DNA of 64,000 bases from a bacterium (GTDB lineage: Bacteria > Armatimonadota > UBA5829), in contig JAJFVF010000021.1 of NCBI GenBank assembly GCA_021371935.1, positions 62,001 to 126,000 of the forward strand, in the 5' to 3' direction. Position 1 is the first letter of the stretch, and each line of letters opens with the position of its first letter. The notes below the pieces were generated by a model that saw nothing but the letters and a program-made list of their open reading frames with translations, did not search any database and had not been told where the DNA came from. Positions 1 to 64,000 of this stretch are shown one piece after another. The translations under genes and the position numbers were made by a program.

Positions 1-557
1 ATCTCATCCGGCTCCTTGTAACCTCCGACATATACAATCTCGCCTCCAATGACGGCTTGCACATTGCCCACACCTATCGGGCAATCAATATCGATTCCAT
101 AATGAGTGGGATTCAGCCCAAGTGTGCCGGAGTATTTACTAAGCCAATTATGCGTATAGCCCCATGACCATGCATCACTGACCATTGGAAAAACATACTT
201 CTTGGCAGGAGTCAACGATCTCATATTATCACTGAGCATTAGGCGTCCATCATGCTCTAACCGCCAGTAGTCCTGCTCCCAACGTTTTCTACTTGCCTCA
301 GAGTTGTAGACCGCATTCAGCTCGGCTGCGATGCGCACGCCACCGATGACTCGCCACCATCCCAATGGAATATCCATTATCTCCGTTCCTATCGCGACTT
401 TTAGCCAGCCAAGTTCAGCTCTGCCGGGTTTACCCACAGGACCTTGGTAGCCGATATCAAGAAGCTGAACCGGCATGGCATTGCCGCGAGCGAATGATTC
501 ACCAATGTTGAGGTCGACATAGACTGGGCCATTCTCAAATGTGTTGTAAATTTTCAT
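1..557 (-). CDS. M23-family (LytM-like) metallopeptidase, N-terminal part; 3' end lies outside the window
   Basis: An open frame starts at an ATG (557-555) and runs without a stop to the window edge, giving about 185 residues. A GAGGA ribosome-binding site sits just upstream. Near the end of the visible part, HYGIDIDCPIG followed by a GGEIVYVGG stretch matches the first metal-binding H-x3-D motif and next beta strand of M23 peptidases, which cut peptidoglycan cross-bridges or act as degenerate murein activators. The preceding 150 residues carry no recognised domain and no signal peptide. The second motif (HxH) would lie beyond the edge, so activity cannot be judged. A phage-type endolysin or tail peptidase is an alternative. 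Confidence 0.6.
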   Translation of the reverse strand, partial: MKIYNTFENGPVYVDLNIGESFARGNAMPVQLLDIGYQGPVGKPGRAELGWLKVAIGTEIMDIPLGWWRVIGGVRIAAELNAVYNSEASRKRWEQDYWRLEHDGRLMLSDNMRSLTPAKKYVFPMVSDAWSWGYTHNWLSKYSGTLGLNPTHYGIDIDCPIGVGNVQAVIGGEIVYVGGYKEPDE

Positions 558-877
558 ATAAGTCCTCAATACAATTAAGATCAATGCACCTATCGTTCAT
601 TGCTATTGCTTTATTAAACAAGAACACATTCTATATAGCATTTGCAGCACTTATAGCTAAAGGACAGGATATCGATATGCCGACACAAGCTGACGTGCAT
701 TTATCCGTGGGGGTGTTACGGGTGAATGGCGGACAGGGACAAGCAAGATGCATCTCACAAGACAAATGCCGGGGCAGGAATGTCTCTTACAAACTTCGTC
801 CGAGGCAAGAATACATCGGACGATCTTTTCATTTTCTATTTTCTATTTTCTATTGCCTATTTTCTATTGCCTGTCTT
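558..877. other. Intergenic stretch between the exported protein gene and the M23 gene
   Basis: No coding frame here looks real on either strand. Apart from the heptanucleotide array at its right end, it is A+T-rich with no clear terminator or sigma70 promoter for the minus-strand peptidase gene. Confidence 0.5.
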
Positions 878-892
878 CTATTGTCTGTTTCC
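830..892 (-). repeat. Nine-unit imperfect heptanucleotide tandem repeat spanning a stop codon
   Basis: On the minus strand nine consecutive 7-mers fit GRNRAYA: GGAAACA, GACAATA, GAAGACA, GGCAATA, GAAAATA, GGCAATA, then three GAAAATA/G. The first unit encodes part of the last codons of the exported protein and the second supplies its TAG stop. A second array of the same type follows aspS. Confidence 0.75.
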
Positions 893-2824
893 TGCCGATG
901 TGGCTTTGACTACTTCGGCCTCATGTTCAGCAGACCAGACAGGAAAAGCGAGAAGAGTACCGTATATCGGTATGCTTCGCTCTTCGCCATTCAACTTATA
1001 AGTTATCACCATATCATAGCGGGAGAGATTGAGCCCTTTAGGAATTTCGACTGATGTACCCACTCCATTAACTTCTGCATATCTTTCCTTTGCCGGCTTC
1101 TTCTGAATACGCATTACCATGGTCGAAATTATCGCCGGATCACTCAGAGCCAGATTGTTCTGCTTGACGCCATCTCTGTAAGCTTCAATGTCCATTCCGG
1201 GAGAAGCGAAGTATGCAGGCTCGAGAGATGGAAGTTGTCGCATCTTCTCAGCCCGGAAGAAGTCGGCTATCCAGGTCGAATCGAACTTGCCGAGCGGGAG
1301 ACCATCATTTGACTTGGCAAGTTGCTTGTCTTCCAGTGTGAGCGCGTCATAAAGTCTCCACGCAGGATCCAATTTCCACTGATACAAATCCTTGAAATCA
1401 TCCGTGTAGACCACCCATTCCTTGGCTGATGGCTCCGGAATATTCGACATATGAATTACATCTTCCAATGTGAGGCCTTCGCCGTTGAGTTTTGTCATGA
1501 GCCCATTCAGGTATTCCTCAGGCAGCAGGTTGGCATGGTGTTCCCGCCAGTTTTGCCGCCTATTCTGCCAGCCTATGATCAGACTGTCATCTTCATTAAC
1601 AAACCAAGTGCTGCCACCAAACATATTTAGTATGTCTGAGACTGATTTTTTTGTATGGTCTCTGAGGTTGCTGTTGAGCCACTGATATTTTTGGGCTTTT
1701 TGGCTTGTGAAATCCTCGGTCACGATGTTACACTGACCGGTTTGCGCAATGGCTTGGATTGCTTTCGCAAACGTTAAGTCTGTCGCACTCAACGATTCTT
1801 CAAGGGTAATTTTGGTCATAAGGAATGAGTCGTTTGTTGTGTCATCGGGCATACGGCCTGATAATGGAGTCATTTCAGGGTTGGCAATTTCGTCATCCAA
1901 GCTCGGTGTTGGCGCTGCTTTTGGACGCGGCGGCAAGCCTGTGACCTTGTCCTGCAGTGCTCCAGCATCGTGAAGATTGCCTCCAATGGAAAAGCCGATA
2001 TAAGTACCATCGTCAGTTTTAATTGGGCCTGGGCTAAACAGCATTTCTATTCCGGCTTCAACACCGTTATCCACCAGTTTGATGCCAAGAGGCGCGTTTT
2101 CTACATTCTCAAATTGAGGACAAGACGTATGCGAAGGATTGTATGCTTGCTCGCAAATATGACGGTAATACTCCTCCAGGTACGCGCTGTTTGCCGGGTC
2201 GGTGCCTCGGAACGTAAGCGTATCACCGTCGAGCAGTTTATCCTTGGAATCTGAGCCGAGGCCAGCGATCATTCGAGCTATCAACCATGTATCTCTGAGT
2301 GAAGAGTCGTCAGGAGGATTATCGTTGGATTTGCCATAGGCTGTCAGAGCATCCCACTGCCAAGCAGCATCTTCTAAAGAATAATCGTGCTGTTTCTGTA
2401 CATATACGTCAAGCTGTTCCTGATCCGTCGACCTGCGATAGATACGGTAGCTCTTTTCAGGATTATCGCCTATTTTCTCGGATGTGAACCTCGTGTGTGT
2501 TGCGTCTGCAATTGCTCTCAGGAGCTTACCAAGCGGCAAGTCTTTTACGCAGACCACGACCGGTATGTCGCGCACCTTCCAGTCATTCTTGTTCTGACCA
2601 CAGAGTATGTTCACACCGGTCATGCGGCTAAGGTCATCCGTGACATAATTAAGGCGCTTGTAGCCGCTGTCATAGGTGATTTTTTGCGACAGGCGTAGGT
2701 CTTCTTTCGGCCCGGACTTTGCTACTGTGTTCGGATCGACTTTGACCACGCCAACAGCTTCAGCCTGCGCATACATCGAGACTAAAACTACCAAACATAG
2801 AATTGCCGATTGCATGAACCGCAT
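878..2824 (-). CDS. Large exported protein with two secretin-N/STN-like segments, function unknown
   Basis: 648 residues with a clear signal peptide (about residues 1-23, ending AQAEA). Two segments resemble the short N-terminal domain found in secretins and TonB receptors: around residues 55-120 (DDLSRMTGVNI then LGKLLRAIADATHTRF) and around 345-415 (LTFAKAIQAIAQTG then SVSDILNMFGGSTW). No secretin channel domain follows, so it is not a secretin. The remainder is unrecognised and rich in acidic and aromatic residues, as expected for a soluble periplasmic or secreted protein. The ATG has an AGGA site 9 bases upstream. The start region and leader are duplicated near 4,000. The last codons run into a heptanucleotide repeat. 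Confidence 0.6.
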   Translation of the reverse strand: MRFMQSAILCLVVLVSMYAQAEAVGVVKVDPNTVAKSGPKEDLRLSQKITYDSGYKRLNYVTDDLSRMTGVNILCGQNKNDWKVRDIPVVVCVKDLPLGKLLRAIADATHTRFTSEKIGDNPEKSYRIYRRSTDQEQLDVYVQKQHDYSLEDAAWQWDALTAYGKSNDNPPDDSSLRDTWLIARMIAGLGSDSKDKLLDGDTLTFRGTDPANSAYLEEYYRHICEQAYNPSHTSCPQFENVENAPLGIKLVDNGVEAGIEMLFSPGPIKTDDGTYIGFSIGGNLHDAGALQDKVTGLPPRPKAAPTPSLDDEIANPEMTPLSGRMPDDTTNDSFLMTKITLEESLSATDLTFAKAIQAIAQTGQCNIVTEDFTSQKAQKYQWLNSNLRDHTKKSVSDILNMFGGSTWFVNEDDSLIIGWQNRRQNWREHHANLLPEEYLNGLMTKLNGEGLTLEDVIHMSNIPEPSAKEWVVYTDDFKDLYQWKLDPAWRLYDALTLEDKQLAKSNDGLPLGKFDSTWIADFFRAEKMRQLPSLEPAYFASPGMDIEAYRDGVKQNNLALSDPAIISTMVMRIQKKPAKERYAEVNGVGTSVEIPKGLNLSRYDMVITYKLNGEERSIPIYGTLLAFPVWSAEHEAEVVKATSAGNRQ

Positions 2825-3127
2825 ATGTATATTCCTCGCTGTTGTTCAGGGATTAGAGGTAAGAAGATAAGAGGCCAGAGGTCAAGCTTAATAGTTGCTA
2901 GACGCAGTAACTCGTCATTTATTAGCGATATCACAGTTAAATTTTGCGTATATACAAAAAAATATCTGTTGATAATCAAAAGTTTCTTCGGGATTTCCGG
3001 AGCGATTCCACACATGATTTCATAAGCGACTAGCTATTATTCGCTCCTCAAATCCCGAAAGACCGAAATTTACACGAATTTTGGGAACAGGTTCCGAAAC
3101 AGCAGAAAGTAATCTCAGACATACTCT
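2825..3127 (-). other. Untranslated leader region of the exported-protein gene
   Basis: About 300 bases separate this gene from the methyltransferase upstream. The 100 bases nearest the start codon resemble the sequence at 4,000-4,110: both have GCGAGGA before the ATG and a GCGTCTA-then-CAA motif further up. No terminator for the methyltransferase gene and no convincing promoter could be assigned. Confidence 0.45.
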
Positions 3128-3940
3128 TTACAACATGGGCGCTTTGGGATATTCCTCTATCTTAATCTTGTATGCTCTGGTAGCAATGAACGTTGGCATG
3201 TATCTATCTAGTAATTCATCGTCTTCCGGAGGGTAGCGATCCTCGTAGAAGCCAGTGATTGTGAATCCGGCATCTATCTGGCCGCCAATCTGATCCTCAA
3301 GAGTGTGCCCAAACTCAAGGGGGATGCCTCTATCCTTTCGACTGGCTATTTCCGCATCAGATAGCAGATCAGCATCTGAGTAGGGCAGGGAATGCGCAAC
3401 TACCAGGCTTCCTTGTTCGTAAGCTTTCGGATCAAAAATGTAGATAACCGCATTGTCGATCCCAGAGAGCAGACATCCTCCCTGCTTGAGCACACGGAAT
3501 GCCTCTTTCCATACCGGCCTCACGTCAGGTACGAAGACATTGGATACCGGATGCACTATCAGATCGAACGTCTGGTCGGTAAAGGATGACAAATCACGCA
3601 TATCACCTTCCACCAGCCGAAGGTCCAGCCCGTCCCTCTCGGCCACGAGTCTATCCTGCGCAAGTTGGGCCGGCGAATTATCGAATACAGTGACATCTGC
3701 TCCGACGGCTGATAGGATCGGTCCCTGTTGACCACCCCCTGCGGCCAGACAGAGCACAGACGCTCCTTTCAGTTCTCCGAACCAATTCTTAGGCACAGGC
3801 TTCGTCGGGGTAAGGATGATATCCCATCGTCCATTTCTGGCGTCAGCCACCTGCTCTGCAGAAACCGGCCTGGCCCAACGGTCGCCCTGCTCCACAAGTC
3901 TATCCCAGGCATATCGGTTGTGTCCTATTACATCGACCAT
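3128..3940 (-). CDS. Class I SAM-dependent methyltransferase
   Basis: 270 residues from the ATG at 3940, which has a GAGGAG site 12 bases upstream. A longer frame upstream gives an implausible N-terminus. Motif I is [13 protein letters not shown], a glycine-rich SAM loop after a beta strand. It is followed by the acidic motif [11 protein letters not shown], a GDMRDL motif II and an [10 protein letters not shown] motif. This is the Rossmann-like fold of the type 11/25 methyltransferases. The substrate cannot be inferred. The short ORF at 3945-4028 ends four bases before this start and carries its ribosome-binding site, so translation of the two may be coupled. Confidence 0.75.
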
Positions 3941-3944
3941 TTTT

Positions 3945-4028
3945 TTATTTATTCTCCTCGGTATGTGGTAACCAACCCACCAAACACACAACTACAAAAC
4001 ATAGAATTGCCGATTTCAAGAACCGCAT
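3945..4028 (-). CDS. 27-codon signal-peptide-like leader ORF, a duplicated start of the exported-protein gene
   Basis: The ATG at 4028 has a GCGAGGAG site and opens a 27-residue hydrophobic peptide beginning [13 protein letters not shown]. The exported protein at 2824 begins MRFMQSAILCLVV. The two share their first dozen codons and their leaders at DNA level. After codon 13 they diverge, and this copy stops at TAA four bases before the methyltransferase ATG. It could be a decayed remnant of a duplicated gene, or a short leader peptide that couples translation to the methyltransferase. No start or stop damage is visible. Confidence 0.45.
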
Positions 4029-4110
4029 TTGTACACTCCTCGCTGCCGTTTAGAGGTTGGAGACCTCGCTTACTAATTGTTAGACGCAACTCGCTCAACT
4101 TTATTTTGTG
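3985..4110 (-). repeat. Diverged second copy of a gene start and leader (partner at 2788-2930)
   Basis: The plus-strand text at 3999-4043 (ACATAGAATTGCCGATT, then AACCGCAT, then CTCCTCGCTG) repeats that at 2796-2840. Weaker similarity continues upstream of both starts (GACGCA-AACTCG, TTTATT). This indicates a segmental duplication of a promoter, leader and signal-peptide region. Confidence 0.65.
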
Positions 4111-4175
4111 AGATTCCAGCAAAACTTGAGGACATACTAAAAAACTGATCTGTGTGCGATCAAAAGGTCTGCTCT

Positions 4176-4514
4176 TTATTGAGGCCGATTTACAAGAATT
4201 CCATGCATGCCGGCGCAGTTGTGGGTGGCTAAAATTTGTTCGATGTCTTCAGCGCTGCATCCGATCAGCAACTTGACTTCCATATCAAGCTTATTGTGAT
4301 CGTATGTGCACTCGATGGCTGTCAAAGACCTCTCCTGCCGACTCCCGATCCAGACATCAATTCCGTCACCATCACCTGAAGTCGTGCCTTCAAGGTAACC
4401 GTAATCAAGGGGATAGATGAGTTTGGGATACCTTGGATGCGCGCTGCCTTTCGGTCGGTCGATTATGATTTTGCCTTCAGCAACCAATCGGTCCAGTGCT
4501 TCCCAGTAACCCAT
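4176..4514 (-). CDS. Small soluble inorganic pyrophosphatase-like protein
   Basis: 112 residues from the ATG one base after the hisF stop (TGA-T-ATG). The YPLDYGYLEGT block and the acidic signature GDGDGIDVW match the active-site region of family I inorganic pyrophosphatases, which hydrolyse PPi with Mg2+. The protein is shorter than the roughly 170 residues of E. coli Ppa and belongs with short, divergent homologues. It sits at the end of hisH-hisF. ATP phosphoribosyltransferase and phosphoribosyl-ATP hydrolase both release PPi in histidine synthesis, so removing PPi there is plausible but inferred. Confidence 0.65.
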   Translation of the reverse strand: MGYWEALDRLVAEGKIIIDRPKGSAHPRYPKLIYPLDYGYLEGTTSGDGDGIDVWIGSRQERSLTAIECTYDHNKLDMEVKLLIGCSAEDIEQILATHNCAGMHGILVNRPQ

Positions 4515-4515
4515 A

Positions 4516-5292
4516 TCACCATTTCTCCCGTGTCGGAATTCCTGCTTTGACCAGTTTGTCCTTGATCTGCCTGATGGTGTATTCACCTGTATGGATCATG
4601 CTGGCGATAATCGCTGCGTCGGCTGCGCCTTTATTGAAGACATCTATCAGATGCTGGGGTGTGCCTGCGCCGCCGGAAGCAACTACCGGAATGTGGACGT
4701 TTGTAGAAATCTTGCGGGTGAGGTTAAGCTCGAAGCCGTCACGTGTGCCGTCTGCATCTACCGAGTTGACCACTATCTCCCCTACCCCCAACTCCTCGGC
4801 GCGCTTTGCCCATTCGAGAGCGTCCATGCCGGTCCTCTCGCGGAAGCCTCGAATCGTGATCTCATATCCGCTGGGGAACCTGGGGTCATCAGACTTAACC
4901 GGATCCATACCCAGCACTATGCACTGTGAGCCGAATATCTTTGCACCCTCGGCAATAATATCCGGGTTCTTGACCGCAAGCGAGTTCACAGACACCTTTT
5001 CTGCGCCCGCAAGGAGCACACGATACATATCATCCAACGTCTCTATTCCCCCGCCGACCGCAAACGGTATATGCACTACCCGCGCGACATCGCGGACCAT
5101 ATCGATATCAATCGGCCTGCGCTCGGCTGAGGCTGTGATATCGTAAAATACGAGTTCGTCACAACCGCCGTCGGAGTAAGCGACGGCCATCTCGACCGGG
5201 TCGCCCAGTTCGACATTATTCTTGAACTTCACGCCCTTGGTGACCTTTTTATTGCGCACATCCAGGCATGGAATTATTCGCTTGCTTAACAT
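4516..5292 (-). CDS. hisF: Imidazole glycerol phosphate synthase, cyclase subunit HisF
   Basis: 258 residues from the ATG at 5292, which overlaps the hisH stop by 7 bases. The frame extends four codons further up, but [14 protein letters not shown] is the standard N-terminus with the catalytic Asp of [14 protein letters not shown], the second catalytic aspartate region ([12 protein letters not shown]) and [11 protein letters not shown], which binds phosphate, are all present. HisF uses ammonia from HisH to close the imidazole ring, giving IGP and AICAR. The overlap with hisH implies translational coupling of the two subunits. Confidence 0.97.
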
Positions 5293-5909
5293 TTGCCGTC
5301 CCACTTACTGAAGTTTTCTAAGAGTCTCAAACCTATTCGGCCCGAGCGCTCCGGGTGAAACTGAGTCGCGACGAGATTGTCTTTGCCCACTGCCGATGCA
5401 AACCGCACGCCAGCATATTCCGTCTCGCCCACTATATACGTTTCGTCCGATGAGTCGGGATAATAGCTGTGGACGAAGTAGAACTCGCTGCGGTCCTCTA
5501 TGCCGTCAAAGACCGGATGCCGACGCTTGAACTCGACTGTGTTCCAGCCCATCTGCGGAATCTTACACGAGCGGTTAGTCGTAATAAAGCGCTTGACTCG
5601 ACCCGGCACCAGGCCGATGCAATCTACTCCGCCATCTTCCTCGGAATGCTCGAAGATGACCTGCGTGCCAAGGCATATTCCCAAAAACGGCTTACCGCTT
5701 TTCACCGCATCTTTGAGCGGGTCGAGCAGATCCAGCTTTAGTATATTGCGCATGGCTTCGGCTGCGGCCCCTACGCCGGGAAATATTACCCGGTCGGCAA
5801 TTTTAATGCGCTCGGGGTCATTTGTTACCTCGCACGCGGCTCCGATATGCTCCAGGGCAAGCCGCACACTTGTCAGATTTCCTGCTTTGTAATCTACTAT
5901 TGCTATCAA
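5286..5909 (-). CDS. hisH: Imidazole glycerol phosphate synthase, glutamine amidotransferase subunit HisH
   Basis: 207 residues, normal length. It begins [15 protein letters not shown] and carries the oxyanion strand GVGAA. The nucleophile elbow is LGICLGTQ (Cys about residue 78) and the triad His-Glu is in QFHPERSG near the C-terminus. It hydrolyses glutamine and channels ammonia to HisF. Other his genes are not in this window, so the pathway is split. The leader upstream contains three GTYGWCG heptamers. Confidence 0.96.
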
Positions 5910-5920
5910 GTATAAACCTC

Positions 5921-5944
5921 GTTGTCGGTTGACGGTCGTCGGTC
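5921..5944. repeat. Three-unit heptamer repeat in the hisH leader
   Basis: GTTGTCG, GTTGACG and GTCGTCG follow each other exactly, and a partial GTCA follows. It lies 12 bases upstream of the hisH start. The period is the same as in the arrays at 830 and 6,102 but the unit differs. Confidence 0.55.
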
Positions 5945-6056
5945 AAAATCAAAAGCAGATTCCTCGACTTCGCTCGGAATGACAGTAAACGAAATGCTGT
6001 TAAAATAATCAATACGATATACTCAATACTAAATCGGGTAGCGCCCTCACCCCAAC

Positions 6057-6076
6057 CCTCTCCCCCAGGAGAGGGA
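6057..6076. repeat. CCCTCTCC/GGAGAGGG hairpin repeat
   Basis: A perfect 8-bp stem with a 4-base loop lies in a C-rich context (CCCTCACCCCAACCC) that recurs as a dispersed intergenic element in many bacterial genomes. Only one copy is in this window. It lies between aspS and hisH and has no U-run, so it is probably a REP-like element rather than a terminator. Confidence 0.5.
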
Positions 6077-6101
6077 GTTTCAGATCATTGTTAACGGTAA
6101 C

Positions 6102-6143
6102 TGTTGCCTGTTACCTATTTCCTGATTCCTGTTACCTGTTTCC
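6102..6143 (-). repeat. Six-unit heptanucleotide tandem repeat starting at the aspS stop codon
   Basis: On the minus strand: GGAAACA, GGTAACA, GGAATCA, GGAAATA, GGTAACA, GGCAACA, all fitting GGNAWYA. The first G is the last base of the aspS TAG stop. The unit closely matches that of the array at 830-892, which also spans a stop codon. Confidence 0.75.
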
Positions 6144-7897
6144 TACTCCACACACTCGATGTGCAGTTCTTTGAGCTGCGCATCATCTACAGGCGAAGGT
6201 GCATTCGTCATCGGGTCGATGCCGCTGGCTGTCTTAGGAAATGCCATTACCTGGCGGATGTTGTCATCATCCGTGAGCAGCATGACCAGCCTGTCGATGC
6301 CGGGAGCAATGCCACCATGCGGCGGCGCGCCATACTCAAATGCATCAAGCATATGGCCGAACCGTGCCTGGACTTCCTCATCAGAATAGTTCATCAGGCC
6401 AAAGACTTTGTTCTGAATATCCCTGCGATGGATTCTGATGCTGCCGCTGGCAAGTTCGCTGCCGTTGCAGACAAGATCATATGCCTGAGAGCGGACTTTG
6501 CCCGGATCGGTGTCCATCAGGTCCATGTCCTCTTCCATAGGCATTGTGAACGGGTGATGAGCGGCATCCCAGCGGCCCTCTTCTTCCTTCCACTCGACAA
6601 GCGGGAAGTCGATGACCCACGCCATGGCAAGAATGCTGTCATCCCGCAGACCGAGGCGCGTGCCCATCAGATTACGCAGGTTTGCTAAAGAATCTGCCAC
6701 AATCTTGGGCTTATCGGCAACTATCAATATCAAATCGCCTGTCTTTGCACCGGCGCGTTCTATGATAGACTTGATCTCTTCATCTTTGAAAAACTTGGCT
6801 ATAGGAGACTTGACGGATCCGTCCTCGGTCAGTGCGATGGTGGCAAGACCCTTTGCTCGATATTTCTTCACGAACTCGGTGAGTTCGTCTATCTGGCTGC
6901 GGCTGTAGTTCGCGCAGCCCTCGGCTGTGATCCCCTTGATCTGCTCGGCACTCTGGAAAACCTTGAACTCACTGGCATGACCTATATCAGTCAGGTCGAA
7001 AAGCTCCATGCCGAAGCGCAGGTCGGGCTTATCGATGCCGTAGCGGTCCATCACGTCCTGATATGTGAGCCTTGGAAAAGGTTTGAACATCAGCTTTTTG
7101 TCCGAAAGCGTCTCCACTATCTCGATCAGCAGGGGCTCCATCACATCGAAAACGTCCTCTTTGTTCACGAACGACATCTCCACGTCGAGCTGTGTGAACT
7201 CAGGTTGTCTATCTGCACGCGGGTCCTCGTCTCGGAAGCACTTCGCGATCTGGAAATACTTATCGATGCCCGATACCATCAGAAGCTGCTTGAGCTGCTG
7301 AGGACTCTGCGGCAGAGCATAAAAACTGCCCGGATAGAGCCGCGCAGGCACAAGATAGTCACGTGCACCCTCAGGTGTGCTCTTGATAAGGACCGGTGTC
7401 TCGACTTCGATGAAGCCGCGCTCGTCCATATAGTCGCGCATCAGCTTGACCATCTTATGGCGCAGTATCAGCCGCTTCTGCATCTCTGGACGTCTGAGAT
7501 CGAGATAACGATACTTGAGCCTTACCATCTCGTCTGTCGTGATACCGTCCTGGATCGCAAACGGAGGCGTGAGCGAGGTGTTAAGTATGTTCAACTTTTC
7601 GATGTGAACTTCTACCTGGCCGGTCGGGATATTCGGGTTCTCGGTGCCCTCGGGTCGATGCGCAACTTTGCCCATGACCTCAAGCACGAACTCGCTGCGC
7701 ACGCTCTCGGCAATCTTGAATACTTTCGGCTGTTCCTCCGGGTCGATGACTGTCTGCACAAGACCCTCACGGTCACGCAGGTCTATAAAGATCAGTCCAC
7801 CATGGTCGCGGCTGCTGTTCACCCAGCCGTGCAGCGTCACCTGTTTTCCTATATCTTCAGCGGATACCTCGCCGCAGTATTTGGTTCTGTGTTCCAT
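6143..7897 (-). CDS. aspS: Aspartyl-tRNA synthetase, bacterial type
   Basis: 584 residues, full length. The N-terminal anticodon-binding OB fold (HGWVNSSRDHGGLIFID) is followed by class II motif 2 (FRDEDPRADRQPEFTQLD) and motif 3 (GIAPGIDRLVMLL). The GAD insertion domain typical of bacterial AspRS lies between. The OB-fold loop reads RDHGG. In characterised enzymes, histidine here goes with relaxed tRNA recognition, while E. coli has leucine. This enzyme may therefore also charge tRNA-Asn for GatCAB. The GGAGGG site precedes the ATG. The gene lies 32 bases downstream of hisS and is almost certainly co-transcribed with it. Confidence 0.96.
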   Translation of the reverse strand: MEHRTKYCGEVSAEDIGKQVTLHGWVNSSRDHGGLIFIDLRDREGLVQTVIDPEEQPKVFKIAESVRSEFVLEVMGKVAHRPEGTENPNIPTGQVEVHIEKLNILNTSLTPPFAIQDGITTDEMVRLKYRYLDLRRPEMQKRLILRHKMVKLMRDYMDERGFIEVETPVLIKSTPEGARDYLVPARLYPGSFYALPQSPQQLKQLLMVSGIDKYFQIAKCFRDEDPRADRQPEFTQLDVEMSFVNKEDVFDVMEPLLIEIVETLSDKKLMFKPFPRLTYQDVMDRYGIDKPDLRFGMELFDLTDIGHASEFKVFQSAEQIKGITAEGCANYSRSQIDELTEFVKKYRAKGLATIALTEDGSVKSPIAKFFKDEEIKSIIERAGAKTGDLILIVADKPKIVADSLANLRNLMGTRLGLRDDSILAMAWVIDFPLVEWKEEEGRWDAAHHPFTMPMEEDMDLMDTDPGKVRSQAYDLVCNGSELASGSIRIHRRDIQNKVFGLMNYSDEEVQARFGHMLDAFEYGAPPHGGIAPGIDRLVMLLTDDDNIRQVMAFPKTASGIDPMTNAPSPVDDAQLKELHIECVE

Positions 7898-7929
7898 TAT
7901 TCCCTCCGGGGAGTTGGTAAGTCAAAAAG

Positions 7930-9186
7930 TTAAGAAATAAGTGACTCCGAAAGCTCGACAAATGGCACGCTGCTCTGCTCGGATGTGGCCATGGTCCTGA
8001 CTGTGGCGAGCTGCTTTTTTACCTCATCCTCGCCCAGAATGATTACATATTTTGTGCCGAGTTTGTCCGCTATCTTCATCTGAGCCTTCAGACTGCGGCC
8101 TGTATAGTCCATATCAGCCGAAATCCCGTCATGCCTGAGCTTGGCGACGAGCTTGACTGCTGCATCGTGCGCTTCATCTCCGATTGTCGTGATGAACACA
8201 GTCGTGCTGGAATCGACCGGCAGATCGATGCCCATGGTGTCCAGGGTCAGCATCAGTCTGTCCAAACCCAGACCAAAACCCATCGCAGGGGTCGGTTGGC
8301 CGCCTATCTCGTGGACCATATTGTCATACCTGCCGCCGCCACCTATAGCATTCTGCGCGCCAAGTTCGCCCGATATAAACTCAAAGGCTGTCTTGGTATA
8401 GTAATCGAAACCGCGCACAAGATTCGGGTCGAGATCATAATCAATATTCAGCGCTGAAAGATAAACCTTTACCTTATCGAAGTGCTCGGCACATTCATCG
8501 CACAGATATTCCGGCAGCTTCGGAGCTTCCTTAAGCACGGATTTACAGTCCGGGTTCTTGCAGTCGAGCATCCTCATAGGGTTCTGCTCATAGCGCTGAG
8601 TGCAGGACTGGCACAGCTTGTCGACTCTGCCTTTTGCAAACTCGAGCAGAGCCTGACGATATTTCGGCCTGCAGTCCGGGCAGCCAATCGAGTTGAGCTT
8701 GAGTTCGCATGTTTCGATCCCGATGCTGGTGAAAAACTGCGCTGCCATAGAGATTATCTCAGCGTCTATTGCAGGGTCGATCGAGCCGAATGCCTCTATG
8801 CCGAGTTGAGTGTGCTCGCGATAACGCCCGGCTTGTGGTCGCTCATACCTGAAAATTCGGCCTATATAGTACACCTTGTTGACCGGCAGTGATGCACCCA
8901 GATTGTGCTGGACATATGCTCGCACGGTCGGAGCAGTGCCCTCGGGACGCAATGTAATGCTGCGCCCGCCGCGGTCCTCGAATGTATACATCTCCTTGGA
9001 AACGACATCGGTAGCCTCGCCCAGATTTCGCGTGAACAGCTCGGTGTGCTCGAAGGTGGGCGTGCGGACCTCACGGTAGCCGTAGAGACCACATGTCTGC
9101 CTGAACTTCGATTCCACATATTGCCAGCGAGGGGTCTCGTCAGGCAATATGTCTCTGGTGCCGCGAGGGGCAACATACTCGGTCAT
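7930..9186 (-). CDS. hisS: Histidyl-tRNA synthetase
   Basis: 418 residues from the ATG at 9186, preceded by GGAG nine bases upstream. A further ATG five codons up has no such site. The class II core includes PRGTRDILPDE at the N-terminus, motif 2 around FRYERPQAGRYREHTQ, the histidine A loop LVRGFDYYTKTAFE, and GFGLGLDRLML as motif 3. A C-terminal anticodon-binding domain follows. A four-cysteine zinc-ribbon-like insert (CPDC, CQSC, CKNPDC, CDEC) lies in the middle, as in some HisRS. It leads the hisS-aspS operon. Confidence 0.96.
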   Translation of the reverse strand: MTEYVAPRGTRDILPDETPRWQYVESKFRQTCGLYGYREVRTPTFEHTELFTRNLGEATDVVSKEMYTFEDRGGRSITLRPEGTAPTVRAYVQHNLGASLPVNKVYYIGRIFRYERPQAGRYREHTQLGIEAFGSIDPAIDAEIISMAAQFFTSIGIETCELKLNSIGCPDCRPKYRQALLEFAKGRVDKLCQSCTQRYEQNPMRMLDCKNPDCKSVLKEAPKLPEYLCDECAEHFDKVKVYLSALNIDYDLDPNLVRGFDYYTKTAFEFISGELGAQNAIGGGGRYDNMVHEIGGQPTPAMGFGLGLDRLMLTLDTMGIDLPVDSSTTVFITTIGDEAHDAAVKLVAKLRHDGISADMDYTGRSLKAQMKIADKLGTKYVIILGEDEVKKQLATVRTMATSEQSSVPFVELSESLIS

Positions 9187-9262
9187 CTGATAATGCTCCA
9201 TAATTGCTGAAAGCTGAGCTGAAAAATGAATACATGATCCACTGCTCAGTTAATACATTATT

Positions 9263-9296
9263 AACAACAAAACGAGGGACGACTATGCATCCCCCG
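9263..9296 (-). terminator. Rho-independent terminator of the GDT1-like transporter gene
   Basis: On the minus strand CGGGGGA pairs with TCCCTCG (7 bp, one G-T) around a 10-base loop, and is followed by TTTTGTTGTT. It separates the transporter gene from hisS. Confidence 0.7.
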
Positions 9297-9330
9297 CCCT
9301 ATTTTATTCTACGGTAAGCGGCTGGGACTG

Positions 9331-10026
9331 TCAAACGTGAAGCGCAGGCGTGTTATCGTCCTCTTCTTCCCTTGATTCGACCTTATCGGGTCCGCCGCCG
9401 CGAAGGAAGAAGACCGCCAGAACAGCTGTAATCAATCCGGCTAAAGCCCAAGAGTATGATCCTATAACAAGTGCACCCTGGACTGTCTTGAATATGCCGA
9501 AGCCTAAGAATATTACCCCGGCGCCGATCTTTATGGGACGCTCAGGGAGGTGTCTGCCCATCAACTGGCCGACCATTATCGCCAGGCCGTCGGCGATTAC
9601 CATCCCCATCGATGAACCCAGCCATACAGGTATCAATGGCCTGTCCGCTGCGAAAGCGACCGTGCCGAGCATTGTCTTATCGCCGAGTTCGGCCAGGAAA
9701 AATGTGGTGAATATCAGCCAGAACGGCGATCTGCTCTGAATATTCTTGCACTCATCTTCCTCTAGGCTGTCTCCACGCAGTGTCCACAATCCAAAACCAA
9801 TAAATGCAAGACCGGCGGCAAACTGCACCCACTCCGGCGGCATTAGCTTGCCCACCCCACCACCTAAAAGCACCGAAAAAACATGCACGACTAAAGTGGC
9901 GCTGAATATGCCGGCGAGAGTGACACGAGTGTTATACCGGCTGGCAAGGCATAAGGCGACGAGCTGCGTTTTGTCACCCATCTCAAGGCCGAATACACCG
10001 GCCAAAGACACCCAGAATGCGCTCAA
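9331..10026 (-). CDS. GDT1/UPF0016 family divalent cation (Mn2+) transporter
   Basis: 231 residues, six predicted membrane helices in two homologous halves. Each half has the family signature E-x-G-D-K-T: EMGDKT near residue 16 and ELGDKT near 114. These acidic motifs bind cations in the middle of the membrane. Bacterial members such as MneA and Mnx export Mn2+, and others handle Ca2+. The start is a TTG with GAGGAG eight bases upstream. The long leader holds a terminator hairpin, so the gene may be controlled by attenuation. The C-terminal tail is acidic (EEEDDN) and cytosolic. Confidence 0.85.
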   Translation of the reverse strand: MSAFWVSLAGVFGLEMGDKTQLVALCLASRYNTRVTLAGIFSATLVVHVFSVLLGGGVGKLMPPEWVQFAAGLAFIGFGLWTLRGDSLEEDECKNIQSRSPFWLIFTTFFLAELGDKTMLGTVAFAADRPLIPVWLGSSMGMVIADGLAIMVGQLMGRHLPERPIKIGAGVIFLGFGIFKTVQGALVIGSYSWALAGLITAVLAVFFLRGGGPDKVESREEEDDNTPALHV

Positions 10027-10069
10027 GTTAAAGTCTCCTCAGATAGAGTCCGGTCATAATGGAGTTTTC

Positions 10070-10115
10070 GGCTCGGCGGGAGCCTCGCCCTCCCATTACG
10101 CGTATTATTGGGAGG
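10070..10115. repeat. Two adjacent hairpins in the transporter leader (dispersed-repeat type)
   Basis: GGCTC/GAGCC with a 5-base loop (10070-10084) is followed by CCTCCCA/TGGGAGG (10089-10115). The G+C-rich text is unlike the flanks and resembles a common dispersed intergenic element. Whether it regulates the transporter is unknown. Confidence 0.4.
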
Positions 10116-10192
10116 ATGAAACTTTCGCTGAGGTTTGTTTACTCCAATAAAACTGAACTGTTCCCCAAAATTGTCGGTCTACACTATATGAC

Positions 10193-10262
10193 AAAAAGAC
10201 CCTGCGCATAAAACAGAGCGCAAAGGTCTCGCTTGACCGGTTATGGCCGACGCTTACCATTG
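10193..10262 (-). promoter_or_regulatory. Candidate manganese (yybP-ykoY-like) attenuator with intrinsic terminator
   Basis: On the minus strand GCGAGACCTTTGCGC pairs with GCGCAGGGTCT (11 bp, one bulged T) and is followed by TTTTTG, a strong terminator at 10193-10229. The GAGACCTTTGC text on the 5' arm resembles, from memory, the second conserved element of the yybP-ykoY Mn2+ riboswitch, which often overlaps such a terminator, and the downstream gene is of the right family. The first conserved element (GGGGAGTAG) is not seen, only GGTAAGCGTCGG. It may instead be the terminator of a lost upstream minus-strand gene. Confidence 0.4.
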
Positions 10263-10383
10263 TTGCTATATCTAATTATAGAGCGAGATGAAGATTACGG
10301 CAAATAGCGTAGAACTCTTCATCCCGCACAAAAATGCGATGTGATATAATATTTTCAATAATCTGAGCTTCAAGGTCATTAAA

Positions 10384-12126
10384 TTGAGCAGCAGTCAGCG
10401 ATCCAAACTTCTCATAGCAGCCCTGTTGGTGTTGGTGACGGGCATCGTATATGGACAGGTGGCAGGTTTCGGGTTCCTGGACTTTGATGACAACTTGTGC
10501 ATCAAAATCAACCACCACATTGTCGGCTTTACCGCAAAAAACATAAAATGGGCAGTAACCGGAGTAATTAACAGCAACTGGCAGCCGATGGTGTGGCTGT
10601 CGTATATGCTCGATTCAGAAATAGCCGGACTCGACCCCGGCGTATTTCACCTCACCAACCTGATGCTGCACATCATAAACACACTGCTGTTGCTCTTCCT
10701 ACTGAACCGGATGACCGGATCGTTCTGGAAAAGCTCATTCGTGGCAGCACTCTTTGCCCTCCATCCGCTCCATGTGGAGTCGGTGGCATGGGTGACCGAA
10801 CGCAAAGACGTGCTCAGCACTCTGTTCTGGCTGCTTACCATTTTGGTTTATATCCGATATACCGAAAAGCCGAATTTTCGCAGGTATATATGGGTGCCGG
10901 TTATCTTTGCACTCGGACTTATGGCAAAACCGATGCTGGTGACACTGCCGATAATCCTCTTTCTGCTCGACTACTGGCCTCTCGGCAGGCTCCAACGCAG
11001 GCAAAAAAACACTCCCAAAACCGATGATTGCGCGCCGGTTTCGATGAGGCGGCTTATTTTGGAAAAAGTGCCGCTGGTTGTGCTTGCAGCTGCTGTCGGG
11101 GTTGTGACGGTTATAACTCAGAGGTCGAGCGGGTCGCTGAAGGAACTCGGTATATTCCCGCTTGGTGTGAGAGTGGCAAATGCAGTGTATAGTTGTATTG
11201 CATATCTGTGCAAGACAATATGGCCGACCAAACTTGCACCGTTTTATCCGCATCCTGCAAACTCACTGCCGACATGGCAGGTGGTAGGCAGCGCGATTCT
11301 CATCATCGCCATCACCTGGCTTGTCATAAGGTCCCGCAGACACCCCTACGCGATTGTCGGATGGCTCTGGTATATAATAACGCTGCTGCCGGTGATCGGC
11401 CTTGTCCAGGTTGGTGCACAGGCTATGGCAGATAGATACACATATGTCCCAATGATAGGAATCGGAATAATGGTTGCTTGGGGCGTCCCGAGTATTTTCC
11501 CACAAAAAGATCATAAGGTCATTAGCCCGATTGCGCTGCTTGCCATCGTGGTGATTACAGCTTTCTCCGTATGCACGTATCATCAGGTCGGATACTGGCG
11601 CAATGATTACATATTGTTCAGCTATACTGTGAAAGCCGTTGAGAACAATTCCCTTGCGCACAATAACCTGGGATCCGCTCTGCTGATGCGGGGAAAGAAC
11701 GAAGCCGCTTTAAGACACTTCCGCAAGGCGGCACGTCTCGAACCCAGGTCTATGCGTGCACAGTTTAATGTAATCAATACGCTATACATGATGGGCGATG
11801 TGGATGAAGCCATAAACCAAACATACAAGCTGATAAATCAATATCCACATGAGGCGCGCGCTTACCTGAGGCTCGGCATTATATACCTGCGGCAGTCAAA
11901 GTTGGATCTGGCAGAAGATAATATAATGCTGGCGCTTCGTGAATCCCACAAGGACCCTAAGGCTCATCAGGCAATGGGAATGCTGCTCCTTAAGAGAGGG
12001 AAAGTCGATGAGGCTTTGGGTTGGTTGTCCAAGGCTGCCAAGCTCTCGCCAGAAGACCCGGATATTAAGCGAAGGTATAAATACGCAAAATCACTAAAAG
12101 CTCGCAAGGCCGCAGGCAAAAAATGA
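10384..12126 (+). CDS. TMTC-like GT-C glycosyltransferase with C-terminal TPRs, copy 1
   Basis: 580 residues from a TTG with AAGG eight bases upstream. An N-terminal helix is followed by a DFDD motif (residues 33-36) in the first periplasmic loop, where GT-C enzymes keep their catalytic acid. About ten further helices follow. The block HPLHVESVAW then ERKDVLST (about 125-145) is the hallmark of the DUF1736/TMTC family, which in animals transfers mannose from dolichyl phosphate to Ser/Thr. Four to five TPRs occupy about 420-575. It is the first of four tandem paralogues and overlaps the next by ATGA. The acceptor and sugar are unknown. Confidence 0.8.
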   Translation: MSSSQRSKLLIAALLVLVTGIVYGQVAGFGFLDFDDNLCIKINHHIVGFTAKNIKWAVTGVINSNWQPMVWLSYMLDSEIAGLDPGVFHLTNLMLHIINTLLLLFLLNRMTGSFWKSSFVAALFALHPLHVESVAWVTERKDVLSTLFWLLTILVYIRYTEKPNFRRYIWVPVIFALGLMAKPMLVTLPIILFLLDYWPLGRLQRRQKNTPKTDDCAPVSMRRLILEKVPLVVLAAAVGVVTVITQRSSGSLKELGIFPLGVRVANAVYSCIAYLCKTIWPTKLAPFYPHPANSLPTWQVVGSAILIIAITWLVIRSRRHPYAIVGWLWYIITLLPVIGLVQVGAQAMADRYTYVPMIGIGIMVAWGVPSIFPQKDHKVISPIALLAIVVITAFSVCTYHQVGYWRNDYILFSYTVKAVENNSLAHNNLGSALLMRGKNEAALRHFRKAARLEPRSMRAQFNVINTLYMMGDVDEAINQTYKLINQYPHEARAYLRLGIIYLRQSKLDLAEDNIMLALRESHKDPKAHQAMGMLLLKRGKVDEALGWLSKAAKLSPEDPDIKRRYKYAKSLKARKAAGKK

Positions 12127-13865
12127 AGCCCGATACTACCAGGCAGACCACCTTTATCGTATGCGCTCTGCTTATGCTTTTGATATGCATCGTATATTGC
12201 AGGGTGGTCGGTTTCAAGTTCCTTGTATATGACGACCCGCTGTATGTGGTCAATAACCCAAGAATAAACGGCCTAACCGCGTCCAACATAAGCTGGGCTA
12301 TGAAGGGTGTGGTCAATAGCAACTGGCAGCCGACGGTATGGCTGTCGTATATGCTCGATTCACAGATCGGCGGGATCGACTCGGGACTGTTTCACCTCAC
12401 AAATCTGATAATCCATATTGCCAACACACTGCTGCTGCTTTATCTGCTCAAACGAATGACCGGCTCACTTTGGCGAAGCGCGTTTGTGGCAGCTATGTTT
12501 GCCCTCCACCCGCTGCATGTGGAGTCCGTGGCATGGATATCCGAACGCAAAGATGTGCTCAGCACACTCCTCTGGCTGCTCACGATGCTGGCCTATATTC
12601 GTTATACCGAAATGCCGAATCTGCGCAGGTATATCTTGGTGTTCATAGTCTTTGCACTGGGACTGATGGCAAAGCCTATGCTGGTTACACTGCCGATTAT
12701 CCTATTTCTGCTCGATTATTGGCCTCTCGGCAGGCTGGGAATAGCCGGGCAAAATAAGTCCACCAAAGGATATCGCAAAGCCACATTGAAAAGGCTTATG
12801 CTTGAGAAGCTGCCGCTTATTGCGCCCGCGATTGCCGTCGGGATAGTGACAATACTCACTCAAAAGGCCAGCGGAGCAATGCAGGAACTCGACAAGTATC
12901 CTTTTGGTGTGAGGACGGCAAATGCTGCTTTCAGCTATGTGACATACTTAAGAAAGATGCTCTGGCCAAACGATCTTGCAGCATTTTATCCGCATCCAAA
13001 AGACTCGCTGCCGATATGGCAGGTCATGGCTTGTGTGATGCTGATCGCTGCTCTGACATGGCTTTTTGCGCGCGCTCGAAGGTACCCGTATATGCTGGTC
13101 GGGTGGCTCTGGTATCTGATATCGCTTGCGCCGGTAATCGGGTTCATTCAGGTCGGTATGCAAGCGATGGCCGATAGATACACATATGTCCCTATGATCG
13201 GGATCGCCATTATTGCAGCTTGGGCTGTGCCTGACATGGTTTACAAAAACACTAATCCTAATAAGAGTAAAACTGCTATTCTAGCGTCCACAGCTCTCAT
13301 AGCGATTGCCGCGTTTTCAGTGTGCACATATTACCAGATCGGCTATTGGCGCGATGATGCGGCGGTGTTCGGCCATGCAATAAAGATCATTCCAGATAAC
13401 TATACGGCGCACAACGACCTTGGTGTGGCGCTGATGTATCGGGGAGAAAATCAGGCCGCGCTGGAGCAGTTTCGCGAGGCGGTGCGGATCGACCCGACGT
13501 GCATGCGCGCTCAATATAATATTATCAATCAGCTATATGTAATGGGAGATGTGGATGGAGCAATAAAGCAGACGCACGCACTGCTCAGAAGTTTTCCACA
13601 TGAAGGACGCGCTTACCTGAGGCTGGGCATTATTTACCTTAGGCAGTCTAGGCTGGACCCGGCAGAAAAGAACATAAGGCAGGCGCTTCGTGAATCACCC
13701 AAGGACCCTAAGGTTCATCAGGCGATAGGAATGCTGCTCCTGAAAAAAGGAAAAGTGGACGAGGCCATTGCCCGCCTGAACAAAGCCGCAAAGCTCTCGC
13801 CACAAGACCCGGATATTAAGCAGAGGCTTGAATACGCGAAATCATTGAAAAGGGCAGCCAGATGA
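12123..13865 (+). CDS. TMTC-like GT-C glycosyltransferase with C-terminal TPRs, copy 2
   Basis: 580 residues. It starts in the ATGA overlap with copy 1 and shares its whole plan: VYDDPLYV acidic loop, HPLHVESVAW then ISERKDVLST, PMLVTLPIILFLLDYWPLGR, DRYTYVPMIGI, and C-terminal TPRs. Copies 1 and 2 are the closest pair in length and in the TPR region (shared YLRLGIIYLRQS and HQA-GMLLLKKGKVDEA). The tight coupling implies equal expression. Paralogues may differ in acceptor through their TPRs. Confidence 0.8.
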   Translation: MKPDTTRQTTFIVCALLMLLICIVYCRVVGFKFLVYDDPLYVVNNPRINGLTASNISWAMKGVVNSNWQPTVWLSYMLDSQIGGIDSGLFHLTNLIIHIANTLLLLYLLKRMTGSLWRSAFVAAMFALHPLHVESVAWISERKDVLSTLLWLLTMLAYIRYTEMPNLRRYILVFIVFALGLMAKPMLVTLPIILFLLDYWPLGRLGIAGQNKSTKGYRKATLKRLMLEKLPLIAPAIAVGIVTILTQKASGAMQELDKYPFGVRTANAAFSYVTYLRKMLWPNDLAAFYPHPKDSLPIWQVMACVMLIAALTWLFARARRYPYMLVGWLWYLISLAPVIGFIQVGMQAMADRYTYVPMIGIAIIAAWAVPDMVYKNTNPNKSKTAILASTALIAIAAFSVCTYYQIGYWRDDAAVFGHAIKIIPDNYTAHNDLGVALMYRGENQAALEQFREAVRIDPTCMRAQYNIINQLYVMGDVDGAIKQTHALLRSFPHEGRAYLRLGIIYLRQSRLDPAEKNIRQALRESPKDPKVHQAIGMLLLKKGKVDEAIARLNKAAKLSPQDPDIKQRLEYAKSLKRAAR

Positions 13866-15589
13866 GACTCAAATACCTAAAAATCAAACCAGGTAGATAT
13901 AAAACACTACTCATATGCGCTCTGCTTGCAGTCTTGACGGCTGCAGTGTATTGGCAAGTCGGGGGATTTGAACTATTGTCCTTTGATGACGCCAAGTGTG
14001 TTACAAACAATCCACATATCAAGGGCTTCACTATACAAAACCTGCGGTGGGCGGCATCCGGAGTCATCAACAGCAACTGGCAGCCTGTGATATGGCTCTC
14101 ATATATGTTGGACTATCAGTTCTTTGGACTCGACGCCGGTGCGTTTCATCTAGTTAACCTGATAATCCACATTGCCAATACGCTGCTGCTGCTTTATCTG
14201 CTCAAACGGATGACCGGCTCATTATGGAAAAGCGCGTTTGTGGCGGCAATATTTGCGCTCCATCCGCTGCATGTGGAATCCGTGGCATGGGTCGCAGAGC
14301 GCAAAGACGTGCTCAGCACTCTGTTTTGGCTGCTCACTATGTTTGCCTACATCCGTTATGCTGAAAAGCCGAATCTGAGACGATATATCGTCGTGGCGGT
14401 TGTCTTTGCATTCGGGCTTATGGCAAAACCTATGCTGGTCACTGTGCCTATTATTCTTCTCCTGCTCGACTACTGGCCGCTTGGCAGGCTGAAGCTCAAA
14501 CAACCGGCGCCAGTTTCGTTGAAATGGCTGATTGTTGAAAAAGTGCCTTTGGTCGTGATGGCGATGGCTGTTTCAGTCATAACCTTAATCACGCAAAAGG
14601 CCGGCTTTTCGACGGCCGAGATCAACCCGTTTCCGATTGGAGTGAGAATTGCCAATGCGATCTATTGTTACGTTGTCTATCTCAGGAAAATTCTCTGGCC
14701 GGACGATCTTGCAGCTTTTTATCCGCACCCAGGCTCATACCTGTCACCATGGGTGGTGGCAGACAGCGCAATACTCATCATTGTTCTGACATGGCTGGCT
14801 GCATGCTCGCGCAGGAAGCCGTATGCATTGGTCGGCTGGCTGTGGTATTTGATAACACTCGTGCCGGTGATCGGACTGGTTCAGGTAGGCAATCAGGCAT
14901 TGGCGGATAGATATACATATGTCCCTATGATCGGGATCGCTGTTATCATCGCATGGGGCATACCTGATCTTCTCCTAAAAAAACAAAAGAATGCAAAGAT
15001 TGGGATCGCTGCATTTGCGGCAATTATCGCAATTACCGCCATAACAATATGCACATATCGGCAGGCGGGCTATTGGGAAAATGATATTACGCTGTTTAGT
15101 CACGCAGTGGAGGTTGTCCCAAACAATTATCTTGCACACAATAATCTCGGCAGCAAATTCTATGACCAGGGTGATGAAGCCGCAGCAGAAATGCACTTCC
15201 GTAAAGCCATCAGAATAGAACCAACCGATCTGTTCGCATATCACAATCTGGTGAGATTATTGTATGGCCAAAACCGGTTTAACGAGGCGAAAAAAATCCT
15301 TCGCACCACACTGAAAATATATCCTGATGACGGCCTTGCTCAAATACAACTCGGCTCTATATATCTTCAGCAATCCAAGCCCAAACTCGCGGAACCGCAT
15401 CTGAGAAAAGCCGTCAGTCTGCATCCGAAAAGCGCCACGGCTCATGAATACCTGGGTATCGCACTTATCAACAATGACAAGATCAATGAAGCCATTATAC
15501 AGCTCTCAAAAGCCGCAAGACTTTCACCGGAAAACACCGAAATCAAAACAGTGCTCGAATATGCCAAGTCACTCAAAAAAGCACAATGA
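13862..15589 (+). CDS. TMTC-like GT-C glycosyltransferase with C-terminal TPRs, copy 3
   Basis: 575 residues. It starts in an ATGA overlap, with AAAGGG upstream. It has the SFDDAKCV acidic loop, HPLHVESVAW then AERKDVLST and the DRYTYVPMIGI loop. Its TPR part (about 410-570) is more diverged from copies 1 and 2, with LAHNNLGSKFYDQGDE and HEYLGIALINNDKINEA. The membrane core is strongly conserved and the TPRs vary, as expected if the repeats choose different partners. Confidence 0.8.
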   Translation: MRLKYLKIKPGRYKTLLICALLAVLTAAVYWQVGGFELLSFDDAKCVTNNPHIKGFTIQNLRWAASGVINSNWQPVIWLSYMLDYQFFGLDAGAFHLVNLIIHIANTLLLLYLLKRMTGSLWKSAFVAAIFALHPLHVESVAWVAERKDVLSTLFWLLTMFAYIRYAEKPNLRRYIVVAVVFAFGLMAKPMLVTVPIILLLLDYWPLGRLKLKQPAPVSLKWLIVEKVPLVVMAMAVSVITLITQKAGFSTAEINPFPIGVRIANAIYCYVVYLRKILWPDDLAAFYPHPGSYLSPWVVADSAILIIVLTWLAACSRRKPYALVGWLWYLITLVPVIGLVQVGNQALADRYTYVPMIGIAVIIAWGIPDLLLKKQKNAKIGIAAFAAIIAITAITICTYRQAGYWENDITLFSHAVEVVPNNYLAHNNLGSKFYDQGDEAAAEMHFRKAIRIEPTDLFAYHNLVRLLYGQNRFNEAKKILRTTLKIYPDDGLAQIQLGSIYLQQSKPKLAEPHLRKAVSLHPKSATAHEYLGIALINNDKINEAIIQLSKAARLSPENTEIKTVLEYAKSLKKAQ

Positions 15590-15614
15590 ACATGATTATA
15601 CCGGAGGTCGGCTT

Positions 15615-17351
15615 GTGAAGCTCAATTGCAGCGCAAAAATAGTTATAATTTGCGTTCTGCTCACCATTGTGACCGGAGCGGTGTACTGGCAGTTGACCGG
15701 GTCCAAGTTCGTGATTTATGACGATCCGGTGTTTGTCACAGAAAATCAGCACATAAACGGCCTGACATATAAGAACATACTCTGGGCTGTGACGGGAACC
15801 GTAAACGGCAACTGGCAGCCCGCGATATGGCTCACATATATGCTGGATTATCAGCTCTTTGGCCTCGATCCGGGAGCATTTCATTTCACTAATCTGATAC
15901 TGCACATAGCCAATGCACTGCTGTTGTTGATTCTGCTGCACCGCATGACCGGCTCGCTCTGGAAAAGTGCGTTCGTTGCAGCAATATTTGCGCTCCATCC
16001 GCTGCATGTGGAATCGGTTGCGTGGATATCGGAGCGAAAAGATGTGCTCAGCACGCTATTTTGGCTGCTCACGACGCTTGCTTATATTCGATATGCTGAA
16101 AAGCCGAATCTGCGCAGGTATGCCTTGGTGCTCATCGTCTTTGCACTCGGGCTGATGGCCAAACCGATGCTGGTCACTCTGCCGATCATTCTCCTCCTGC
16201 TCGATTACTGGCCGCTGGGCAGGCTGAAGGCAAAAGCACATACATGCGATGATACCAAACCGGTCCCGTTGAAAAAGCTCGTTCTTGAAAAAGTGCCGCC
16301 GGCCATTCTTGCGCTGGGCGCTGTCATTATTACCCTAGTGACTCAGATATCTGTGGGCGCTACGAGTGAAATGGGGAAGTGCGGCTTTGGAGTAAAGGCA
16401 GCCAATGCAATCGTTTGTTATTTTGCATATATCAGAAAGATGATCTGGCCTTGTGACCTCGCTATTTTCTATCCGCACCCCTTGGACACACTACCCCAGT
16501 GGCTCGTTGTCTCTTGTGGGGTTGCATTGGTCGCGATTACCTACATCCTGGTGCGCTCACGAAAAAGACCTTACGCGCTTGTCGGGTGGCTGTGGTACCT
16601 GATAACACTATTACCGGTGATCGGGTTTGTTCAGGTGGGATTGCAGGCTATGGCGGATAGATATACATATGTTCCTATGATCGGGATAGCAATTATGATC
16701 GCCTGGAGCGTGCCTGAAACACTGCTCAAAGTCTGGCGCGGAAGGGCTCTGGTCGCGTTTATTGCACTCACAATAATTACTGCGCTCACTGTCTGCACCT
16801 ATAGACAGGTCAGCTATTGGCATGACGATTTCACGCTGCTCAATCGTGCGATCGAAATTGTCCCCAAAAACAGTCTGGCAAATGGTCTGCTTGGCTCCGC
16901 ATATTACAAAGCAGGCAATGAAGATGCCGCAGAACAATATTTTCGCGAGGCCTTGCGCGCACTGCCAAGGTACTATATCATCAGACATAATCTCGCATCG
17001 TTATTGGTCAAACAAAAACGCCTGGATGAAGCGGCTGAGTGCCTTGAAGAAACTCTGCATTTTTATCCGAATGATGCATATACGCATCTGCAGATCGGCA
17101 CTTTATACCTTATGCAGTCAAAGCTGGATCTTGCGGAGGAGCATTTAAGAAAGGTTATACGACTATACCCGAGTAAACCTAGAGCACATGGGTTCCTCGG
17201 GATTGTGTTTGTCAAAAAAGGTAAGCTGGACGTTGCCATAGACCAACTGTCCAGAGCTGTTGAGATATCCCCCAAAAACAAGATATTTGTGAGATGGCTC
17301 GATTATGCCAGATCGCTGCAAGCTCAAAATAAGCTTGACAAGGAGAAATAA
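15615..17351 (+). CDS. TMTC-like GT-C glycosyltransferase with C-terminal TPRs, copy 4
   Basis: 578 residues from a GTG at 15615, which has GGAGGT six bases upstream. A start further up would overlap copy 3 by 146 bases and add 57 residues with no counterpart in the paralogues. Motifs are IYDDPVFV, HPLHVESVAW then ISERKDVLST, DYWPLGR and DRYTYVPMIGI, with TPRs from about residue 410. Unlike the other junctions there is a short gap (25 bases) after copy 3. The next gene follows after three bases. Confidence 0.8.
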   Translation: MKLNCSAKIVIICVLLTIVTGAVYWQLTGSKFVIYDDPVFVTENQHINGLTYKNILWAVTGTVNGNWQPAIWLTYMLDYQLFGLDPGAFHFTNLILHIANALLLLILLHRMTGSLWKSAFVAAIFALHPLHVESVAWISERKDVLSTLFWLLTTLAYIRYAEKPNLRRYALVLIVFALGLMAKPMLVTLPIILLLLDYWPLGRLKAKAHTCDDTKPVPLKKLVLEKVPPAILALGAVIITLVTQISVGATSEMGKCGFGVKAANAIVCYFAYIRKMIWPCDLAIFYPHPLDTLPQWLVVSCGVALVAITYILVRSRKRPYALVGWLWYLITLLPVIGFVQVGLQAMADRYTYVPMIGIAIMIAWSVPETLLKVWRGRALVAFIALTIITALTVCTYRQVSYWHDDFTLLNRAIEIVPKNSLANGLLGSAYYKAGNEDAAEQYFREALRALPRYYIIRHNLASLLVKQKRLDEAAECLEETLHFYPNDAYTHLQIGTLYLMQSKLDLAEEHLRKVIRLYPSKPRAHGFLGIVFVKKGKLDVAIDQLSRAVEISPKNKIFVRWLDYARSLQAQNKLDKEK

Positions 17352-17354
17352 AGG

Positions 17355-18113
17355 TTGTTCCAAAACAAAAAAGTGATCGTGGTTATGCCGGCATTTAACG
17401 CCTCGGAAACACTGCGCAAAACACACGATGAAATTCTGACGCAGGGAATCGTGGATATGGTTATTGTGGTCGATGACGCAAGCAATGATGAGACGGTCAA
17501 GATCGCGCGCACTCTGCCGAATACTATTGTCCATGTGCATGAAAAAAATAAAGGCTATGGAGCGAACCAAAAAACATGCTATAAACTCGCGCTTGAGCAA
17601 GGCGGCGATATCGTAATCATGGTCCATCCGGACTATCAATATACACCAAAACTCATTCCCGCAATGGCATGTCTTATCGGGAATGGGCTATATGGCTGCG
17701 TCATAGGATCACGAATACTCGGAGGCCATCAGCGCGCAATAAAACAGGGGATGCCAGTCTGGAAATATGCGGCTAACCGGTTTCTTACTGCAGTGGAAAA
17801 CGTGCTGATGGGAGTCAAACTTTCAGAATATCACACCGGTTACAGAGCTTTTTCTGGCGAGCTGCTCAAAAAACTGCCTCTGGAGAAAAACTCGGATGAC
17901 TTTGTGTTCGACAACCAGATGCTTGCGCAGATTATATGGCTCGGTTATCAGATTGGTGAGATAAGCTGCCCGACCAAATATTTCCCTGAGGCTTCGTCTA
18001 TCAACTTCAGAAGAAGTGTAATCTATGGTTTCGGCTGCTTGAGAACCGCCGCTGAGTTTTCTCTATCGAAGGTCGGGATAATCAGGGCTGGTTATTTGCC
18101 TGATCCGAAGTAA
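17355..18113 (+). CDS. GT2 glycosyltransferase resembling polyprenyl-phosphate sugar synthase (DPM1/GtrB-like)
   Basis: 252 residues, start TTG with GGAG nine bases upstream. The GT-A fold shows VVMPAFNASETL at the N-terminus, the metal-binding region VVDDASNDET, and MVHPDYQY where the usual DxD lies. HTGYRAFSGELL fits the dolichol-phosphate mannosyltransferase branch. No C-terminal membrane helices are present, as in soluble DPM1. It directly follows the four GT-C genes, which should need a lipid-phosphate sugar donor, so it probably makes that donor. The 3' end overlaps the convergent ABC ATPase gene by 32 bases. Confidence 0.75.
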   Translation: MFQNKKVIVVMPAFNASETLRKTHDEILTQGIVDMVIVVDDASNDETVKIARTLPNTIVHVHEKNKGYGANQKTCYKLALEQGGDIVIMVHPDYQYTPKLIPAMACLIGNGLYGCVIGSRILGGHQRAIKQGMPVWKYAANRFLTAVENVLMGVKLSEYHTGYRAFSGELLKKLPLEKNSDDFVFDNQMLAQIIWLGYQIGEISCPTKYFPEASSINFRRSVIYGFGCLRTAAEFSLSKVGIIRAGYLPDPK

Positions 18114-19383
18114 TACTCAGTTCCTCTATTATATGCAGGAGCTTATCAACCGATTCACAAGAATAAGCACCTGCTCTCAATATCTCCTCAACCAGTCCGC
18201 TCGCCCTGCCTTCGGTGAAATCGCGATTGCCTATAAGATCGGGCTTGAGCAGAACCACTCTCTTGCCGGACACAGCGACGTCATGCACAGCCTCGACATT
18301 GAGAATGTTTCCATGACCTATCGGGACATCGGTGAGTATTACCACATCCGCAGACTTGATAAGCTCCAAATGTTTTGCATGCGAGTCCGGCGTTATCTGA
18401 GCAAACAACTGCTGCGGCACATACTCAATATCCAGTGCGTCCGCAACTTCCTGGTCTGCATCACTTTGATTAAGAACACCCGAGGAAACTTGGTATCCGC
18501 GGCGCAGCAGCTTCGCAAATATTGGAGCCGCTGTGCCTCCCCCGCCTACAACATGAATGCGTAGAGGTTTGTCAAAGTTTTTGTCCGGTTTCTTTGACTT
18601 CGCGCTTATGCCGGATATCACATACGGCCTGCCTGTGGCTGGATGACGCCGCACCCAGACCTCGGCTCCATATACACGCCGGATATTCTCTGACGTAATC
18701 ACTTCCTCAGGCAGACCGCCTGCCTGAACGCTCCCCTGCCCTAAAATGACCAAACGGTCACAATATGACCCGGCCAGATTGAGGTCGTGCAGGACCGCGA
18801 TGACAGTCAATCCACGCTCCCGGTTCAGTCCCTTCACAAGGTCCATTATCTCGTATTGAAAACTGATATCCAGATGAGAAGTAGGCTCATCGAGCAGCAG
18901 CACTTCAGGTTCCTGAGCCAGCGCGCGCGCCATCATCACCCGCTGTCTCTCGCCGCCTGAAAGCGCATTTATAGGCCGGTCCTTGAGATGGTCCGTGCCT
19001 GTATGGCGCAGGGCGTCGAGTGCAATCGATTCATCCCTTGTCGACTCCACTGCAAATCGACCCAATCTGGGAGAACGACCCATCAATACGATTTCCATTA
19101 CGCTAAAATCGAATGCCACAAGGGTCTCTTGAGGCACAACGGCAACTCTTTTCGCATACTCTCTGGCGGGGATTTTGTATATGTTTTTACAGTCAAGTTG
19201 CACAAAACCTGACTGGGGTGCAAGCGCACGAGACATCGTTCGCAGCAGTGTGGTCTTGCCGCTGCCGTTGGGACCGATAATGCCCACGAACTCCGAGTCG
19301 GCAATATCCATCGAAACGCCGCTGAGAACCTGCACGCCGTCATAGCCCGCATACACATCTTCAACTTTGATCTTAGCCGTCAC
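18082..19383 (-). CDS. FecE/BtuD-type ABC transporter ATPase with fused C-terminal Rossmann-like domain
   Basis: 433 residues from a GTG. Residues 1-255 are a complete ATPase: GPNGSGKTT (Walker A), LSGGERQRV signature, VLLLDEPTSHLD (Walker B) and an H-loop at AVLHDLN. It is closest to the iron-siderophore/cobalamin group. Residues about 280-425 form a second domain beginning IHVVGGGGTAA, a glycine-rich nucleotide-binding-type loop, with VVILTDVPIGHGN later. Its role is unknown. No permease or binding-protein gene is adjacent, so it is an orphan here. The 3' end overlaps the convergent GT2 gene. Confidence 0.75.
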   Translation of the reverse strand: MTAKIKVEDVYAGYDGVQVLSGVSMDIADSEFVGIIGPNGSGKTTLLRTMSRALAPQSGFVQLDCKNIYKIPAREYAKRVAVVPQETLVAFDFSVMEIVLMGRSPRLGRFAVESTRDESIALDALRHTGTDHLKDRPINALSGGERQRVMMARALAQEPEVLLLDEPTSHLDISFQYEIMDLVKGLNRERGLTVIAVLHDLNLAGSYCDRLVILGQGSVQAGGLPEEVITSENIRRVYGAEVWVRRHPATGRPYVISGISAKSKKPDKNFDKPLRIHVVGGGGTAAPIFAKLLRRGYQVSSGVLNQSDADQEVADALDIEYVPQQLFAQITPDSHAKHLELIKSADVVILTDVPIGHGNILNVEAVHDVAVSGKRVVLLKPDLIGNRDFTEGRASGLVEEILRAGAYSCESVDKLLHIIEELSITSDQANNQP

Positions 19384-19442
19384 ACGGCTTCATTCGACTC
19401 CGATAAATACTTATCCTCCGACAGGATTCAAAACAAGCTCTT

Positions 19443-19458
19443 CAGGGTATAAACCCTG
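19443..19458. promoter_or_regulatory. Palindrome CAGGGT-4-ACCCTG upstream of the GNAT gene
   Basis: A perfect 6-bp inverted repeat around ATAA lies in the divergent region between the ABC ATPase and GNAT genes, ending 11 bases before the GGAGG site of the latter. It could be an operator or a small leader hairpin. No regulator gene is nearby. Confidence 0.35.
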
Positions 19459-19481
19459 CATAACACAAGGAGGGCACCCAA

Positions 19482-20246
19482 ATGCGTATTGAACCACTTT
19501 CGACAGCTAACTTGAAAGACGGCGTTTATTGTGCTGCGGAAAAACCCAACAGCAACGAAATATACGAACAGCTTGAAGTATGGCTGGAAAGCAATATGCT
19601 CAGAGGCCTTGTTGCACGCGACAACAACGATGACGTGACGGGTTTTGTTCTCTATTACCCGATTGAAAGCGCTCCTCTGGATGTTGAAGGCGAAGGGCTA
19701 TACATGGTCCAATGCCTCTTCGTTAAGCCGGACTGTCAGGCGAAAGGAGTCGGCAGAATGCTGGTTGAAGGCGCTGTGGCAGATGCGCGCACCAGCGGCG
19801 CTTCCGGACTGGCAGTCGAAGGTTACAAGAAACGCACTGCCGCCGGTTATGATTTCATGCCTGCGGCATTCTTCCGACATTTGGGTATGGTCGAGGGCGA
19901 TTCACGCGATCAGGGCACGCTCTATTACTTCAGCTTTGATAATAAATCTTGCCCCACATACGCTCCAATGGATTCTCCAAAGGTCAAAATTGATATCATC
20001 GACTGTCGGAGATGCTATGTCGGGGTCAGCGATCGTAAGGTGGTCGATGTTGTTATGGATAGTCACTCGCCGGATGAAGTCAGGCCAAAGGCGGATGTGG
20101 GTCAGGCAAGATCGGATGAGGATATGTCAAACGGCGTGTTCGTAGACGGCAAATTGACATATTTCACCGGACCTATATCAGAAAAAGACGTGCTCGAAGC
20201 TATTGAAGCTGCCGACTCTGCACACGACAGGTCGATGGATCGCTGA
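19482..20246 (+). CDS. GNAT acetyltransferase with thioredoxin-fold-like C-terminal extension
   Basis: 254 residues, strong GGAGG site. Residues about 30-155 are a GNAT domain: YMVQCLFVKPDCQAKGVGRML contains the acetyl-CoA loop (QAKGVG), followed by AAFFRHLGM. The remaining 90 residues (from KVKIDIIDCRRC) have a CxxC-like pair near the start and FVDGKLTYFTGPISEKDV near the end, similar to small thioredoxin-fold modules attached to YoaP-like GNAT proteins. The substrate is unknown. Confidence 0.65.
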   Translation: MRIEPLSTANLKDGVYCAAEKPNSNEIYEQLEVWLESNMLRGLVARDNNDDVTGFVLYYPIESAPLDVEGEGLYMVQCLFVKPDCQAKGVGRMLVEGAVADARTSGASGLAVEGYKKRTAAGYDFMPAAFFRHLGMVEGDSRDQGTLYYFSFDNKSCPTYAPMDSPKVKIDIIDCRRCYVGVSDRKVVDVVMDSHSPDEVRPKADVGQARSDEDMSNGVFVDGKLTYFTGPISEKDVLEAIEAADSAHDRSMDR

Positions 20247-20311
20247 AATCTTGTTTAGTATTTTCTAAAGTGGGGTAAATAGCGGTCGGTAGACACATCA
20301 CATCCAAACAT

Positions 20312-20353
20312 GACGAAGGCGGCAACTTTGAAGAAAAGTGAGCCGCCTTCGTC
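20312..20353. terminator. 12-bp perfect hairpin after the GNAT gene
   Basis: GACGAAGGCGGC pairs perfectly with GCCGCCTTCGTC, and ACTT/AAGT extends the stem inside the loop. There is no T-run on either side, so it is a 3'-end stabiliser or Rho-linked terminator rather than a classical intrinsic one. The rest of 20,247-20,537 shows no gene. Confidence 0.5.
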
Positions 20354-20537
20354 TGTACGTACGATCCGATTCAGCTTTATTAAGCTCGACGATTAACCAT
20401 CAAACTAACTTCGGGGCATTCGCCCGTGAAATATAAAGATTTGCTCCTGATATCCCGAACATATGCAAGCTGGACACACGGTTGAATTCTTGATATCTTA
20501 GTTCAAGAGTAATCGACCGATCATGGAGATACAAAAT

Positions 20538-21338
20538 ATGGAAAAACGCATCGGCAATATTGCGCTTCTGGCTCTGGTAGTTATGAGCATTTCAGTATTT
20601 GCAGTATCCTGCGCCGCGGACATCGCCAGTGATGGGCGGACTGTCGCAGACACATGTAAGGACGCAGTCACGACAGTGCACCTTGTGCTGGAGACTAAGG
20701 TCTCCTATCAAGGCGGCAGCGATAAAGAACAGCATAAAGTCACAAGCACTGCTACGATTATTGACCCATCCGGACTGGCCGTAACGTCACTCTCGGATAT
20801 AGACCCCACCCTGTTCACATCCTATATGGAACAGGATGAGAGCTACAGCATGTCCGTAGACGTGGTCGACCTGAAGCTGAAACTCTCAGACGGAACAGAA
20901 ATACCGGCCGATATTGTGCTGCGTGATAAGGACCTCGATCTTGCATTCATCAAACCCAAAACCGCACCCGAAAAACCTATGACTTATGTCGATCTGGCAA
21001 AAGCAGGCGCTCCACAAATGCTGGATGAACTGATTGTAATCTCCAGGCTAGGCCAGATTGCAAACCGGGCGCTGGCGGCATATGTCGACCGCGTGCAAGC
21101 CGTGCTGACAAAACCGCGCACACTGTACGTCGTGTCAGGCGTCTTCGGACTCGGCAGCCCTACGTTTACACCAGACGGAAAGATCGTAGGGATCGTGGTC
21201 ATCCGTGTGGATCAGAGCCAGGATAGTGACTCTACTTCCAGATCGATGGGCTATGGTGACTCCTTGTACGTGGTCATTCCTGCATCGACTATTGCTAAAG
21301 CCGCTTTGCAAGCAAAGGAAGCCGCAGCCGCCAAATAA
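20538..21338 (+). CDS. Exported trypsin/HtrA-fold protein lacking catalytic residues (pseudoprotease)
   Basis: 266 residues from the ATG at 20538, chosen because GGAG lies nine bases upstream. It has an N-terminal signal sequence ending near VFAVSCAA, and a lipoprotein site at the Cys is possible. The fold matches the HtrA protease barrel: STATIIDPSGLAVTS (normally followed by NAHV with the catalytic His), RDKDLDLAFIKP (Asp kept) and FGLGSPTFTPDGKIVGI (normally GNSGGP). The His is absent (TSLSD) and the Ser loop is rearranged, so proteolysis is unlikely. There is no PDZ domain. Confidence 0.65.
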   Translation: MEKRIGNIALLALVVMSISVFAVSCAADIASDGRTVADTCKDAVTTVHLVLETKVSYQGGSDKEQHKVTSTATIIDPSGLAVTSLSDIDPTLFTSYMEQDESYSMSVDVVDLKLKLSDGTEIPADIVLRDKDLDLAFIKPKTAPEKPMTYVDLAKAGAPQMLDELIVISRLGQIANRALAAYVDRVQAVLTKPRTLYVVSGVFGLGSPTFTPDGKIVGIVVIRVDQSQDSDSTSRSMGYGDSLYVVIPASTIAKAALQAKEAAAAK

Positions 21339-21419
21339 CACAAACTGTTTCGATATATCGTTCCCCCGGGAAAACTAATAAGTCGAAAAGACAGTTCTCC
21401 CGGAAGGAACGTGATATCA

Positions 21420-22064
21420 ATGAGAACAACAATCGACAGGCTGGTTCATATCGAGGGGAAAGGAATACGCCTGGAAGGGATGCTGGGTGTGCCCGAAAAT
21501 GCCATCGGAGTGGTGCTGTTCGCGCACGGAAGCGGCAGCAGTCGGCTCAGCCCGAGAAATCAGTTCGTGGCTAATTACCTCAGAGGTGAAGGGCTTGCCA
21601 CCCTCTTGATCGACCTGCTCGAACCTGAGGAAGCCGAGGACAGAAGCAAGGTATTCGATATTGCACTGCTTGCAGACAGGCTGAAAATGGCAACGGACTG
21701 GCTGCAGAAAAACGACTCCACAGCCGACCTGCAAATCGGCTATTTCGGAGCAAGCACAGGCGCAGCCGCAGCTCTTATGGCCGCTGCCGACAAGCCGGAG
21801 ATTGGCGCAGTTGTCTCGCGAGGCGGCAGACCCGACCTCGCCCTGGAATTCCTGTCACAGGTAAAATCACCCACCCTGCTGATTGTGGGAGGAATGGACG
21901 TGCCTGTGATCCAAATGAACAGGCAGGCATATGAACTGCTCGGCGGGCAGAAGCAGATGGTGATTGTCCCTGGAGCGACACATCTGTTTGAAGAGGCGGG
22001 AGCACTCGAAGAAGTCGCACGACTGGCTGCGGAATGGTTCGGCAGATATCTGGAATCTGATTAG
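21420..22064 (+). CDS. Alpha/beta hydrolase, dienelactone-hydrolase family
   Basis: 214 residues from the ATG at 21420, with GGAAGGA 11 bases upstream. A GTG three codons earlier is too close to that site. An oxyanion region LFAHGSGSSR is followed by the nucleophile elbow GASTGA (Ser about residue 108), the acid in GGMDVPV and the His in PGATHLFEE, all in canonical order. The substrate is unknown. Related short hydrolases are often found as stand-alone esterases, sometimes fused to phosphoribosyltransferases. Confidence 0.8.
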   Translation: MRTTIDRLVHIEGKGIRLEGMLGVPENAIGVVLFAHGSGSSRLSPRNQFVANYLRGEGLATLLIDLLEPEEAEDRSKVFDIALLADRLKMATDWLQKNDSTADLQIGYFGASTGAAAALMAAADKPEIGAVVSRGGRPDLALEFLSQVKSPTLLIVGGMDVPVIQMNRQAYELLGGQKQMVIVPGATHLFEEAGALEEVARLAAEWFGRYLESD

Positions 22065-22120
22065 TTCCTTAAACTGTGGTCAATTACCGGCAAATTTTTT
22101 CAAAATTGACTAAAATAGGG

Positions 22121-22149
22121 TTGACTGCCTGCCAAAAACCTAGTATAAT
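22121..22149 (+). promoter_or_regulatory. Sigma70-like promoter of an orphan small RNA
   Basis: TTGACT and a perfect TATAAT are separated by exactly 17 bases. It faces right, where the only annotated gene is on the other strand. Confidence 0.7.
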
Positions 22150-22155
22150 TACCAG

Positions 22156-22230
22156 TGCTTCTTTTTTCTCCTTTCACTACCTGTATTTGTTGAGACTTGG
22201 CTGGACGCCCAACGGCCAGGTCATCTTTTT
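22156..22230 (+). ncRNA. Candidate trans-acting small RNA, about 75 nt
   Basis: The predicted transcript starts about 7 bases after TATAAT and ends at an intrinsic terminator: GACTTGGC pairs with GCCAGGTC (8 bp, one G-U) and is followed by ATCTTTTT (22194-22230). No ORF fits inside. The 5' part has AGTG and CACT arms enclosing a pyrimidine loop that includes TTCTCCTTT, complementary to Shine-Dalgarno sequences, as in several sRNAs that block translation. The terminator overlaps the 3' end of the convergent DUF362 gene, so an antisense effect is also possible. The call rests only on sequence signals. Confidence 0.55.
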
Positions 22231-23381
22231 GTCAGGATGTCAAACATATTTCCCAACCACCCGCGTCTTAACCGTATAGCCGAAAAGTTGCATACCTCGT
22301 GACAGCAGTAGCACCGAATGCACTTGTCCAGATCGATAATCGGAGGCCTGGCTGCAGTGATCGCATGCACTGGACAGGCCCGGGCACAATCACCACAGCC
22401 TACGCATTCGGATGAGTTCACTATCGGCACTGCTACAAGTTGGCGTCTCAATATCTTGCGTATCGGCGAAGGTATCCTGTGCCAGTCATTTCTTCCCGAT
22501 GAAAGCCTGAAATCGCTGACCCGGACGGAGTCTATCGACTCGCCGCGAATGTCAATCGAGTCAAGATCGGCACACCCAAGACCCTGCTCATGGGCGAGCC
22601 TGGTGGTGTCTATGGACATTGGATCGATGCCTATTATGCTGCAGGCTACCGCATCCAGCGCAACTGCATCATTTGACGCAATAATCAACCCTACTTGCTT
22701 CGGGCTGCCTGCATTGGGACCCTCGCCCTCCATCGCGATAACTGCGTCCATCACGTTCACTGCTGGCCTGAACACTCGCAGCAAATCGACAAGCATCTGA
22801 GAAAAATTCTCACTTCTCTCGGCTGACTGAACGTGAAACAAGCCCTTGCGCACACCGGGAATGCAACCAAAAATGTTCTTCACTGCGCCTGTGTATGCAG
22901 TCAGGCCATGGGTCTTGAGCTTGGAGATGTTGATTATCAAATCCGATTCCAGGGCAAGGCGCGAGACTTCAAATGAATGGTAGAACATGGCACCGGGGTT
23001 AGCTGCCGTAACCACATCTTCCTCAAACCTTACAAGTGGGATACCAAGTTCACTCGCAACCGCAGACATGCCTGTCCGTTCACAGAGCTTTGCATATTTC
23101 TGCGCGTTTTCGCCTGCAAATGGTGGGCTGTCACCCAGCGATACACGGCTGCCGCTCGACTGTGCGCATTGCCCGATAGCACGTACGATTGCAGGATGAG
23201 TGGTCACGGCCTCCTCAGGCAGGCGAGTGGAGAGTAAATTGGGCTTCAGGAGAATATTTCGAGCCTTGTCAATAACTTTGTCCAGACCCGCAAGCTCCAG
23301 AGATTTTATGACTGCCGATGAGACATGCTCGGGCTGATAGTCGGCACAGGGCACTATGGATACGATTGATTGACTTTTCAT
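22221..23381 (-). CDS. DUF362 domain protein with C-terminal 2[4Fe-4S] ferredoxin domain
   Basis: 386 residues. The DUF362 part (about 5-290) has LLKPNLLS, THPAIVRAIG, LGDSPPF and NISKLKTHGLTAYTGAVKN. The C-terminus has two clusters, CVGCGDCARACP and CIRCYCCHEVC (about 325-370), each binding one [4Fe-4S]. Such proteins are common in anaerobes and uncultured phyla. Their exact reaction is unknown, though the family is thought to be redox-linked. It is not in an operon here. The 3' end overlaps the terminator of the sRNA on the opposite strand. Confidence 0.85.
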   Translation of the reverse strand: MKSQSIVSIVPCADYQPEHVSSAVIKSLELAGLDKVIDKARNILLKPNLLSTRLPEEAVTTHPAIVRAIGQCAQSSGSRVSLGDSPPFAGENAQKYAKLCERTGMSAVASELGIPLVRFEEDVVTAANPGAMFYHSFEVSRLALESDLIINISKLKTHGLTAYTGAVKNIFGCIPGVRKGLFHVQSAERSENFSQMLVDLLRVFRPAVNVMDAVIAMEGEGPNAGSPKQVGLIIASNDAVALDAVACSIIGIDPMSIDTTRLAHEQGLGCADLDSIDIRGESIDSVRVSDFRLSSGRNDWHRIPSPIRKILRRQLVAVPIVNSSECVGCGDCARACPVHAITAARPPIIDLDKCIRCYCCHEVCNFSAIRLRRGWLGNMFDILTKR

Positions 23382-23609
23382 AGAAAACTACTCTAGCCGA
23401 ATAATCGTGTGATTGCAAGTGTCATCAGCAGGCATTGCATTCAATCTGCTACCAATTTCTTCACCCGCAGTATTTAGTCCAGGATGGTGCTGAGCAAAGA
23501 GTTAAAATTATATGGTGATGAGTTATATATTGCGGAACATTCTCGGTTCACGAATATTCTTATATGTGTTACTGACAGGCTGGCAACTATTAAGCAAAAG
23601 AGGAAAAAG

Positions 23610-25370
23610 ATGAAGCTGAACGGGTTTGTAATCGGTTTTGTGCTAGTGTTTTTGTCTCTTGGTTCAAATGTTTGGGCGGTAAAGGCAATCTCTGTTGCGG
23701 CGGGCTACAATCACACTGTGGCCTTGATGAGCGACGGCACTGTATGGGCTTGGGGAGACAACAGCCATGGTCAGATTGGAGATGGAACTTGTACCACTAC
23801 TAGATCTACACCAGTTAAGACATCCATCACTGAAGTTGAATCAATAGCGGCTGGTTACAATGGCACGGCTGCCATCAGAAATGACGAAATGGTGTGGACC
23901 TGGGGACAAAATGCCTGGGGTCAGATCGGCGATGGGACTACAACCAACAGATACTTTCCCGTGCAAGTTGTCAACTTTACTGGAGTTGTCGCTGTATCGG
24001 CAGGTGGTAATTTCACGGTAGCCCTAAAAGCAGACGGCACCGTATGGGCGTGGGGAATGAATAGCAGTGGTGAACTAGGCGACGGAACCACGACTAACAG
24101 GCTTACTCCAGTGCGTGTTGTTGGCCTCGATAGTATAGTTGATATCTCTGCAGGCGCTGGTCACACAGTTGCGCTGAAAAATGATGGAACGGTATGGGCC
24201 TGGGGAACAAGCCGCTACTTTCAGGTTGGTGATGGGACATATATCCCAGTGCAAGTCTCCGGGTTATCTGGAATAGTTGCCATCGCCGCCGGTTTTGGAC
24301 ATATATTAGCTCTGAAAGATGATGGCACGGTGTGGGCTTGGGGTGGCAATGGACATGGCGAACTGGGCGATGGAACAACTACCAAAAGGCTGACACCGGT
24401 ACAAGTTCAAGGGCTTGATGGAGTCATTGCTGTCTCGGCAGGCTGGTATTATACGGCGGCTATTAAAAGCGACGGCACAGTCTGGACGTGGGGAATCAAC
24501 CATTACGGACAGTTAGGAGATGGAACATATACATCCAGGTCAACTCCAGCGCAGGTTTTGGGTATTGACGGTGTTATTGGCATTGCAGCAGGTGCTTACC
24601 ATACAGTGGCGCTAAAGAATGACGGCACTGTGTGGGCATGGGGCAATAATGCATGTGGCCAATTAGGTAATGGTAACGAGGCCGTTAATACACTACCACG
24701 TACGGTTTTGGGATTTGAACCGTTATCGACAGCCAAAGCGAGATCCAGCGAAAGCCAAATACTTGCAATGGATTGTGTGGTCACAGGGAAATTCGACGAT
24801 TGCATATATGTTGAGGATACAAACAGGTTATGCGGAATCAAGGTGGCTCCCGCACCCAGCGAAGCCGAGCTTGGAAAACTGATAAGCATTTACGGCACAC
24901 TGACTACTATCGACGGAGAAAAGGCTATATCGCTGTCCTCGTATGATCTACTGACTGATTCTGCATCGGTCAGTCCACTGGGAATGACAAATCAGTGCCT
25001 CGGCGGTGGTGACTTCTTGTATGATGGAACCACAGGTGAAGGCCAACAGGGAATCTATGGCTGGCAATTGGTCAAGAATGCAGACACAGGCAAGCTGGAG
25101 AAAAAATGGCAAAAGCTGGCAGGAATAAACAACATCGGCTTGCTGGTGCGGGTATGGGGAAAGGTCATAGATGTCGATACAGCTTCGACTCCGAGCTGGT
25201 TCAAGATATCAGATGGATCTCTGAATAATGTTAAAGTGAGTGTTCCGACAGGTGTAAGCATTCCAAGTATGGGTGATGTTGTGGCAGTCACCGGAATAAG
25301 CTCATGCGAGATGTCCGGTGATGAACTGACCAACCTGGTAAGAGTCAGGCAGCAGTCGGATATAGAATAG
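23610..25370 (+). CDS. Secreted RCC1-repeat (beta-propeller) protein with C-terminal OB-like domains
   Basis: 586 residues from the ATG at 23610, which has GAGGA before it. Starting higher adds a non-signal tail. The signal peptide is residues 1-24. Seven RCC1-type repeats follow, each with a DGTVWAWG core then GQLGDG, enough for one seven-bladed propeller (about 30-370). Two smaller domains come after: an OB-like module ([20 protein letters not shown]) and a second one ([16 protein letters not shown] then [13 protein letters not shown]). I recall similar modules in Armatimonadota-type secreted proteins. It probably binds ligands at the surface. No enzyme motif and no PEP-CTERM tail are seen. 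Confidence 0.75.
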
Positions 25371-25384
25371 ATAGTTGCACATAT

Positions 25385-25417
25385 GGTGTCGGCGCTGCAT
25401 TGATCCGCGTCGACACC
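25385..25417. terminator. Possible shared hairpin between convergent genes
   Basis: GGTGTCG pairs with CGACACC (7 bp) across a 19-base loop, between the convergent RCC1 and MFS genes. No T-run follows on either strand. Confidence 0.3.
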
Positions 25418-25427
25418 AGCTTCAAGC

Positions 25428-27011
25428 TCAGTGTACCGCAGTCGGCGATTGCGGACTGCGCTGCGGGCGCCGCATCAAAAATACCAGAGGTACCAGCAAA
25501 ATCATTACTACACCCAGCAGCCAGAACGTATCCACAAAAGACATCATTGCAGACTGGCGGATTACCATCTGGTAGGCAACAGCTACGGCCTGCTTCTGGG
25601 CATTCAGATAGCTCTGGCCTGCCGCGGTGAGTCCCGCGACTGCCTCCTTAAACCACTGCTGAAATGTCGGATCAAATGTCGAAATGTTCTCGACCAACCT
25701 GGACTGATGGAACTGCTCACGCCGGGCAAGCAGTGTGTTTACACCTGCAATACCTACACTGCCGCCGATGTTGCGCAGAAGATTGAATATACCTGTGGCG
25801 TTGCCTGTCTTCTCCTGTGAAAGAAAAGCAAAGGTGACTGTGGCAAGCGGGACAAATAGAAATGCAAGCCCGACACCCATGATTATCCTCGGATATGCCG
25901 CGTCCCAGAAGCTGATCTGCAGGTTATAGCCGGACATTATAAACATCGACAAAGAAAGCAGTGACAGGCCGAAGATGATCATATAACGTGAGTCCCACTT
26001 CCCGACCAGATAGCCCACTATGGGCATACAAAACAGTGTCCCAATGCCGCCGGGAGACATTGCAAGCCCACTTTGCATGGCTGAATATCCCAACAGAGTC
26101 TGCAGCAGCACCGGCTGAAGGACCATACTTGCATATAGCGCAATTCCCAGCATGAATATAAGAAAGACACCGGGCGCATAGTTGCGCACCTTGAAGACTG
26201 TGAGGTCTATGATCGGGTGCTGCGTGTATAGCTCCCACACGACCAGTGCGATCAAGCTGACTGCAGAAATAATCGAGAGATGCAGTATCCACGATGTCTG
26301 GAACCAGTCGTGCTTCTGACCGGTGTCCAGCACAACCTGAAGAAAGCCGATTCCCAGCGCAAGCAGACCGAGACCGATATAGTCGACTTTGATCGTCCCG
26401 CGCCGCAAATACGGCGGATCGACGACATATATCTGCGCCATTATCATCGACAGGATGCCTATCGGGATGTTGATATAGAATATCCAGCGCCAGGAATAGT
26501 TGTCCGTGATCCATCCACCGAGTGTTGGTCCTATGATCGGCGCAAAGACTACCCCGACCCCGAATATGGCCATGCCCATCCCTCGCCTGTTGACCGGGAA
26601 GCACTCGAGCAGGATGGCCTGGGATATAGGTTGAAGTGCACCGCCCCCAAGACCCTGCAGAACACGGTAGAGAATCAACGAGTCCAGCGAACGAGCAAAC
26701 CCACACAAAAATGATGAAACCACGAATGCGGCGACGGAAAGCATATAATAGCGCTTGCGTCCGAAAAGCATACTCAGCCAGCCAGTGGCGGGCAGCACGA
26801 TTGCATTTGAAACCAGATATGAGGTCAGGACCCAGGTGCTCTCATCGATTGTGGCTGAGAGGTTGCCCGCAATGTGAGAAAGAGAGACGTTGACCACCGT
26901 GCTGTCCAACACCTCCATGAAGGTCGCCAGCATTACCGCAATCGCAACTATGCCCGGTGTGCCGACCGGACACCATCCCTGCTCACTTATGTTGTCTGCT
27001 CTCTCTTCCAT
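25428..27011 (-). CDS. DHA2-family multidrug efflux MFS transporter (EmrB-like)
   Basis: 527 residues with about 14 membrane helices. LDSTVVNVSLSHIA in helix 1 is the DHA2 family motif (D-x-T-x-V-N-V-A). The A-motif-like loop GWLSMLFGRKRYY and motif C (GPTLGGWITD) are present. It exports drugs or lipophilic anions using the proton gradient and is predicted to work with the membrane-fusion protein encoded upstream at 27,252-28,706. An unusual 240-base spacer with a hairpin and a repeat element separates the two. Confidence 0.88.
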   Translation of the reverse strand: MEERADNISEQGWCPVGTPGIVAIAVMLATFMEVLDSTVVNVSLSHIAGNLSATIDESTWVLTSYLVSNAIVLPATGWLSMLFGRKRYYMLSVAAFVVSSFLCGFARSLDSLILYRVLQGLGGGALQPISQAILLECFPVNRRGMGMAIFGVGVVFAPIIGPTLGGWITDNYSWRWIFYINIPIGILSMIMAQIYVVDPPYLRRGTIKVDYIGLGLLALGIGFLQVVLDTGQKHDWFQTSWILHLSIISAVSLIALVVWELYTQHPIIDLTVFKVRNYAPGVFLIFMLGIALYASMVLQPVLLQTLLGYSAMQSGLAMSPGGIGTLFCMPIVGYLVGKWDSRYMIIFGLSLLSLSMFIMSGYNLQISFWDAAYPRIIMGVGLAFLFVPLATVTFAFLSQEKTGNATGIFNLLRNIGGSVGIAGVNTLLARREQFHQSRLVENISTFDPTFQQWFKEAVAGLTAAGQSYLNAQKQAVAVAYQMVIRQSAMMSFVDTFWLLGVVMILLVPLVFLMRRPQRSPQSPTAVH

Positions 27012-27039
27012 ATAAGCTCTGGTTTCTGGCTCTAGTAAG

Positions 27040-27064
27040 CCCTCCAGGTAAGATACCTGGAGGG
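27040..27064. other. 11-bp perfect hairpin between emrA-like and emrB-like genes
   Basis: CCCTCCAGGTA and TACCTGGAGGG flank a 3-base loop. It lies 29 bases upstream of the EmrB-like start, without a U-run. It could block read-through partially or protect the processed mRNA, lowering the transporter dose relative to the fusion protein. Confidence 0.5.
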
Positions 27065-27114
27065 ATATAATAGATCGTGATCTAGGTGCATCTCAAAATC
27101 AGGATGAAGCCACA

Positions 27115-27190
27115 TGTCATTCCCAGCATGACTGGGAATCCAGAAACCTGCGTTCCGACGATCTGGATCCCCGCTTTCGCGGGAATGACA
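27115..27190. repeat. 76-bp palindromic dispersed element (REP/MITE-like)
   Basis: The ends form a perfect 10-bp inverted repeat, TGTCATTCCC and GGGAATGACA. Inside are two further hairpins, TTCCCAG/CTGGGAA and CCCGC/GCGGG (loop TTTC). Related text (CTCGGAATGACA) occurs at about 5,971. This type of element is widespread in bacterial intergenic DNA and is mobilised in trans if at all. No transposase is present here. Confidence 0.65.
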
Positions 27191-27251
27191 TAGACTTGTT
27201 TACCTATAATATGGGATGCATCCTCATAAACTTTTTGACTCATTGACCCAA

Positions 27252-28706
27252 TCATCGCAAATAGACTGTTGCAATCACGTTCTGACCCGGCCTGAGAATT
27301 ACCCCCTTGGGCAGCTTCTGGTCCAGGACGATCTTTACAGGTATGCGCTGTACGACTTTGACAAAGTTGCCGGTCGCATTCTCAGCCGGCAACAGGCTGA
27401 ACTTGGCAACCGTTGCTGCCCCGATGCTGTTTACACGGCCTTTGAGAGTTATGCCCGGATATGAGTCCACCGTAAATGTCACCCTCTGACCGGAACGCAT
27501 GCGGCCTGTCTGGGTCTCTTTGAAGTTTGCAACCACCCAGACATCTGTGAGCGGGACAACAGCCATCAGCATCTGGCCGGGCTGGACATATTGACCCATC
27601 TGCACACTCTTCTCACTGACGGCTCCCCTGACCGGAGCTTTTATATTTGTATATGAGAGCAGCAGGCGGTCGTTGTTCAACTGGGCCACGCCCTGCTTGA
27701 CAGACGCTTTGGCTGCGCCCCTTTGAGCTTTGCTGATCGAAATCTGCTCGGGAACAGTCTGAGCGCCCGCAAGAGCAGCCTGCGACTGCTTAAGAAGCGC
27801 AAGCGCGCGGTCTGCTTCGGATTTTGCCGTGTCCACACCTGCATTGGCCTGATTGGATGCATCTACTGCTGCAGCTTTCTGCGAATTGTCACGTTTAAGA
27901 ACAGCCTTTGCAGCTGCCAGACCGGCAAGTGTACGGCTCAGAGCTGCTTTTGAACTGGCTACCTGCTGCCTGGCTGCATTCAGAGCTTCCTGGGCGCTGA
28001 TGTTTGCAGTCTCAAAGTTCTCGAACTGCTGCGCCGAAGCTGCTCCGGCTGCGTACATATCCCTATATCTGATATAGTTGCTGGCAGCATTCTTGGCCTG
28101 AGCGGCAGCGGATTTCTCATTTGCCTGAGCGGCCTTTACCTCCGCCTCGACAGCAGTGACCTGAGCAGCAGCGGCATTAACAACTGCCTGCGTTGCTTCA
28201 ACAACATCGCGCGCCGCCCGGACTTGTGCATCTGCCGACCTTGCCTGGGCAATCGCTGCGATTACCTGATCGTTTGCACTTGACACGGTTGCTCGAGCAC
28301 TTCTGACTGCAGCCTCGGCCTGATCGCGTGCAGAAGGGGCCGTCTTGCCCACAACCGACACCTGTCTGTTGCTCACCGACTCCTGCGCAATTGCTGCATC
28401 CACCGCTGCTGATGACCTGCGAACCCTGTCAAGATACTCCTTTCGATCCAGTCGAACAAGCAGATAGCCCTTATCCACAAGTTGGTTATCGCTGACATTT
28501 ATCTCGACTACGTGACCTGCAATCCTTGGACTGATCGGAACAAGATGACCCGCGACCTGGGCATCGTCGGTCGATTCCTTGCCCAGACTCAATATCCAAT
28601 ATACCAGCACGCCGATGCAGACGAGTATTACACCAACCACAATGATCGGTCTCTTGTGGGAAGTGAAGAATCTGCTTAGTCTCGATGGTTGCTGCTCGTC
28701 GTTCAA
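27252..28706 (-). CDS. HlyD/EmrA-type membrane fusion protein
   Basis: 484 residues. One N-terminal membrane helix (about 17-38) is followed by a biotinyl-lipoyl-like half (VAGHLVPISPRIAGHVVEINV) and a very long alanine-rich coiled-coil hairpin (about 85-330). The second lipoyl half and beta-barrel carry YTNIKAPVRGAVSEKSVQMGQYV. The coiled coil is longer than in E. coli EmrA and should bridge a wide periplasm to an outer-membrane channel, which is consistent with a diderm cell. It is the first gene of the efflux pair. No TolC gene is in the window. Confidence 0.85.
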   Translation of the reverse strand: MNDEQQPSRLSRFFTSHKRPIIVVGVILVCIGVLVYWILSLGKESTDDAQVAGHLVPISPRIAGHVVEINVSDNQLVDKGYLLVRLDRKEYLDRVRRSSAAVDAAIAQESVSNRQVSVVGKTAPSARDQAEAAVRSARATVSSANDQVIAAIAQARSADAQVRAARDVVEATQAVVNAAAAQVTAVEAEVKAAQANEKSAAAQAKNAASNYIRYRDMYAAGAASAQQFENFETANISAQEALNAARQQVASSKAALSRTLAGLAAAKAVLKRDNSQKAAAVDASNQANAGVDTAKSEADRALALLKQSQAALAGAQTVPEQISISKAQRGAAKASVKQGVAQLNNDRLLLSYTNIKAPVRGAVSEKSVQMGQYVQPGQMLMAVVPLTDVWVVANFKETQTGRMRSGQRVTFTVDSYPGITLKGRVNSIGAATVAKFSLLPAENATGNFVKVVQRIPVKIVLDQKLPKGVILRPGQNVIATVYLR

Positions 28707-28841
28707 TGCACTTTCCTCTCCATTACAGATGAAGTTATACCAAGGAATACTGTCAGTGAAACTTTGCAGGAACCATTAAGAACGCCTGCAGCGTATCCAT
28801 GAGCAGGCTGCAATAAATAAAGGTTCCGGGCATAAAATTGC

Positions 28842-28870
28842 TTGACTATAAGCCCATGCACGGGAATAAT
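28842..28870 (+). promoter_or_regulatory. Probable promoter of the Wza-like gene
   Basis: TTGACT is followed after 17 bases by AATAAT, or after 19 by TAATAT, about 36 bases before the start codon. The -10 match is moderate. Confidence 0.4.
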
Positions 28871-28906
28871 ATTTATGGAATCTCTGATCACGGAGGCAAT
28901 CACCTA

Positions 28907-30037
28907 ATGAAGGCAACCTATATTATTCTTGCTATAATGCTGCTTGCAGGCTGCATTATCCCTATGGCAGCCATCGCGGACGGCTCGAAACTGGCTAAAG
29001 GTGATGTGATCGACGTGATTGTTGATGGAGAGAAGGACTTCTCTAAACAATATCAGATCAACGGCAACGGCTGCATTCTGATGCCCATGGTCGACGCAGT
29101 AAAGGTTGTCGGTCTCAACACAACCGACGCTTCTGCAGTTATTACCAAGGCGCTTAATAAAGTGCTAGTCAATCCGCAGGTGAGTGCTTCATTTGTGGAA
29201 CGTGCCAAGATGCAGGTGTATGTCGTCGGCCAGGTAAACAAGCGTGGACTCATTGAGATCGGTGTGGGAGACAGGGTCCTGCAGGCACTGGCACAGGCCG
29301 GTTATGACGATACAGCAGACCTTTCTCACGTAAACATTAGAAGAGGTGACGAGATTATTGACCTCGACCTCGCCAAATACCTCTCCGGCGAAGACCTGAC
29401 AGTCAATAGAGAATTGGAATCAGGAGACACGATAGTCGTATCCCGAGTGGATATGATTGGCAGCGTAATTGCTTCCGGTCAGGTCACCAAGGTCGGTTCC
29501 ATCCCACTGAAACGCAATATGACTTTTCGTGAAGCGATGGGGCTGGTGGGTGGAATTACTGTTGAAGCCGATCCCGCAAAGATTACCGTAAAAAGAGAAG
29601 GAACCGCCGAACCGATTAAAATCGACTATGAAAAGGCTATGGCAGGTGACCCAACAGCTGACGTAATCCTCGCACCAGGCGACACAATATATGTGCCTGA
29701 ACTCGAGATATCCTATTTCACGATATGGGGAGGCGTCAATAGACCTGGACAGTATCCATTCAAAGGAAAGCTGGCACTCAGCGAAGCAGTCGGTGTTGCG
29801 GGAGGTGCCGTTACCAACGTCGGAGACCTCCGAAAGGTCAAAATAATGCACGCCTCAGGCCCGGAAGCAAAAGTTGGCGAATCCATTACTGTCGACCTTA
29901 CACAGGTTATTAGAGGCGCTGCCGACGAACCACTGGTTCGGCGCGGAGACGTTATATATGTAACTGAGCACAAACAGAAAACCAATCTCTGGAACGCGAT
30001 TCAGACGCTTTCACCACTGTGGTGGATATTCAGGTAA
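28907..30037 (+). CDS. Wza-like polysaccharide export lipoprotein with SLBB domains
   Basis: 376 residues from the ATG at 28907 (GGAGG ten bases upstream). The signal peptide ends at LAGC, a lipobox with Cys about residue 16. The Poly_export domain (LAKGDVIDVIVDGEKDFS through VNPQVSASFVERAKMQVYVVG) is followed by at least two SLBB repeats (AKMQVYVVGQVNKRGLIEI; IWGGVNRPGQYPFKGKLALSEAVGVAGG). It forms the outer-membrane channel for exopolysaccharide. It is divergent from the EmrA-like gene and precedes the main EPS locus, where its Wzc partner lies at 59,354-61,696. Confidence 0.88.
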   Translation: MKATYIILAIMLLAGCIIPMAAIADGSKLAKGDVIDVIVDGEKDFSKQYQINGNGCILMPMVDAVKVVGLNTTDASAVITKALNKVLVNPQVSASFVERAKMQVYVVGQVNKRGLIEIGVGDRVLQALAQAGYDDTADLSHVNIRRGDEIIDLDLAKYLSGEDLTVNRELESGDTIVVSRVDMIGSVIASGQVTKVGSIPLKRNMTFREAMGLVGGITVEADPAKITVKREGTAEPIKIDYEKAMAGDPTADVILAPGDTIYVPELEISYFTIWGGVNRPGQYPFKGKLALSEAVGVAGGAVTNVGDLRKVKIMHASGPEAKVGESITVDLTQVIRGAADEPLVRRGDVIYVTEHKQKTNLWNAIQTLSPLWWIFR

Positions 30038-30042
30038 GCTAG

Positions 30043-30095
30043 CCCGAATTATGCTCGACGAGCATAATTCACATTTCTCGTGAATAATGCGCGCC
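30043..30095 (+). repeat. Two-hairpin dispersed repeat, copy A
   Basis: GAATTATGCTCG with CGAGCATAATTC (12-bp palindrome) is followed by ATTCAC-7-GTGAAT and ATGCGCGC. A second copy in the same orientation lies at 36,786-36,867. It sits just after the Wza-like stop codon. Confidence 0.7.
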
Positions 30096-30264
30096 AGATA
30101 TTATCTTCAAAAAAACACAAGGTGCTCGACATAAAAATTTACAGCTTCATCCTGACCAGGCCGAGATATCATCATTATTAACACACACAGCGCTCATTAC
30201 ACACACATATTACCATTTGCCAGCCCATCCCCCTGTTAGAATTACTGGTTTTTCGTCTCTGCTA
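30096..30264. other. Intergenic stretch without genes
   Basis: Together with the flanking repeat and leader, the gap between the Wza-like and PEP-CTERM genes is 391 bases. This part is A+T-rich with CACACA runs, and no gene or structure was recognised. Confidence 0.5.
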
Positions 30265-30293
30265 TTGACATTCGTATCAATCTCGGCTATTAT
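30265..30293 (+). promoter_or_regulatory. Strong sigma70-like promoter of the PEP-CTERM gene
   Basis: A perfect TTGACA is followed after exactly 17 bases by TATTAT. The expected start is about 30,300, giving a leader of roughly 130 bases. Confidence 0.7.
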
Positions 30294-30299
30294 CAAAGA

Positions 30300-30428
30300 G
30301 TATAGCTAGGCAGCATATACCTGCACGGCAATTTGACTTTGCGGGATTTGCCGTCAGTTGTTGCGTCGGGTCGATAGGCAATGCTGCTCGAGGGACGCGA
30401 TTGTTTTTAGAAGGGAGGGAGTATACAA
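30300..30428 (+). promoter_or_regulatory. Structured, probably attenuated leader of the PEP-CTERM gene
   Basis: Hairpin 1 pairs ACGGCAA (30325) with TTGCCGT (30348). Hairpin 2 pairs GCGTC (30363) with GACGC (30394), with an inner TCGA/TCGA stem, and is followed by a five-T run (30404-30408). The strong GGGAGGGAG site comes right after. The order promoter, structure, terminator-like hairpin, ribosome-binding site fits transcription attenuation. It does not match the c-di-GMP-I consensus that I know. Confidence 0.45.
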
Positions 30429-30965
30429 ATGAAAAGATTTGTAGTGCTGCTTGTTGTTGCATTGGCACTTTGTGTATTGGCCACTGCTGCACAGGCAACA
30501 GATTGGACCACATATCTGACCAGCACCGGAACAACCGGCACGATTAAGGTTGTTTCCAGCGTCACCCAGGTAGGCAGCCTGTGGCATTACAGCTACGATG
30601 TGACACCAGTGTCACCAGCTGATTATGTCAGAGGATATACCATTGTTCTGGGTAGCAAAGTAATAGCACTGGTCTCTAATGTGGCTACAACCGCATCCGG
30701 TTGGAGCGGATACGCAGATGCCACTAAAGTATACTGGACTTGGGAAGGAACTGATGCAGAACGCCTTAATACCGGCGAGACGTTTACCTTCTCGTTCGAC
30801 CATCCTTGGTCACCGGTGGCTTTCTATAATGCAAGTTGCCAGGATGACTTTGGATTTAGTGGAGTCGTAGCAGGTCCAGTGGTGCCTGAGGCATCTACAA
30901 TGCTCCTTGGCTTTGCGGGTCTGAGCTGTATTGCTGGACTGCGCAAGTTGCGAATCAAGAAGTAA
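30429..30965 (+). CDS. PEP-CTERM (VPEAS-type) surface protein
   Basis: 178 residues. The signal peptide is residues 1-23. The body is rich in Thr, Ser and aromatic residues with no known enzyme motif. The C-terminus has the tripartite exosortase signal: VPEAS, a hydrophobic helix (TMLLGFAGLSCIAGL) and a basic end (RKLRIKK). The exosortase at 35,849-36,715 is predicted to remove this tail during export. Such proteins are often glycosylated and enter the EPS matrix. A strong promoter and ribosome-binding site suggest abundant product. It is transcribed alone and closed by its own terminator. Confidence 0.85.
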   Translation: MKRFVVLLVVALALCVLATAAQATDWTTYLTSTGTTGTIKVVSSVTQVGSLWHYSYDVTPVSPADYVRGYTIVLGSKVIALVSNVATTASGWSGYADATKVYWTWEGTDAERLNTGETFTFSFDHPWSPVAFYNASCQDDFGFSGVVAGPVVPEASTMLLGFAGLSCIAGLRKLRIKK

Positions 30966-31004
30966 ATTATGAACGCCAAGCTTGGTGCGAGTTGTAAATA
31001 ATTT

Positions 31005-31033
31005 GGCGGGGCACATGCCCCGCCTTATTTTTT
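31005..31033 (+). terminator. Rho-independent terminator of the PEP-CTERM gene
   Basis: GGCGGGGC pairs with GCCCCGCC around ACAT and is followed by TTATTTTTT. It lies 40 bases past the stop and just before the convergent GT-C gene. Confidence 0.9.
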
Positions 31034-31036
31034 GCC

Positions 31037-32821
31037 CTACTCTGAACCGGCTTCGTAGACCTGTATTTCGTCGGAAGCATATGGACCAAGATCAGCCTGT
31101 CTGAAACCCTCTAGAGCCTCAAAGACCTCTGAGTTCCTTTGGCTCTGATTGAAAAACCTCTTAATGCTCGTTGCTTCCTCGCTGTCATGGCCCAGCTTTT
31201 GGCTGTGAACGCGGACCCGCTCCAACACCGCATCAGGGTCTGCAATAAAATCACGCTGCAGTTTGCTTGTAAAGAGCCTGTACCATATCTCATCGGCAGG
31301 CAGGCTGCGAGACTCATTCGTCAGCACGATCGTGTGCATTCTGAAACCGTTCAGGCCAAGATGTTCTATATCTTTGTCGGACAGGGGCAGCCAAACCCCA
31401 TCCATATGCAGGTTGCGCCAGGCAGCAAGCCATGGAATATCAGTATATATGCACCCGATATTGAGTTTGTCTCCCTGGGACAAGATCGTCGATGCCTCGC
31501 GCAAAGTATCATATTTTTCTGGAGCCCTCCAGATGATTTGGGCGAGAGCAGGCCAGAAAGTAATCGCTATAACGCCGATCATCAGGCCTCTCCAGAACAC
31601 CGGGTGCAGTTTTTTTGCATCCAACAAAAGAAAGAAATATGCGCTGCCGTATATTGCTGCCATAGGCGCCAGTAAAACAAGTGCATTATGATCAATGCTA
31701 TAAAGCGCAATTGACACAAGTAGAATCGGAGCAAGGACATAAAGCAACCCCCTGACCGCGTTTGCAGTAGGTGGTTTGAACTTATACAGCATGCTCACGA
31801 CCGCAAGCGGCAGTATTACTAACCCCAGTATGGTCAGCAGATCGACGAGTGCGCTTGATGTGCCGGTCATCAGCTTTCGCGAAAAAGAAGAAAAGTGCTC
31901 TATAGGATACAACAAGACTCCGGTCATACCTCGGCCAACTCCGTCCATGCTCCTGTACAAAGTGCTGCCCGGATACTCACCGGTATCGGCCATTATATCC
32001 CACGCATTTGCTCCTAAGATCGATCCACCTGTCAGCTTTGCTTCCCTGTATGCCCATGGAGCAACCGCGATTGCAGTAATTACTAAAAACAAAACCAAAT
32101 GTTGAATTCGTCTGCGGCCAGTAAAGGCAAAATATAGAGCAACAGGAATAAACAAAAATATGAGAGTCTGATGCGTCATATAAAGCAGGCAGATCAATAT
32201 AGCCGATATGAATACATAAAAATAACCTGCCCTGCCGCCGCTCATCGAACTCTTGTGATGTGCCGCGATTGCCAGCATCAGTAAAACGAACCAGAATCCA
32301 GCCATCGTCCACTCACTCGCAGACATAGCTGACTGCAGCACAAACGCAGAGATGCACATGCCGACCGCAGCCAATATGCCCGTGCGCCAGTCGAAGAGCA
32401 TCCTGCCAAGAACAAATGTCGCTATTAAAGTGAGAAACCCAAATATCATCGATGTCCGAACAACTGCCTGGTCGCTGACTGCAGTCAATTTGAACACGGC
32501 TGCAACAACATACGGGTAAAGAGGACCATGGTTTATTTCAGGCAGAGGAGCGGACATATCATTCATAAGCCCGGCGTTGAACGGCCTGATGAAACGCGTC
32601 GTAAAGCCTTTGCCGGTGGATATGTTCAAGCTGATCTGGGCAGTGTCCATCTGGTCGCGGGTGGTCAGCCCTACAAAATTTTGCACGTAATATCCGGCCA
32701 TGATAGCGCCCAGCACAATAAATATCCCAACACTCGCAAGTATGCGAGACCAGTTTATACCCTGCATCCTCAGAACACGTTGGCTCGCACTGCTGGTCCT
32801 GTCATCCTCTGCGACACTCAT
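31037..32821 (-). CDS. GT39/ArnT-like GT-C membrane glycosyltransferase
   Basis: 594 residues with about 11-12 membrane helices and a C-terminal soluble part (about 430-594). After helix 1, TTRDQMDTAQISLNI gives the Asp-containing first loop and PEINHGPLYPYVVAAVF the H-x-P-L-Y motif typical of PMT/ArnT relatives. It should transfer a sugar from a lipid-phosphate donor on the periplasmic side. It starts in an ATGA overlap with the GT4 gene and is the last gene of the exosortase operon. Substrate unknown. Confidence 0.75.
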   Translation of the reverse strand: MSVAEDDRTSSASQRVLRMQGINWSRILASVGIFIVLGAIMAGYYVQNFVGLTTRDQMDTAQISLNISTGKGFTTRFIRPFNAGLMNDMSAPLPEINHGPLYPYVVAAVFKLTAVSDQAVVRTSMIFGFLTLIATFVLGRMLFDWRTGILAAVGMCISAFVLQSAMSASEWTMAGFWFVLLMLAIAAHHKSSMSGGRAGYFYVFISAILICLLYMTHQTLIFLFIPVALYFAFTGRRRIQHLVLFLVITAIAVAPWAYREAKLTGGSILGANAWDIMADTGEYPGSTLYRSMDGVGRGMTGVLLYPIEHFSSFSRKLMTGTSSALVDLLTILGLVILPLAVVSMLYKFKPPTANAVRGLLYVLAPILLVSIALYSIDHNALVLLAPMAAIYGSAYFFLLLDAKKLHPVFWRGLMIGVIAITFWPALAQIIWRAPEKYDTLREASTILSQGDKLNIGCIYTDIPWLAAWRNLHMDGVWLPLSDKDIEHLGLNGFRMHTIVLTNESRSLPADEIWYRLFTSKLQRDFIADPDAVLERVRVHSQKLGHDSEEATSIKRFFNQSQRNSEVFEALEGFRQADLGPYASDEIQVYEAGSE

Positions 32822-34005
32822 CTATTTCCTCCATTTGCGACCACTTCTTCGTATATTTGCTCCAGATTACGAACACTCGACATCCATGAAAATCGTTTGA
32901 TGACCTCATGCCTGCCTGTGCATCCGATATCACGTGCAGATTCAGAGTTATCCAACAGCCTGATTACTTCTTTCGCCGTTTGATCCGCACTCTGAGCACA
33001 TATCGTGCCCGGACAGTCGTCACCAAAAGCTCGCAGGGCTATGGGCGTGGCGACCACAGGCAGTTCCATCGCCATAGCCTCCAGCACCTTGTTTTGTATC
33101 CCGACCGCAACCTGCATAGGCGCAACCGCAACCTGAGCCGAATCCAGATATGGACGGATGTCCGGCACATATCCGGTGACAGTTATGCCGGGCATCGCAG
33201 ACAGGCTCATAATATCAGTCGACGGACCGCTGCCTGCAATGATGAACTCGGCATCCGAGTGTTTGCTGCGAACTATAGGAAAACACTCCTTTGCAAACCA
33301 GGCTGCTGCCTGGGCATTCGGACTGTAACCCATCTTGCCGCTGAATATAATACGTTTCGAGCTGCGAGACGTGCCCAGTGGGGCAAAATAATCCGTGTCC
33401 ACTCCGTTACCAATTACGTCCACCCGAAGACAAGGGTTCATCGCCAGCAGTTCATCGCGCTCCGTATTTGCGGTTATCACAACACGCGCGAACTGCTGCA
33501 ATACACGAGGCTCATATCTTCTCAGTTTTATTTCTTCTTCGAGCATGACCAGCTTTGATATGGGATTCCTGCGCTCGGAGGCCATCTGACGGAACAGACT
33601 CGTCAAACAATCGACCGAATCGAACACTACAGGCACATTGCCCATTACAGATGCAAAATGGGCAGCCCGCAGATGCTCGATATGAACAATATCGAACTTG
33701 GATCGGCGCATTATCCTCGATATCGTTCGCTTCATTGCCTGTGACCAGCAAAATGCTGCGCACATGGGTATCGGGGTCGGCAGAGCGATCAGCGACTGCG
33801 AAAGACCGCGCAGCTTCGAGTGAGGCACGATATGCAGGTCATTCACGATATCAGGCAGTTCGTCCGCGCCCTCGACTTTGCGCCCGTCCGTCTCACCCAG
33901 CGCGACCACAGTGACCTGGTGCCGCTTTGAAAGCTCCTTTATCAGATGGAACGGCCTGACTCTGATCCGGCTCGGAACATATGGAGCTATGAAGAGTATG
34001 TTCAT
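32818..34005 (-). CDS. GT4-family glycosyltransferase of the exosortase cluster
   Basis: 395 residues from the ATG at 34005, which overlaps the stop of the preceding gene (ATGA). The N-terminal frame extension is not needed. The N-terminus is MNILFIAPYVPSRIRVRPFH. The C-terminal Rossmann half has FSGKMGYSPNAQAAAWF, GSGPSTDI and VAPMQVAVGIQNKVLEAMAM, including the E-x7-E region. It resembles glycosyltransferases associated with PEP-CTERM/EpsH systems. Its position right after exosortase and EpsI supports this. Confidence 0.8.
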   Translation of the reverse strand: MNILFIAPYVPSRIRVRPFHLIKELSKRHQVTVVALGETDGRKVEGADELPDIVNDLHIVPHSKLRGLSQSLIALPTPIPMCAAFCWSQAMKRTISRIMRRSKFDIVHIEHLRAAHFASVMGNVPVVFDSVDCLTSLFRQMASERRNPISKLVMLEEEIKLRRYEPRVLQQFARVVITANTERDELLAMNPCLRVDVIGNGVDTDYFAPLGTSRSSKRIIFSGKMGYSPNAQAAAWFAKECFPIVRSKHSDAEFIIAGSGPSTDIMSLSAMPGITVTGYVPDIRPYLDSAQVAVAPMQVAVGIQNKVLEAMAMELPVVATPIALRAFGDDCPGTICAQSADQTAKEVIRLLDNSESARDIGCTGRHEVIKRFSWMSSVRNLEQIYEEVVANGGNR

Positions 34006-35216
34006 GATCGAACTCCATCGGCCAGAGCACCATACACCGAAAGCAGCCTGCCCCCTACTACCTGCCATGAATACTTCTTACAGACCAGGGCACGGCCGCT
34101 CCGTCCGATGCTGTCGGCAAGCTCGCGGTCCTGGAGCACCTTCACCACTGCATCCGCAAAGTCCGCAGGACTGTCGGCAAGCATAAGATGTCTGCCGGAC
34201 TCAACTTCAAGACCCTCGGCTCCTACCGAAGTCGATACGACAGGCAGGCCCATAGCTAAAGCATTCAATATCTTTACGCGCACACCGCTGCCTGAGCGCA
34301 GCGGCACTATGAATGCGCCACAGTCTTTCGCGAGATCGCGAGAATCGCTGACATAGCCGATCACCGCAACCGATGGATCGGACGCCAGAGCCTTGATCGA
34401 CTCAACAGGTCTTTGGCCTGCTATCGTTAGTGTGCACTCAGGCATCTTAGCCTTGACTAAAGGATAAATGTCGCGGCAAAAATACAGCATAGAATCTATA
34501 TTGGGAGGCCAGTACATCGTGCCTATCGAAAGTATGTTGTTTGAACCCTCGGTTCGCTCGATGTGCTGGAAATAGTCCACATCCACGCCTATCGGTACGT
34601 TCACTATATTGTTCAACTCGGAGCAGAGCCTGGTGAGTGTGGATTTATCCTCATCGCTTACCGTCAGCACCGTCGATGCCCTGCGGCAGATGTCCATCTC
34701 ATACCTCTGGAGTTTCGGCCACTCGATCCCCGCATACATGCGCACCGGCAAGCTCTCAGACGTATCGGCAAGGCGTTTGATAATCATAGACTCTACGTTA
34801 TGGTGGTCCAACACGGTCTTATAAGAGCCGCCAAAGTCCACAAACTGAGCCATTTGAAGATGATCTATATGGACCACGTCCGGCTGAAAATCCGATATGA
34901 TCCGGTCATATGCGCAGCGCATATCGTCCCTATAGTCGCGGCTGACTATAAACGATTTGCCCATTGTTATTGCACGTAAAAGATCATAAAGCTGTCTAAA
35001 TTTGCTGCGGTTCAACCTCACAAGATCGACCTTACATATCGACTCAAGTTCACTCAAGTGCTCAAGTTCATCGTCTGACCTGACATACGCCAGCACACGT
35101 ACGTCATGCTCGGCTGCAAGCGCTTTGAGCGTATAATACGACTTGATCTTGCCGCCTGAGTCCAAAGGCAGAGGGAATAGGTGTGCCAGGAACAGAATTT
35201 TGAGGCGCTTAGTCAA
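34002..35216 (-). CDS. GT4-family glycosyltransferase of the exosortase cluster
   Basis: 404 residues. The N-terminus LKILFLAHLFPLPLDSGGKIKSY is followed by DVVHIDHLQMAQF and DHHNVESMIIKR. The C-terminal donor-binding part has LSIGTMYWPPNIDSMLYF and VPLRSGSGVRVKILNALAMGLPVV. The LPLDSGGK and HHNVES features match the exosortase-associated sugar transferase subfamily (TIGR03087-like). It is translationally coupled to the next GT4. Confidence 0.82.
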   Translation of the reverse strand: MTKRLKILFLAHLFPLPLDSGGKIKSYYTLKALAAEHDVRVLAYVRSDDELEHLSELESICKVDLVRLNRSKFRQLYDLLRAITMGKSFIVSRDYRDDMRCAYDRIISDFQPDVVHIDHLQMAQFVDFGGSYKTVLDHHNVESMIIKRLADTSESLPVRMYAGIEWPKLQRYEMDICRRASTVLTVSDEDKSTLTRLCSELNNIVNVPIGVDVDYFQHIERTEGSNNILSIGTMYWPPNIDSMLYFCRDIYPLVKAKMPECTLTIAGQRPVESIKALASDPSVAVIGYVSDSRDLAKDCGAFIVPLRSGSGVRVKILNALAMGLPVVSTSVGAEGLEVESGRHLMLADSPADFADAVVKVLQDRELADSIGRSGRALVCKKYSWQVVGGRLLSVYGALADGVRS

Positions 35217-35234
35217 AGCAAGCTTCCTTTTGCG

Positions 35235-35879
35235 CTATTTCATCGCTCGTATCATAGGGTCGGAGGCCGACTGGATGAAGTCCATAATCTGGGTCATTGT
35301 CTCTGATTCAGAGTCGTAAACACCGCTTGTGACGCGGATGAATGCCCAACCATCTCTCGACGGATGAAGACGCGCTAAAGCCATGGACAATTGCTGTTTT
35401 GCAAAACTCGATTCCGTGTGTCTGCCTTGAGCCATCCAATAGACGGATATCATCTTCGAGCCGGTGTTTGTGTCCACAGCAACCAGCTTGACAGCCGGAG
35501 ACTTGTGACCGGCATACGGAATGAGCATGCGCGTCTGAGTCACATTATAGCCCGATCCGCTGAAGCACATCTCCGACATATGCCAGCCGCGCCTGTCATG
35601 ACCTTTGTAAATCATCATAAGATTTATCTGGTTGCCGTTATCGTCAATATAGTTGCGCACGAGAAAGTTTTCCTTGCTCACCATCCATCCGCCCAATACA
35701 TTCTTTGTCTGCTCGATATCAAGGCCGTCCGCACGCCAGGCTCCGATATGCCTGGGCATAGATGCAAGGTCGGCACTCGAAGCCGGGACGAAAGGCTTGC
35801 TGTGCGCCCAGTATGTTATTCCGGTCGATATGATAAGTAGTATGAATACTAGGCAGTAGTTCGGCGAGCGCTTAGCCAT
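35235..35879 (-). CDS. epsI: EpsI-family exosortase-associated protein (DUF3485)
   Basis: 214 residues with one N-terminal membrane helix (about 8-26) and a periplasmic domain. PRHIGAWRADGLDIEQ, NLMMIYKGHDRRGWHMSEMCFSGSGYNV and MISVYWMAQGRH are the EpsI core; in other systems this domain is fused to the exosortase C-terminus. The start lies within the exosortase gene (31-base overlap), so the two are translated together. Its role in EPS or protein sorting is not established biochemically. Confidence 0.88.
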   Translation of the reverse strand: MAKRSPNYCLVFILLIISTGITYWAHSKPFVPASSADLASMPRHIGAWRADGLDIEQTKNVLGGWMVSKENFLVRNYIDDNGNQINLMMIYKGHDRRGWHMSEMCFSGSGYNVTQTRMLIPYAGHKSPAVKLVAVDTNTGSKMISVYWMAQGRHTESSFAKQQLSMALARLHPSRDGWAFIRVTSGVYDSESETMTQIMDFIQSASDPMIRAMK

Positions 35880-36715
35880 TCAAACCCCCAGTTGATCAGA
35901 AAAAGCAATATTATGGCCACCAAAAACAAGATCGGGCTGGACCATTCATGATATATATGCATCGCATTCTCCCACCCCCACTGGTAGCCGACCAGAGCAA
36001 TTGTGGTAATGCGGACTATATTAGCGGCAAGCGCAATAGGAAGCGAGAATGCAAAGAGTGTCCACTTATAGGCGGGACGCAGGCGCGTCAGATATGCAAA
36101 AACCGCACTCACCCCAACCAGCGCGACAAGTGAACTCATCCCACTGCAGGCCGGAGCCACTTCAAACTGGTAGCCATCGACCGATATCTGAATGCCCGCA
36201 CGAGATACGTCAAGCCCGAGGAGGCCGAGTATGTGGGCTGTCGATCCACTGGCGAGAAGCTGCATCGGCAGGCCGAGGCGGTCGATCAACCCGCCGGGCA
36301 CCGGAATCATAAACACCATATAGGCAAGCGGAAATGCCATCAGCTTTAATAGTCCCTTGCCATGTAAGTATAGACACCCGCCAATCAGCAAGATTATTAT
36401 TGATACGCCGGACGGACCCGAGAGATCCAGTAGCATGCCCGAAAGATGAAGCAATAGGCCTAATAGAATTATGACAAGTCCCCATATTGAGGGCGATTTG
36501 CTCAACTGCACAGCCTCAGGCCACTTTTTCCATACAAAATAGCCGGAGACAAACGGCACCAGAAAACCCAGGCTGTACTGCGCATCTTCCATCCATTTAT
36601 TGCGCAGATAGGCAAATGTCGGGATATACATTATGACGGCAGCGACTATGATCGCGAATACCCATATACGCGCTCGTCGATCATGCCCTTTGCCGATGCC
36701 ATCGATTGTTGACAT
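35849..36715 (-). CDS. xrt: Exosortase (transpeptidase-like PEP-CTERM processing enzyme)
   Basis: 288 residues, about 8 membrane helices. The three catalytic residues are visible: Cys in VAPACSGMSSLVAL (about residue 190), Arg in ANIVRITTIAL (about 235) and His in IYHEWSSPILF (about 256). Exosortases act on the outer face of the inner membrane on proteins with PEP-CTERM signals. Three candidate substrates lie in this window. The subclass cannot be fixed from sequence reading alone. EpsI and two GT4 genes follow in one operon. Confidence 0.92.
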   Translation of the reverse strand: MSTIDGIGKGHDRRARIWVFAIIVAAVIMYIPTFAYLRNKWMEDAQYSLGFLVPFVSGYFVWKKWPEAVQLSKSPSIWGLVIILLGLLLHLSGMLLDLSGPSGVSIIILLIGGCLYLHGKGLLKLMAFPLAYMVFMIPVPGGLIDRLGLPMQLLASGSTAHILGLLGLDVSRAGIQISVDGYQFEVAPACSGMSSLVALVGVSAVFAYLTRLRPAYKWTLFAFSLPIALAANIVRITTIALVGYQWGWENAMHIYHEWSSPILFLVAIILLFLINWGFEWLSARRTTA

Positions 36716-36785
36716 ATTGTTGACTCCAAATCGCCTGTGGCCTGTATTGGAATTATACCGAATGGATCAATATACCTTCAGACAC

Positions 36786-36867
36786 CTAACCCGAATTATG
36801 CTCGTCGAGCATATTTCGGGTCCGGGCCGCGCATCATTCACGTTTCTCATGAATAATGCGCGCTAAT
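36786..36867 (+). repeat. Two-hairpin dispersed repeat, copy B
   Basis: CCCGAATTATGCTCG with CGAGCATATTTCGGG (15-base arms, near-perfect) is followed by GCGCATCATTCA with TGAATAATGCGC. It matches copy A at 30,043 in the same orientation. Here it lies between the acyltransferase and exosortase genes. The rest of 36,716-36,906 shows no gene. Confidence 0.75.
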
Positions 36868-36906
36868 GGATAATGCCATATTCCATTGCCATGCCGCAAC
36901 TCTTTA

Positions 36907-37950
36907 TCACGCAGTTGACGCTTTGACCGCTGTTTTTCGTTTGAGACACTTCTTTTCTATGATATGCCATGAGAGTGCGGCAAACAAGAGAACGAACGGA
37001 AACGATATGAGCATATTGAATATTGGACTCATCCTGCCGCCGCTTATCAGCATCACGGTTTGCTGGATCGGAAAAGCATATATATACATGCCGTAAGAGA
37101 AATCGCCACGCTTGGCAAAGCTCCAAAGATTGCCGCACGGCGTAAATGCACAATACATAACCAGATATGTCCCTAAAATCGGCAGCAGCCGGTCAAGACC
37201 GCCCAATTGAGTCGATACCAACAGTCCAACAAGCGCTGCAACAGCCAGCCATTTGCTGAGCCTGATATGATCGCGATAGGCATAACACAACATCCCAGAC
37301 GCAAAGAGCTTGGTGAAGGCAAGCATAGTGGATATATGCCATCTGTGCCATGTCCAACTCGCCGGCAGCGGCGCGATCATTACAAGCAAAAAGAGAATCA
37401 GTATTGGCCGCCTCTTGAGCAGCCCAACTATCCCCATTACGGCAACTATACAATAGCAAAGCACCTCGAAAAACAGCGTCCAAAGCGAACCGTTTACCGC
37501 ATTTGGGAAGGGATTTGATACAAAAACACCCGGCAGCGCATCGGAATTGCGCAGAAACATCGTGCCAAGGTATCTACAGGTCTGACGCTCGTGTAAATAT
37601 TCTGCAAGCGGCATACTCGTCACCATCGGACCAAGCACAAATGCCGTAAGCAGCACAACCACCGCTAAACCGGGGAAAATTCTCAAAAAACGTGCCCTCA
37701 CAAAACGCTTGATGTTTTGCGAACGGTCGTAACTGGCAGTAATCAGAAAACCACTGATTATAAAGAACACCGCAACCGCAAAACGCCCTAAAGTCAATTG
37801 ATCGTGAGTGAGCAGCACCATTAACTCACGCTTGTCTGTTCCCGTAGACAAGGGGAAAGCATGAGAAATGATGACCAGTGACGCGGCAAAAAAACGTATA
37901 AAGTCCAGGTTGTTCTTTCGAGTTTTTATGCAAGCCGACAAATAGCGCAT
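36907..37950 (-). CDS. Acyltransferase 3 family membrane protein (OafA-like)
   Basis: 347 residues, about 10 membrane helices. NNLDFIRFFAASLVIISHAF is the family N-terminus with the catalytic His of ISHAF. FFIISGFLITASY and KRFVRARFLRIFPGL, the R-x10-R-type arginine motif, follow. It most likely O-acetylates a sugar in the exopolysaccharide or its repeat unit. It lies 27 bases after the glycosidase-like gene. Confidence 0.88.
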   Translation of the reverse strand: MRYLSACIKTRKNNLDFIRFFAASLVIISHAFPLSTGTDKRELMVLLTHDQLTLGRFAVAVFFIISGFLITASYDRSQNIKRFVRARFLRIFPGLAVVVLLTAFVLGPMVTSMPLAEYLHERQTCRYLGTMFLRNSDALPGVFVSNPFPNAVNGSLWTLFFEVLCYCIVAVMGIVGLLKRRPILILFLLVMIAPLPASWTWHRWHISTMLAFTKLFASGMLCYAYRDHIRLSKWLAVAALVGLLVSTQLGGLDRLLPILGTYLVMYCAFTPCGNLWSFAKRGDFSYGMYIYAFPIQQTVMLISGGRMSPIFNMLISFPFVLLFAALSWHIIEKKCLKRKTAVKASTA

Positions 37951-37977
37951 CGGTGTATGGTACTCCTTGAACGGGGC

Positions 37978-40900
37978 TTAATTGACCTTTGCTGAAAACG
38001 TCCTGGTCCCTGTTTCGTGAGCGGCAATATGGTCCACAACCCACGACACAGACTTAGTTGCTGAGTCCCATGTGCCACCCGTCAGTTCGGCGCTGCCCGC
38101 ATTATAAGTCATATCAGCCGGCACACGCGCACTTATGGTGACGTTGGATGCGTCTGTTTCACCATTGTTCGTGTATTCTACCGTCACAGTGACGTCCTGA
38201 CCGGGAATAACCTCAGAAGCAGGCACTATTATCCGCAGGTCTACCTTTGCAGGCTTCAAATATATCTTGCAGGCAATGTCGGATTGCAGGTTCTGCACCG
38301 ACAAAACCAAACTGCCTCCGGTGCATGTCAGCTCATCATTGCTGCTCACGCTGCCTGTAGATGTATCCCACCACTCGACATCGTATACGCTGTCCTTGAG
38401 GCCGGTAAGAGTAACCGTACCGGATATGGGTGATACGCTGACACCATCGACGGCGTTCTTCCAAGTGCTCAAAGCATTGTCGATCCAGAGATGAGCTCGG
38501 TTGTTTGTCAGGTCCTTCTGGCCTATTGCGCGCAAGTATGGGTCGGTTGATGCAGCATCGGCATCGACATAATGTCCGTTCGCAAGAAGTATGCCCGCCA
38601 TGAAACTCTGGAATGCCGCCGCATATGTAAACTTTTCAGAATAGAGTCTGTCACACCACCAGTAGATATCTATTAAGCCACCGGGGTCAGTATGCGACCA
38701 AACAAGTTTTTTCCACCAGATCCCTGCACTGTCATTTGACAAAATCGGGTCCTGCTCGTTGGAACCACCGGTGTTGCATATCCCGGTCTCGCCCCTGATT
38801 ACGGGTTTACCAAAATTGAACGCACGCAGTATTCGAGAATAGGCGCAGTGATCCGCTACGACATCGTAGCTCTCAGGAATCATATACTCAAAACCACCAT
38901 TGTAATTGCTTACACAGCCGGTTGTGAGGTTTTCGATCTTGATATCATCTACCCATACAGTGCCGGGTTCAGATGAATGGTTGCCGACATGAGTGGGGCG
39001 GAACCACGCCATTGTCGCACCCGGTTCGGCAGTGCTTACAGTCCATTCCTTTGATATGTATGTCCAGTCATTGTCGCCGGAGGGAATTGCATATTGCGGA
39101 CCGGAATACTTCTCAAGCCAATCTCCACCATAACGCGCTGCACTCATATCAAACCAGAAACACCCCGAGTTGGAGTATGGCGTGTAGTTTTGCGTCTTTA
39201 CCCAAAAATTCAAGCGCATCTGATCGCCATTTTTCTGGGCAAACTGAAACTGCATGGGACACTGGTCCTGCGGAAGAAACGTTGAACTCGGATTTGCAGG
39301 CAAATTTACCTTCAGTGATGCGCGGCCAGAGTGTTTGACAGTCTCATCTATAGAGTAATTACTGCTGAGCGCTGTAGCAGTACATGGCAGCGTCCAGCTT
39401 CCATCCCAGCCCGGCCAAATTCGATTGCCGCCGGAAGGCACGTCCCACCCCATATACATATGTATATCAGCTATGCCTATATCCGAATCCGACCACATCA
39501 CCGGCGCAACTGAGTGCCAGTTCGACGAGCCGACAAGATGCTCATTGGGATCATACGTTTTCATATATCTGCCGAGAGCCGCCACAGCATCTTGATGCGC
39601 GGAACTGTTTGGGTCACCCTCATTCACGAACTCAAAACTATGTATAGCCGTACAATAACCCCATCTGGCAATCAGGTATCTCCAAAAATATGTCTGGTAT
39701 GTGCGAGATGCATGCGTATCGCTTGCGTAGACATTTTCAGCAGACTTTGTCCCCCAAGTGCCATCGCTCTGTATACAGCCGAAGAACGAATCACCAGCCT
39801 CCTCTATTACGGCTTTTACATAAACATCGTTTGATTGCGCTGCACTTACGAACTGATCGATATTCCAGGCTATCTTCTGAGAATAGCTGTTTTGAGGCTG
39901 AAAATCAGCGCGCTGCAGCAGTTCGGGACCGTATTGACCACCGCCAAAGTCCTCCTTCAGCGATAAATCAGAGAGATAGGCTGAACCTGATGTCGCTCCC
40001 AGCACACCGACATATACACGGAACTGGTAATTGCTTCCCGAACTCAGGCTGAGAGTAAGCTCCTGCCAATCGTTGTTTCCGCTCAGCCTGGTGGACTGTT
40101 TACCAGTCTGAAGCTCCGCCAGATATACACCGCAGCCGTCCGACCCGGATAGACCCACTGTCTTTACAGTCCCCTTGAACTGATAAGTGGTGTTCTTCTT
40201 AACCGGGAGCCACGTGTTTATGCACTCCCAAACAGTGCCGGTGTTTGGAAGCAGGCATGAAGTAATGTGATTCGGTCTGACATAATCCGTGCTGTATGTG
40301 ATATTCTTCCAAACCGGATCCCCACCCTGACCGCCGGCGCCAAATAGCGGGAACTGGGTGCTGCTGCTCTGCCACCAGGATCTTACCAGATTGACCCCTA
40401 TGCTCTTAAGAGTCGACATTTGATCGGTGGCGGCACTGGTGCAGCCTATCAGCGGTAGATATTTGCCGTCAGTAAGCTCAAAGTAGCGTTTGTCGTTCTC
40501 TGCTACTCTTACAAAGCCATGATTGTCACTTGAAACGCACTCGAAAGAAAATACGTTGCCGTAAGACGTACCGGAGGCATCAGTGACGCGAATTCTGCCA
40601 TACCAAGTGCCCAACGCCGTTGGAGCATAACGGACCTTCCACACAGGCGAGCCTGATGGATACACCCACAATGCGCCTGTGTCTATTGCCAAAGATGGGT
40701 TTGTCGAGTCAGTTGAATAGTCCAGACAATAAAAGCCTGGCTGGACAACTGCATCGCTCCAATCCGTCGCCCCCGGCGGCAGAAAAATCCCATCCACCGT
40801 TACACCCACTCCAGATGGGACCGCATTCGGATGGTCGGTCGTGTTTGCAGCAGGACTTGCATCATATGGCCAATATGGGTTCGTCGCAACCGTTGTTATG

Positions 40901-41040
40901 GAGAAAGTTGCCTCGAACTTGTTGTATAACCCAACACTTGTCGAAGCGGAAACCGTTCCCACTGTCGGAGTACATATGGCCGGATTTGCTAAAAATAAAA
41001 CCGCTGCTATTATCAAAAGCCTTTTGGTTATCATGTTCAT
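37978..41040 (-). CDS. Secreted multidomain glycoside-hydrolase-like protein (DUF5060, CBM-like, DUF11)
   Basis: 1020 residues with a signal peptide (1-23). DUF5060-like N-terminal part (WKVRYAPTALGTWYGRIRV; HGFVRVAENDKRYFELTDGK). A clan-A TIM barrel follows: FVNEGDPN holds the likely acid/base Glu and PVIRGETGI the likely nucleophile Glu. Two carbohydrate-binding-type jelly rolls appear to be inserted (about 265-360 and 560-690). A DUF11 repeat (about 935-1019) ends the protein, with no PEP-CTERM tail. It probably trims or releases the polysaccharide made by this locus, since depolymerases often sit in EPS operons. Confidence 0.72.
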   Translation of the reverse strand: MNMITKRLLIIAAVLFLANPAICTPTVGTVSASTSVGLYNKFEATFSITTVATNPYWPYDASPAANTTDHPNAVPSGVGVTVDGIFLPPGATDWSDAVVQPGFYCLDYSTDSTNPSLAIDTGALWVYPSGSPVWKVRYAPTALGTWYGRIRVTDASGTSYGNVFSFECVSSDNHGFVRVAENDKRYFELTDGKYLPLIGCTSAATDQMSTLKSIGVNLVRSWWQSSSTQFPLFGAGGQGGDPVWKNITYSTDYVRPNHITSCLLPNTGTVWECINTWLPVKKNTTYQFKGTVKTVGLSGSDGCGVYLAELQTGKQSTRLSGNNDWQELTLSLSSGSNYQFRVYVGVLGATSGSAYLSDLSLKEDFGGGQYGPELLQRADFQPQNSYSQKIAWNIDQFVSAAQSNDVYVKAVIEEAGDSFFGCIQSDGTWGTKSAENVYASDTHASRTYQTYFWRYLIARWGYCTAIHSFEFVNEGDPNSSAHQDAVAALGRYMKTYDPNEHLVGSSNWHSVAPVMWSDSDIGIADIHMYMGWDVPSGGNRIWPGWDGSWTLPCTATALSSNYSIDETVKHSGRASLKVNLPANPSSTFLPQDQCPMQFQFAQKNGDQMRLNFWVKTQNYTPYSNSGCFWFDMSAARYGGDWLEKYSGPQYAIPSGDNDWTYISKEWTVSTAEPGATMAWFRPTHVGNHSSEPGTVWVDDIKIENLTTGCVSNYNGGFEYMIPESYDVVADHCAYSRILRAFNFGKPVIRGETGICNTGGSNEQDPILSNDSAGIWWKKLVWSHTDPGGLIDIYWWCDRLYSEKFTYAAAFQSFMAGILLANGHYVDADAASTDPYLRAIGQKDLTNNRAHLWIDNALSTWKNAVDGVSVSPISGTVTLTGLKDSVYDVEWWDTSTGSVSSNDELTCTGGSLVLSVQNLQSDIACKIYLKPAKVDLRIIVPASEVIPGQDVTVTVEYTNNGETDASNVTISARVPADMTYNAGSAELTGGTWDSATKSVSWVVDHIAAHETGTRTFSAKVN

Positions 41041-41088
41041 ACTCTACCCATTCCAGACTCTGTGTCTATACATTCACCGCGCAAAAAC

Positions 41089-42189
41089 TCATCTGACAGC
41101 ATCCTTATATGCAGCAAGCGTGCTGTGGGCTATCTCATGCCACGAAAAAGCCGATGCTCTGCGTAAACCAGCTTCACCAAGGCTCTTACACAACTCCTCA
41201 TGGTCAACTAAAACGTCCATTTTGTCCGCAAGGTCGACCGCGTCGCCGGGATCAAAATAGAGCGCCGCATCACCTAGAACTTCAGGCATCGATGCTCTGT
41301 CGGAAGATATGACCGCAGCTCCACAGGCCATTGCCTCAAGCGGCGGCAGTCCAAAGCCCTCATCCAGACTTGGAAACACAAACGCCAAACACTCACTATA
41401 CAAGCATTGCAGCGTTCGGTCATCAACTTGTGACTTTATGTCGATAAGCGAAAATACACCAAACTCATTAGCCTCACGCTCGACAAGTCGCTGCGCAGCA
41501 GGATGCGATGCCACGATCATTAGCCTGCATTGCTCACGCGCCAAACGCGTCTGCGAAAAAGCCTGTATCACCAACGATGTGTTCTTCCTGCGGTCAACTG
41601 ACGCAAGAACCAGTAGATATGGCTTTGTTGACGCAGAGTCTGGATCAACACAGACCTCTCTGCTCTCTGGTTTGGCCCGTGCAGCCTCATATGTCACGAC
41701 AATCTTGCGATCGCATCCGAATCTGCTCGCGATCCGATCCCGAGAATAGTTCGATACCGTTATTACCGAGTTTGCGCGAGTAATAGATATACCAGTCATC
41801 ATGGCAGAATACCGTCTGAGAATCTCAGACTTCACGGACGCACATCGCGCTTTTGAATCGAGCGATATGCAGTCATGCAACGTGACAACAGATGGAACAC
41901 TTATGCCGACAAGACCGTAATTCGCCGGAAAGTGAACCACATCCGGGTTATCGGAGTTTATATGTTTGCGCAAATAAAACCAGTCGGACCAAAGCCTTCC
42001 ACCCGACACGTCGATTGTTAATGAACGCACTGGAATGCGTATACCCTCTAAATCTGACGGTGAATAGACATACAATAGATATTCGTTGTCCGTATCGACT
42101 TCAGCAAGCCCCTCAAGCAGACCGATGAGATACGTCCTAAAACCACCAGCCTGCCCGCGAAGCTCTCTGCAATCTATTGCTATTTTCAT
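41089..42189 (-). CDS. GT4-family glycosyltransferase
   Basis: 366 residues. N-terminal MKIAIDCRELRGQAGGFRTYL (glycine-rich acceptor loop), VVHFPANYGL and VVTLHDCISL. C-terminal VLASVDRRKNTSLVIQAF and FVFPSLDEGFGLPPLEAMACG, the classical E-G-F-G-L-P-x-L-E motif. It resembles mannosyl/rhamnosyltransferases of EPS loci. A piece of its start codon region is duplicated at about 43,229-43,256. Confidence 0.88.
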   Translation of the reverse strand: MKIAIDCRELRGQAGGFRTYLIGLLEGLAEVDTDNEYLLYVYSPSDLEGIRIPVRSLTIDVSGGRLWSDWFYLRKHINSDNPDVVHFPANYGLVGISVPSVVTLHDCISLDSKARCASVKSEILRRYSAMMTGISITRANSVITVSNYSRDRIASRFGCDRKIVVTYEAARAKPESREVCVDPDSASTKPYLLVLASVDRRKNTSLVIQAFSQTRLAREQCRLMIVASHPAAQRLVEREANEFGVFSLIDIKSQVDDRTLQCLYSECLAFVFPSLDEGFGLPPLEAMACGAAVISSDRASMPEVLGDAALYFDPGDAVDLADKMDVLVDHEELCKSLGEAGLRRASAFSWHEIAHSTLAAYKDAVR

Positions 42190-42192
42190 AAC

Positions 42193-43080
42193 CTACCAGC
42201 CACCGCGAAGTCCCCTGAAAAAACACCTGTCAGGAACACCCGCAAGGCAAAAACGCACAGCTACAAGCGCCCGACTGAGCGCTGTAAACGGAGAACATCG
42301 CACATGCCTGATTGCTGAAGCACCATAGAAACGCGCCAGCCGACCACGTAATGCACCGCGATTTTTAGCCTTCGATATACTCTCGAAAAGTCTGGGTAGA
42401 CAACGCGGATTTGCAAAACATTTCTCACGCATAATGCGCCCGGTCTGGGCACTGCGAGACCACGGAGTTGTGGTCGCACCCTGCGGCCCTACCCTGAATG
42501 CTGCCACGATGTCTTGACACGCCGCAATTTTGCCGAAAAGGGCTATTCGCAGTGTGAGGTCCCGATCCTGACCAGGAATTAGCTCGGGATCCATGCCGCC
42601 TACCGATAATACGGCTGTTCTTGACATCAATGATGCACCCATAGGTATGCCGATATCCGCAACAGTGTGCGCAAATAGATCACCCTCCATTGTGGGCAAT
42701 ATCGTCTCGATGAACTCACCATCATCATTCACGCAGTTATATGCGCCGTAAGTCCACTCCGCTCCGGTCTGCCTTGCCCGCGCCAAGAGAGCCGCATATG
42801 CGCCGGGGAGCATATAATCGTCATCACCGGAAATATGTATATACTCACCCTTGGCCATGGCCAGAGCCGCATTCCATGCATAACACCTGTTCACTCTGTT
42901 GGTATTGTATATACTCACACGGGAATCGTTCTGCCAGTCGGCAGGCTGCAGCGGTTCGCCGGCGTCATTTAACACTATGACCTCGAACTCGGCGTCAAGC
43001 TGCTGCGCAAGCACAGTCTCTACCGACCGAGCCAGCAATTGTTCCCTGTTAAAAGTCGCTATAATACATGTTATGGTCAT
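42193..43080 (-). CDS. GT2-family glycosyltransferase, duplicate A
   Basis: 295 residues. GT-A fold with ITCIIATFNREQLLARS, EVIVLNDAG and the DxD-type metal site ISGDDDYMLPGAY (residues about 84-87). The C-terminus carries FRVGPQGATTTPWS. It is a close paralogue of the gene at 43,258-44,145, created by a tandem duplication, and both remain open, so they may add two related residues. It starts 8 bases after the stop of a degraded glycosyltransferase tail. Confidence 0.88.
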   Translation of the reverse strand: MTITCIIATFNREQLLARSVETVLAQQLDAEFEVIVLNDAGEPLQPADWQNDSRVSIYNTNRVNRCYAWNAALAMAKGEYIHISGDDDYMLPGAYAALLARARQTGAEWTYGAYNCVNDDGEFIETILPTMEGDLFAHTVADIGIPMGASLMSRTAVLSVGGMDPELIPGQDRDLTLRIALFGKIAACQDIVAAFRVGPQGATTTPWSRSAQTGRIMREKCFANPRCLPRLFESISKAKNRGALRGRLARFYGASAIRHVRCSPFTALSRALVAVRFCLAGVPDRCFFRGLRGGW

Positions 43081-43082
43081 TG

Positions 43083-43257
43083 AACTGTCTATACCTGCTT
43101 CATTTCAGCTCTATACTTCTTCACACAAAATATTGCCGCACAGCTTATAAGCCTTGATATGACGGCAGCCACTACTTTGGCCAACCAAGAATGAGATTTG
43201 CGTATGAGCATCCCATAGCTTCCAAAGCTCTCTGCAATCTATTGCAATCTCCGTTAT
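43083..43257 (-). pseudogene. Chimeric scar of a tandem duplication (start of one GT4 joined to the tail of another)
   Basis: Read on the minus strand, 43257-43229 repeats the start of the gene at 42,189 (ATTGCAATAGATTGCAGAG), but its ATG has become ACG. At about 43,225 the text switches to EAMGCSYANLI and then KVVAAVISRLISCAAIF and KKYRAEMKQV, the C-terminal part of the gene at 44,154-45,443, with about 85 bases deleted inside. It marks the junction where the duplicated unit was joined and is not expected to give a protein. Confidence 0.8.
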
Positions 43258-44145
43258 CTACCAGCCGCCGCAAAGCCCCCTGAAAAAGCGCCCGCTGGGT
43301 ATACCAGCCAAGCAAAACCGCATGGCAACCATCGTCCGACTAAGTGCCGTCAAGGGCGACCTGCGCATATTCCTTATCGCAGATACACCATAGAAACGCA
43401 CCAAACGGCCCCGCACGATATCACGGCCGCCATCCATTGGAAGAGTCTCAAATACCCTCGGCAAACATCGAGGATTACAAAAACATTTCTCACGCATCAT
43501 ACGGGACATCTTGGTACTGAGAGACCATGGCGTTGTAGTTGCGCCATTAACTCCCACCCTGACCGATATGACAATATCCTGGCACGCCGCAAAAGTTCCT
43601 GATAATGATATACGCTGAATAAGCTCCCTGTCTTCACCGGGTATGAGATATGGATCAAAACCACCCGCTGATAAAAATGCCTCCCGGTTGATTAACGAAG
43701 CGCCTAAAGGTATCCCAATATCCGCAACGGCAAGCGCATATAAATCTCCCTCAAGTGTCGGTGATATATTCTGGATAAGCTCTCCATCGTCATCAACGCA
43801 ATTGTAAGCAGCATACAGCCAGTGGACATTTGGATTCCTGGGTATTTCCAACAGAGCAGAATATGCCCCAGGCAGCATATAATCGTCGTCATCAAGAAAG
43901 TGAAGCCATTCACCTCTGGCCATAGAGGCACCTGCATTTCGCACAAAGCACCTCTCTACACTGTTGGTGTTGTAGACTTGCACGCGAGAATCTTTCTGCC
44001 AGTCGGCAGGCTGAAGCGGCTCGCCGGCATCGTTCAATACAATGACTTCGAACTCCGCATCTACCTGCTGCTGCAAAACGCTTTCTACCGCACGCACCAG
44101 CAATTGCTCCCTGTTAAAAGTCGCTATAATACACGTTATGGTCAT
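43258..44145 (-). CDS. GT2-family glycosyltransferase, duplicate B
   Basis: 295 residues. ITCIIATFNREQLLVRA, the FLDDDDYMLPGAY metal site and SVRVGVNGATTTPWS match duplicate A throughout. The copies differ at many sites, including FLDDDD against ISGDDD at the metal site, so the duplication is not recent. It starts 8 bases after the stop of the GT4 gene. Confidence 0.88.
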   Translation of the reverse strand: MTITCIIATFNREQLLVRAVESVLQQQVDAEFEVIVLNDAGEPLQPADWQKDSRVQVYNTNSVERCFVRNAGASMARGEWLHFLDDDDYMLPGAYSALLEIPRNPNVHWLYAAYNCVDDDGELIQNISPTLEGDLYALAVADIGIPLGASLINREAFLSAGGFDPYLIPGEDRELIQRISLSGTFAACQDIVISVRVGVNGATTTPWSLSTKMSRMMREKCFCNPRCLPRVFETLPMDGGRDIVRGRLVRFYGVSAIRNMRRSPLTALSRTMVAMRFCLAGIPSGRFFRGLCGGW

Positions 44146-44153
44146 TGAACTGT

Positions 44154-45443
44154 CTATACCTGCTTCATCTCAGTTCTATACTTCTTCGCACAAAACATTG
44201 CCGCACAGCTTATAAGCCTTGATATGACGGCAGTCGCCAATTTTGGCCAACCGGAGAATTTTGCGAAAACAGACACGTCAATGCTGGGCATACGACTGCG
44301 CCGTTTGCAAAGTGGGTAACCTCCGGATAAACCTTTGCGGATGAGATTCGTATATGAGCGTCCCATAGCTTCCACGGTATACTCTTCATTATACATGGCA
44401 ACCGAATTTTTGCTCATTGTCAGCCATAAGTCTGGATTGTTTTTCAATTCGCCTATAGCCTGTGCAAATGCGATTGCCGACTTTGGATCACAAAGGAATC
44501 CGTTTACCCCATCCTTGACGACAATGTCGGTGACCCCCGGCAGACGCGACACGATTGGCACACAACCAGCAGCTATAGACTCCAATAATACCATTCCTAG
44601 TCCCTCGCTCACTGATGGAAAAAGAAGCACATGCGAATCGCCCAATCTGTGCCGCGTTTCATCCGGTTCAAGAAGCCCGGTAAAAGTTACCAAATCGGAG
44701 ACCTCATACTGATCCACCAGACGCTTTAACTCATCTCCATCCTCACCCCAACCAATAATTGTAAGGTGACAGTCGATGCCGATCTGCCGGCACTCGTATA
44801 CTATGGCGGGCAGAGCAAAGATATTTTTGTGTTTTTGCACCATCCGCCCTATCCAGATCAACTCAATAGGACTTGATAGGTGTTTTTCACGCCTGGAAAC
44901 ATCACTCGGCCAATTGATTCCATTGGTTATGCAAATCACAGACTTGTTTGGCGCACGCAATCGCGCCTCTTGCTCGGCTGCAGGGCTTACACCTACAACA
45001 ACATTCCATGCCGCATTGTTGGCAGTCGCCAGGTCGGCATTTGCACCATCCGTTGCATGAAGAATGGGCACAACCAGGATTTTATCGGGTATACCGCCGA
45101 GCGCAGCGTGCGCCGAAGGCACATTATTAGTAAAAACAACATCATAATTGCTATTGCGCATGAATGCAATGAACCTGCATGCACGCTCAAACTGGCTCTT
45201 GCCCTTGCCTCCAAGGTCAATTATCCGCAGCCCGAACTCCTCACCACGATCAGACCATACGCCCGGCTCTTCGACTGTAATAACGTCGACTTGGCATCTG
45301 CATGATTTCAAATAACGACCAAGACCCAAAACAACCGCTTGTGTGCCACCAGGATTCAGAGCACATACAACCAGCGCTACTGAACAAGGCCAGCGTGTGC
45401 TATCCCCATTTAGCGGCATCTTGACTTGGTTATCATCTTCCAT
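44154..45443 (-). CDS. GT4-family glycosyltransferase
   Basis: 429 residues from the ATG at 45443, just after the stop of the upstream GT2. The frame runs on into that gene but the extra part is a shadow of it. N-terminal VALVVCALNPGGTQAVVLGLG, then ELIWIGRMVQKHKN and a C-terminal FPSVSEGLGMVLLESIAAGCVPIV with the E-x7-E motif. Its last 45 codons were copied in the tandem duplication at 43,083-43,225. Confidence 0.85.
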   Translation of the reverse strand: MEDDNQVKMPLNGDSTRWPCSVALVVCALNPGGTQAVVLGLGRYLKSCRCQVDVITVEEPGVWSDRGEEFGLRIIDLGGKGKSQFERACRFIAFMRNSNYDVVFTNNVPSAHAALGGIPDKILVVPILHATDGANADLATANNAAWNVVVGVSPAAEQEARLRAPNKSVICITNGINWPSDVSRREKHLSSPIELIWIGRMVQKHKNIFALPAIVYECRQIGIDCHLTIIGWGEDGDELKRLVDQYEVSDLVTFTGLLEPDETRHRLGDSHVLLFPSVSEGLGMVLLESIAAGCVPIVSRLPGVTDIVVKDGVNGFLCDPKSAIAFAQAIGELKNNPDLWLTMSKNSVAMYNEEYTVEAMGRSYTNLIRKGLSGGYPLCKRRSRMPSIDVSVFAKFSGWPKLATAVISRLISCAAMFCAKKYRTEMKQV

Positions 45444-45447
45444 ATTA

Positions 45448-46287
45448 TTATCGGACACTCTTCCGCATCTTATGACTGATCCACGATTTCGACGCCAGCA
45501 GTCCTGCGAGCACGCAGGCTTGGACAGGGCCATTGTGTTTGCGGAAATAGCTTGTTTTGCTCCTGCGCAACGTCTGCTCACACTTTTGCGATATCTGAGC
45601 GCTGCTCCTGCCGCCATAATGCATAATCTCCGCTGATGGCTCTACCCATACCTGCCAACCAGCCTTATGGAGCCGCAGACACCAGTCGGTCTCTTCGCAA
45701 TACATAAACAGAGATTCGTCCATAAGACCTATCTGCTCAACTACCTCCCGCTTAATCAGCAGACAGCATCCCCCTACCCAGTCTACACAAAAAGGCGCAA
45801 GACTACGTGCTTCATCGACATCTGAAGGCGGACGAGCCATACCAATAACGCGCCTGTCGTGATATCCTATCACCTCGCTCAACATGGTCGGAAACTTCGC
45901 CCACGTATACTGCAGCGAACCGTCCTCATTTCGCACTAACGGACCCACAGCACCTGCCATGGCATGATTTTCGGCAAAGTCAATCAGCCTGTTGAGCGCA
46001 TCGCCTAAGACCAGAGTGTCCGGGTTCAATAGTAAAAAATACTTGCCCGAACTCATTGCATATGCCTGGTTGTTCGCTCGTGCAAATCCGACATTTTCGG
46101 AGTTACTGATCACACGCACATCAGGATACTTCTGCCGAACCATATCGACGCTGCCGTCTGATGAAGTATTGTCGACAACTGTGACCTCAAAATCGATTGC
46201 ACTGGCCGACTTATATATCGACTCCAAACACCGGTCCAGCAAGTCACGAGTGTTCCAACTCACTATCGAGATCGATAGGTCCATCAT
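45448..46287 (-). CDS. GT2-family glycosyltransferase (WbbL/rhamnosyltransferase-like)
   Basis: About 279 residues from the paired ATGs at 46287 and 46284, the first inside the stop of the Wzy-like gene (ATGA). A GGGAAGGA site lies upstream. SIVSWNTRDLLDRCLESI, VVDNTSSDGSVDMV, GFARANNQA and LLLNPDT are typical of the rhamnosyltransferase-like branch, followed by YCEETDWCLRLHKAGW. It works on the cytosolic face on a lipid-linked oligosaccharide. Confidence 0.87.
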   Translation of the reverse strand: MMDLSISIVSWNTRDLLDRCLESIYKSASAIDFEVTVVDNTSSDGSVDMVRQKYPDVRVISNSENVGFARANNQAYAMSSGKYFLLLNPDTLVLGDALNRLIDFAENHAMAGAVGPLVRNEDGSLQYTWAKFPTMLSEVIGYHDRRVIGMARPPSDVDEARSLAPFCVDWVGGCCLLIKREVVEQIGLMDESLFMYCEETDWCLRLHKAGWQVWVEPSAEIMHYGGRSSAQISQKCEQTLRRSKTSYFRKHNGPVQACVLAGLLASKSWISHKMRKSVR

Positions 46288-47696
46288 ACGTCCTTCCCAC
46301 TGAGCCTGATGTGCGCGATCGCCAAGCCCCAAAAGAGCCATGAATAAACTGTGGTTGCAAAAGTTGTCAGCCCCTCATTGTGATAGGCAGGGATTATATA
46401 GTCGCCAAAAAACGCCGTAATCGATATCCCAACGAACTGGCCGAGCACTGCCAATAAAAATGTCTTTGAAAAGCCGGGCGGCATCGCCCTATACCGTACC
46501 AGCATCCAGCGAAAACCCATCACAAGTATGGATAAAAATAAAATCAGCCCGGGAATGCCCGTCTCGGAAAGACATTGGGAATATGTGCCATGTGCAGATG
46601 TGTAGGCAGTGGTCCCCCACTTGTGGCCATAATAAAATGAGTTATAAGACCGATAGTTGCCAAGTCCGACACCCAGGGGGAAATGCGTCGCGTATTTCCA
46701 CGCACCAAGCATCAGAGAAAACCTGTCATAATCGCCGCCAGTCTTCGATTCCTCAACAACATTCCTATTGATAAACGGCCATGCAGCAATTACAACAACC
46801 ACAAAAACAATGCACGCAGCCCAAAACAGACGCTTGTTTTTTATTGCCAGAACGGCTGCCAGCCCGCATAACAGTGCAAGCCAACCCGACACCCAGGAAA
46901 CTACCTTGAAGCAGATTACATACAGGCACAACGCAACAACAACGCCGCAGAGAATACGCTGCCACCGCTTTTTATCAATATCAAGAGCCATTGCAGTAAA
47001 ATAACACGCAGGCAGCAAAGTCAGAAATGACCACCAGAGTGCAGAAACCGGCACTGGGTAGCCGACGAGAGCATTCAGCAGGTTGTAGATGCCGGGTATG
47101 AGCATAGCGATTGTTGTGATTTTGAGCCACTTCCTGTTGGATATCGTTGTGGCAACCATCACTAGAGCACCCGCACTTAAAATTCGCAGACCCAGATCGA
47201 CGATATTGACCATAGGATTTTGAAATATGCGATTGATATGAGGATCCCAGAATATGTATGAATTCACCACATTGACAATGCAATATGCTATATACAGGGC
47301 AAGCGGCACATAAAAACCTGATTTGACTCTGTCTTTGGGGATGCTGCCAAAGAGGTAACGGGCAAACCAGATGACGAGCAGAAAACCCAACATTACTTCA
47401 CTGATAAACACACCCTTGCCGGCGCCGGAACCACCAACCGCGATGTCAGGCGTCCGTCCCCAAGGCACAAATGCAACCAGTACATACACTACCAGAGCTG
47501 CCTCGAACTGCCACGCTACAACAACAACCAAAACTGCACCAAATACCGCAGCCGCCACATAGTATAAGTTGGCAGCAGTCGCGAATAATCCGAGTGCTAT
47601 CCCTCCGACTATTACCAGAACGATATTACGAACTAAGAACGATATACGCTCGGGAGTCCATGTTTCGCGGTCCGTTTTGTTGCTATGATCGGGCAT
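46284..47696 (-). CDS. O-antigen ligase/polymerase-like membrane protein (Wzy/WaaL family)
   Basis: 470 residues from the ATG at 47696 (AAGGA seven bases upstream). A longer frame overlaps the kinase gene and is rejected. About 11-12 membrane helices. The Wzy_C signature is GVGLGNYRSYNSF, then SAHGTYSQCLSETGIPGL in the large periplasmic loop. It either polymerises repeat units or ligates finished glycan to an acceptor. Because a Wzm/Wzt exporter is present and no Wzx flippase is seen, ligation is an open possibility. Confidence 0.8.
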   Translation of the reverse strand: MPDHSNKTDRETWTPERISFLVRNIVLVIVGGIALGLFATAANLYYVAAAVFGAVLVVVVAWQFEAALVVYVLVAFVPWGRTPDIAVGGSGAGKGVFISEVMLGFLLVIWFARYLFGSIPKDRVKSGFYVPLALYIAYCIVNVVNSYIFWDPHINRIFQNPMVNIVDLGLRILSAGALVMVATTISNRKWLKITTIAMLIPGIYNLLNALVGYPVPVSALWWSFLTLLPACYFTAMALDIDKKRWQRILCGVVVALCLYVICFKVVSWVSGWLALLCGLAAVLAIKNKRLFWAACIVFVVVVIAAWPFINRNVVEESKTGGDYDRFSLMLGAWKYATHFPLGVGLGNYRSYNSFYYGHKWGTTAYTSAHGTYSQCLSETGIPGLILFLSILVMGFRWMLVRYRAMPPGFSKTFLLAVLGQFVGISITAFFGDYIIPAYHNEGLTTFATTVYSWLFWGLAIAHIRLSGKDV

Positions 47697-47706
47697 TAAA
47701 CAATCC

Positions 47707-48786
47707 TTAGTCCAGCATCGTCGCCAAAGATATGGTTTTGGTATATGCCTTTCGACCATGTCGCATGGGTTGAACGCCTCGACCATCGCGATTTGTAGCC
47801 CATGTAACAAGACCGCGGAAATCAAGACGACAAGGCAATACACGGAACCCGGCACTCTTTATAGCAGACTCCACATTTCTAGTGTTTTCCGAACCGCAAA
47901 GGAATGTGATACTTCCGCCTCCACCGGCACCATTGATCTTGCAGCCCATAGCTCCTGTCTTGCGAGCAACATCTTCAAGCTCTTCGGTCTTATCATTAGA
48001 TATATCCGAATGCAGTTGCTTCTGTGCAGCGTTGTTTACGTTCATGATTTCGGCAAGCTCTACAAAATCTCCACGCATCAAGGCGCTTTTTGCATACAAC
48101 GGCGTCTCCCGCAAAATATCCATTGCGCGAACCGTACGCACGGCTCCTGATTCATAATCCGCTATGACCTTTTTATGCACATCACCGGACAGATGAGCTT
48201 CACCTGTATAAACAAGCAGAAGTCTGCTCTCCAGCTCAAGACAGATATCCTCAGACAGCCGCACCGGTGAAGAGCTGACAGACGGATACGGATCGATCGT
48301 ATGAAGACATACACCACCGGTCGCGGAGGCCACTTGATCCTGAACACCACTTTGAATGCCGAGCTCCTCAGTCTCAAGTTTATGAGCAAACGCAGCAACC
48401 TCATGTGGAGTCAAATGCATGTCCGCCAGCACTGCAAGAGCACCTATCAACGCAACCGAAACCGCTGCCGAACTGCCGGTGCCGCAGCCAGGAGGAACAT
48501 CTGAATATACTCTGATATCCACCCCATCAACTTCAGTAACATTAAGAGCGGCTTTTAATAGATCATGTTTGCCGTCATAGAGCACAGCCGAAAGATCCGG
48601 GATATCAATTGCTTCACCGTAGTCTTGAGCAACAATACTTGCACCCGGTTTTTCACGCGGCATAATTATTACCTTGGCATATAAATCAACTGCAAAATTA
48701 AGCACCCTACCATTGCCAGCAAACCATGTATCCGTCCAACCGCCAAAATCCAGTATACGGGCTGGCGCTATCGACTTTACAATCAT
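47707..48786 (-). CDS. GHMP-family sugar kinase (HddA/fucokinase-like)
   Basis: 359 residues from the ATG at 48786 with GGAAG seven bases upstream. Motif 1 is APARILDFGGWTDTW, the ATP loop is VPPGCGTGSSAAVSVAL (about 99-115), and motif 3 is GAGGGGSITFL (about 290). Relatives phosphorylate D-glycero-D-manno-heptose 7-phosphate, L-fucose or similar sugars at C1 to prepare nucleotide-sugar donors. The exact sugar is not resolvable here. A promoter-like pair lies upstream, so it may start a sub-operon. Confidence 0.82.
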   Translation of the reverse strand: MIVKSIAPARILDFGGWTDTWFAGNGRVLNFAVDLYAKVIIMPREKPGASIVAQDYGEAIDIPDLSAVLYDGKHDLLKAALNVTEVDGVDIRVYSDVPPGCGTGSSAAVSVALIGALAVLADMHLTPHEVAAFAHKLETEELGIQSGVQDQVASATGGVCLHTIDPYPSVSSSPVRLSEDICLELESRLLLVYTGEAHLSGDVHKKVIADYESGAVRTVRAMDILRETPLYAKSALMRGDFVELAEIMNVNNAAQKQLHSDISNDKTEELEDVARKTGAMGCKINGAGGGGSITFLCGSENTRNVESAIKSAGFRVLPCRLDFRGLVTWATNRDGRGVQPMRHGRKAYTKTISLATMLD

Positions 48787-48850
48787 GCTCACACTTCCAT
48801 TAAGGTTATTGTTTTAAAGCGTCATTCTTCATACTCTACATTATACTATT

Positions 48851-48878
48851 ATTATTCCAAACAACCGACCAGTGTCAA
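48851..48878 (-). promoter_or_regulatory. Internal promoter before the sugar kinase gene
   Basis: On the minus strand a perfect TTGACA (overlapping the TGA stop of the upstream GT4) is followed after 16 bases by AATAAT. The 88-base gap is the largest between clearly functional genes in the glycosyltransferase run. Confidence 0.45.
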
Positions 48879-50080
48879 CTAGATATGTGAGCCTGACACG
48901 TCGACTCCACGATATCAACAAACGATTGTCCCAAAGCCAACCACGAATACCGTTCTTCTACGAGTTTTCTTGCATCGGCTGCCATTTCAGCCGCCATCGA
49001 TTCATCATTCAAAAGACGCAGGATGCAATCAGCAAAATTTTGTGGCGTATCCGCAAGCAGCAGGTGCCTGCCATCCACACCATCTATCCCCTCGGCTCCA
49101 ATGCTGGTCGATACTACCGGCACGCCTGCCGCCATTGCCTCAAGTATCTTCAGCCGACTGCCGCCGCCCTGACGCAGTGGGACAACGCAGAGCGCACTGG
49201 ATGCCAAAACATCTCGAATGTCGTTGACATATCCTGTAAACTCAATGCCTGGACAGTCTGATATCCCTCTAAGGTCGATACCTGTTGTGCGCCCGGTAAT
49301 TCGCAGCTTTATGTCCCTCATGCTCTGGATGAGCAATGGATATATATCGGACGTAAAGTATCTTACTGCATCAAGATTCGCCCTAAATGTCACTGCGCCA
49401 TTGTATATAAGTGTCGATTGCTCAGAATGCCGGTTTGCTGGGTCATAGTGGTCAGTGTCCACCCCGTTTGGAACGACCTCAAGGTTTCTCAGATCGGGTG
49501 CAGCCTCCAGCATCAGCTCGCAGTCTCCATCCGAGACCATCACGACACTATCGAACGAACGGCATACACCGCTTTCCCAACGTGCAAACTTCTTCCATCC
49601 GGCATCGTAACGTAGCCTTTTCAACGCTCCGTCGATGTTTGCTGCGTTGCGGCGAAGAACGGCATATTCACAGTTGTGCTCATCCAATATGCAGGGTATA
49701 TCAAGCGGACGAGAGACATATTCAACCACACCCAAAGTAGATGCGATCACTACATCCGGCTTGATCTCATTTAGCACTCTTCCGACAGATGATCTCACGG
49801 CGGGATCATAAATATCAACCATCGAACGAGGTCGACTCGATAGATAACCAAGCATCGATTTGAAACTGCCCGGCTTGAACCATCGGGATGGATGCAATGA
49901 AACAACATTACATATATCGCTCAAATACTTCACATTGACCGGGTCCGAATCATCCTGAAGCAAAGACACGAGATATACCTCATGCTTATTTGACAATGCC
50001 TTAATGAGCTGATATGTGCGAATCCTGGAACCATTGTCAGCCGGGTACGGAAACCACGCAGCAACAAAGAGCACTTTCAT
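48875..50080 (-). CDS. GT4-family glycosyltransferase
   Basis: 401 residues from the ATG at 50080, inside the stop of the upstream gene (ATGA). KVLFVAAWFPYPADNGSRIRTYQLI is close to the exosortase-associated GT4 at 34,002-35,216. DEHNCEYAVLRRNA and VPLRQGGGSRLKILEAMAAGVPVV follow. The C-terminal half is nearly collinear with that gene (VVSTSIGAEGI-GRHL), so the two are paralogues within the locus. Confidence 0.87.
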   Translation of the reverse strand: MKVLFVAAWFPYPADNGSRIRTYQLIKALSNKHEVYLVSLLQDDSDPVNVKYLSDICNVVSLHPSRWFKPGSFKSMLGYLSSRPRSMVDIYDPAVRSSVGRVLNEIKPDVVIASTLGVVEYVSRPLDIPCILDEHNCEYAVLRRNAANIDGALKRLRYDAGWKKFARWESGVCRSFDSVVMVSDGDCELMLEAAPDLRNLEVVPNGVDTDHYDPANRHSEQSTLIYNGAVTFRANLDAVRYFTSDIYPLLIQSMRDIKLRITGRTTGIDLRGISDCPGIEFTGYVNDIRDVLASSALCVVPLRQGGGSRLKILEAMAAGVPVVSTSIGAEGIDGVDGRHLLLADTPQNFADCILRLLNDESMAAEMAADARKLVEERYSWLALGQSFVDIVESTCQAHISS

Positions 50081-51210
50081 CCCGAACACCTCTGCTTTGC
50101 AGTCATTTCAGAATATAACTCCCAAGTCCTGCGCAGCATTTCATCTTCCGTAAACCGCGCAAGCGCCTCACCACGGCCAGCATTGCCCATCTCAAAGCGC
50201 ATATCGGGTCGATCCAGCAACAATTTGACGGCTTTGGTCAGAGCATCATCGTCCTTGGGTTCGACCAGGATGCCGGTCTTGCCGTCAATCACAGCCTCAT
50301 CGACTCCGCCGACTCGTGTGGCTATCACAGGCAGCCCAGCCATCATCGCCTCGACAATCGTAAACGGGAAACTCTCAAACGCAGACGGCAGCACAAAAAT
50401 GTCCAGCATCCGCAGTATATCGCATGTATCGCTGCGCCACCCGCAAAAACGAACCCTGTCGGCAATGCCCAGTTCATGCGCAAGCCTCTGCAATTCGTCC
50501 AGCAGACTGCCGGTGCCGACAATGCATAAAGCCGCATTTCGATGTTCTATACTCACACTTTGAAAAGCATGGAGCAGAGAGGATATGTTCTTCTGCCTCT
50601 CCAGGCGAGCGACTGTGCCGATTATCACATCATCTTTACCGATATGCAGCTCATCACGCAATTCACGGACTTTGCTGTCGGGTGTGACCCAGTCAGTGAC
50701 GCCGTTATATATAGTACGCACCTTTTCGGCATCCACGCCACGCTCAATCAAAAAACGACGTGCGGACTCGCAGACTGTGATCACCATATGTGCACACCCA
50801 AGCGCCGTACGCCCAGATATCTTCTCACGCACTGTTTTGGATATAGTCGGCAGGTGAGTCGTTAACACGACAGGCGCCCTTGTAAACAGTCGAGCCGCTA
50901 TTATATCTATAGTCGAAGAGCAGGGATTGGCAAGGTTAAAGTGAAACAAGTCACAATCCAGGCCCTTATAGAATTTGATCGAGTGAGCAAGCGACACAGG
51001 GTGGATGCTGTAGCCGTTAGTAGACAATGGCTCGACATGCGCGCCATTTGTTCTTCGCGCAAACTCCTCGGCTGCCGTGCCCGGCGGCATATAGACCCGT
51101 ATGCCCTCACCCGACGGACAGCCCACCAGTTTGGATAGATATCGCTCGCCTCCCCCAAACTCGCCCGTGTTCGCTATATATGCAATGGATAACGGCCTGT
51201 TTGCTGTCAT
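50077..51210 (-). CDS. GT4-family glycosyltransferase
   Basis: 377 residues. IAYIANTGEFGGGERYLSKL (acceptor loop), TTHLPTISKTVREKI, IGTVARLERQKNISSLL and LPSAFESFPFTIVEAMMAGLPVI mark a GT-B retaining enzyme of the capsular/EPS type. It starts three bases after the preceding stop and overlaps the next gene by four. Confidence 0.88.
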   Translation of the reverse strand: MTANRPLSIAYIANTGEFGGGERYLSKLVGCPSGEGIRVYMPPGTAAEEFARRTNGAHVEPLSTNGYSIHPVSLAHSIKFYKGLDCDLFHFNLANPCSSTIDIIAARLFTRAPVVLTTHLPTISKTVREKISGRTALGCAHMVITVCESARRFLIERGVDAEKVRTIYNGVTDWVTPDSKVRELRDELHIGKDDVIIGTVARLERQKNISSLLHAFQSVSIEHRNAALCIVGTGSLLDELQRLAHELGIADRVRFCGWRSDTCDILRMLDIFVLPSAFESFPFTIVEAMMAGLPVIATRVGGVDEAVIDGKTGILVEPKDDDALTKAVKLLLDRPDMRFEMGNAGRGEALARFTEDEMLRRTWELYSEMTAKQRCSG

Positions 51211-51213
51211 CTC

Positions 51214-52119
51214 CTACCGCCGTATTGCCAAATGGAAGTGAGTCTTGGCCCTGCTCCAGTGTTCATGACTTACCAGCCCCAGCAATGCATGCCTAGTCAT
51301 CTTGAGCATACCGGACCCGAACATCAACAATTTGTAAGCCAGAGCATAGAAAATGCCCCTGTGAATTCTATAATACAGGCTGCGCCCCTTGCGCATCATG
51401 ATCGCCTTACCGAGCGAAGTGCTGCTCATGCCCCCTATATGAATCAAACTCACGGAAGGCAGATAATGAGCCTGCCATTGGGTGCGGGCAAGCCTGGCGC
51501 AAAAGTCCAAATCCTCATCATAGAGCCTGAACGTCTCATCAAAGAGACCGGTCTCGTCAATTACCTGCCGCCGAACAAGCCAGCATGTCGCCCATAAAAA
51601 CTGCACAGGCATCGAGACATCGTGATTGCAGTCCTGCATACGCACATGCTCGATCAGACGGTCAGGCTTAAAGAGTTTATCCAGAAAAGTGGAACGGACC
51701 TGCCAGGCCAGTTCATACTTTATCGTCGGGAACAACTCGCATGAAAGCTGGATGTCACCATCCGGCCAGAGCACCTTGGGACCGACTACACCTACTTCAG
51801 GATGCTCCTCCAAATATCTCACCATAGGACCGAGCAGGTCACATGTAAGTACCGTATCCGGGTTCAGGAGCATTATATAATCCGCATCAGACTTAAGCGC
51901 CGCCAGATTATTGGCTCTTCCGAAACCCAGGTTCTTGGTCGACCTTATAAGATTTACATTTGGATAATCTGATTCGACCATATCCGCGCTGCCATCCGTG
52001 GAGGCGTTGTCAACTATCCAAATGTCGTAATCGCCCGTCTGGGACGCTATAAGCGAGTTTAGACAGTCTTTTAACAAATCTTTTGTATTGTAGCTGACAA
52101 TGATAATCGATACGCTCAT
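51214..52119 (-). CDS. GT2-family glycosyltransferase (rhamnosyltransferase-like)
   Basis: 301 residues. SIIIVSYNTKDLLKDCLNSL, IVDNASTDGSADMV, GFGRANNLAALK and MLLNPDTVLTCDL are followed by RLYDEDLDFCARLARTQW. It is a paralogue of the GT2 at 45,448-46,287 with the same plan. Start overlaps the upstream GT4 stop (ATGA). Confidence 0.88.
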   Translation of the reverse strand: MSVSIIIVSYNTKDLLKDCLNSLIASQTGDYDIWIVDNASTDGSADMVESDYPNVNLIRSTKNLGFGRANNLAALKSDADYIMLLNPDTVLTCDLLGPMVRYLEEHPEVGVVGPKVLWPDGDIQLSCELFPTIKYELAWQVRSTFLDKLFKPDRLIEHVRMQDCNHDVSMPVQFLWATCWLVRRQVIDETGLFDETFRLYDEDLDFCARLARTQWQAHYLPSVSLIHIGGMSSTSLGKAIMMRKGRSLYYRIHRGIFYALAYKLLMFGSGMLKMTRHALLGLVSHEHWSRAKTHFHLAIRR

Positions 52120-53351
52120 TTCACACCCAAAGACCGATATGCCTCCTGCAGGCGGTCTGTTACTTTATCCCATGTGTGATACTCGATGGTCTTCTTTTTG
52201 CCGTTGGCACCCAATCTTGCGCGCAGATTAGCGTCACCAAGCAGCTTAAGCAGAGCTTGCGTAAGGTCGCTGCTGTTTTTTGGATCAACAAGAATGCCGT
52301 CCTGGTTATGCGATATGACAGTCTCCACCGCACCACCACGACAGCCTATGACAGGCTTTGAACGCATCCAAGCCTCAAGATAGACTATCCCAAATGACTC
52401 TGACCACGAAGGCATTGCAAACACATCGCAGGCGTCAAATATGTCTGCCTTTTCCGAATCGTCAAATGAACTGCACCTGATGACCCTTTGAGCCAAACTC
52501 TTATCTTCAGTCAAAATCCTGTTCAATTGTTCACTGGCCGATGAGCGCACTCCCGCTATAACAAGAAACGCCTCTGGATACTCAGACCATACTGCCCGCA
52601 TAGCTTCGACAAGCACCAGCAGACCTTTATGAGCCACTTCCGCTCCAACAAACAACACTATCGGAGCATCCGCAGGTATGCCATGTTTTGAACGGAAACG
52701 CAGGCCGTCTGCATTGTCGAAATCCGTCGGGTTTACACCACATCCTGCGACGCTGATCTTGTCTGGATCGATGGCAAAATCGGATATAAGCACATCGCGC
52801 TCAAACGTAGTGCTGGGGCAAACATGGTCTGCTGACCTCAAAATTCGCGCTATGTTCGCACGCTCAGTATTAAATGGATTGTCTGTATGCAACCCAGGAA
52901 TAACAACATAAGGCACACCGAGTTTGTCCGCAATCCTGCGCCCGTATACCACCATCATAGAGGGAGTGAGACCGGCACATACTATATCGAAATCGCCGCG
53001 AGCCGCTTCGCCTATGCCACGAAGTATGGGACCGTCATACCAGGTACGCAGCCAGTCGCTGCCGGGCAATCTGTATTTCCAAGAATAATGAACCAGACGC
53101 CAGTAGCTTTTTGAAGAATGCCTGCGACAGACAGGCAGCCGCTTTACTTGCACACCATTGATAACTTCCTTGGCAGCAAGATTGTTCACCGGCAGGCTCT
53201 TGACCCAAAATGCCCTGTAATCGAGCGCGTTGGCTGTAATGACGCTCACTTCATGACCCCGGCTTGCCAGAGTCTCTGAGAGCCTCTGGAAATGCAGAGC
53301 CGAACCGCTGTAGGAAGGCGCATAGATGGGCGTCAGGTGCAATACTTTCAC
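52116..53351 (-). CDS. GT4-family glycosyltransferase
   Basis: 411 residues from the GTG at 53351, in a GTGA overlap with the upstream GT2 stop. The open frame extends 51 codons further but there it is a shadow of that GT2. VLHLTPIYAPSYSGSALHFQRLSETL, VIPGLHTDNPF, LFVGAEVAHKGLLVLVEAM and MPSWSESFGIVYLEAWMRSKPVI with its E-x7-E motif are the key blocks. Confidence 0.85.
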   Translation of the reverse strand: MKVLHLTPIYAPSYSGSALHFQRLSETLASRGHEVSVITANALDYRAFWVKSLPVNNLAAKEVINGVQVKRLPVCRRHSSKSYWRLVHYSWKYRLPGSDWLRTWYDGPILRGIGEAARGDFDIVCAGLTPSMMVVYGRRIADKLGVPYVVIPGLHTDNPFNTERANIARILRSADHVCPSTTFERDVLISDFAIDPDKISVAGCGVNPTDFDNADGLRFRSKHGIPADAPIVLFVGAEVAHKGLLVLVEAMRAVWSEYPEAFLVIAGVRSSASEQLNRILTEDKSLAQRVIRCSSFDDSEKADIFDACDVFAMPSWSESFGIVYLEAWMRSKPVIGCRGGAVETVISHNQDGILVDPKNSSDLTQALLKLLGDANLRARLGANGKKKTIEYHTWDKVTDRLQEAYRSLGVK

Positions 53352-54277
53352 GAGGTCACCTTCCCCATTCTCCATGCCGCCCATGCACGCCGCGATGTCA
53401 GTGCGGCAAACGTGCCCGATATGTTGCCGGCTATTGTGACCAGGATGAGCCATACTCTCGGCAAAAAACTGGAGTTTGGCCGAAGCCATCTTACCTGACG
53501 CCATACGGCGGTCAGATAAGATGTGCGCAGCTTGAGCCTATCTTTTCTATAGTACTTGAGCAGAAAATAGACGTGGTTTCTGGCGCCATAAAATATTTTT
53601 CGCGGATCGGCCAGATCCCTGGTGACTGTTTCCCGTGGAGCCCTCATGTGTGTAACCACCGCCCAAGGACAAAAAACAACTCTCTTGCCCAAGCGCAACA
53701 CACCCACGCAGATGTCTGTCTCCTCTCGGATGTTATCGCCGGTGTAACCAGGGTCAAAACCGCACAATTGCTCGAACACTTCTCGCCTGAAGGACATGTT
53801 GCAGCCTTTGACATGATCGACATCAATCAGCTCTTTGTGGGTTGTGGCGAAGTTTTGAGACAAATCACCATTGGGCAAAACCCGGCCAACCGGCTCGTTC
53901 GGGTTCCATTCGGTGCCCGGTTCCTCTATGCCTCCACCAACACAGCCGATAGTATCATCGCAATACACTGCGGCTAAAGCATCCATCCAACCGGCATGGA
54001 CTACTGAGTCATCGTCAAGAAACGCAATGACATCTGCATCACATCGGGCAGCCCCAATGTTTTTCGCCTGGGGACGCTGGTCGCAGCCATTATCGAAGTA
54101 TACATACTCCACATTCGGATAATTGGCTGTAATCTCTCTGGTCTGACTGCCGTCTGAAGCATCGACTACCACCACCCTTGACTGCTCAGGCACATGCTCG
54201 GCGAGCGAAGCCAAACACCGTGCTATCATCTCAGGTCTATTGCGAGTGACCACAACAATATCAATTGTTACGCTCAT
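53348..54277 (-). CDS. GT2-family glycosyltransferase
   Basis: 309 residues. IDIVVVTRNRPEMIARCLASL, VVVDASDGSQTREI and IAFLDDDSVVHAGW (metal site) are followed by REETDICVGVLRLGKRVVFCP. The hydrophobic C-terminal stretch may touch the membrane. GAGG precedes the ATG. Confidence 0.86.
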   Translation of the reverse strand: MSVTIDIVVVTRNRPEMIARCLASLAEHVPEQSRVVVVDASDGSQTREITANYPNVEYVYFDNGCDQRPQAKNIGAARCDADVIAFLDDDSVVHAGWMDALAAVYCDDTIGCVGGGIEEPGTEWNPNEPVGRVLPNGDLSQNFATTHKELIDVDHVKGCNMSFRREVFEQLCGFDPGYTGDNIREETDICVGVLRLGKRVVFCPWAVVTHMRAPRETVTRDLADPRKIFYGARNHVYFLLKYYRKDRLKLRTSYLTAVWRQVRWLRPNSSFLPRVWLILVTIAGNISGTFAALTSRRAWAAWRMGKVTS

Positions 54278-54288
54278 AGTAATAGACC

Positions 54289-55272
54289 TCAGTAATGCTT
54301 GTCCCGCTTATGTGTAAAAATACGCTTGCATGCGCGAGCTAAATCATAGCCGAACGGGAAAGATAAACGCAGTGAGTGTTCCAAAGCATGTGCAAACTGA
54401 CCATGATGACCGCGCGAAACCCATAACTCGGCCAATGCATATCTCCTGGCCTGCCGGATATCTCCACTACGCTCATATTCGCCGGAAAGGAGATGGCAAT
54501 ATGCCGATATGCCGCGGTTGAGCTGTTTTGTATAACGCCGAGGAAGACAGTTGCGCATCTTGAGGTGATCGCTCATCCCAGATATGTACTTCTTGCGCGC
54601 CGACAGAGGCCCATGCACCCCGCCGGGATGTATACGGTGGTCCGCCATGATCTCGTCGACTCTCCTGATATCACCATGCATTGCATTGAGTATGTGCACT
54701 GACCAGTCACCAACACCTATATCATAAAACCATGACGGTATCTCATCGAGAAAGCCATTGCGAAAAACAACCGTGCAAGTGCCCAGGAAGTTATAGACAA
54801 GCAGATCGTCCAACGTCATAACATCTCTGGCTGTGACTCCATACAACGAATCCGGTGGATATACCGGAAAATCATGCTCGACATCCGATCCCTCAACAAA
54901 ACATTTCATCGGGTGCCAGCATATCGAACACGTCGGAGCAGCTTCCATCAAATCGACCTGCTTTTGCAGCTTACTCGGCGAGGTCCAATAGTCATCTCCC
55001 TCAAGCAGCGCGACATATTCTCCCTTGCAAGCATGAAGAGTGGCAACCAGGTTGGGAAGCATACCTATGTTATGCTCCGGCAGCAGCGGATGGATAATAT
55101 CGGGGCAGCGGCTCTGATAATTGCGGACTATTTCGCGCGTGCCGTCGGTCGAACAGTCTTCTCCGATTATAAGCTCATAATCGAAGTCGGTCTCTTGCGT
55201 CAGGACGCTCTCGATTGCCTGCGCAATGAACTTCTCGTGGTTGTATGTTATCATGCAAACACTGAGTTTCAT
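54289..55272 (-). CDS. GT2-family glycosyltransferase
   Basis: 327 residues. LSVCMITYNHEKFIAQAIESVL, IIGEDCSTDGTREIV and the LEGDDYWTSPSKLQKQV metal-site block define an inverting GT-A enzyme. A C-terminal region of about 100 residues, rich in Arg and His, is specific to this subgroup. Its ATG overlaps the aminotransferase stop by one base (TAATG). Confidence 0.87.
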   Translation of the reverse strand: MKLSVCMITYNHEKFIAQAIESVLTQETDFDYELIIGEDCSTDGTREIVRNYQSRCPDIIHPLLPEHNIGMLPNLVATLHACKGEYVALLEGDDYWTSPSKLQKQVDLMEAAPTCSICWHPMKCFVEGSDVEHDFPVYPPDSLYGVTARDVMTLDDLLVYNFLGTCTVVFRNGFLDEIPSWFYDIGVGDWSVHILNAMHGDIRRVDEIMADHRIHPGGVHGPLSARKKYISGMSDHLKMRNCLPRRYTKQLNRGISAYCHLLSGEYERSGDIRQARRYALAELWVSRGHHGQFAHALEHSLRLSFPFGYDLARACKRIFTHKRDKHY

Positions 55273-56495
55273 TATCTTGAAGCGCCGCTTTCACCCGAAG
55301 ATAGCCGCTCGGTTATTTGACGCCCGTTTGCAACAGCAGTCCTGATTATACGGCAAATTTGTTTTATCTCGTCTGTCCCCACGGCTGTTCCCGTCGGCAG
55401 CGACAAGACCCTCTCGGAGAGTTTCTCAGTCTCAGGCAGCAGGAAACCGGCATGCGGGAAGTAAGACCGATATGGCTCCATTCTGTGGCAGCCGGGATAG
55501 AAATATCTCCTGGCTATTATATTCTCCGCATGCAATACATTCAGCAGCAGGTCTCTGCTGATGGTCGCAGCGTCCTCGTCGACCTCCAACACCATATACT
55601 GATAATTTCTCCGCTCGGTGTCGCCATAATCGATAACACTTATACCAGGGACTGCATCCAACTCGCGCTTGTAACACTCGTAGTTCGAGCGGTTCACGGC
55701 AATGAACTCGTCCAGGCTTTCCAGCGAAGTCAGTCCCATCGCCGCACAGACTTCGTTCATCTTGCCGTTTGTGCCGATGTAGATCACATTGTCATAACCT
55801 GCAAACCCGAAGTTCTTCATCAGTCGGATTTTGGCCGCCAGATCGTCATTGTTTGTAACGACTGCACCGCCTTCGAGTGTGTTGAAGAATTTGGTGGCAT
55901 GGAAACTGAATACTTCGCACTCACCAAAGTTGCCTATCATCCGACCATCATGCGAACAGGCCAGAGCATGAGCCGCATCAAACATCAGCTTGATATGATG
56001 CTCATCGGCAATTGCCTGCAGAGTCGCAGTGTCGCATGGCCGCCCCCATAGATGCACGCCTATAATACCGCTGGTCCTTGGCGTAATCATACGCTCCACG
56101 CAATTTGGATCGATGCAGTGGGTCGCTGGATCGATATCGCAAAAAACCGGCGTTATCTCCTGCCACTGCAGCGCATGAGCAGTGGCGATAAAGGTAAACG
56201 ACGGAACTATGACCTCGCCTGTCAGTCCTAATGCACGTATCGCTATCTCGAGCGCAACAGTCGCATTGCACATTGCTATGCAGTGACGTGCGCCTAGCAT
56301 ATCGGCAATGCGCGACTCAAACTCCTGAACATATTTGCCATTGTTTGTGAGCCATCGTCTGTCCAACAGATCGTTTATTCTAGCCATCAGTTGATCGCGA
56401 TTGCCTACATTGGGCCGACCGACATGCAGCGTTTTCGAGAACGCAGGTTTTCCACTAAAGATCGCTAAATCAACTGATGCTTCATTCGATATCAT
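55272..56495 (-). CDS. DegT/DnrJ/EryC1 PLP-dependent sugar aminotransferase
   Basis: 407 residues from the ATG at 56495, which overlaps the stop of the acyltransferase gene; GAGGAG lies upstream. FSFHATKFFNTLEGGAVVTN contains the PLP lysine and matches QdtB/VioA/FdtB-like enzymes that aminate a nucleotide-linked 3- or 4-keto-6-deoxysugar. DAAHALACSHDG holds the PLP-contacting Asp. Paired with the acyltransferase next to it, it probably makes an acylated amino-deoxysugar donor. The position of the amino group is not decided. Confidence 0.88.
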   Translation of the reverse strand: MISNEASVDLAIFSGKPAFSKTLHVGRPNVGNRDQLMARINDLLDRRWLTNNGKYVQEFESRIADMLGARHCIAMCNATVALEIAIRALGLTGEVIVPSFTFIATAHALQWQEITPVFCDIDPATHCIDPNCVERMITPRTSGIIGVHLWGRPCDTATLQAIADEHHIKLMFDAAHALACSHDGRMIGNFGECEVFSFHATKFFNTLEGGAVVTNNDDLAAKIRLMKNFGFAGYDNVIYIGTNGKMNEVCAAMGLTSLESLDEFIAVNRSNYECYKRELDAVPGISVIDYGDTERRNYQYMVLEVDEDAATISRDLLLNVLHAENIIARRYFYPGCHRMEPYRSYFPHAGFLLPETEKLSERVLSLPTGTAVGTDEIKQICRIIRTAVANGRQITERLSSGESGASR

Positions 56496-57160
56496 CAAAA
56501 ACTCTCCTCGCACTTGCGCACTGCCCGCGCAGGAACACCATATGCTACTACACCCGAACCGATATTCTTCACCACTACCGAGCCCGCGCCTATCAACGTA
56601 CGCTCACCAATTGTTACACCGTCGGCAACAGATGTACCTATTCCTATCCAGGACGAATTCCCAACACTTACACGCCCGGCGATATGAACTCCTGGGCATA
56701 TGTGCGTGCAATCACCGACCGTGCATTCATGATCGACACTTGCCGAGGTGTTTATTATCACACTCTCGCCAATATTGCACGATGGACCTATCACTGCGCC
56801 CGCGCATATGACCGCACCTGCCCCAATATGGGTCTCCTGCGCTATTATTGCACTCGGGTGAATCAGTGTCGCAAGCTCAAAGCCCTTTTCGCGAGCAATA
56901 TCGGCAGCACCGGCCTTGGCAGAGCAATTACCGAACCCAAATGCGATAAACTTTACCGACTGCGCATGCAGGCCCTCCAGTTGCTCCCTGCCGCCCAGAA
57001 CATGCGCACCGCACATAATCTCACCAGCACGAGCCGGATTATAATCATCCAGGAAACCAACCAATTCATAGCAGCCGCACAGGCGCACGATGTCTGCAAT
57101 AACCATCGCATGCCCGGAAGCGCCCCATATGACTATCTTCTCTTTTTTTTCAGGCAACAT
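56495..57160 (-). CDS. PglD/NeuD-like sugar O- or N-acyltransferase
   Basis: 221 residues from the ATG at 57160, overlapping the Wzt stop. The N-terminal Rossmann-like substrate domain (KIVIWGASGHAMVIADIVRL) is followed by a left-handed beta helix with hexapeptide repeats (IGAGAVICAGAVIGPSCNIG, then GVHIAGRVSVGNSSWIGIG). The conserved catalytic His appears in VDHECTVGD. It should acetylate the amino sugar made by the neighbouring aminotransferase using acetyl-CoA. Confidence 0.88.
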   Translation of the reverse strand: MLPEKKEKIVIWGASGHAMVIADIVRLCGCYELVGFLDDYNPARAGEIMCGAHVLGGREQLEGLHAQSVKFIAFGFGNCSAKAGAADIAREKGFELATLIHPSAIIAQETHIGAGAVICAGAVIGPSCNIGESVIINTSASVDHECTVGDCTHICPGVHIAGRVSVGNSSWIGIGTSVADGVTIGERTLIGAGSVVVKNIGSGVVAYGVPARAVRKCEESF

Positions 57161-58466
57161 CAATTTGCGGCTCTCTGAGTTGGTCTACATCTAAATTCGC
57201 AGACTCGATGAGGTCGGTATGCCACTCCATACGCGGCCTCACGGCACCAGGAAACTTGCCATGCCAACTGCCTCTTCGGCTTATGTCATCACCCACATCG
57301 AAGACGAGCACATCCTGCGCTTTGTATATGACATTACACTGATCCTGCACAACAAGCGCCTCAACACGGTGCATGCCGTCATTCAACAGGTCCGCTGGAA
57401 TTATGCATGTGCTGCGGAAAAGACCACGAGGGAACGGCTTACCATGCCAATTTGGCTCGTCCTCGGGCAATGTGTTGAAAACTATAATGCCGTCCTCATT
57501 ATAAATATGCAGGCTGAGATTCAAATAAGCGCCCGGCTGGTTATTCCAATACTCGAACTCCAATATAATCGGTTTGTTTATTACAAGCGAGCAATCCGAA
57601 TCGGAGCTCTCCGGCCTGACACTCACACTCCTGATGCGCACCTTGTCATTTCCGGGAGCACCGGACATATCATCCCAAACCTGCTTTGCAACCGATGAGA
57701 CGGATGTCTGAAGATATTTGGAAGCCACAGTGCCGGCCTCACCAATTGTTCTGACTGCTCCCCCATCAAGCCATACCGCACGATTGCACAGCGTCTGCAC
57801 GGCGGTCATATTGTGGCTGACAAAGAGGATCGTGCGGCCTTCACGAGAAACATCCCCCATCTTGCCTAAACACTTCTTCTGAAACTGAGCGTCGCCAACC
57901 GCCAACACTTCATCGATTACAAGAATCTCAGGCTCCAGATGAGCTGCAACCGCAAACGCAAGACGTACATACATCCCTGAGGAATACCGCTTGACCGGCG
58001 TGTCGATAAACTTCTCGATCTCAGAAAACGCTACGATCTCATCATATTTGCGGTTGATCTCTGATTTTGTCATGCCCAGGATCGCACCGTTGAGATAGAT
58101 GTTCTCCCGGCCAGTGAGTTCTGGGTGAAAGCCGGTGCCCACCTCCAGTAGACTGGCTACTCGACCATTTATGCCTATGCGACCGGTTGTCGGCTCTGTA
58201 ATGCGACTTATCACCTTGAGCAGGGTCGATTTGCCCGCGCCATTGCGCCCGATAATTGCGACACGGTCACCCTGCTCTATGTCAAAAGATACGTCCTTGA
58301 GCGCCCAAAACTCCTCTTTGGAGGCCGGGAGCATGGAGCCTTTTTTGCGGCTGGATATTATCCTGTGAAAGGCGTCGGTGACCGCATCGCGCAATGTGCC
58401 CGATGCCCTTTGATGACCGATAATGTATCTCTTGCCTATGTTCTCAATATTTACTGCTGTGCTCAA
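57150..58466 (-). CDS. wzt: Polysaccharide ABC exporter ATPase with C-terminal carbohydrate-binding domain (Wzt-like)
   Basis: 438 residues from a TTG with GAGG seven bases upstream. The ATPase has GRNGAGKSTLL (Walker A), YSSGMYVRLAFAVAAHL (export-type signature) and ILVIDEVLAVGD (Walker B). Residues about 275-410 form a Wzt_C-type beta-sandwich (DCSLVINKPIILEFEYWNN), which in O9a-type systems reads the capped end of the glycan before export. So the finished polymer probably carries a non-reducing end modification. Confidence 0.9.
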   Translation of the reverse strand: MSTAVNIENIGKRYIIGHQRASGTLRDAVTDAFHRIISSRKKGSMLPASKEEFWALKDVSFDIEQGDRVAIIGRNGAGKSTLLKVISRITEPTTGRIGINGRVASLLEVGTGFHPELTGRENIYLNGAILGMTKSEINRKYDEIVAFSEIEKFIDTPVKRYSSGMYVRLAFAVAAHLEPEILVIDEVLAVGDAQFQKKCLGKMGDVSREGRTILFVSHNMTAVQTLCNRAVWLDGGAVRTIGEAGTVASKYLQTSVSSVAKQVWDDMSGAPGNDKVRIRSVSVRPESSDSDCSLVINKPIILEFEYWNNQPGAYLNLSLHIYNEDGIIVFNTLPEDEPNWHGKPFPRGLFRSTCIIPADLLNDGMHRVEALVVQDQCNVIYKAQDVLVFDVGDDISRRGSWHGKFPGAVRPRMEWHTDLIESANLDVDQLREPQIDVA

Positions 58467-58475
58467 CTGTCATCC

Positions 58476-59339
58476 TCAAATTATGTCCGCAAAGGTCTTT
58501 TCGGTCTTCCTAAAATATCGGATGCCGCCTATAAGTAATAGCCCAACCAGAACAATCGACAAAATAAAACCAGGCATATATAAATCTGACTTTCCGCCCA
58601 AAATCGCCCACCGAAAACCATCAATAACCCCAACCATTGGGTTAACAGAATAAAGTAAGCGCCATTTATCAGGAACTACACTGCTGCTGAAACCTACCGG
58701 CGACACATAAAGACCAAACTGCACCACAAACGGCACTACATGCTGGAAATCTCTATAACGCACATTCAGCGCTGCTACCCATAACCCCACGCCAAACGCC
58801 GTAAGAACTGCCATGACGGTAAAAAGCGGGAGCAATGCAAAACGCCAATCGGGCATGAAATGGTAATATGCCATCAGAACTACCAGAATGGCGAACGATA
58901 TAAGGAAGTCAACAAGGTTTACTATGACAGCACTCGCAGGCACAATCATGCGAGGAAAATATATCTTGGATATAAGCTGGGCATTGCTTACAACACTTGT
59001 ACTGCACGAAGCAAATGCTCCGGCAAACATCTGCCAGGGCAGCAGAGCAGCAAAAACCAATATTGGATATGGAACGCCATTAGAGGGCATCTTCCCAAGA
59101 CGGCCAAACACCACTGTGCAGACCACCATGGTCAGAAAAGGACGTAAGATACTCCATGCAATACCTATGGCCGTCTGTTTATACCGGACTAAGATATCGC
59201 GCCACGAAAGGAAAAAGAAAAGCTCTCGATAAGACCACAGATCGCGCCAGTAATGGTGTTCAGTCCGTCCCGACTCGATTACCAGACTGAAACTACCATG
59301 TTTGTGCTTTCCATCAGTTTTATCAACCACTTGCTGCAT
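58476..59339 (-). CDS. wzm: Polysaccharide ABC exporter permease (Wzm-like)
   Basis: 287 residues, six membrane helices of the ABC-2 type. YRELFFFLSWRDILVRYKQTAIGIAW is the amphipathic N-terminal region and first helix of Wzm/TagG. LLPWQMFAGAFASC and VSPVGFSSSVVP follow. It pairs with Wzt encoded downstream to move lipid-linked glycan across the inner membrane. Confidence 0.9.
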   Translation of the reverse strand: MQQVVDKTDGKHKHGSFSLVIESGRTEHHYWRDLWSYRELFFFLSWRDILVRYKQTAIGIAWSILRPFLTMVVCTVVFGRLGKMPSNGVPYPILVFAALLPWQMFAGAFASCSTSVVSNAQLISKIYFPRMIVPASAVIVNLVDFLISFAILVVLMAYYHFMPDWRFALLPLFTVMAVLTAFGVGLWVAALNVRYRDFQHVVPFVVQFGLYVSPVGFSSSVVPDKWRLLYSVNPMVGVIDGFRWAILGGKSDLYMPGFILSIVLVGLLLIGGIRYFRKTEKTFADII

Positions 59340-59353
59340 ATTCGCGCATCTTC

Positions 59354-61696
59354 CTAGTCCGGGAAAGGATTCTCCTGGCTGTCCGCTTGCTTATCAGGTC
59401 TACCACCTTCGCCAGACACTTTTGCAGAAGTTGCTTCAGGAAGCGCATCCACGTCTTTTTTGCCGTTGCCGGACTCAAGCGCGGTATCCGGCGGCACAAT
59501 TGCAGAACTCGCGTAATAGTGTGAATAGAAATAACAACTGTCGATATTCTCAGGAGCCAAACGATTGACTACCACACCGAGAATATTTGCCTTTGCCCTG
59601 CGCAGCAGATCGCGAGTCTGGGTCTCAGTCCCACGAGGAACCATGTTCGCCGATACTACCATCACAACCGCATCGACCCAACTTGCGAGCATCGGCCCAT
59701 CACTGAATACTATCGCGCTGGGAGTGTCAAAAAGCACCAGATCGCAGTGCTCCTCGAGACGCTTTACCAAATCCTGCATCCTGTCGGAACCAAGCAGTTC
59801 AGACGGGTTCAGAGGCTGCGGACCCGCCGGGACCACTATCAGGTTCTCGACTTCGGTCTGTTGGAAAGCATCGGTCAGATTATCCTTGCCCTGTAACAAA
59901 GTGCTCAAGCCGGCCTCATTGGGAACATTAAAGAACTTGTGAAGGCTCGGACGGCGCATATCGGCATCGATCAAAATTATACGCTTGCCAATCTGCGCAA
60001 GAGCTATGGCCAAATTACAAATTGTCGTCGTGCCGCCTTGACCCGGACGGCCTGTCGCAACCATCAACGTCTTGAACGGCGAGTCCCTCAACTCAAATAG
60101 GATGTTGGTCCTCAATATCTTATATGACTCCGCCATTGGCGAAATAGGATACATATGAGTGAGCTTCGGCAGCATGCCGTCGCGGCCGGTCAGTTTGGGT
60201 GTCAAGCCGATCACAGGCAGCTCAAGCAGCTTCTCGACATCCGCTGCATTTCGCATGCGTGTATCTATCGAGTCGAGCCAGATAACCGTTACTATGCCAA
60301 GAACCAGCGAGAGAATGAAACCATATACGACAAGGACTTTCCGCGAAGGACCCTGCTTGAAAGGACCGGTAGCCTCCACAGACCAACTAAATGGAATAAT
60401 TGAACCAGTCCTTGTGGATTCCTTTTCCGCCACAAGCGCCTGATCATACTTGTCCGAGAGCATCTTGAACGTGTTCTCAGCCTGATTGTACTCAGTCATC
60501 AACTCGGCAAGCTCCGGCTCCGCCTTGGCAAGACGATCTACATTGCCTCTCGCAGCGGCAAGACTCGCATTAGTCGAAGCAAGTTTCGCCTTGGCAGTCG
60601 CAAGAGAATACTGAGCATCAGAACGCTTGCGCATCAGCTCCTTATGTATTTCGTTGATTGCAGGCTGAGAGTAGCTGCTCCCTTCACGAGCAATCTGACC
60701 TTTCAAAGATATAACACGTGCCTGAGCGGCTTTGTATACATCATGTGCCGGCTTATAGCGTTGCGCAATCAGCCTAAGATCAGACTCGGCCTGAGCAAGC
60801 TCATCCTGAAGCTTTTGCACCTTGGGGTTCATCTCAGACGGTAGAGACTGTTGCGATACAAGAGGCTGGACCTTTAGTTGAGCGTCAATGTCGCGCAAAG
60901 CCGCTTCGGCTTCCCTGACTTCAGAAGAAGCATTGTCCCGCACCGCCTCAAGATTTGCCAGTGAGCCGATCGAAGACTGCGTTTCGGCATCTACCGAAAG
61001 AACATTATGAGAACTCTTATAGTCCGCTATTTTGAGATGCAGTTTCTGTAGGCTGGCCTTCGCCTCCTGCCTGCTGGACTCGAGAAACTTTGCGTATTTG
61101 CGAACGTCCTCGCGGCTCTTTTCCTGATATGATTTCGCAAATGACTGGGCAACCGCATTAGCTAAATATGGAGCGTCTGTGCCATTGGGCATTCTAACAA
61201 CCACTCGAATTATATCAGTGGTGGTACCGTTTTGACCTATACTCGGATTTTGTACCGGAGTAACCTCTAGGATATCCTGCCAGTCCTTGAATTGCAGCAG
61301 CTTGCCTCGAGTCTGTTCAACACGAGTTACCTGCCTATACGGCATCTTATTCGCAGTTTCAGCACCCATACTCTCAGTTATCGTTTGCTTCTGATCCTCA
61401 ATCGAATCGGCCAGAAAGTCGAGTGCACCCTGATATACTTCATAGCTTTGAGCTAGTATTATCAAATTGCTTAGTATGACACCCCGATCGGGAGCGGCCA
61501 CGCGGTCATTATCATTGGCTGTGGTCGTATTGCCACCCTGCATTACCTGTGCTGTAGGCGACACCAGAGCCGTGCCTTCATACACAACCTTTGGCTTTGG
61601 CGCTGCAGCCGCAATTACCAAAAGAGTAACCGCTACAATGCCGACTATGATCCACTTGCGTGCCTTTATAACTTTGATTAGGTACCAAAAGTTCAT
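59354..61696 (-). CDS. Wzc-like co-polymerase with BY-kinase domain lacking the Walker A lysine
   Basis: 780 residues. Wzz domain: helix 1 at 15-32, a long coiled coil (about 190-420), helix 2 at 450-470. Cytosolic kinase domain from about 500: the P-loop region reads GRPGQGGTTT, where BY-kinases have GEGKST, so the invariant Lys is Gly. Walker A-prime (ILIDADMRRPSLH) and Walker B (LVLFDTPS) are intact. A short tyrosine cluster (YFYSHYY) lies near 740. It probably controls chain length and couples to the Wza-like channel at 28,907. Kinase activity is doubtful. Confidence 0.85.
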   Translation of the reverse strand: MNFWYLIKVIKARKWIIVGIVAVTLLVIAAAAPKPKVVYEGTALVSPTAQVMQGGNTTTANDNDRVAAPDRGVILSNLIILAQSYEVYQGALDFLADSIEDQKQTITESMGAETANKMPYRQVTRVEQTRGKLLQFKDWQDILEVTPVQNPSIGQNGTTTDIIRVVVRMPNGTDAPYLANAVAQSFAKSYQEKSREDVRKYAKFLESSRQEAKASLQKLHLKIADYKSSHNVLSVDAETQSSIGSLANLEAVRDNASSEVREAEAALRDIDAQLKVQPLVSQQSLPSEMNPKVQKLQDELAQAESDLRLIAQRYKPAHDVYKAAQARVISLKGQIAREGSSYSQPAINEIHKELMRKRSDAQYSLATAKAKLASTNASLAAARGNVDRLAKAEPELAELMTEYNQAENTFKMLSDKYDQALVAEKESTRTGSIIPFSWSVEATGPFKQGPSRKVLVVYGFILSLVLGIVTVIWLDSIDTRMRNAADVEKLLELPVIGLTPKLTGRDGMLPKLTHMYPISPMAESYKILRTNILFELRDSPFKTLMVATGRPGQGGTTTICNLAIALAQIGKRIILIDADMRRPSLHKFFNVPNEAGLSTLLQGKDNLTDAFQQTEVENLIVVPAGPQPLNPSELLGSDRMQDLVKRLEEHCDLVLFDTPSAIVFSDGPMLASWVDAVVMVVSANMVPRGTETQTRDLLRRAKANILGVVVNRLAPENIDSCYFYSHYYASSAIVPPDTALESGNGKKDVDALPEATSAKVSGEGGRPDKQADSQENPFPD

Positions 61697-61713
61697 ATGT
61701 CTACCTCTTCAAC

Positions 61714-61740
61714 ATTATACCACGACCATATAGGTATAAT
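61714..61740. promoter_or_regulatory. Operator-like dyad overlapping the probable -10 of the Wzc-like gene
   Basis: ATTATACC and GGTATAAT form a perfect 8-bp inverted repeat with 11 bases between. On the minus strand the proximal half contains TATAAT, placed about 20 bases before the start codon and its AGAGG site. No good -35 was found at 17 bases, while TTGAGA lies 20 bases up. A regulator binding here could switch the operon. Confidence 0.4.
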
Positions 61741-61835
61741 CTCAAGAAAGTTTGCGGACGCATACCAATGAGCCTGAATGCACAGTCATGCTCTTGCACA
61801 ATACGATTATCAGATATGGATCAGTTCCCACAGAC

Positions 61836-61872
61836 AAAAAAACGCCGTGCATATCAACTCTTATGCACGGCG
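61836..61872 (-). terminator. Rho-independent terminator of the second PEP-CTERM gene
   Basis: CGCCGTGCAT pairs perfectly with ATGCACGGCG (10 bp) and is followed on the minus strand by TTTTTTTG. It separates the sugar transferase/PEP-CTERM unit from the Wzc operon, so the EPS operon needs its own promoter. Confidence 0.9.
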
Positions 61873-61901
61873 CTTTCACAGCAAATACTAAATGTGTCTT
61901 T

Positions 61902-62675
61902 CTAATGCTTTGTGACTTTTCGCCTTATGATCCCTATCATAGTCAGACCAATCGAGCCAAGGAGCATCGTCGGCACCTCAGGCACGTCTGGCGGCGAGTA
62001 GTTAGGCACAAAGAAAATCAGATCCTGCTTACTTGAACAGACAGCCAGATAGTAGGAATGTGTGGAACCGTAACCATCCACAGCATTGGCAACTGCATCA
62101 TCATAGTAGCCCTGTGCAGTGGAAGCAATACTTGACCTGATTGCTCCACTGTAGTCGCCGCTGATGTTGCCCAAGGCAAAGTTGCCCATTCCTAAGTCCC
62201 TATTGATATCCCATGTGCCGTCACTGATAGCTTCCCATACGGCTACCTGGATCGCTGACTTCTGGATCTTCAGAGTCGGTGAGTCATCACTGGTCTTAGT
62301 GTCCGTCCACTCTGTGTTGTGCTGGACCATGTAAACAACCCTGTCCCAGGCAGTCGAGTTTATCACCGTAGTCGGTGTGCCGGTCACAATATCCGCTTCC
62401 CACGTCGTACCCCAGTTGATGGTCCCCGACAAGTCGATACACAGCATGTTTGTATTTGTGGTCGTGTTCATTACAGTATCGTATATCTGGATGTACACCG
62501 GACCGATAGCTACATTCTGTGACTGTGCTAGACTTGTCCAGATTGTCCCGTTGTATGACGGATAGTAGTTGGAATTATTGACTAATGTCAACTGATAACG
62601 ACCACTAGCCGTCGCGGCAACACTTATAGCCAGGATCAGGGCAGCCGCTAGTAATATTAGCCTAGAAATCTTCAC
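61902..62675 (-). CDS. PEP-CTERM-like (VPEVP-type) surface protein
   Basis: 257 residues from a GTG with AAGGAGGGG upstream. Signal peptide residues 1-23. The body is rich in Thr, Asn and Tyr. YMVQHNTEW with AIQVAVWEAISDG resembles the thioester-like region seen in some surface proteins and PEP-CTERM proteins. The C-terminus has VPEVP, a hydrophobic helix (TMLLGSIGLTMIGII) and RRKVTKH. It lies 35 bases after the sugar transferase gene and is co-transcribed with it. Exosortase should process it. Confidence 0.85.
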   Translation of the reverse strand: MKISRLILLAAALILAISVAATASGRYQLTLVNNSNYYPSYNGTIWTSLAQSQNVAIGPVYIQIYDTVMNTTTNTNMLCIDLSGTINWGTTWEADIVTGTPTTVINSTAWDRVVYMVQHNTEWTDTKTSDDSPTLKIQKSAIQVAVWEAISDGTWDINRDLGMGNFALGNISGDYSGAIRSSIASTAQGYYDDAVANAVDGYGSTHSYYLAVCSSKQDLIFFVPNYSPPDVPEVPTMLLGSIGLTMIGIIRRKVTKH

Positions 62676-62710
62676 GTCGTCCCCTCCTTTTCTTTAATAA
62701 GAGTTTTATA

Positions 62711-63499
62711 TCAACATGCTCCCCGTTTCAATAGAACGGCTGGCACGGTCGATATTATTATCCAAAGGTCAAGCATTATCGATCTCTGATCAATATATTG
62801 CATGTCCATTCGGACGCGCTCCTCATATGAGGTCTCACTGCGCCCGCAGGTCTGCCAAATACCCGTTATGCCGGGTGTGACTGTCTTGAACTGCTCAACT
62901 TGCGGCCCGTATTTCTCTACCTCGTCATTATGGATCGGCCTCGGACCCACAAAGGTCATGTTCCCCAGCAGCACGTTCAAGAGCTGCGGAAGCTCGTCAA
63001 GACTCGTTTTACGCAGGAACTTGCCGATGTTCGTGATGCGCGGGTCCTGCTTGAGTTTACAGTTTATGTAATACTCGCTCTTTAGATCGTCGTCCCGATC
63101 GAGAATCTGTTCAGCCCCGTCAACCATGGACCGAAACTTGAACATGTCAAAGCTATTGCCGCCCTTGCCGATAACTCTTCGCCTGAAGAATATCGGACCG
63201 GAACTGTCCAGCCTGACCAATATGGCTATTATCGCAAATAATGCGCTTGAAAGCAGCAATATCGCTGATGCCAACCCAATGTCAATAGTTCTTTTTACAA
63301 CAAAATACGCAACTCCCGCACCACTGCGTATTTTCGCAAGTCGCCTGCGCCGCTTCTCAACCGCTATGACTGCAGCAATACCCATGGGAGCCAATATACA
63401 CGCAGATGTCTCCGGCACTGAGTGACCCCCCGCCGGCAGCCCAAATGCAGCACCCGCCACTAGCAACAACATTACTGTCGCTATAGTCAAACTTAACAA
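62711..63499 (-). CDS. Initiating phospho-sugar transferase with an N-terminal PEP-CTERM-like module
   Basis: 262 residues, probable TTG start (GGAG close upstream; exact start uncertain). From about residue 67 it is a bacterial sugar transferase: [15 protein letters not shown] (membrane hairpin), [37 protein letters not shown] and [12 protein letters not shown]. It moves a sugar phosphate to undecaprenyl phosphate to start glycan synthesis. The N-terminus is unusual: a signal-peptide-like helix (about 4-20), VPETS at 28-32, a short helix (32-47) and KRRRR at 49-53, the same tripartite order as the exosortase signals of the two PEP-CTERM proteins here. Confidence 0.9.
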
Positions 63500-63520
63500 A
63501 CTCCACCCCCAACAGATACT

Positions 63521-63600
63521 AAAAAGCCACGCGATGAAATGATGCTGCTACAACGAGCAGCTACAGACCGATCGCCCAAATCAGCCCGTCCATCCGTGGC
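63521..63600 (-). promoter_or_regulatory. Structured leader with terminator-like closing stem before the sugar transferase gene
   Basis: On the minus strand GCCACGGATG pairs with CATCGCGTGGC (10 bp, one bulge) and is followed by TTTTTAG. Inside is GCTGCT/AGCAGC with a 6-base loop, plus a further short stem. The ribosome-binding site lies just beyond. It does not match a riboswitch class I know. Confidence 0.5.
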
Positions 63601-63621
63601 ATAGCTACAGTAACTAATGCA

Positions 63622-63650
63622 TTTATAGCACGGCTACTTGCACAAGTCAA
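63622..63650 (-). promoter_or_regulatory. Sigma70-like promoter of the sugar transferase/PEP-CTERM unit
   Basis: On the minus strand TTGACT is followed after exactly 17 bases by TATAAA. The expected start is near 63,615, which gives a leader of about 115 bases containing the structure above. Confidence 0.65.
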
Positions 63651-64000
63651 TAGCTCAAGAGCTAAAACAGGTAATTCTACGAGTATAATTTTTCAATTAC
63701 CACTCGTCAGAATACAACCTGTTAACACTTTGGAATCCGGCTCACTATTCCAACAAAAAGCTGGACATTTTGCTATGACGCAAAAAATGTGCCATAAAGC
63801 ACAGTATGTTTGCCGGGTCTTGTGCATTTACACACAAAAAAAAGCGCCTCCTCCCTATCCGGCGGCACTTTATAGTCGGTTAACATCATTCTAGTCAGTA
63901 AACTTTAGTGATGACCATTGAGTATGATCATGGAAATCTACTTTCTGCAGTGATGAACAACTGCTCAACTCAACCCCGTTCGGCAAATATATTGAATAGT
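63651..64000. other. Gene-free right end of the window with one minus-strand terminator
   Basis: No coding frame here is convincing. At 63836-63869 AGTGCC/GGCGCT with inner CC/GG is followed on the minus strand by eight Ts, a good intrinsic terminator. It must serve a transcript coming from beyond 63,870, either a gene outside the window or a small RNA. The remainder shows nothing recognisable. Confidence 0.5.
63836..63869 (-). terminator. Rho-independent terminator of an unseen upstream transcript
   Basis: On the minus strand AGTGCC pairs with GGCGCT (one G-T) and CC with GG inside, ending in TTTTTTTT. Confidence 0.65.

Follow-up and report, generated by a model that had tools for sequence, protein, structure and literature searches.

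A PEP-CTERM-like module ahead of the sugar transferase of an exosortase-linked polysaccharide cluster in Armatimonadota

The tie between exosortases and exopolysaccharide loci dates from 2006. Loci shared by exosortases, PEP-CTERM tails and PF02397 enzymes are already known (Haft et al. 2006, PMC1569441). The sugar transferase described here is encoded in a 64,000-nucleotide stretch of DNA, referred to below as the window, from a member of the Armatimonadota (lineage UBA5829; assembly GCA_021371935.1, contig JAJFVF010000021.1). Like the PEP-CTERM proteins (PMC1569441), it displays a leader-like helix, a PE motif, a single hydrophobic helix and a basic cluster; its gene belongs to an exosortase/exopolysaccharide locus and is directly followed by that of a real PEP-CTERM protein. 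Unlike them, it carries the signal before an enzyme predicted to be cytosolic, some 210 residues from the C-terminus.

The closest described transferases share the catalytic part of this protein and differ in what precedes it. The small monotopic PglC (PDB 8g1n, 8e37), whose alignment begins at residue 59, shares the catalytic domain together with its re-entrant helix but has neither a secretion leader nor a PEP module. The large monotopic WbaP and WcaJ (PDB 8t53, 30us) possess the closest catalytic domain and the chain-initiating role, whereas their four-helix bundle and PF13727 domain (PMC10942596) are replaced by the PEP module in the window protein, where PF02397 is the only Pfam family above cut-off over all 262 residues and PF13727 was not found. 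The TIGR03013 family (EpsB_2) of XrtA/PEP-CTERM systems likewise comprises sugar transferases of exosortase clusters, but the window protein scores 155.5 bits against a cut-off of 393.35, through its catalytic part only, and is not a member. Tripartite sorting signals that lie within a protein and are followed by a further part are known from MXAN_5598, where an internal MYXO-CTERM precedes an outer-membrane barrel with OmpA domains (PMC11980579), and, by citation, from an ArtA substrate whose tripartite structure is reported to lie away from the C-terminus (J Bacteriol 2017). Both cases differ in their sorting enzymes and signals, and the downstream part of MXAN_5598 is not a glycan-initiating enzyme. 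A literature search, with most subscription papers outside its reach, returned no account of a sugar transferase that bears a PEP-CTERM internally or at its N-terminus. An earlier note on this DNA had spoken of an undescribed system, which is too strong, since loci with exosortase, PEP-CTERM and PF02397 are known (PMC1569441); the novelty is the fusion of a PEP-CTERM-type signal with a PF02397 enzyme, both components being known.

The window transferase runs from a signal-peptide-like helix through VPETS, a second helix and KRRRR into the PF02397 domain (Table 1), and its hydropathy maxima fall at residues 1-21 and 31-48. The leader is hydrophobic, and inspection of the sequences revealed A-x-A-like ends in relatives. 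The PF02397 score of 203.7 bits lies above the curated cut-off of 27, and the nearest solved structures are WbaP (1.7e-46, from residue 67) and PglC (1.4e-27, from residue 59). The stretch SLDELPQ is identical across nine orthologues, the Asp-Glu dyad and the conserved core thus being present; from what is known of PglC, we take the Asp-Glu at residues 168-169 to be the catalytic dyad position of the family. An AlphaFold2 model built from three sequences reached a mean pLDDT of 36.6 and was given no weight.

Table 1. Coordinates of the transferase gene, its parts and the surrounding locus within the window
Feature	Position	Strand	Remarks
Sugar transferase of the small monotopic phosphoglycosyl transferase type, PEP-CTERM-like module at N-terminus	62711..63499	-	262 codons, TTG start
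Ribosome-binding sequence GGGGGTGG	63503..63510	-	Kept among relatives
Transferase residues 1-20, signal-peptide-like helix	63440..63499	-	17-19% pairwise identity, weak sequence conservation
Transferase residues 28-31 VPET, PEP-type motif	63407..63418	-	P and E invariant in 12/12 module proteins
Transferase residues 32-48, hydrophobic helix (LAPxG conserved)	63356..63406	-	Glu (residue 48) precedes basic cluster in most members
Transferase residues 49-53 KRRRR, basic cluster	63341..63355	-	Two Arg invariant
Transferase residues 69-256, PF02397 catalytic domain with own membrane helix	62732..63295	-	Pfam, E 2.2e-60
Transferase residues 168-169, Asp-Glu within KTSLDELPQ	62993..62998	-	Sequence
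PEP-CTERM protein, tail VPEVPTMLLGSIGL...RRK (VPEVP)	61902..62675	-	35 bp downstream of transferase; same neighbour in four relatives
PEP-CTERM protein, tail VPEASTMLLGFAGL...RIKK	30429..30965	+	Sequence
Cluster exosortase	35849..36715	-	PF09721 1.4e-59; TIGR02602 above cut-off
EpsI-type exosortase-associated protein	35235..35879	-	TIGR02914 above cut-off
Glycan cluster between transferase and exosortase	37978..61696	-	Profile matches
Tyrosine autokinase (Wzc-like)	59354-61696	-	In glycan cluster
ABC exporter of glycan (Wzm/Wzt-like)	57150-59339	-	In glycan cluster
O-antigen-ligase-like protein	46284-47855	-	In glycan cluster

With a profile built from the N-terminal 125 residues of the transferase, the module was found before PF02397 in 12 of 291 Armatimonadota genomes, all of one class; among the matches listed, the others in these genomes cover the transferase part or reach slightly upstream of it and have no PEP part. 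Nine of the 12 genomes belong to the home family of the window, G022 to another family, and G019 and G021 to a third. The N-terminal extensions of about 70 other PF02397 proteins of the class and phylum were also read and hold no PEP-helix-Arg module, on which ground the module was rejected as a general property of transferase N-termini; the pattern applied to these extensions missed the module of L017, owing to trimming of the extension, and other comparisons recovered it. Besides Armatimonadota, the search took in Chloroflexota genomes and, beyond these two phyla, plasmids and viral contigs. In a sample of 400 Chloroflexota genomes the matches listed (E 1e-22 or better) include no module, all being without a PEP part, and the viral-contig scan returned catalytic domains only, all module-free. 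Plasmid matches from Jannaschia and Roseobacter that apparently reached into the module proved on reading to be without leader or PE motif, a verdict that covers these two and not the match from Indioceanicola. The genomes of L035 and L036 are metagenome-assembled, as most of the others may be.

The module proteins occupy two branches in a tree built from 52 catalytic domains, one uniting the nine home-family members with G022 (100/96) and the other joining G019 with G021 (99/87); one origin for both is not firmly excluded (AU test of a single module origin, p = 0.078). The nearest module-less sister is the transferase of G009, whose joint group with the module clade is supported at 98/92. A cut-off copy of the module had been suspected in G013, but the transferase there is module-free.

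Selection on the module is evident from the pattern of change. The P, E, A, L and G residues do not vary among the 12 module proteins, nor do two Arg, and within the ten-member clade the codons of invariant module residues vary synonymously, never in amino acid. Pairwise identity in the clade amounts to 66-69% for the module and 62-71% for the catalytic domain, against 41-46% for the linker and 17-19% for the leader, and dN is 0.05-0.08 for the module compared with 0.06-0.13 for the catalytic domain, dS being near-saturated. The module is a real feature under selection, conserved like the catalytic domain and unlike the leader and linker. The sequence GGGGGTGG immediately before the TTG at 63499 is kept in three relatives, and L008 has ATG at the same codon. 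Because the change throughout the module is synonymous, without replacement of amino acids, the module is translated; a true start past residue 30, which the earlier note had set against its own reading, is excluded by this and contradicted by the kept GGGGGTGG. A pattern of PE, hydrophobic stretch and basic cluster, scanned over 1001 ORF frames (225,000 residues) of the window region and relatives, matched genuine C-terminal PEP-CTERM tails and these transferases only; in shuffled N-termini it occurs 23 times per 200,000.

The window module itself scores poorly, at 2.4 bits for its best segment, against a profile made from C-terminal PEP-CTERM tails, no NCBIfam PEP-CTERM model matches it, and it has two traits atypical of such tails, namely the Glu that precedes KRRRR and a conserved Pro within the helix. 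Its tie to PEP-CTERM therefore runs through relatives, above all G022, whose module is found by the same profile of C-terminal tails alone (genome-wide E 1.5e-5) and whose protein is 60% identical to the window transferase over 241 residues, module included; the profile comparison that had been suggested gave a significant match for the G022 module and a weak one for the window module. The module is moreover followed by 209-231 residues, and since it fails the defining C-terminal position the protein was not classed among the ordinary PEP-CTERM proteins.

The G022 transferase occupies a frame of 497 residues (L088 1676-3169, minus strand, contig 56), in which a secreted domain of about 200-210 residues with its own leader sits before the module. 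Seven stand-alone homologues of this ectodomain, up to 78% identical, occur in five genomes including G022, and every one of the seven ends in a C-terminal PEP-CTERM tail. Three canonical PEP-CTERM genes flank the fusion, and G022 possesses one exosortase, of a different type and only 32% identical to that of the window, which counts against the reading favoured below. Misassembly is unlikely because the join is in frame and falls exactly before the PE motif. The position of G022 within the home-family clade points to gene transfer. The claim of a PEP-CTERM-like module before a sugar transferase is thus borne out by 12 genomes, two tree branches, strong conservation and, in G022, a leader replaced by a PEP-CTERM ectodomain. 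That the resemblance arose by chance, or that a wrong start codon created a module that is not real, would accord with the TTG start and the low profile score in the window; the kept ribosome-binding site and start, the synonymous change within the module, its conservation across nine species, the specificity of the pattern and the homology to the G022 fusion refute both ideas, which were rejected as hardly conceivable.

The same fusion raises the thought that the arrangement serves a secreted N-terminal part, as a cleavable polyprotein in which an exosortase cut at the PEP motif would release the ectodomain for its normal sorting and leave the transferase on a leftover helix, the short forms being remnants that have lost their ectodomain. 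Indeed, a complete PEP-CTERM-type ectodomain stands before the module in G022, and sorting tags in mid-protein do work elsewhere (PMC11980579). Nine of the ten clade members, however, have a variable stub only, of about 5-10 residues between leader and VPE, and still conserve the module like the catalytic domain; with no cargo before VPE in these short forms, the module is, by this argument, conserved for the sake of the enzyme. In the tree, G022 is also nested among the short forms (98/86), which makes its ectodomain a possible newcomer, although the AU test does not reject the reverse order of gain and loss (p = 0.139). We regard the polyprotein as a rather unlikely explanation.

The transferase is the first gene of a cluster that extends over about 28 kb of a single strand, of which the exosortase and EpsI genes are the last, and it is the sole PF02397 gene found in that cluster, with four more elsewhere in the genome. 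Sugar-modifying enzymes and glycosyltransferases are encoded in the glycan cluster as well. The cluster exosortase has intact Cys, Asn-x-x-Arg and His motifs, as have its relatives, save for the His in one match that is cut short. As the earlier note had stated, both PEP-CTERM proteins of the cluster (61902-62675 and 30429-30965) have VPE tails and basic ends. Tails were compared within the genome of the window (G000), from these two proteins and from contigs 3, 8, 9, 11, 12, 13, 18 and 22: the two near the cluster exosortase read PEA or PEV followed by MLLG, and all others read PEP, the numbers being small. In the transferases, PE is followed by A, V or T throughout the ten-member clade; the module, having PEA, PEV or PET, therefore resembles the substrate tails of its own cluster, again on small numbers.

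An exosortase (PF09721) is present in 12 of 12 module genomes, and a module in an exosortase-free genome, which would have told against the proposed link, was accordingly seen in none of them (0/12). Orthologues of the cluster exosortase, at least 56% identical, occur in exactly 10 of the 15 home-family genomes, and the module is found in nine of these 10 and in none of the five without (Fisher 0.002, kinship ignored). Three home-family genomes without exosortase have no significant PEP-CTERM tail by the tail profile either; G005 and G013 (the latter 67% complete) have only a long exosortase, in a frame of 560-580 residues. The module transferase gene of G019, like that of G021, immediately precedes the genes for an exosortase and an EpsI-like protein. 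Orthologues lacking the module had likewise been named as adverse to the link, and one was found, that of G009, the sister of the module clade, in a genome that retains the cluster exosortase together with many PEP-CTERM proteins; since G009 keeps the exosortase without the module, the system can do without it. The module is also missing from many further exosortase-adjacent transferases of the class.

Were the module a plain membrane anchor, a two-helix hairpin whose PEP-like look is the relic of an old fusion no longer read by the exosortase, an invariant Pro-Glu and conservation like that of the catalytic domain would not be needed, and the leader helix does vary freely. The PE is, moreover, kept on both branches of the tree, and no module occurs in exosortase-free genomes. 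The weak match of the window module to PEP-CTERM profiles, its untypical Glu and Pro, and the N-terminal helices that large transferases of the family also bear (PMC10942596) speak for such an anchor, which we nevertheless judge quite improbable.

The reading favoured here, with a probability of roughly 0.6, is that the module serves the exosortase as a recognition signal, and possibly as a cutting site, and thereby links glycan initiation to protein sorting. The protein would be the chain-initiating phosphoglycosyl transferase of the exosortase-linked polysaccharide cluster, and its anchor would be a PEP-CTERM-type sorting signal placed before the enzyme rather than at the C-terminus. By analogy with the PEP-CTERM model (PMC1569441), the leader is predicted to take the N-terminus across the inner membrane, so that VPE would stand at the periplasmic face, the helix would span the membrane, and KRRRR and the catalytic domain would lie in the cytosol; the sequence thus supports the cytosolic side to which the catalytic domain had been assigned earlier. 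The cluster exosortase would recognise the module as it does the VPEAS and VPEVP tails, and would probably cut it. In G022 the signal would also bear a full secreted domain, which the exosortase would separate from the enzyme. The module is no less strictly conserved than the catalytic part, which makes a physical link between sugar-chain initiation and protein sorting probable. The module may dock the transferase at the exosortase, so that lipid-linked glycan would be begun where PEP-CTERM proteins are processed; alternatively, cutting by the exosortase may license the transferase. Control of initiating transferases by partner proteins has a precedent in EpsZ/EpsW (PMC12802240). More tentatively, and as a possibility that we would not favour, exosortase binding or cutting might switch on or position lipid-linked glycan synthesis, with that glycan as the joining partner of the PEP-CTERM proteins.

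The exosortase link to glycan initiation put forward in the earlier note fits most of these comparisons; beside the observed architecture, recurrence, conservation, co-occurrence and G022 ectodomain homology, we infer the binding and recognition, the cutting, the coupling and the purpose of the link. With a sorting signal and a glycan-starting enzyme in one polypeptide under selection, the relation of exosortase to glycan can be tested with a single protein. In annotation, PEP-type modules ahead of enzymes ought not to be written off as lacking a function. If the exosortase does act on the transferase, the latter would be, within the searches made, the first cytosolic enzyme to be described as an exosortase client, and it would connect the sorting of proteins directly, at the molecular level, with the synthesis of exopolysaccharide.

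Several features of these loci deserve mention in their own right. The cluster combines the ABC exporter and the O-antigen-ligase-like protein of the region 46284-59339 with an autokinase resembling Wzc, and no flippase was seen among the proteins scanned. Near the exosortase, a membrane protein encoded at 31037-32821 and kept in G002 and G009 has weak similarity (1.6e-4) to TIGR04154, the oligosaccharyl transferases linked to archaeosortase A, and a protein of 1020 residues with a C-terminal DUF11 domain is encoded at 37978-41040. The loci of G019 and G021 (L089 ~8592-11729 and L090 ~8227-11104, respectively) are compact and run from the module transferase through the exosortase and the EpsI-like protein to a polysaccharide export protein. 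Finally, G000 has two exosortases, of about 300 and 540 residues, beside its two classes of PEP-CTERM tail, which suggests that the two enzymes may divide their substrates by tail class.
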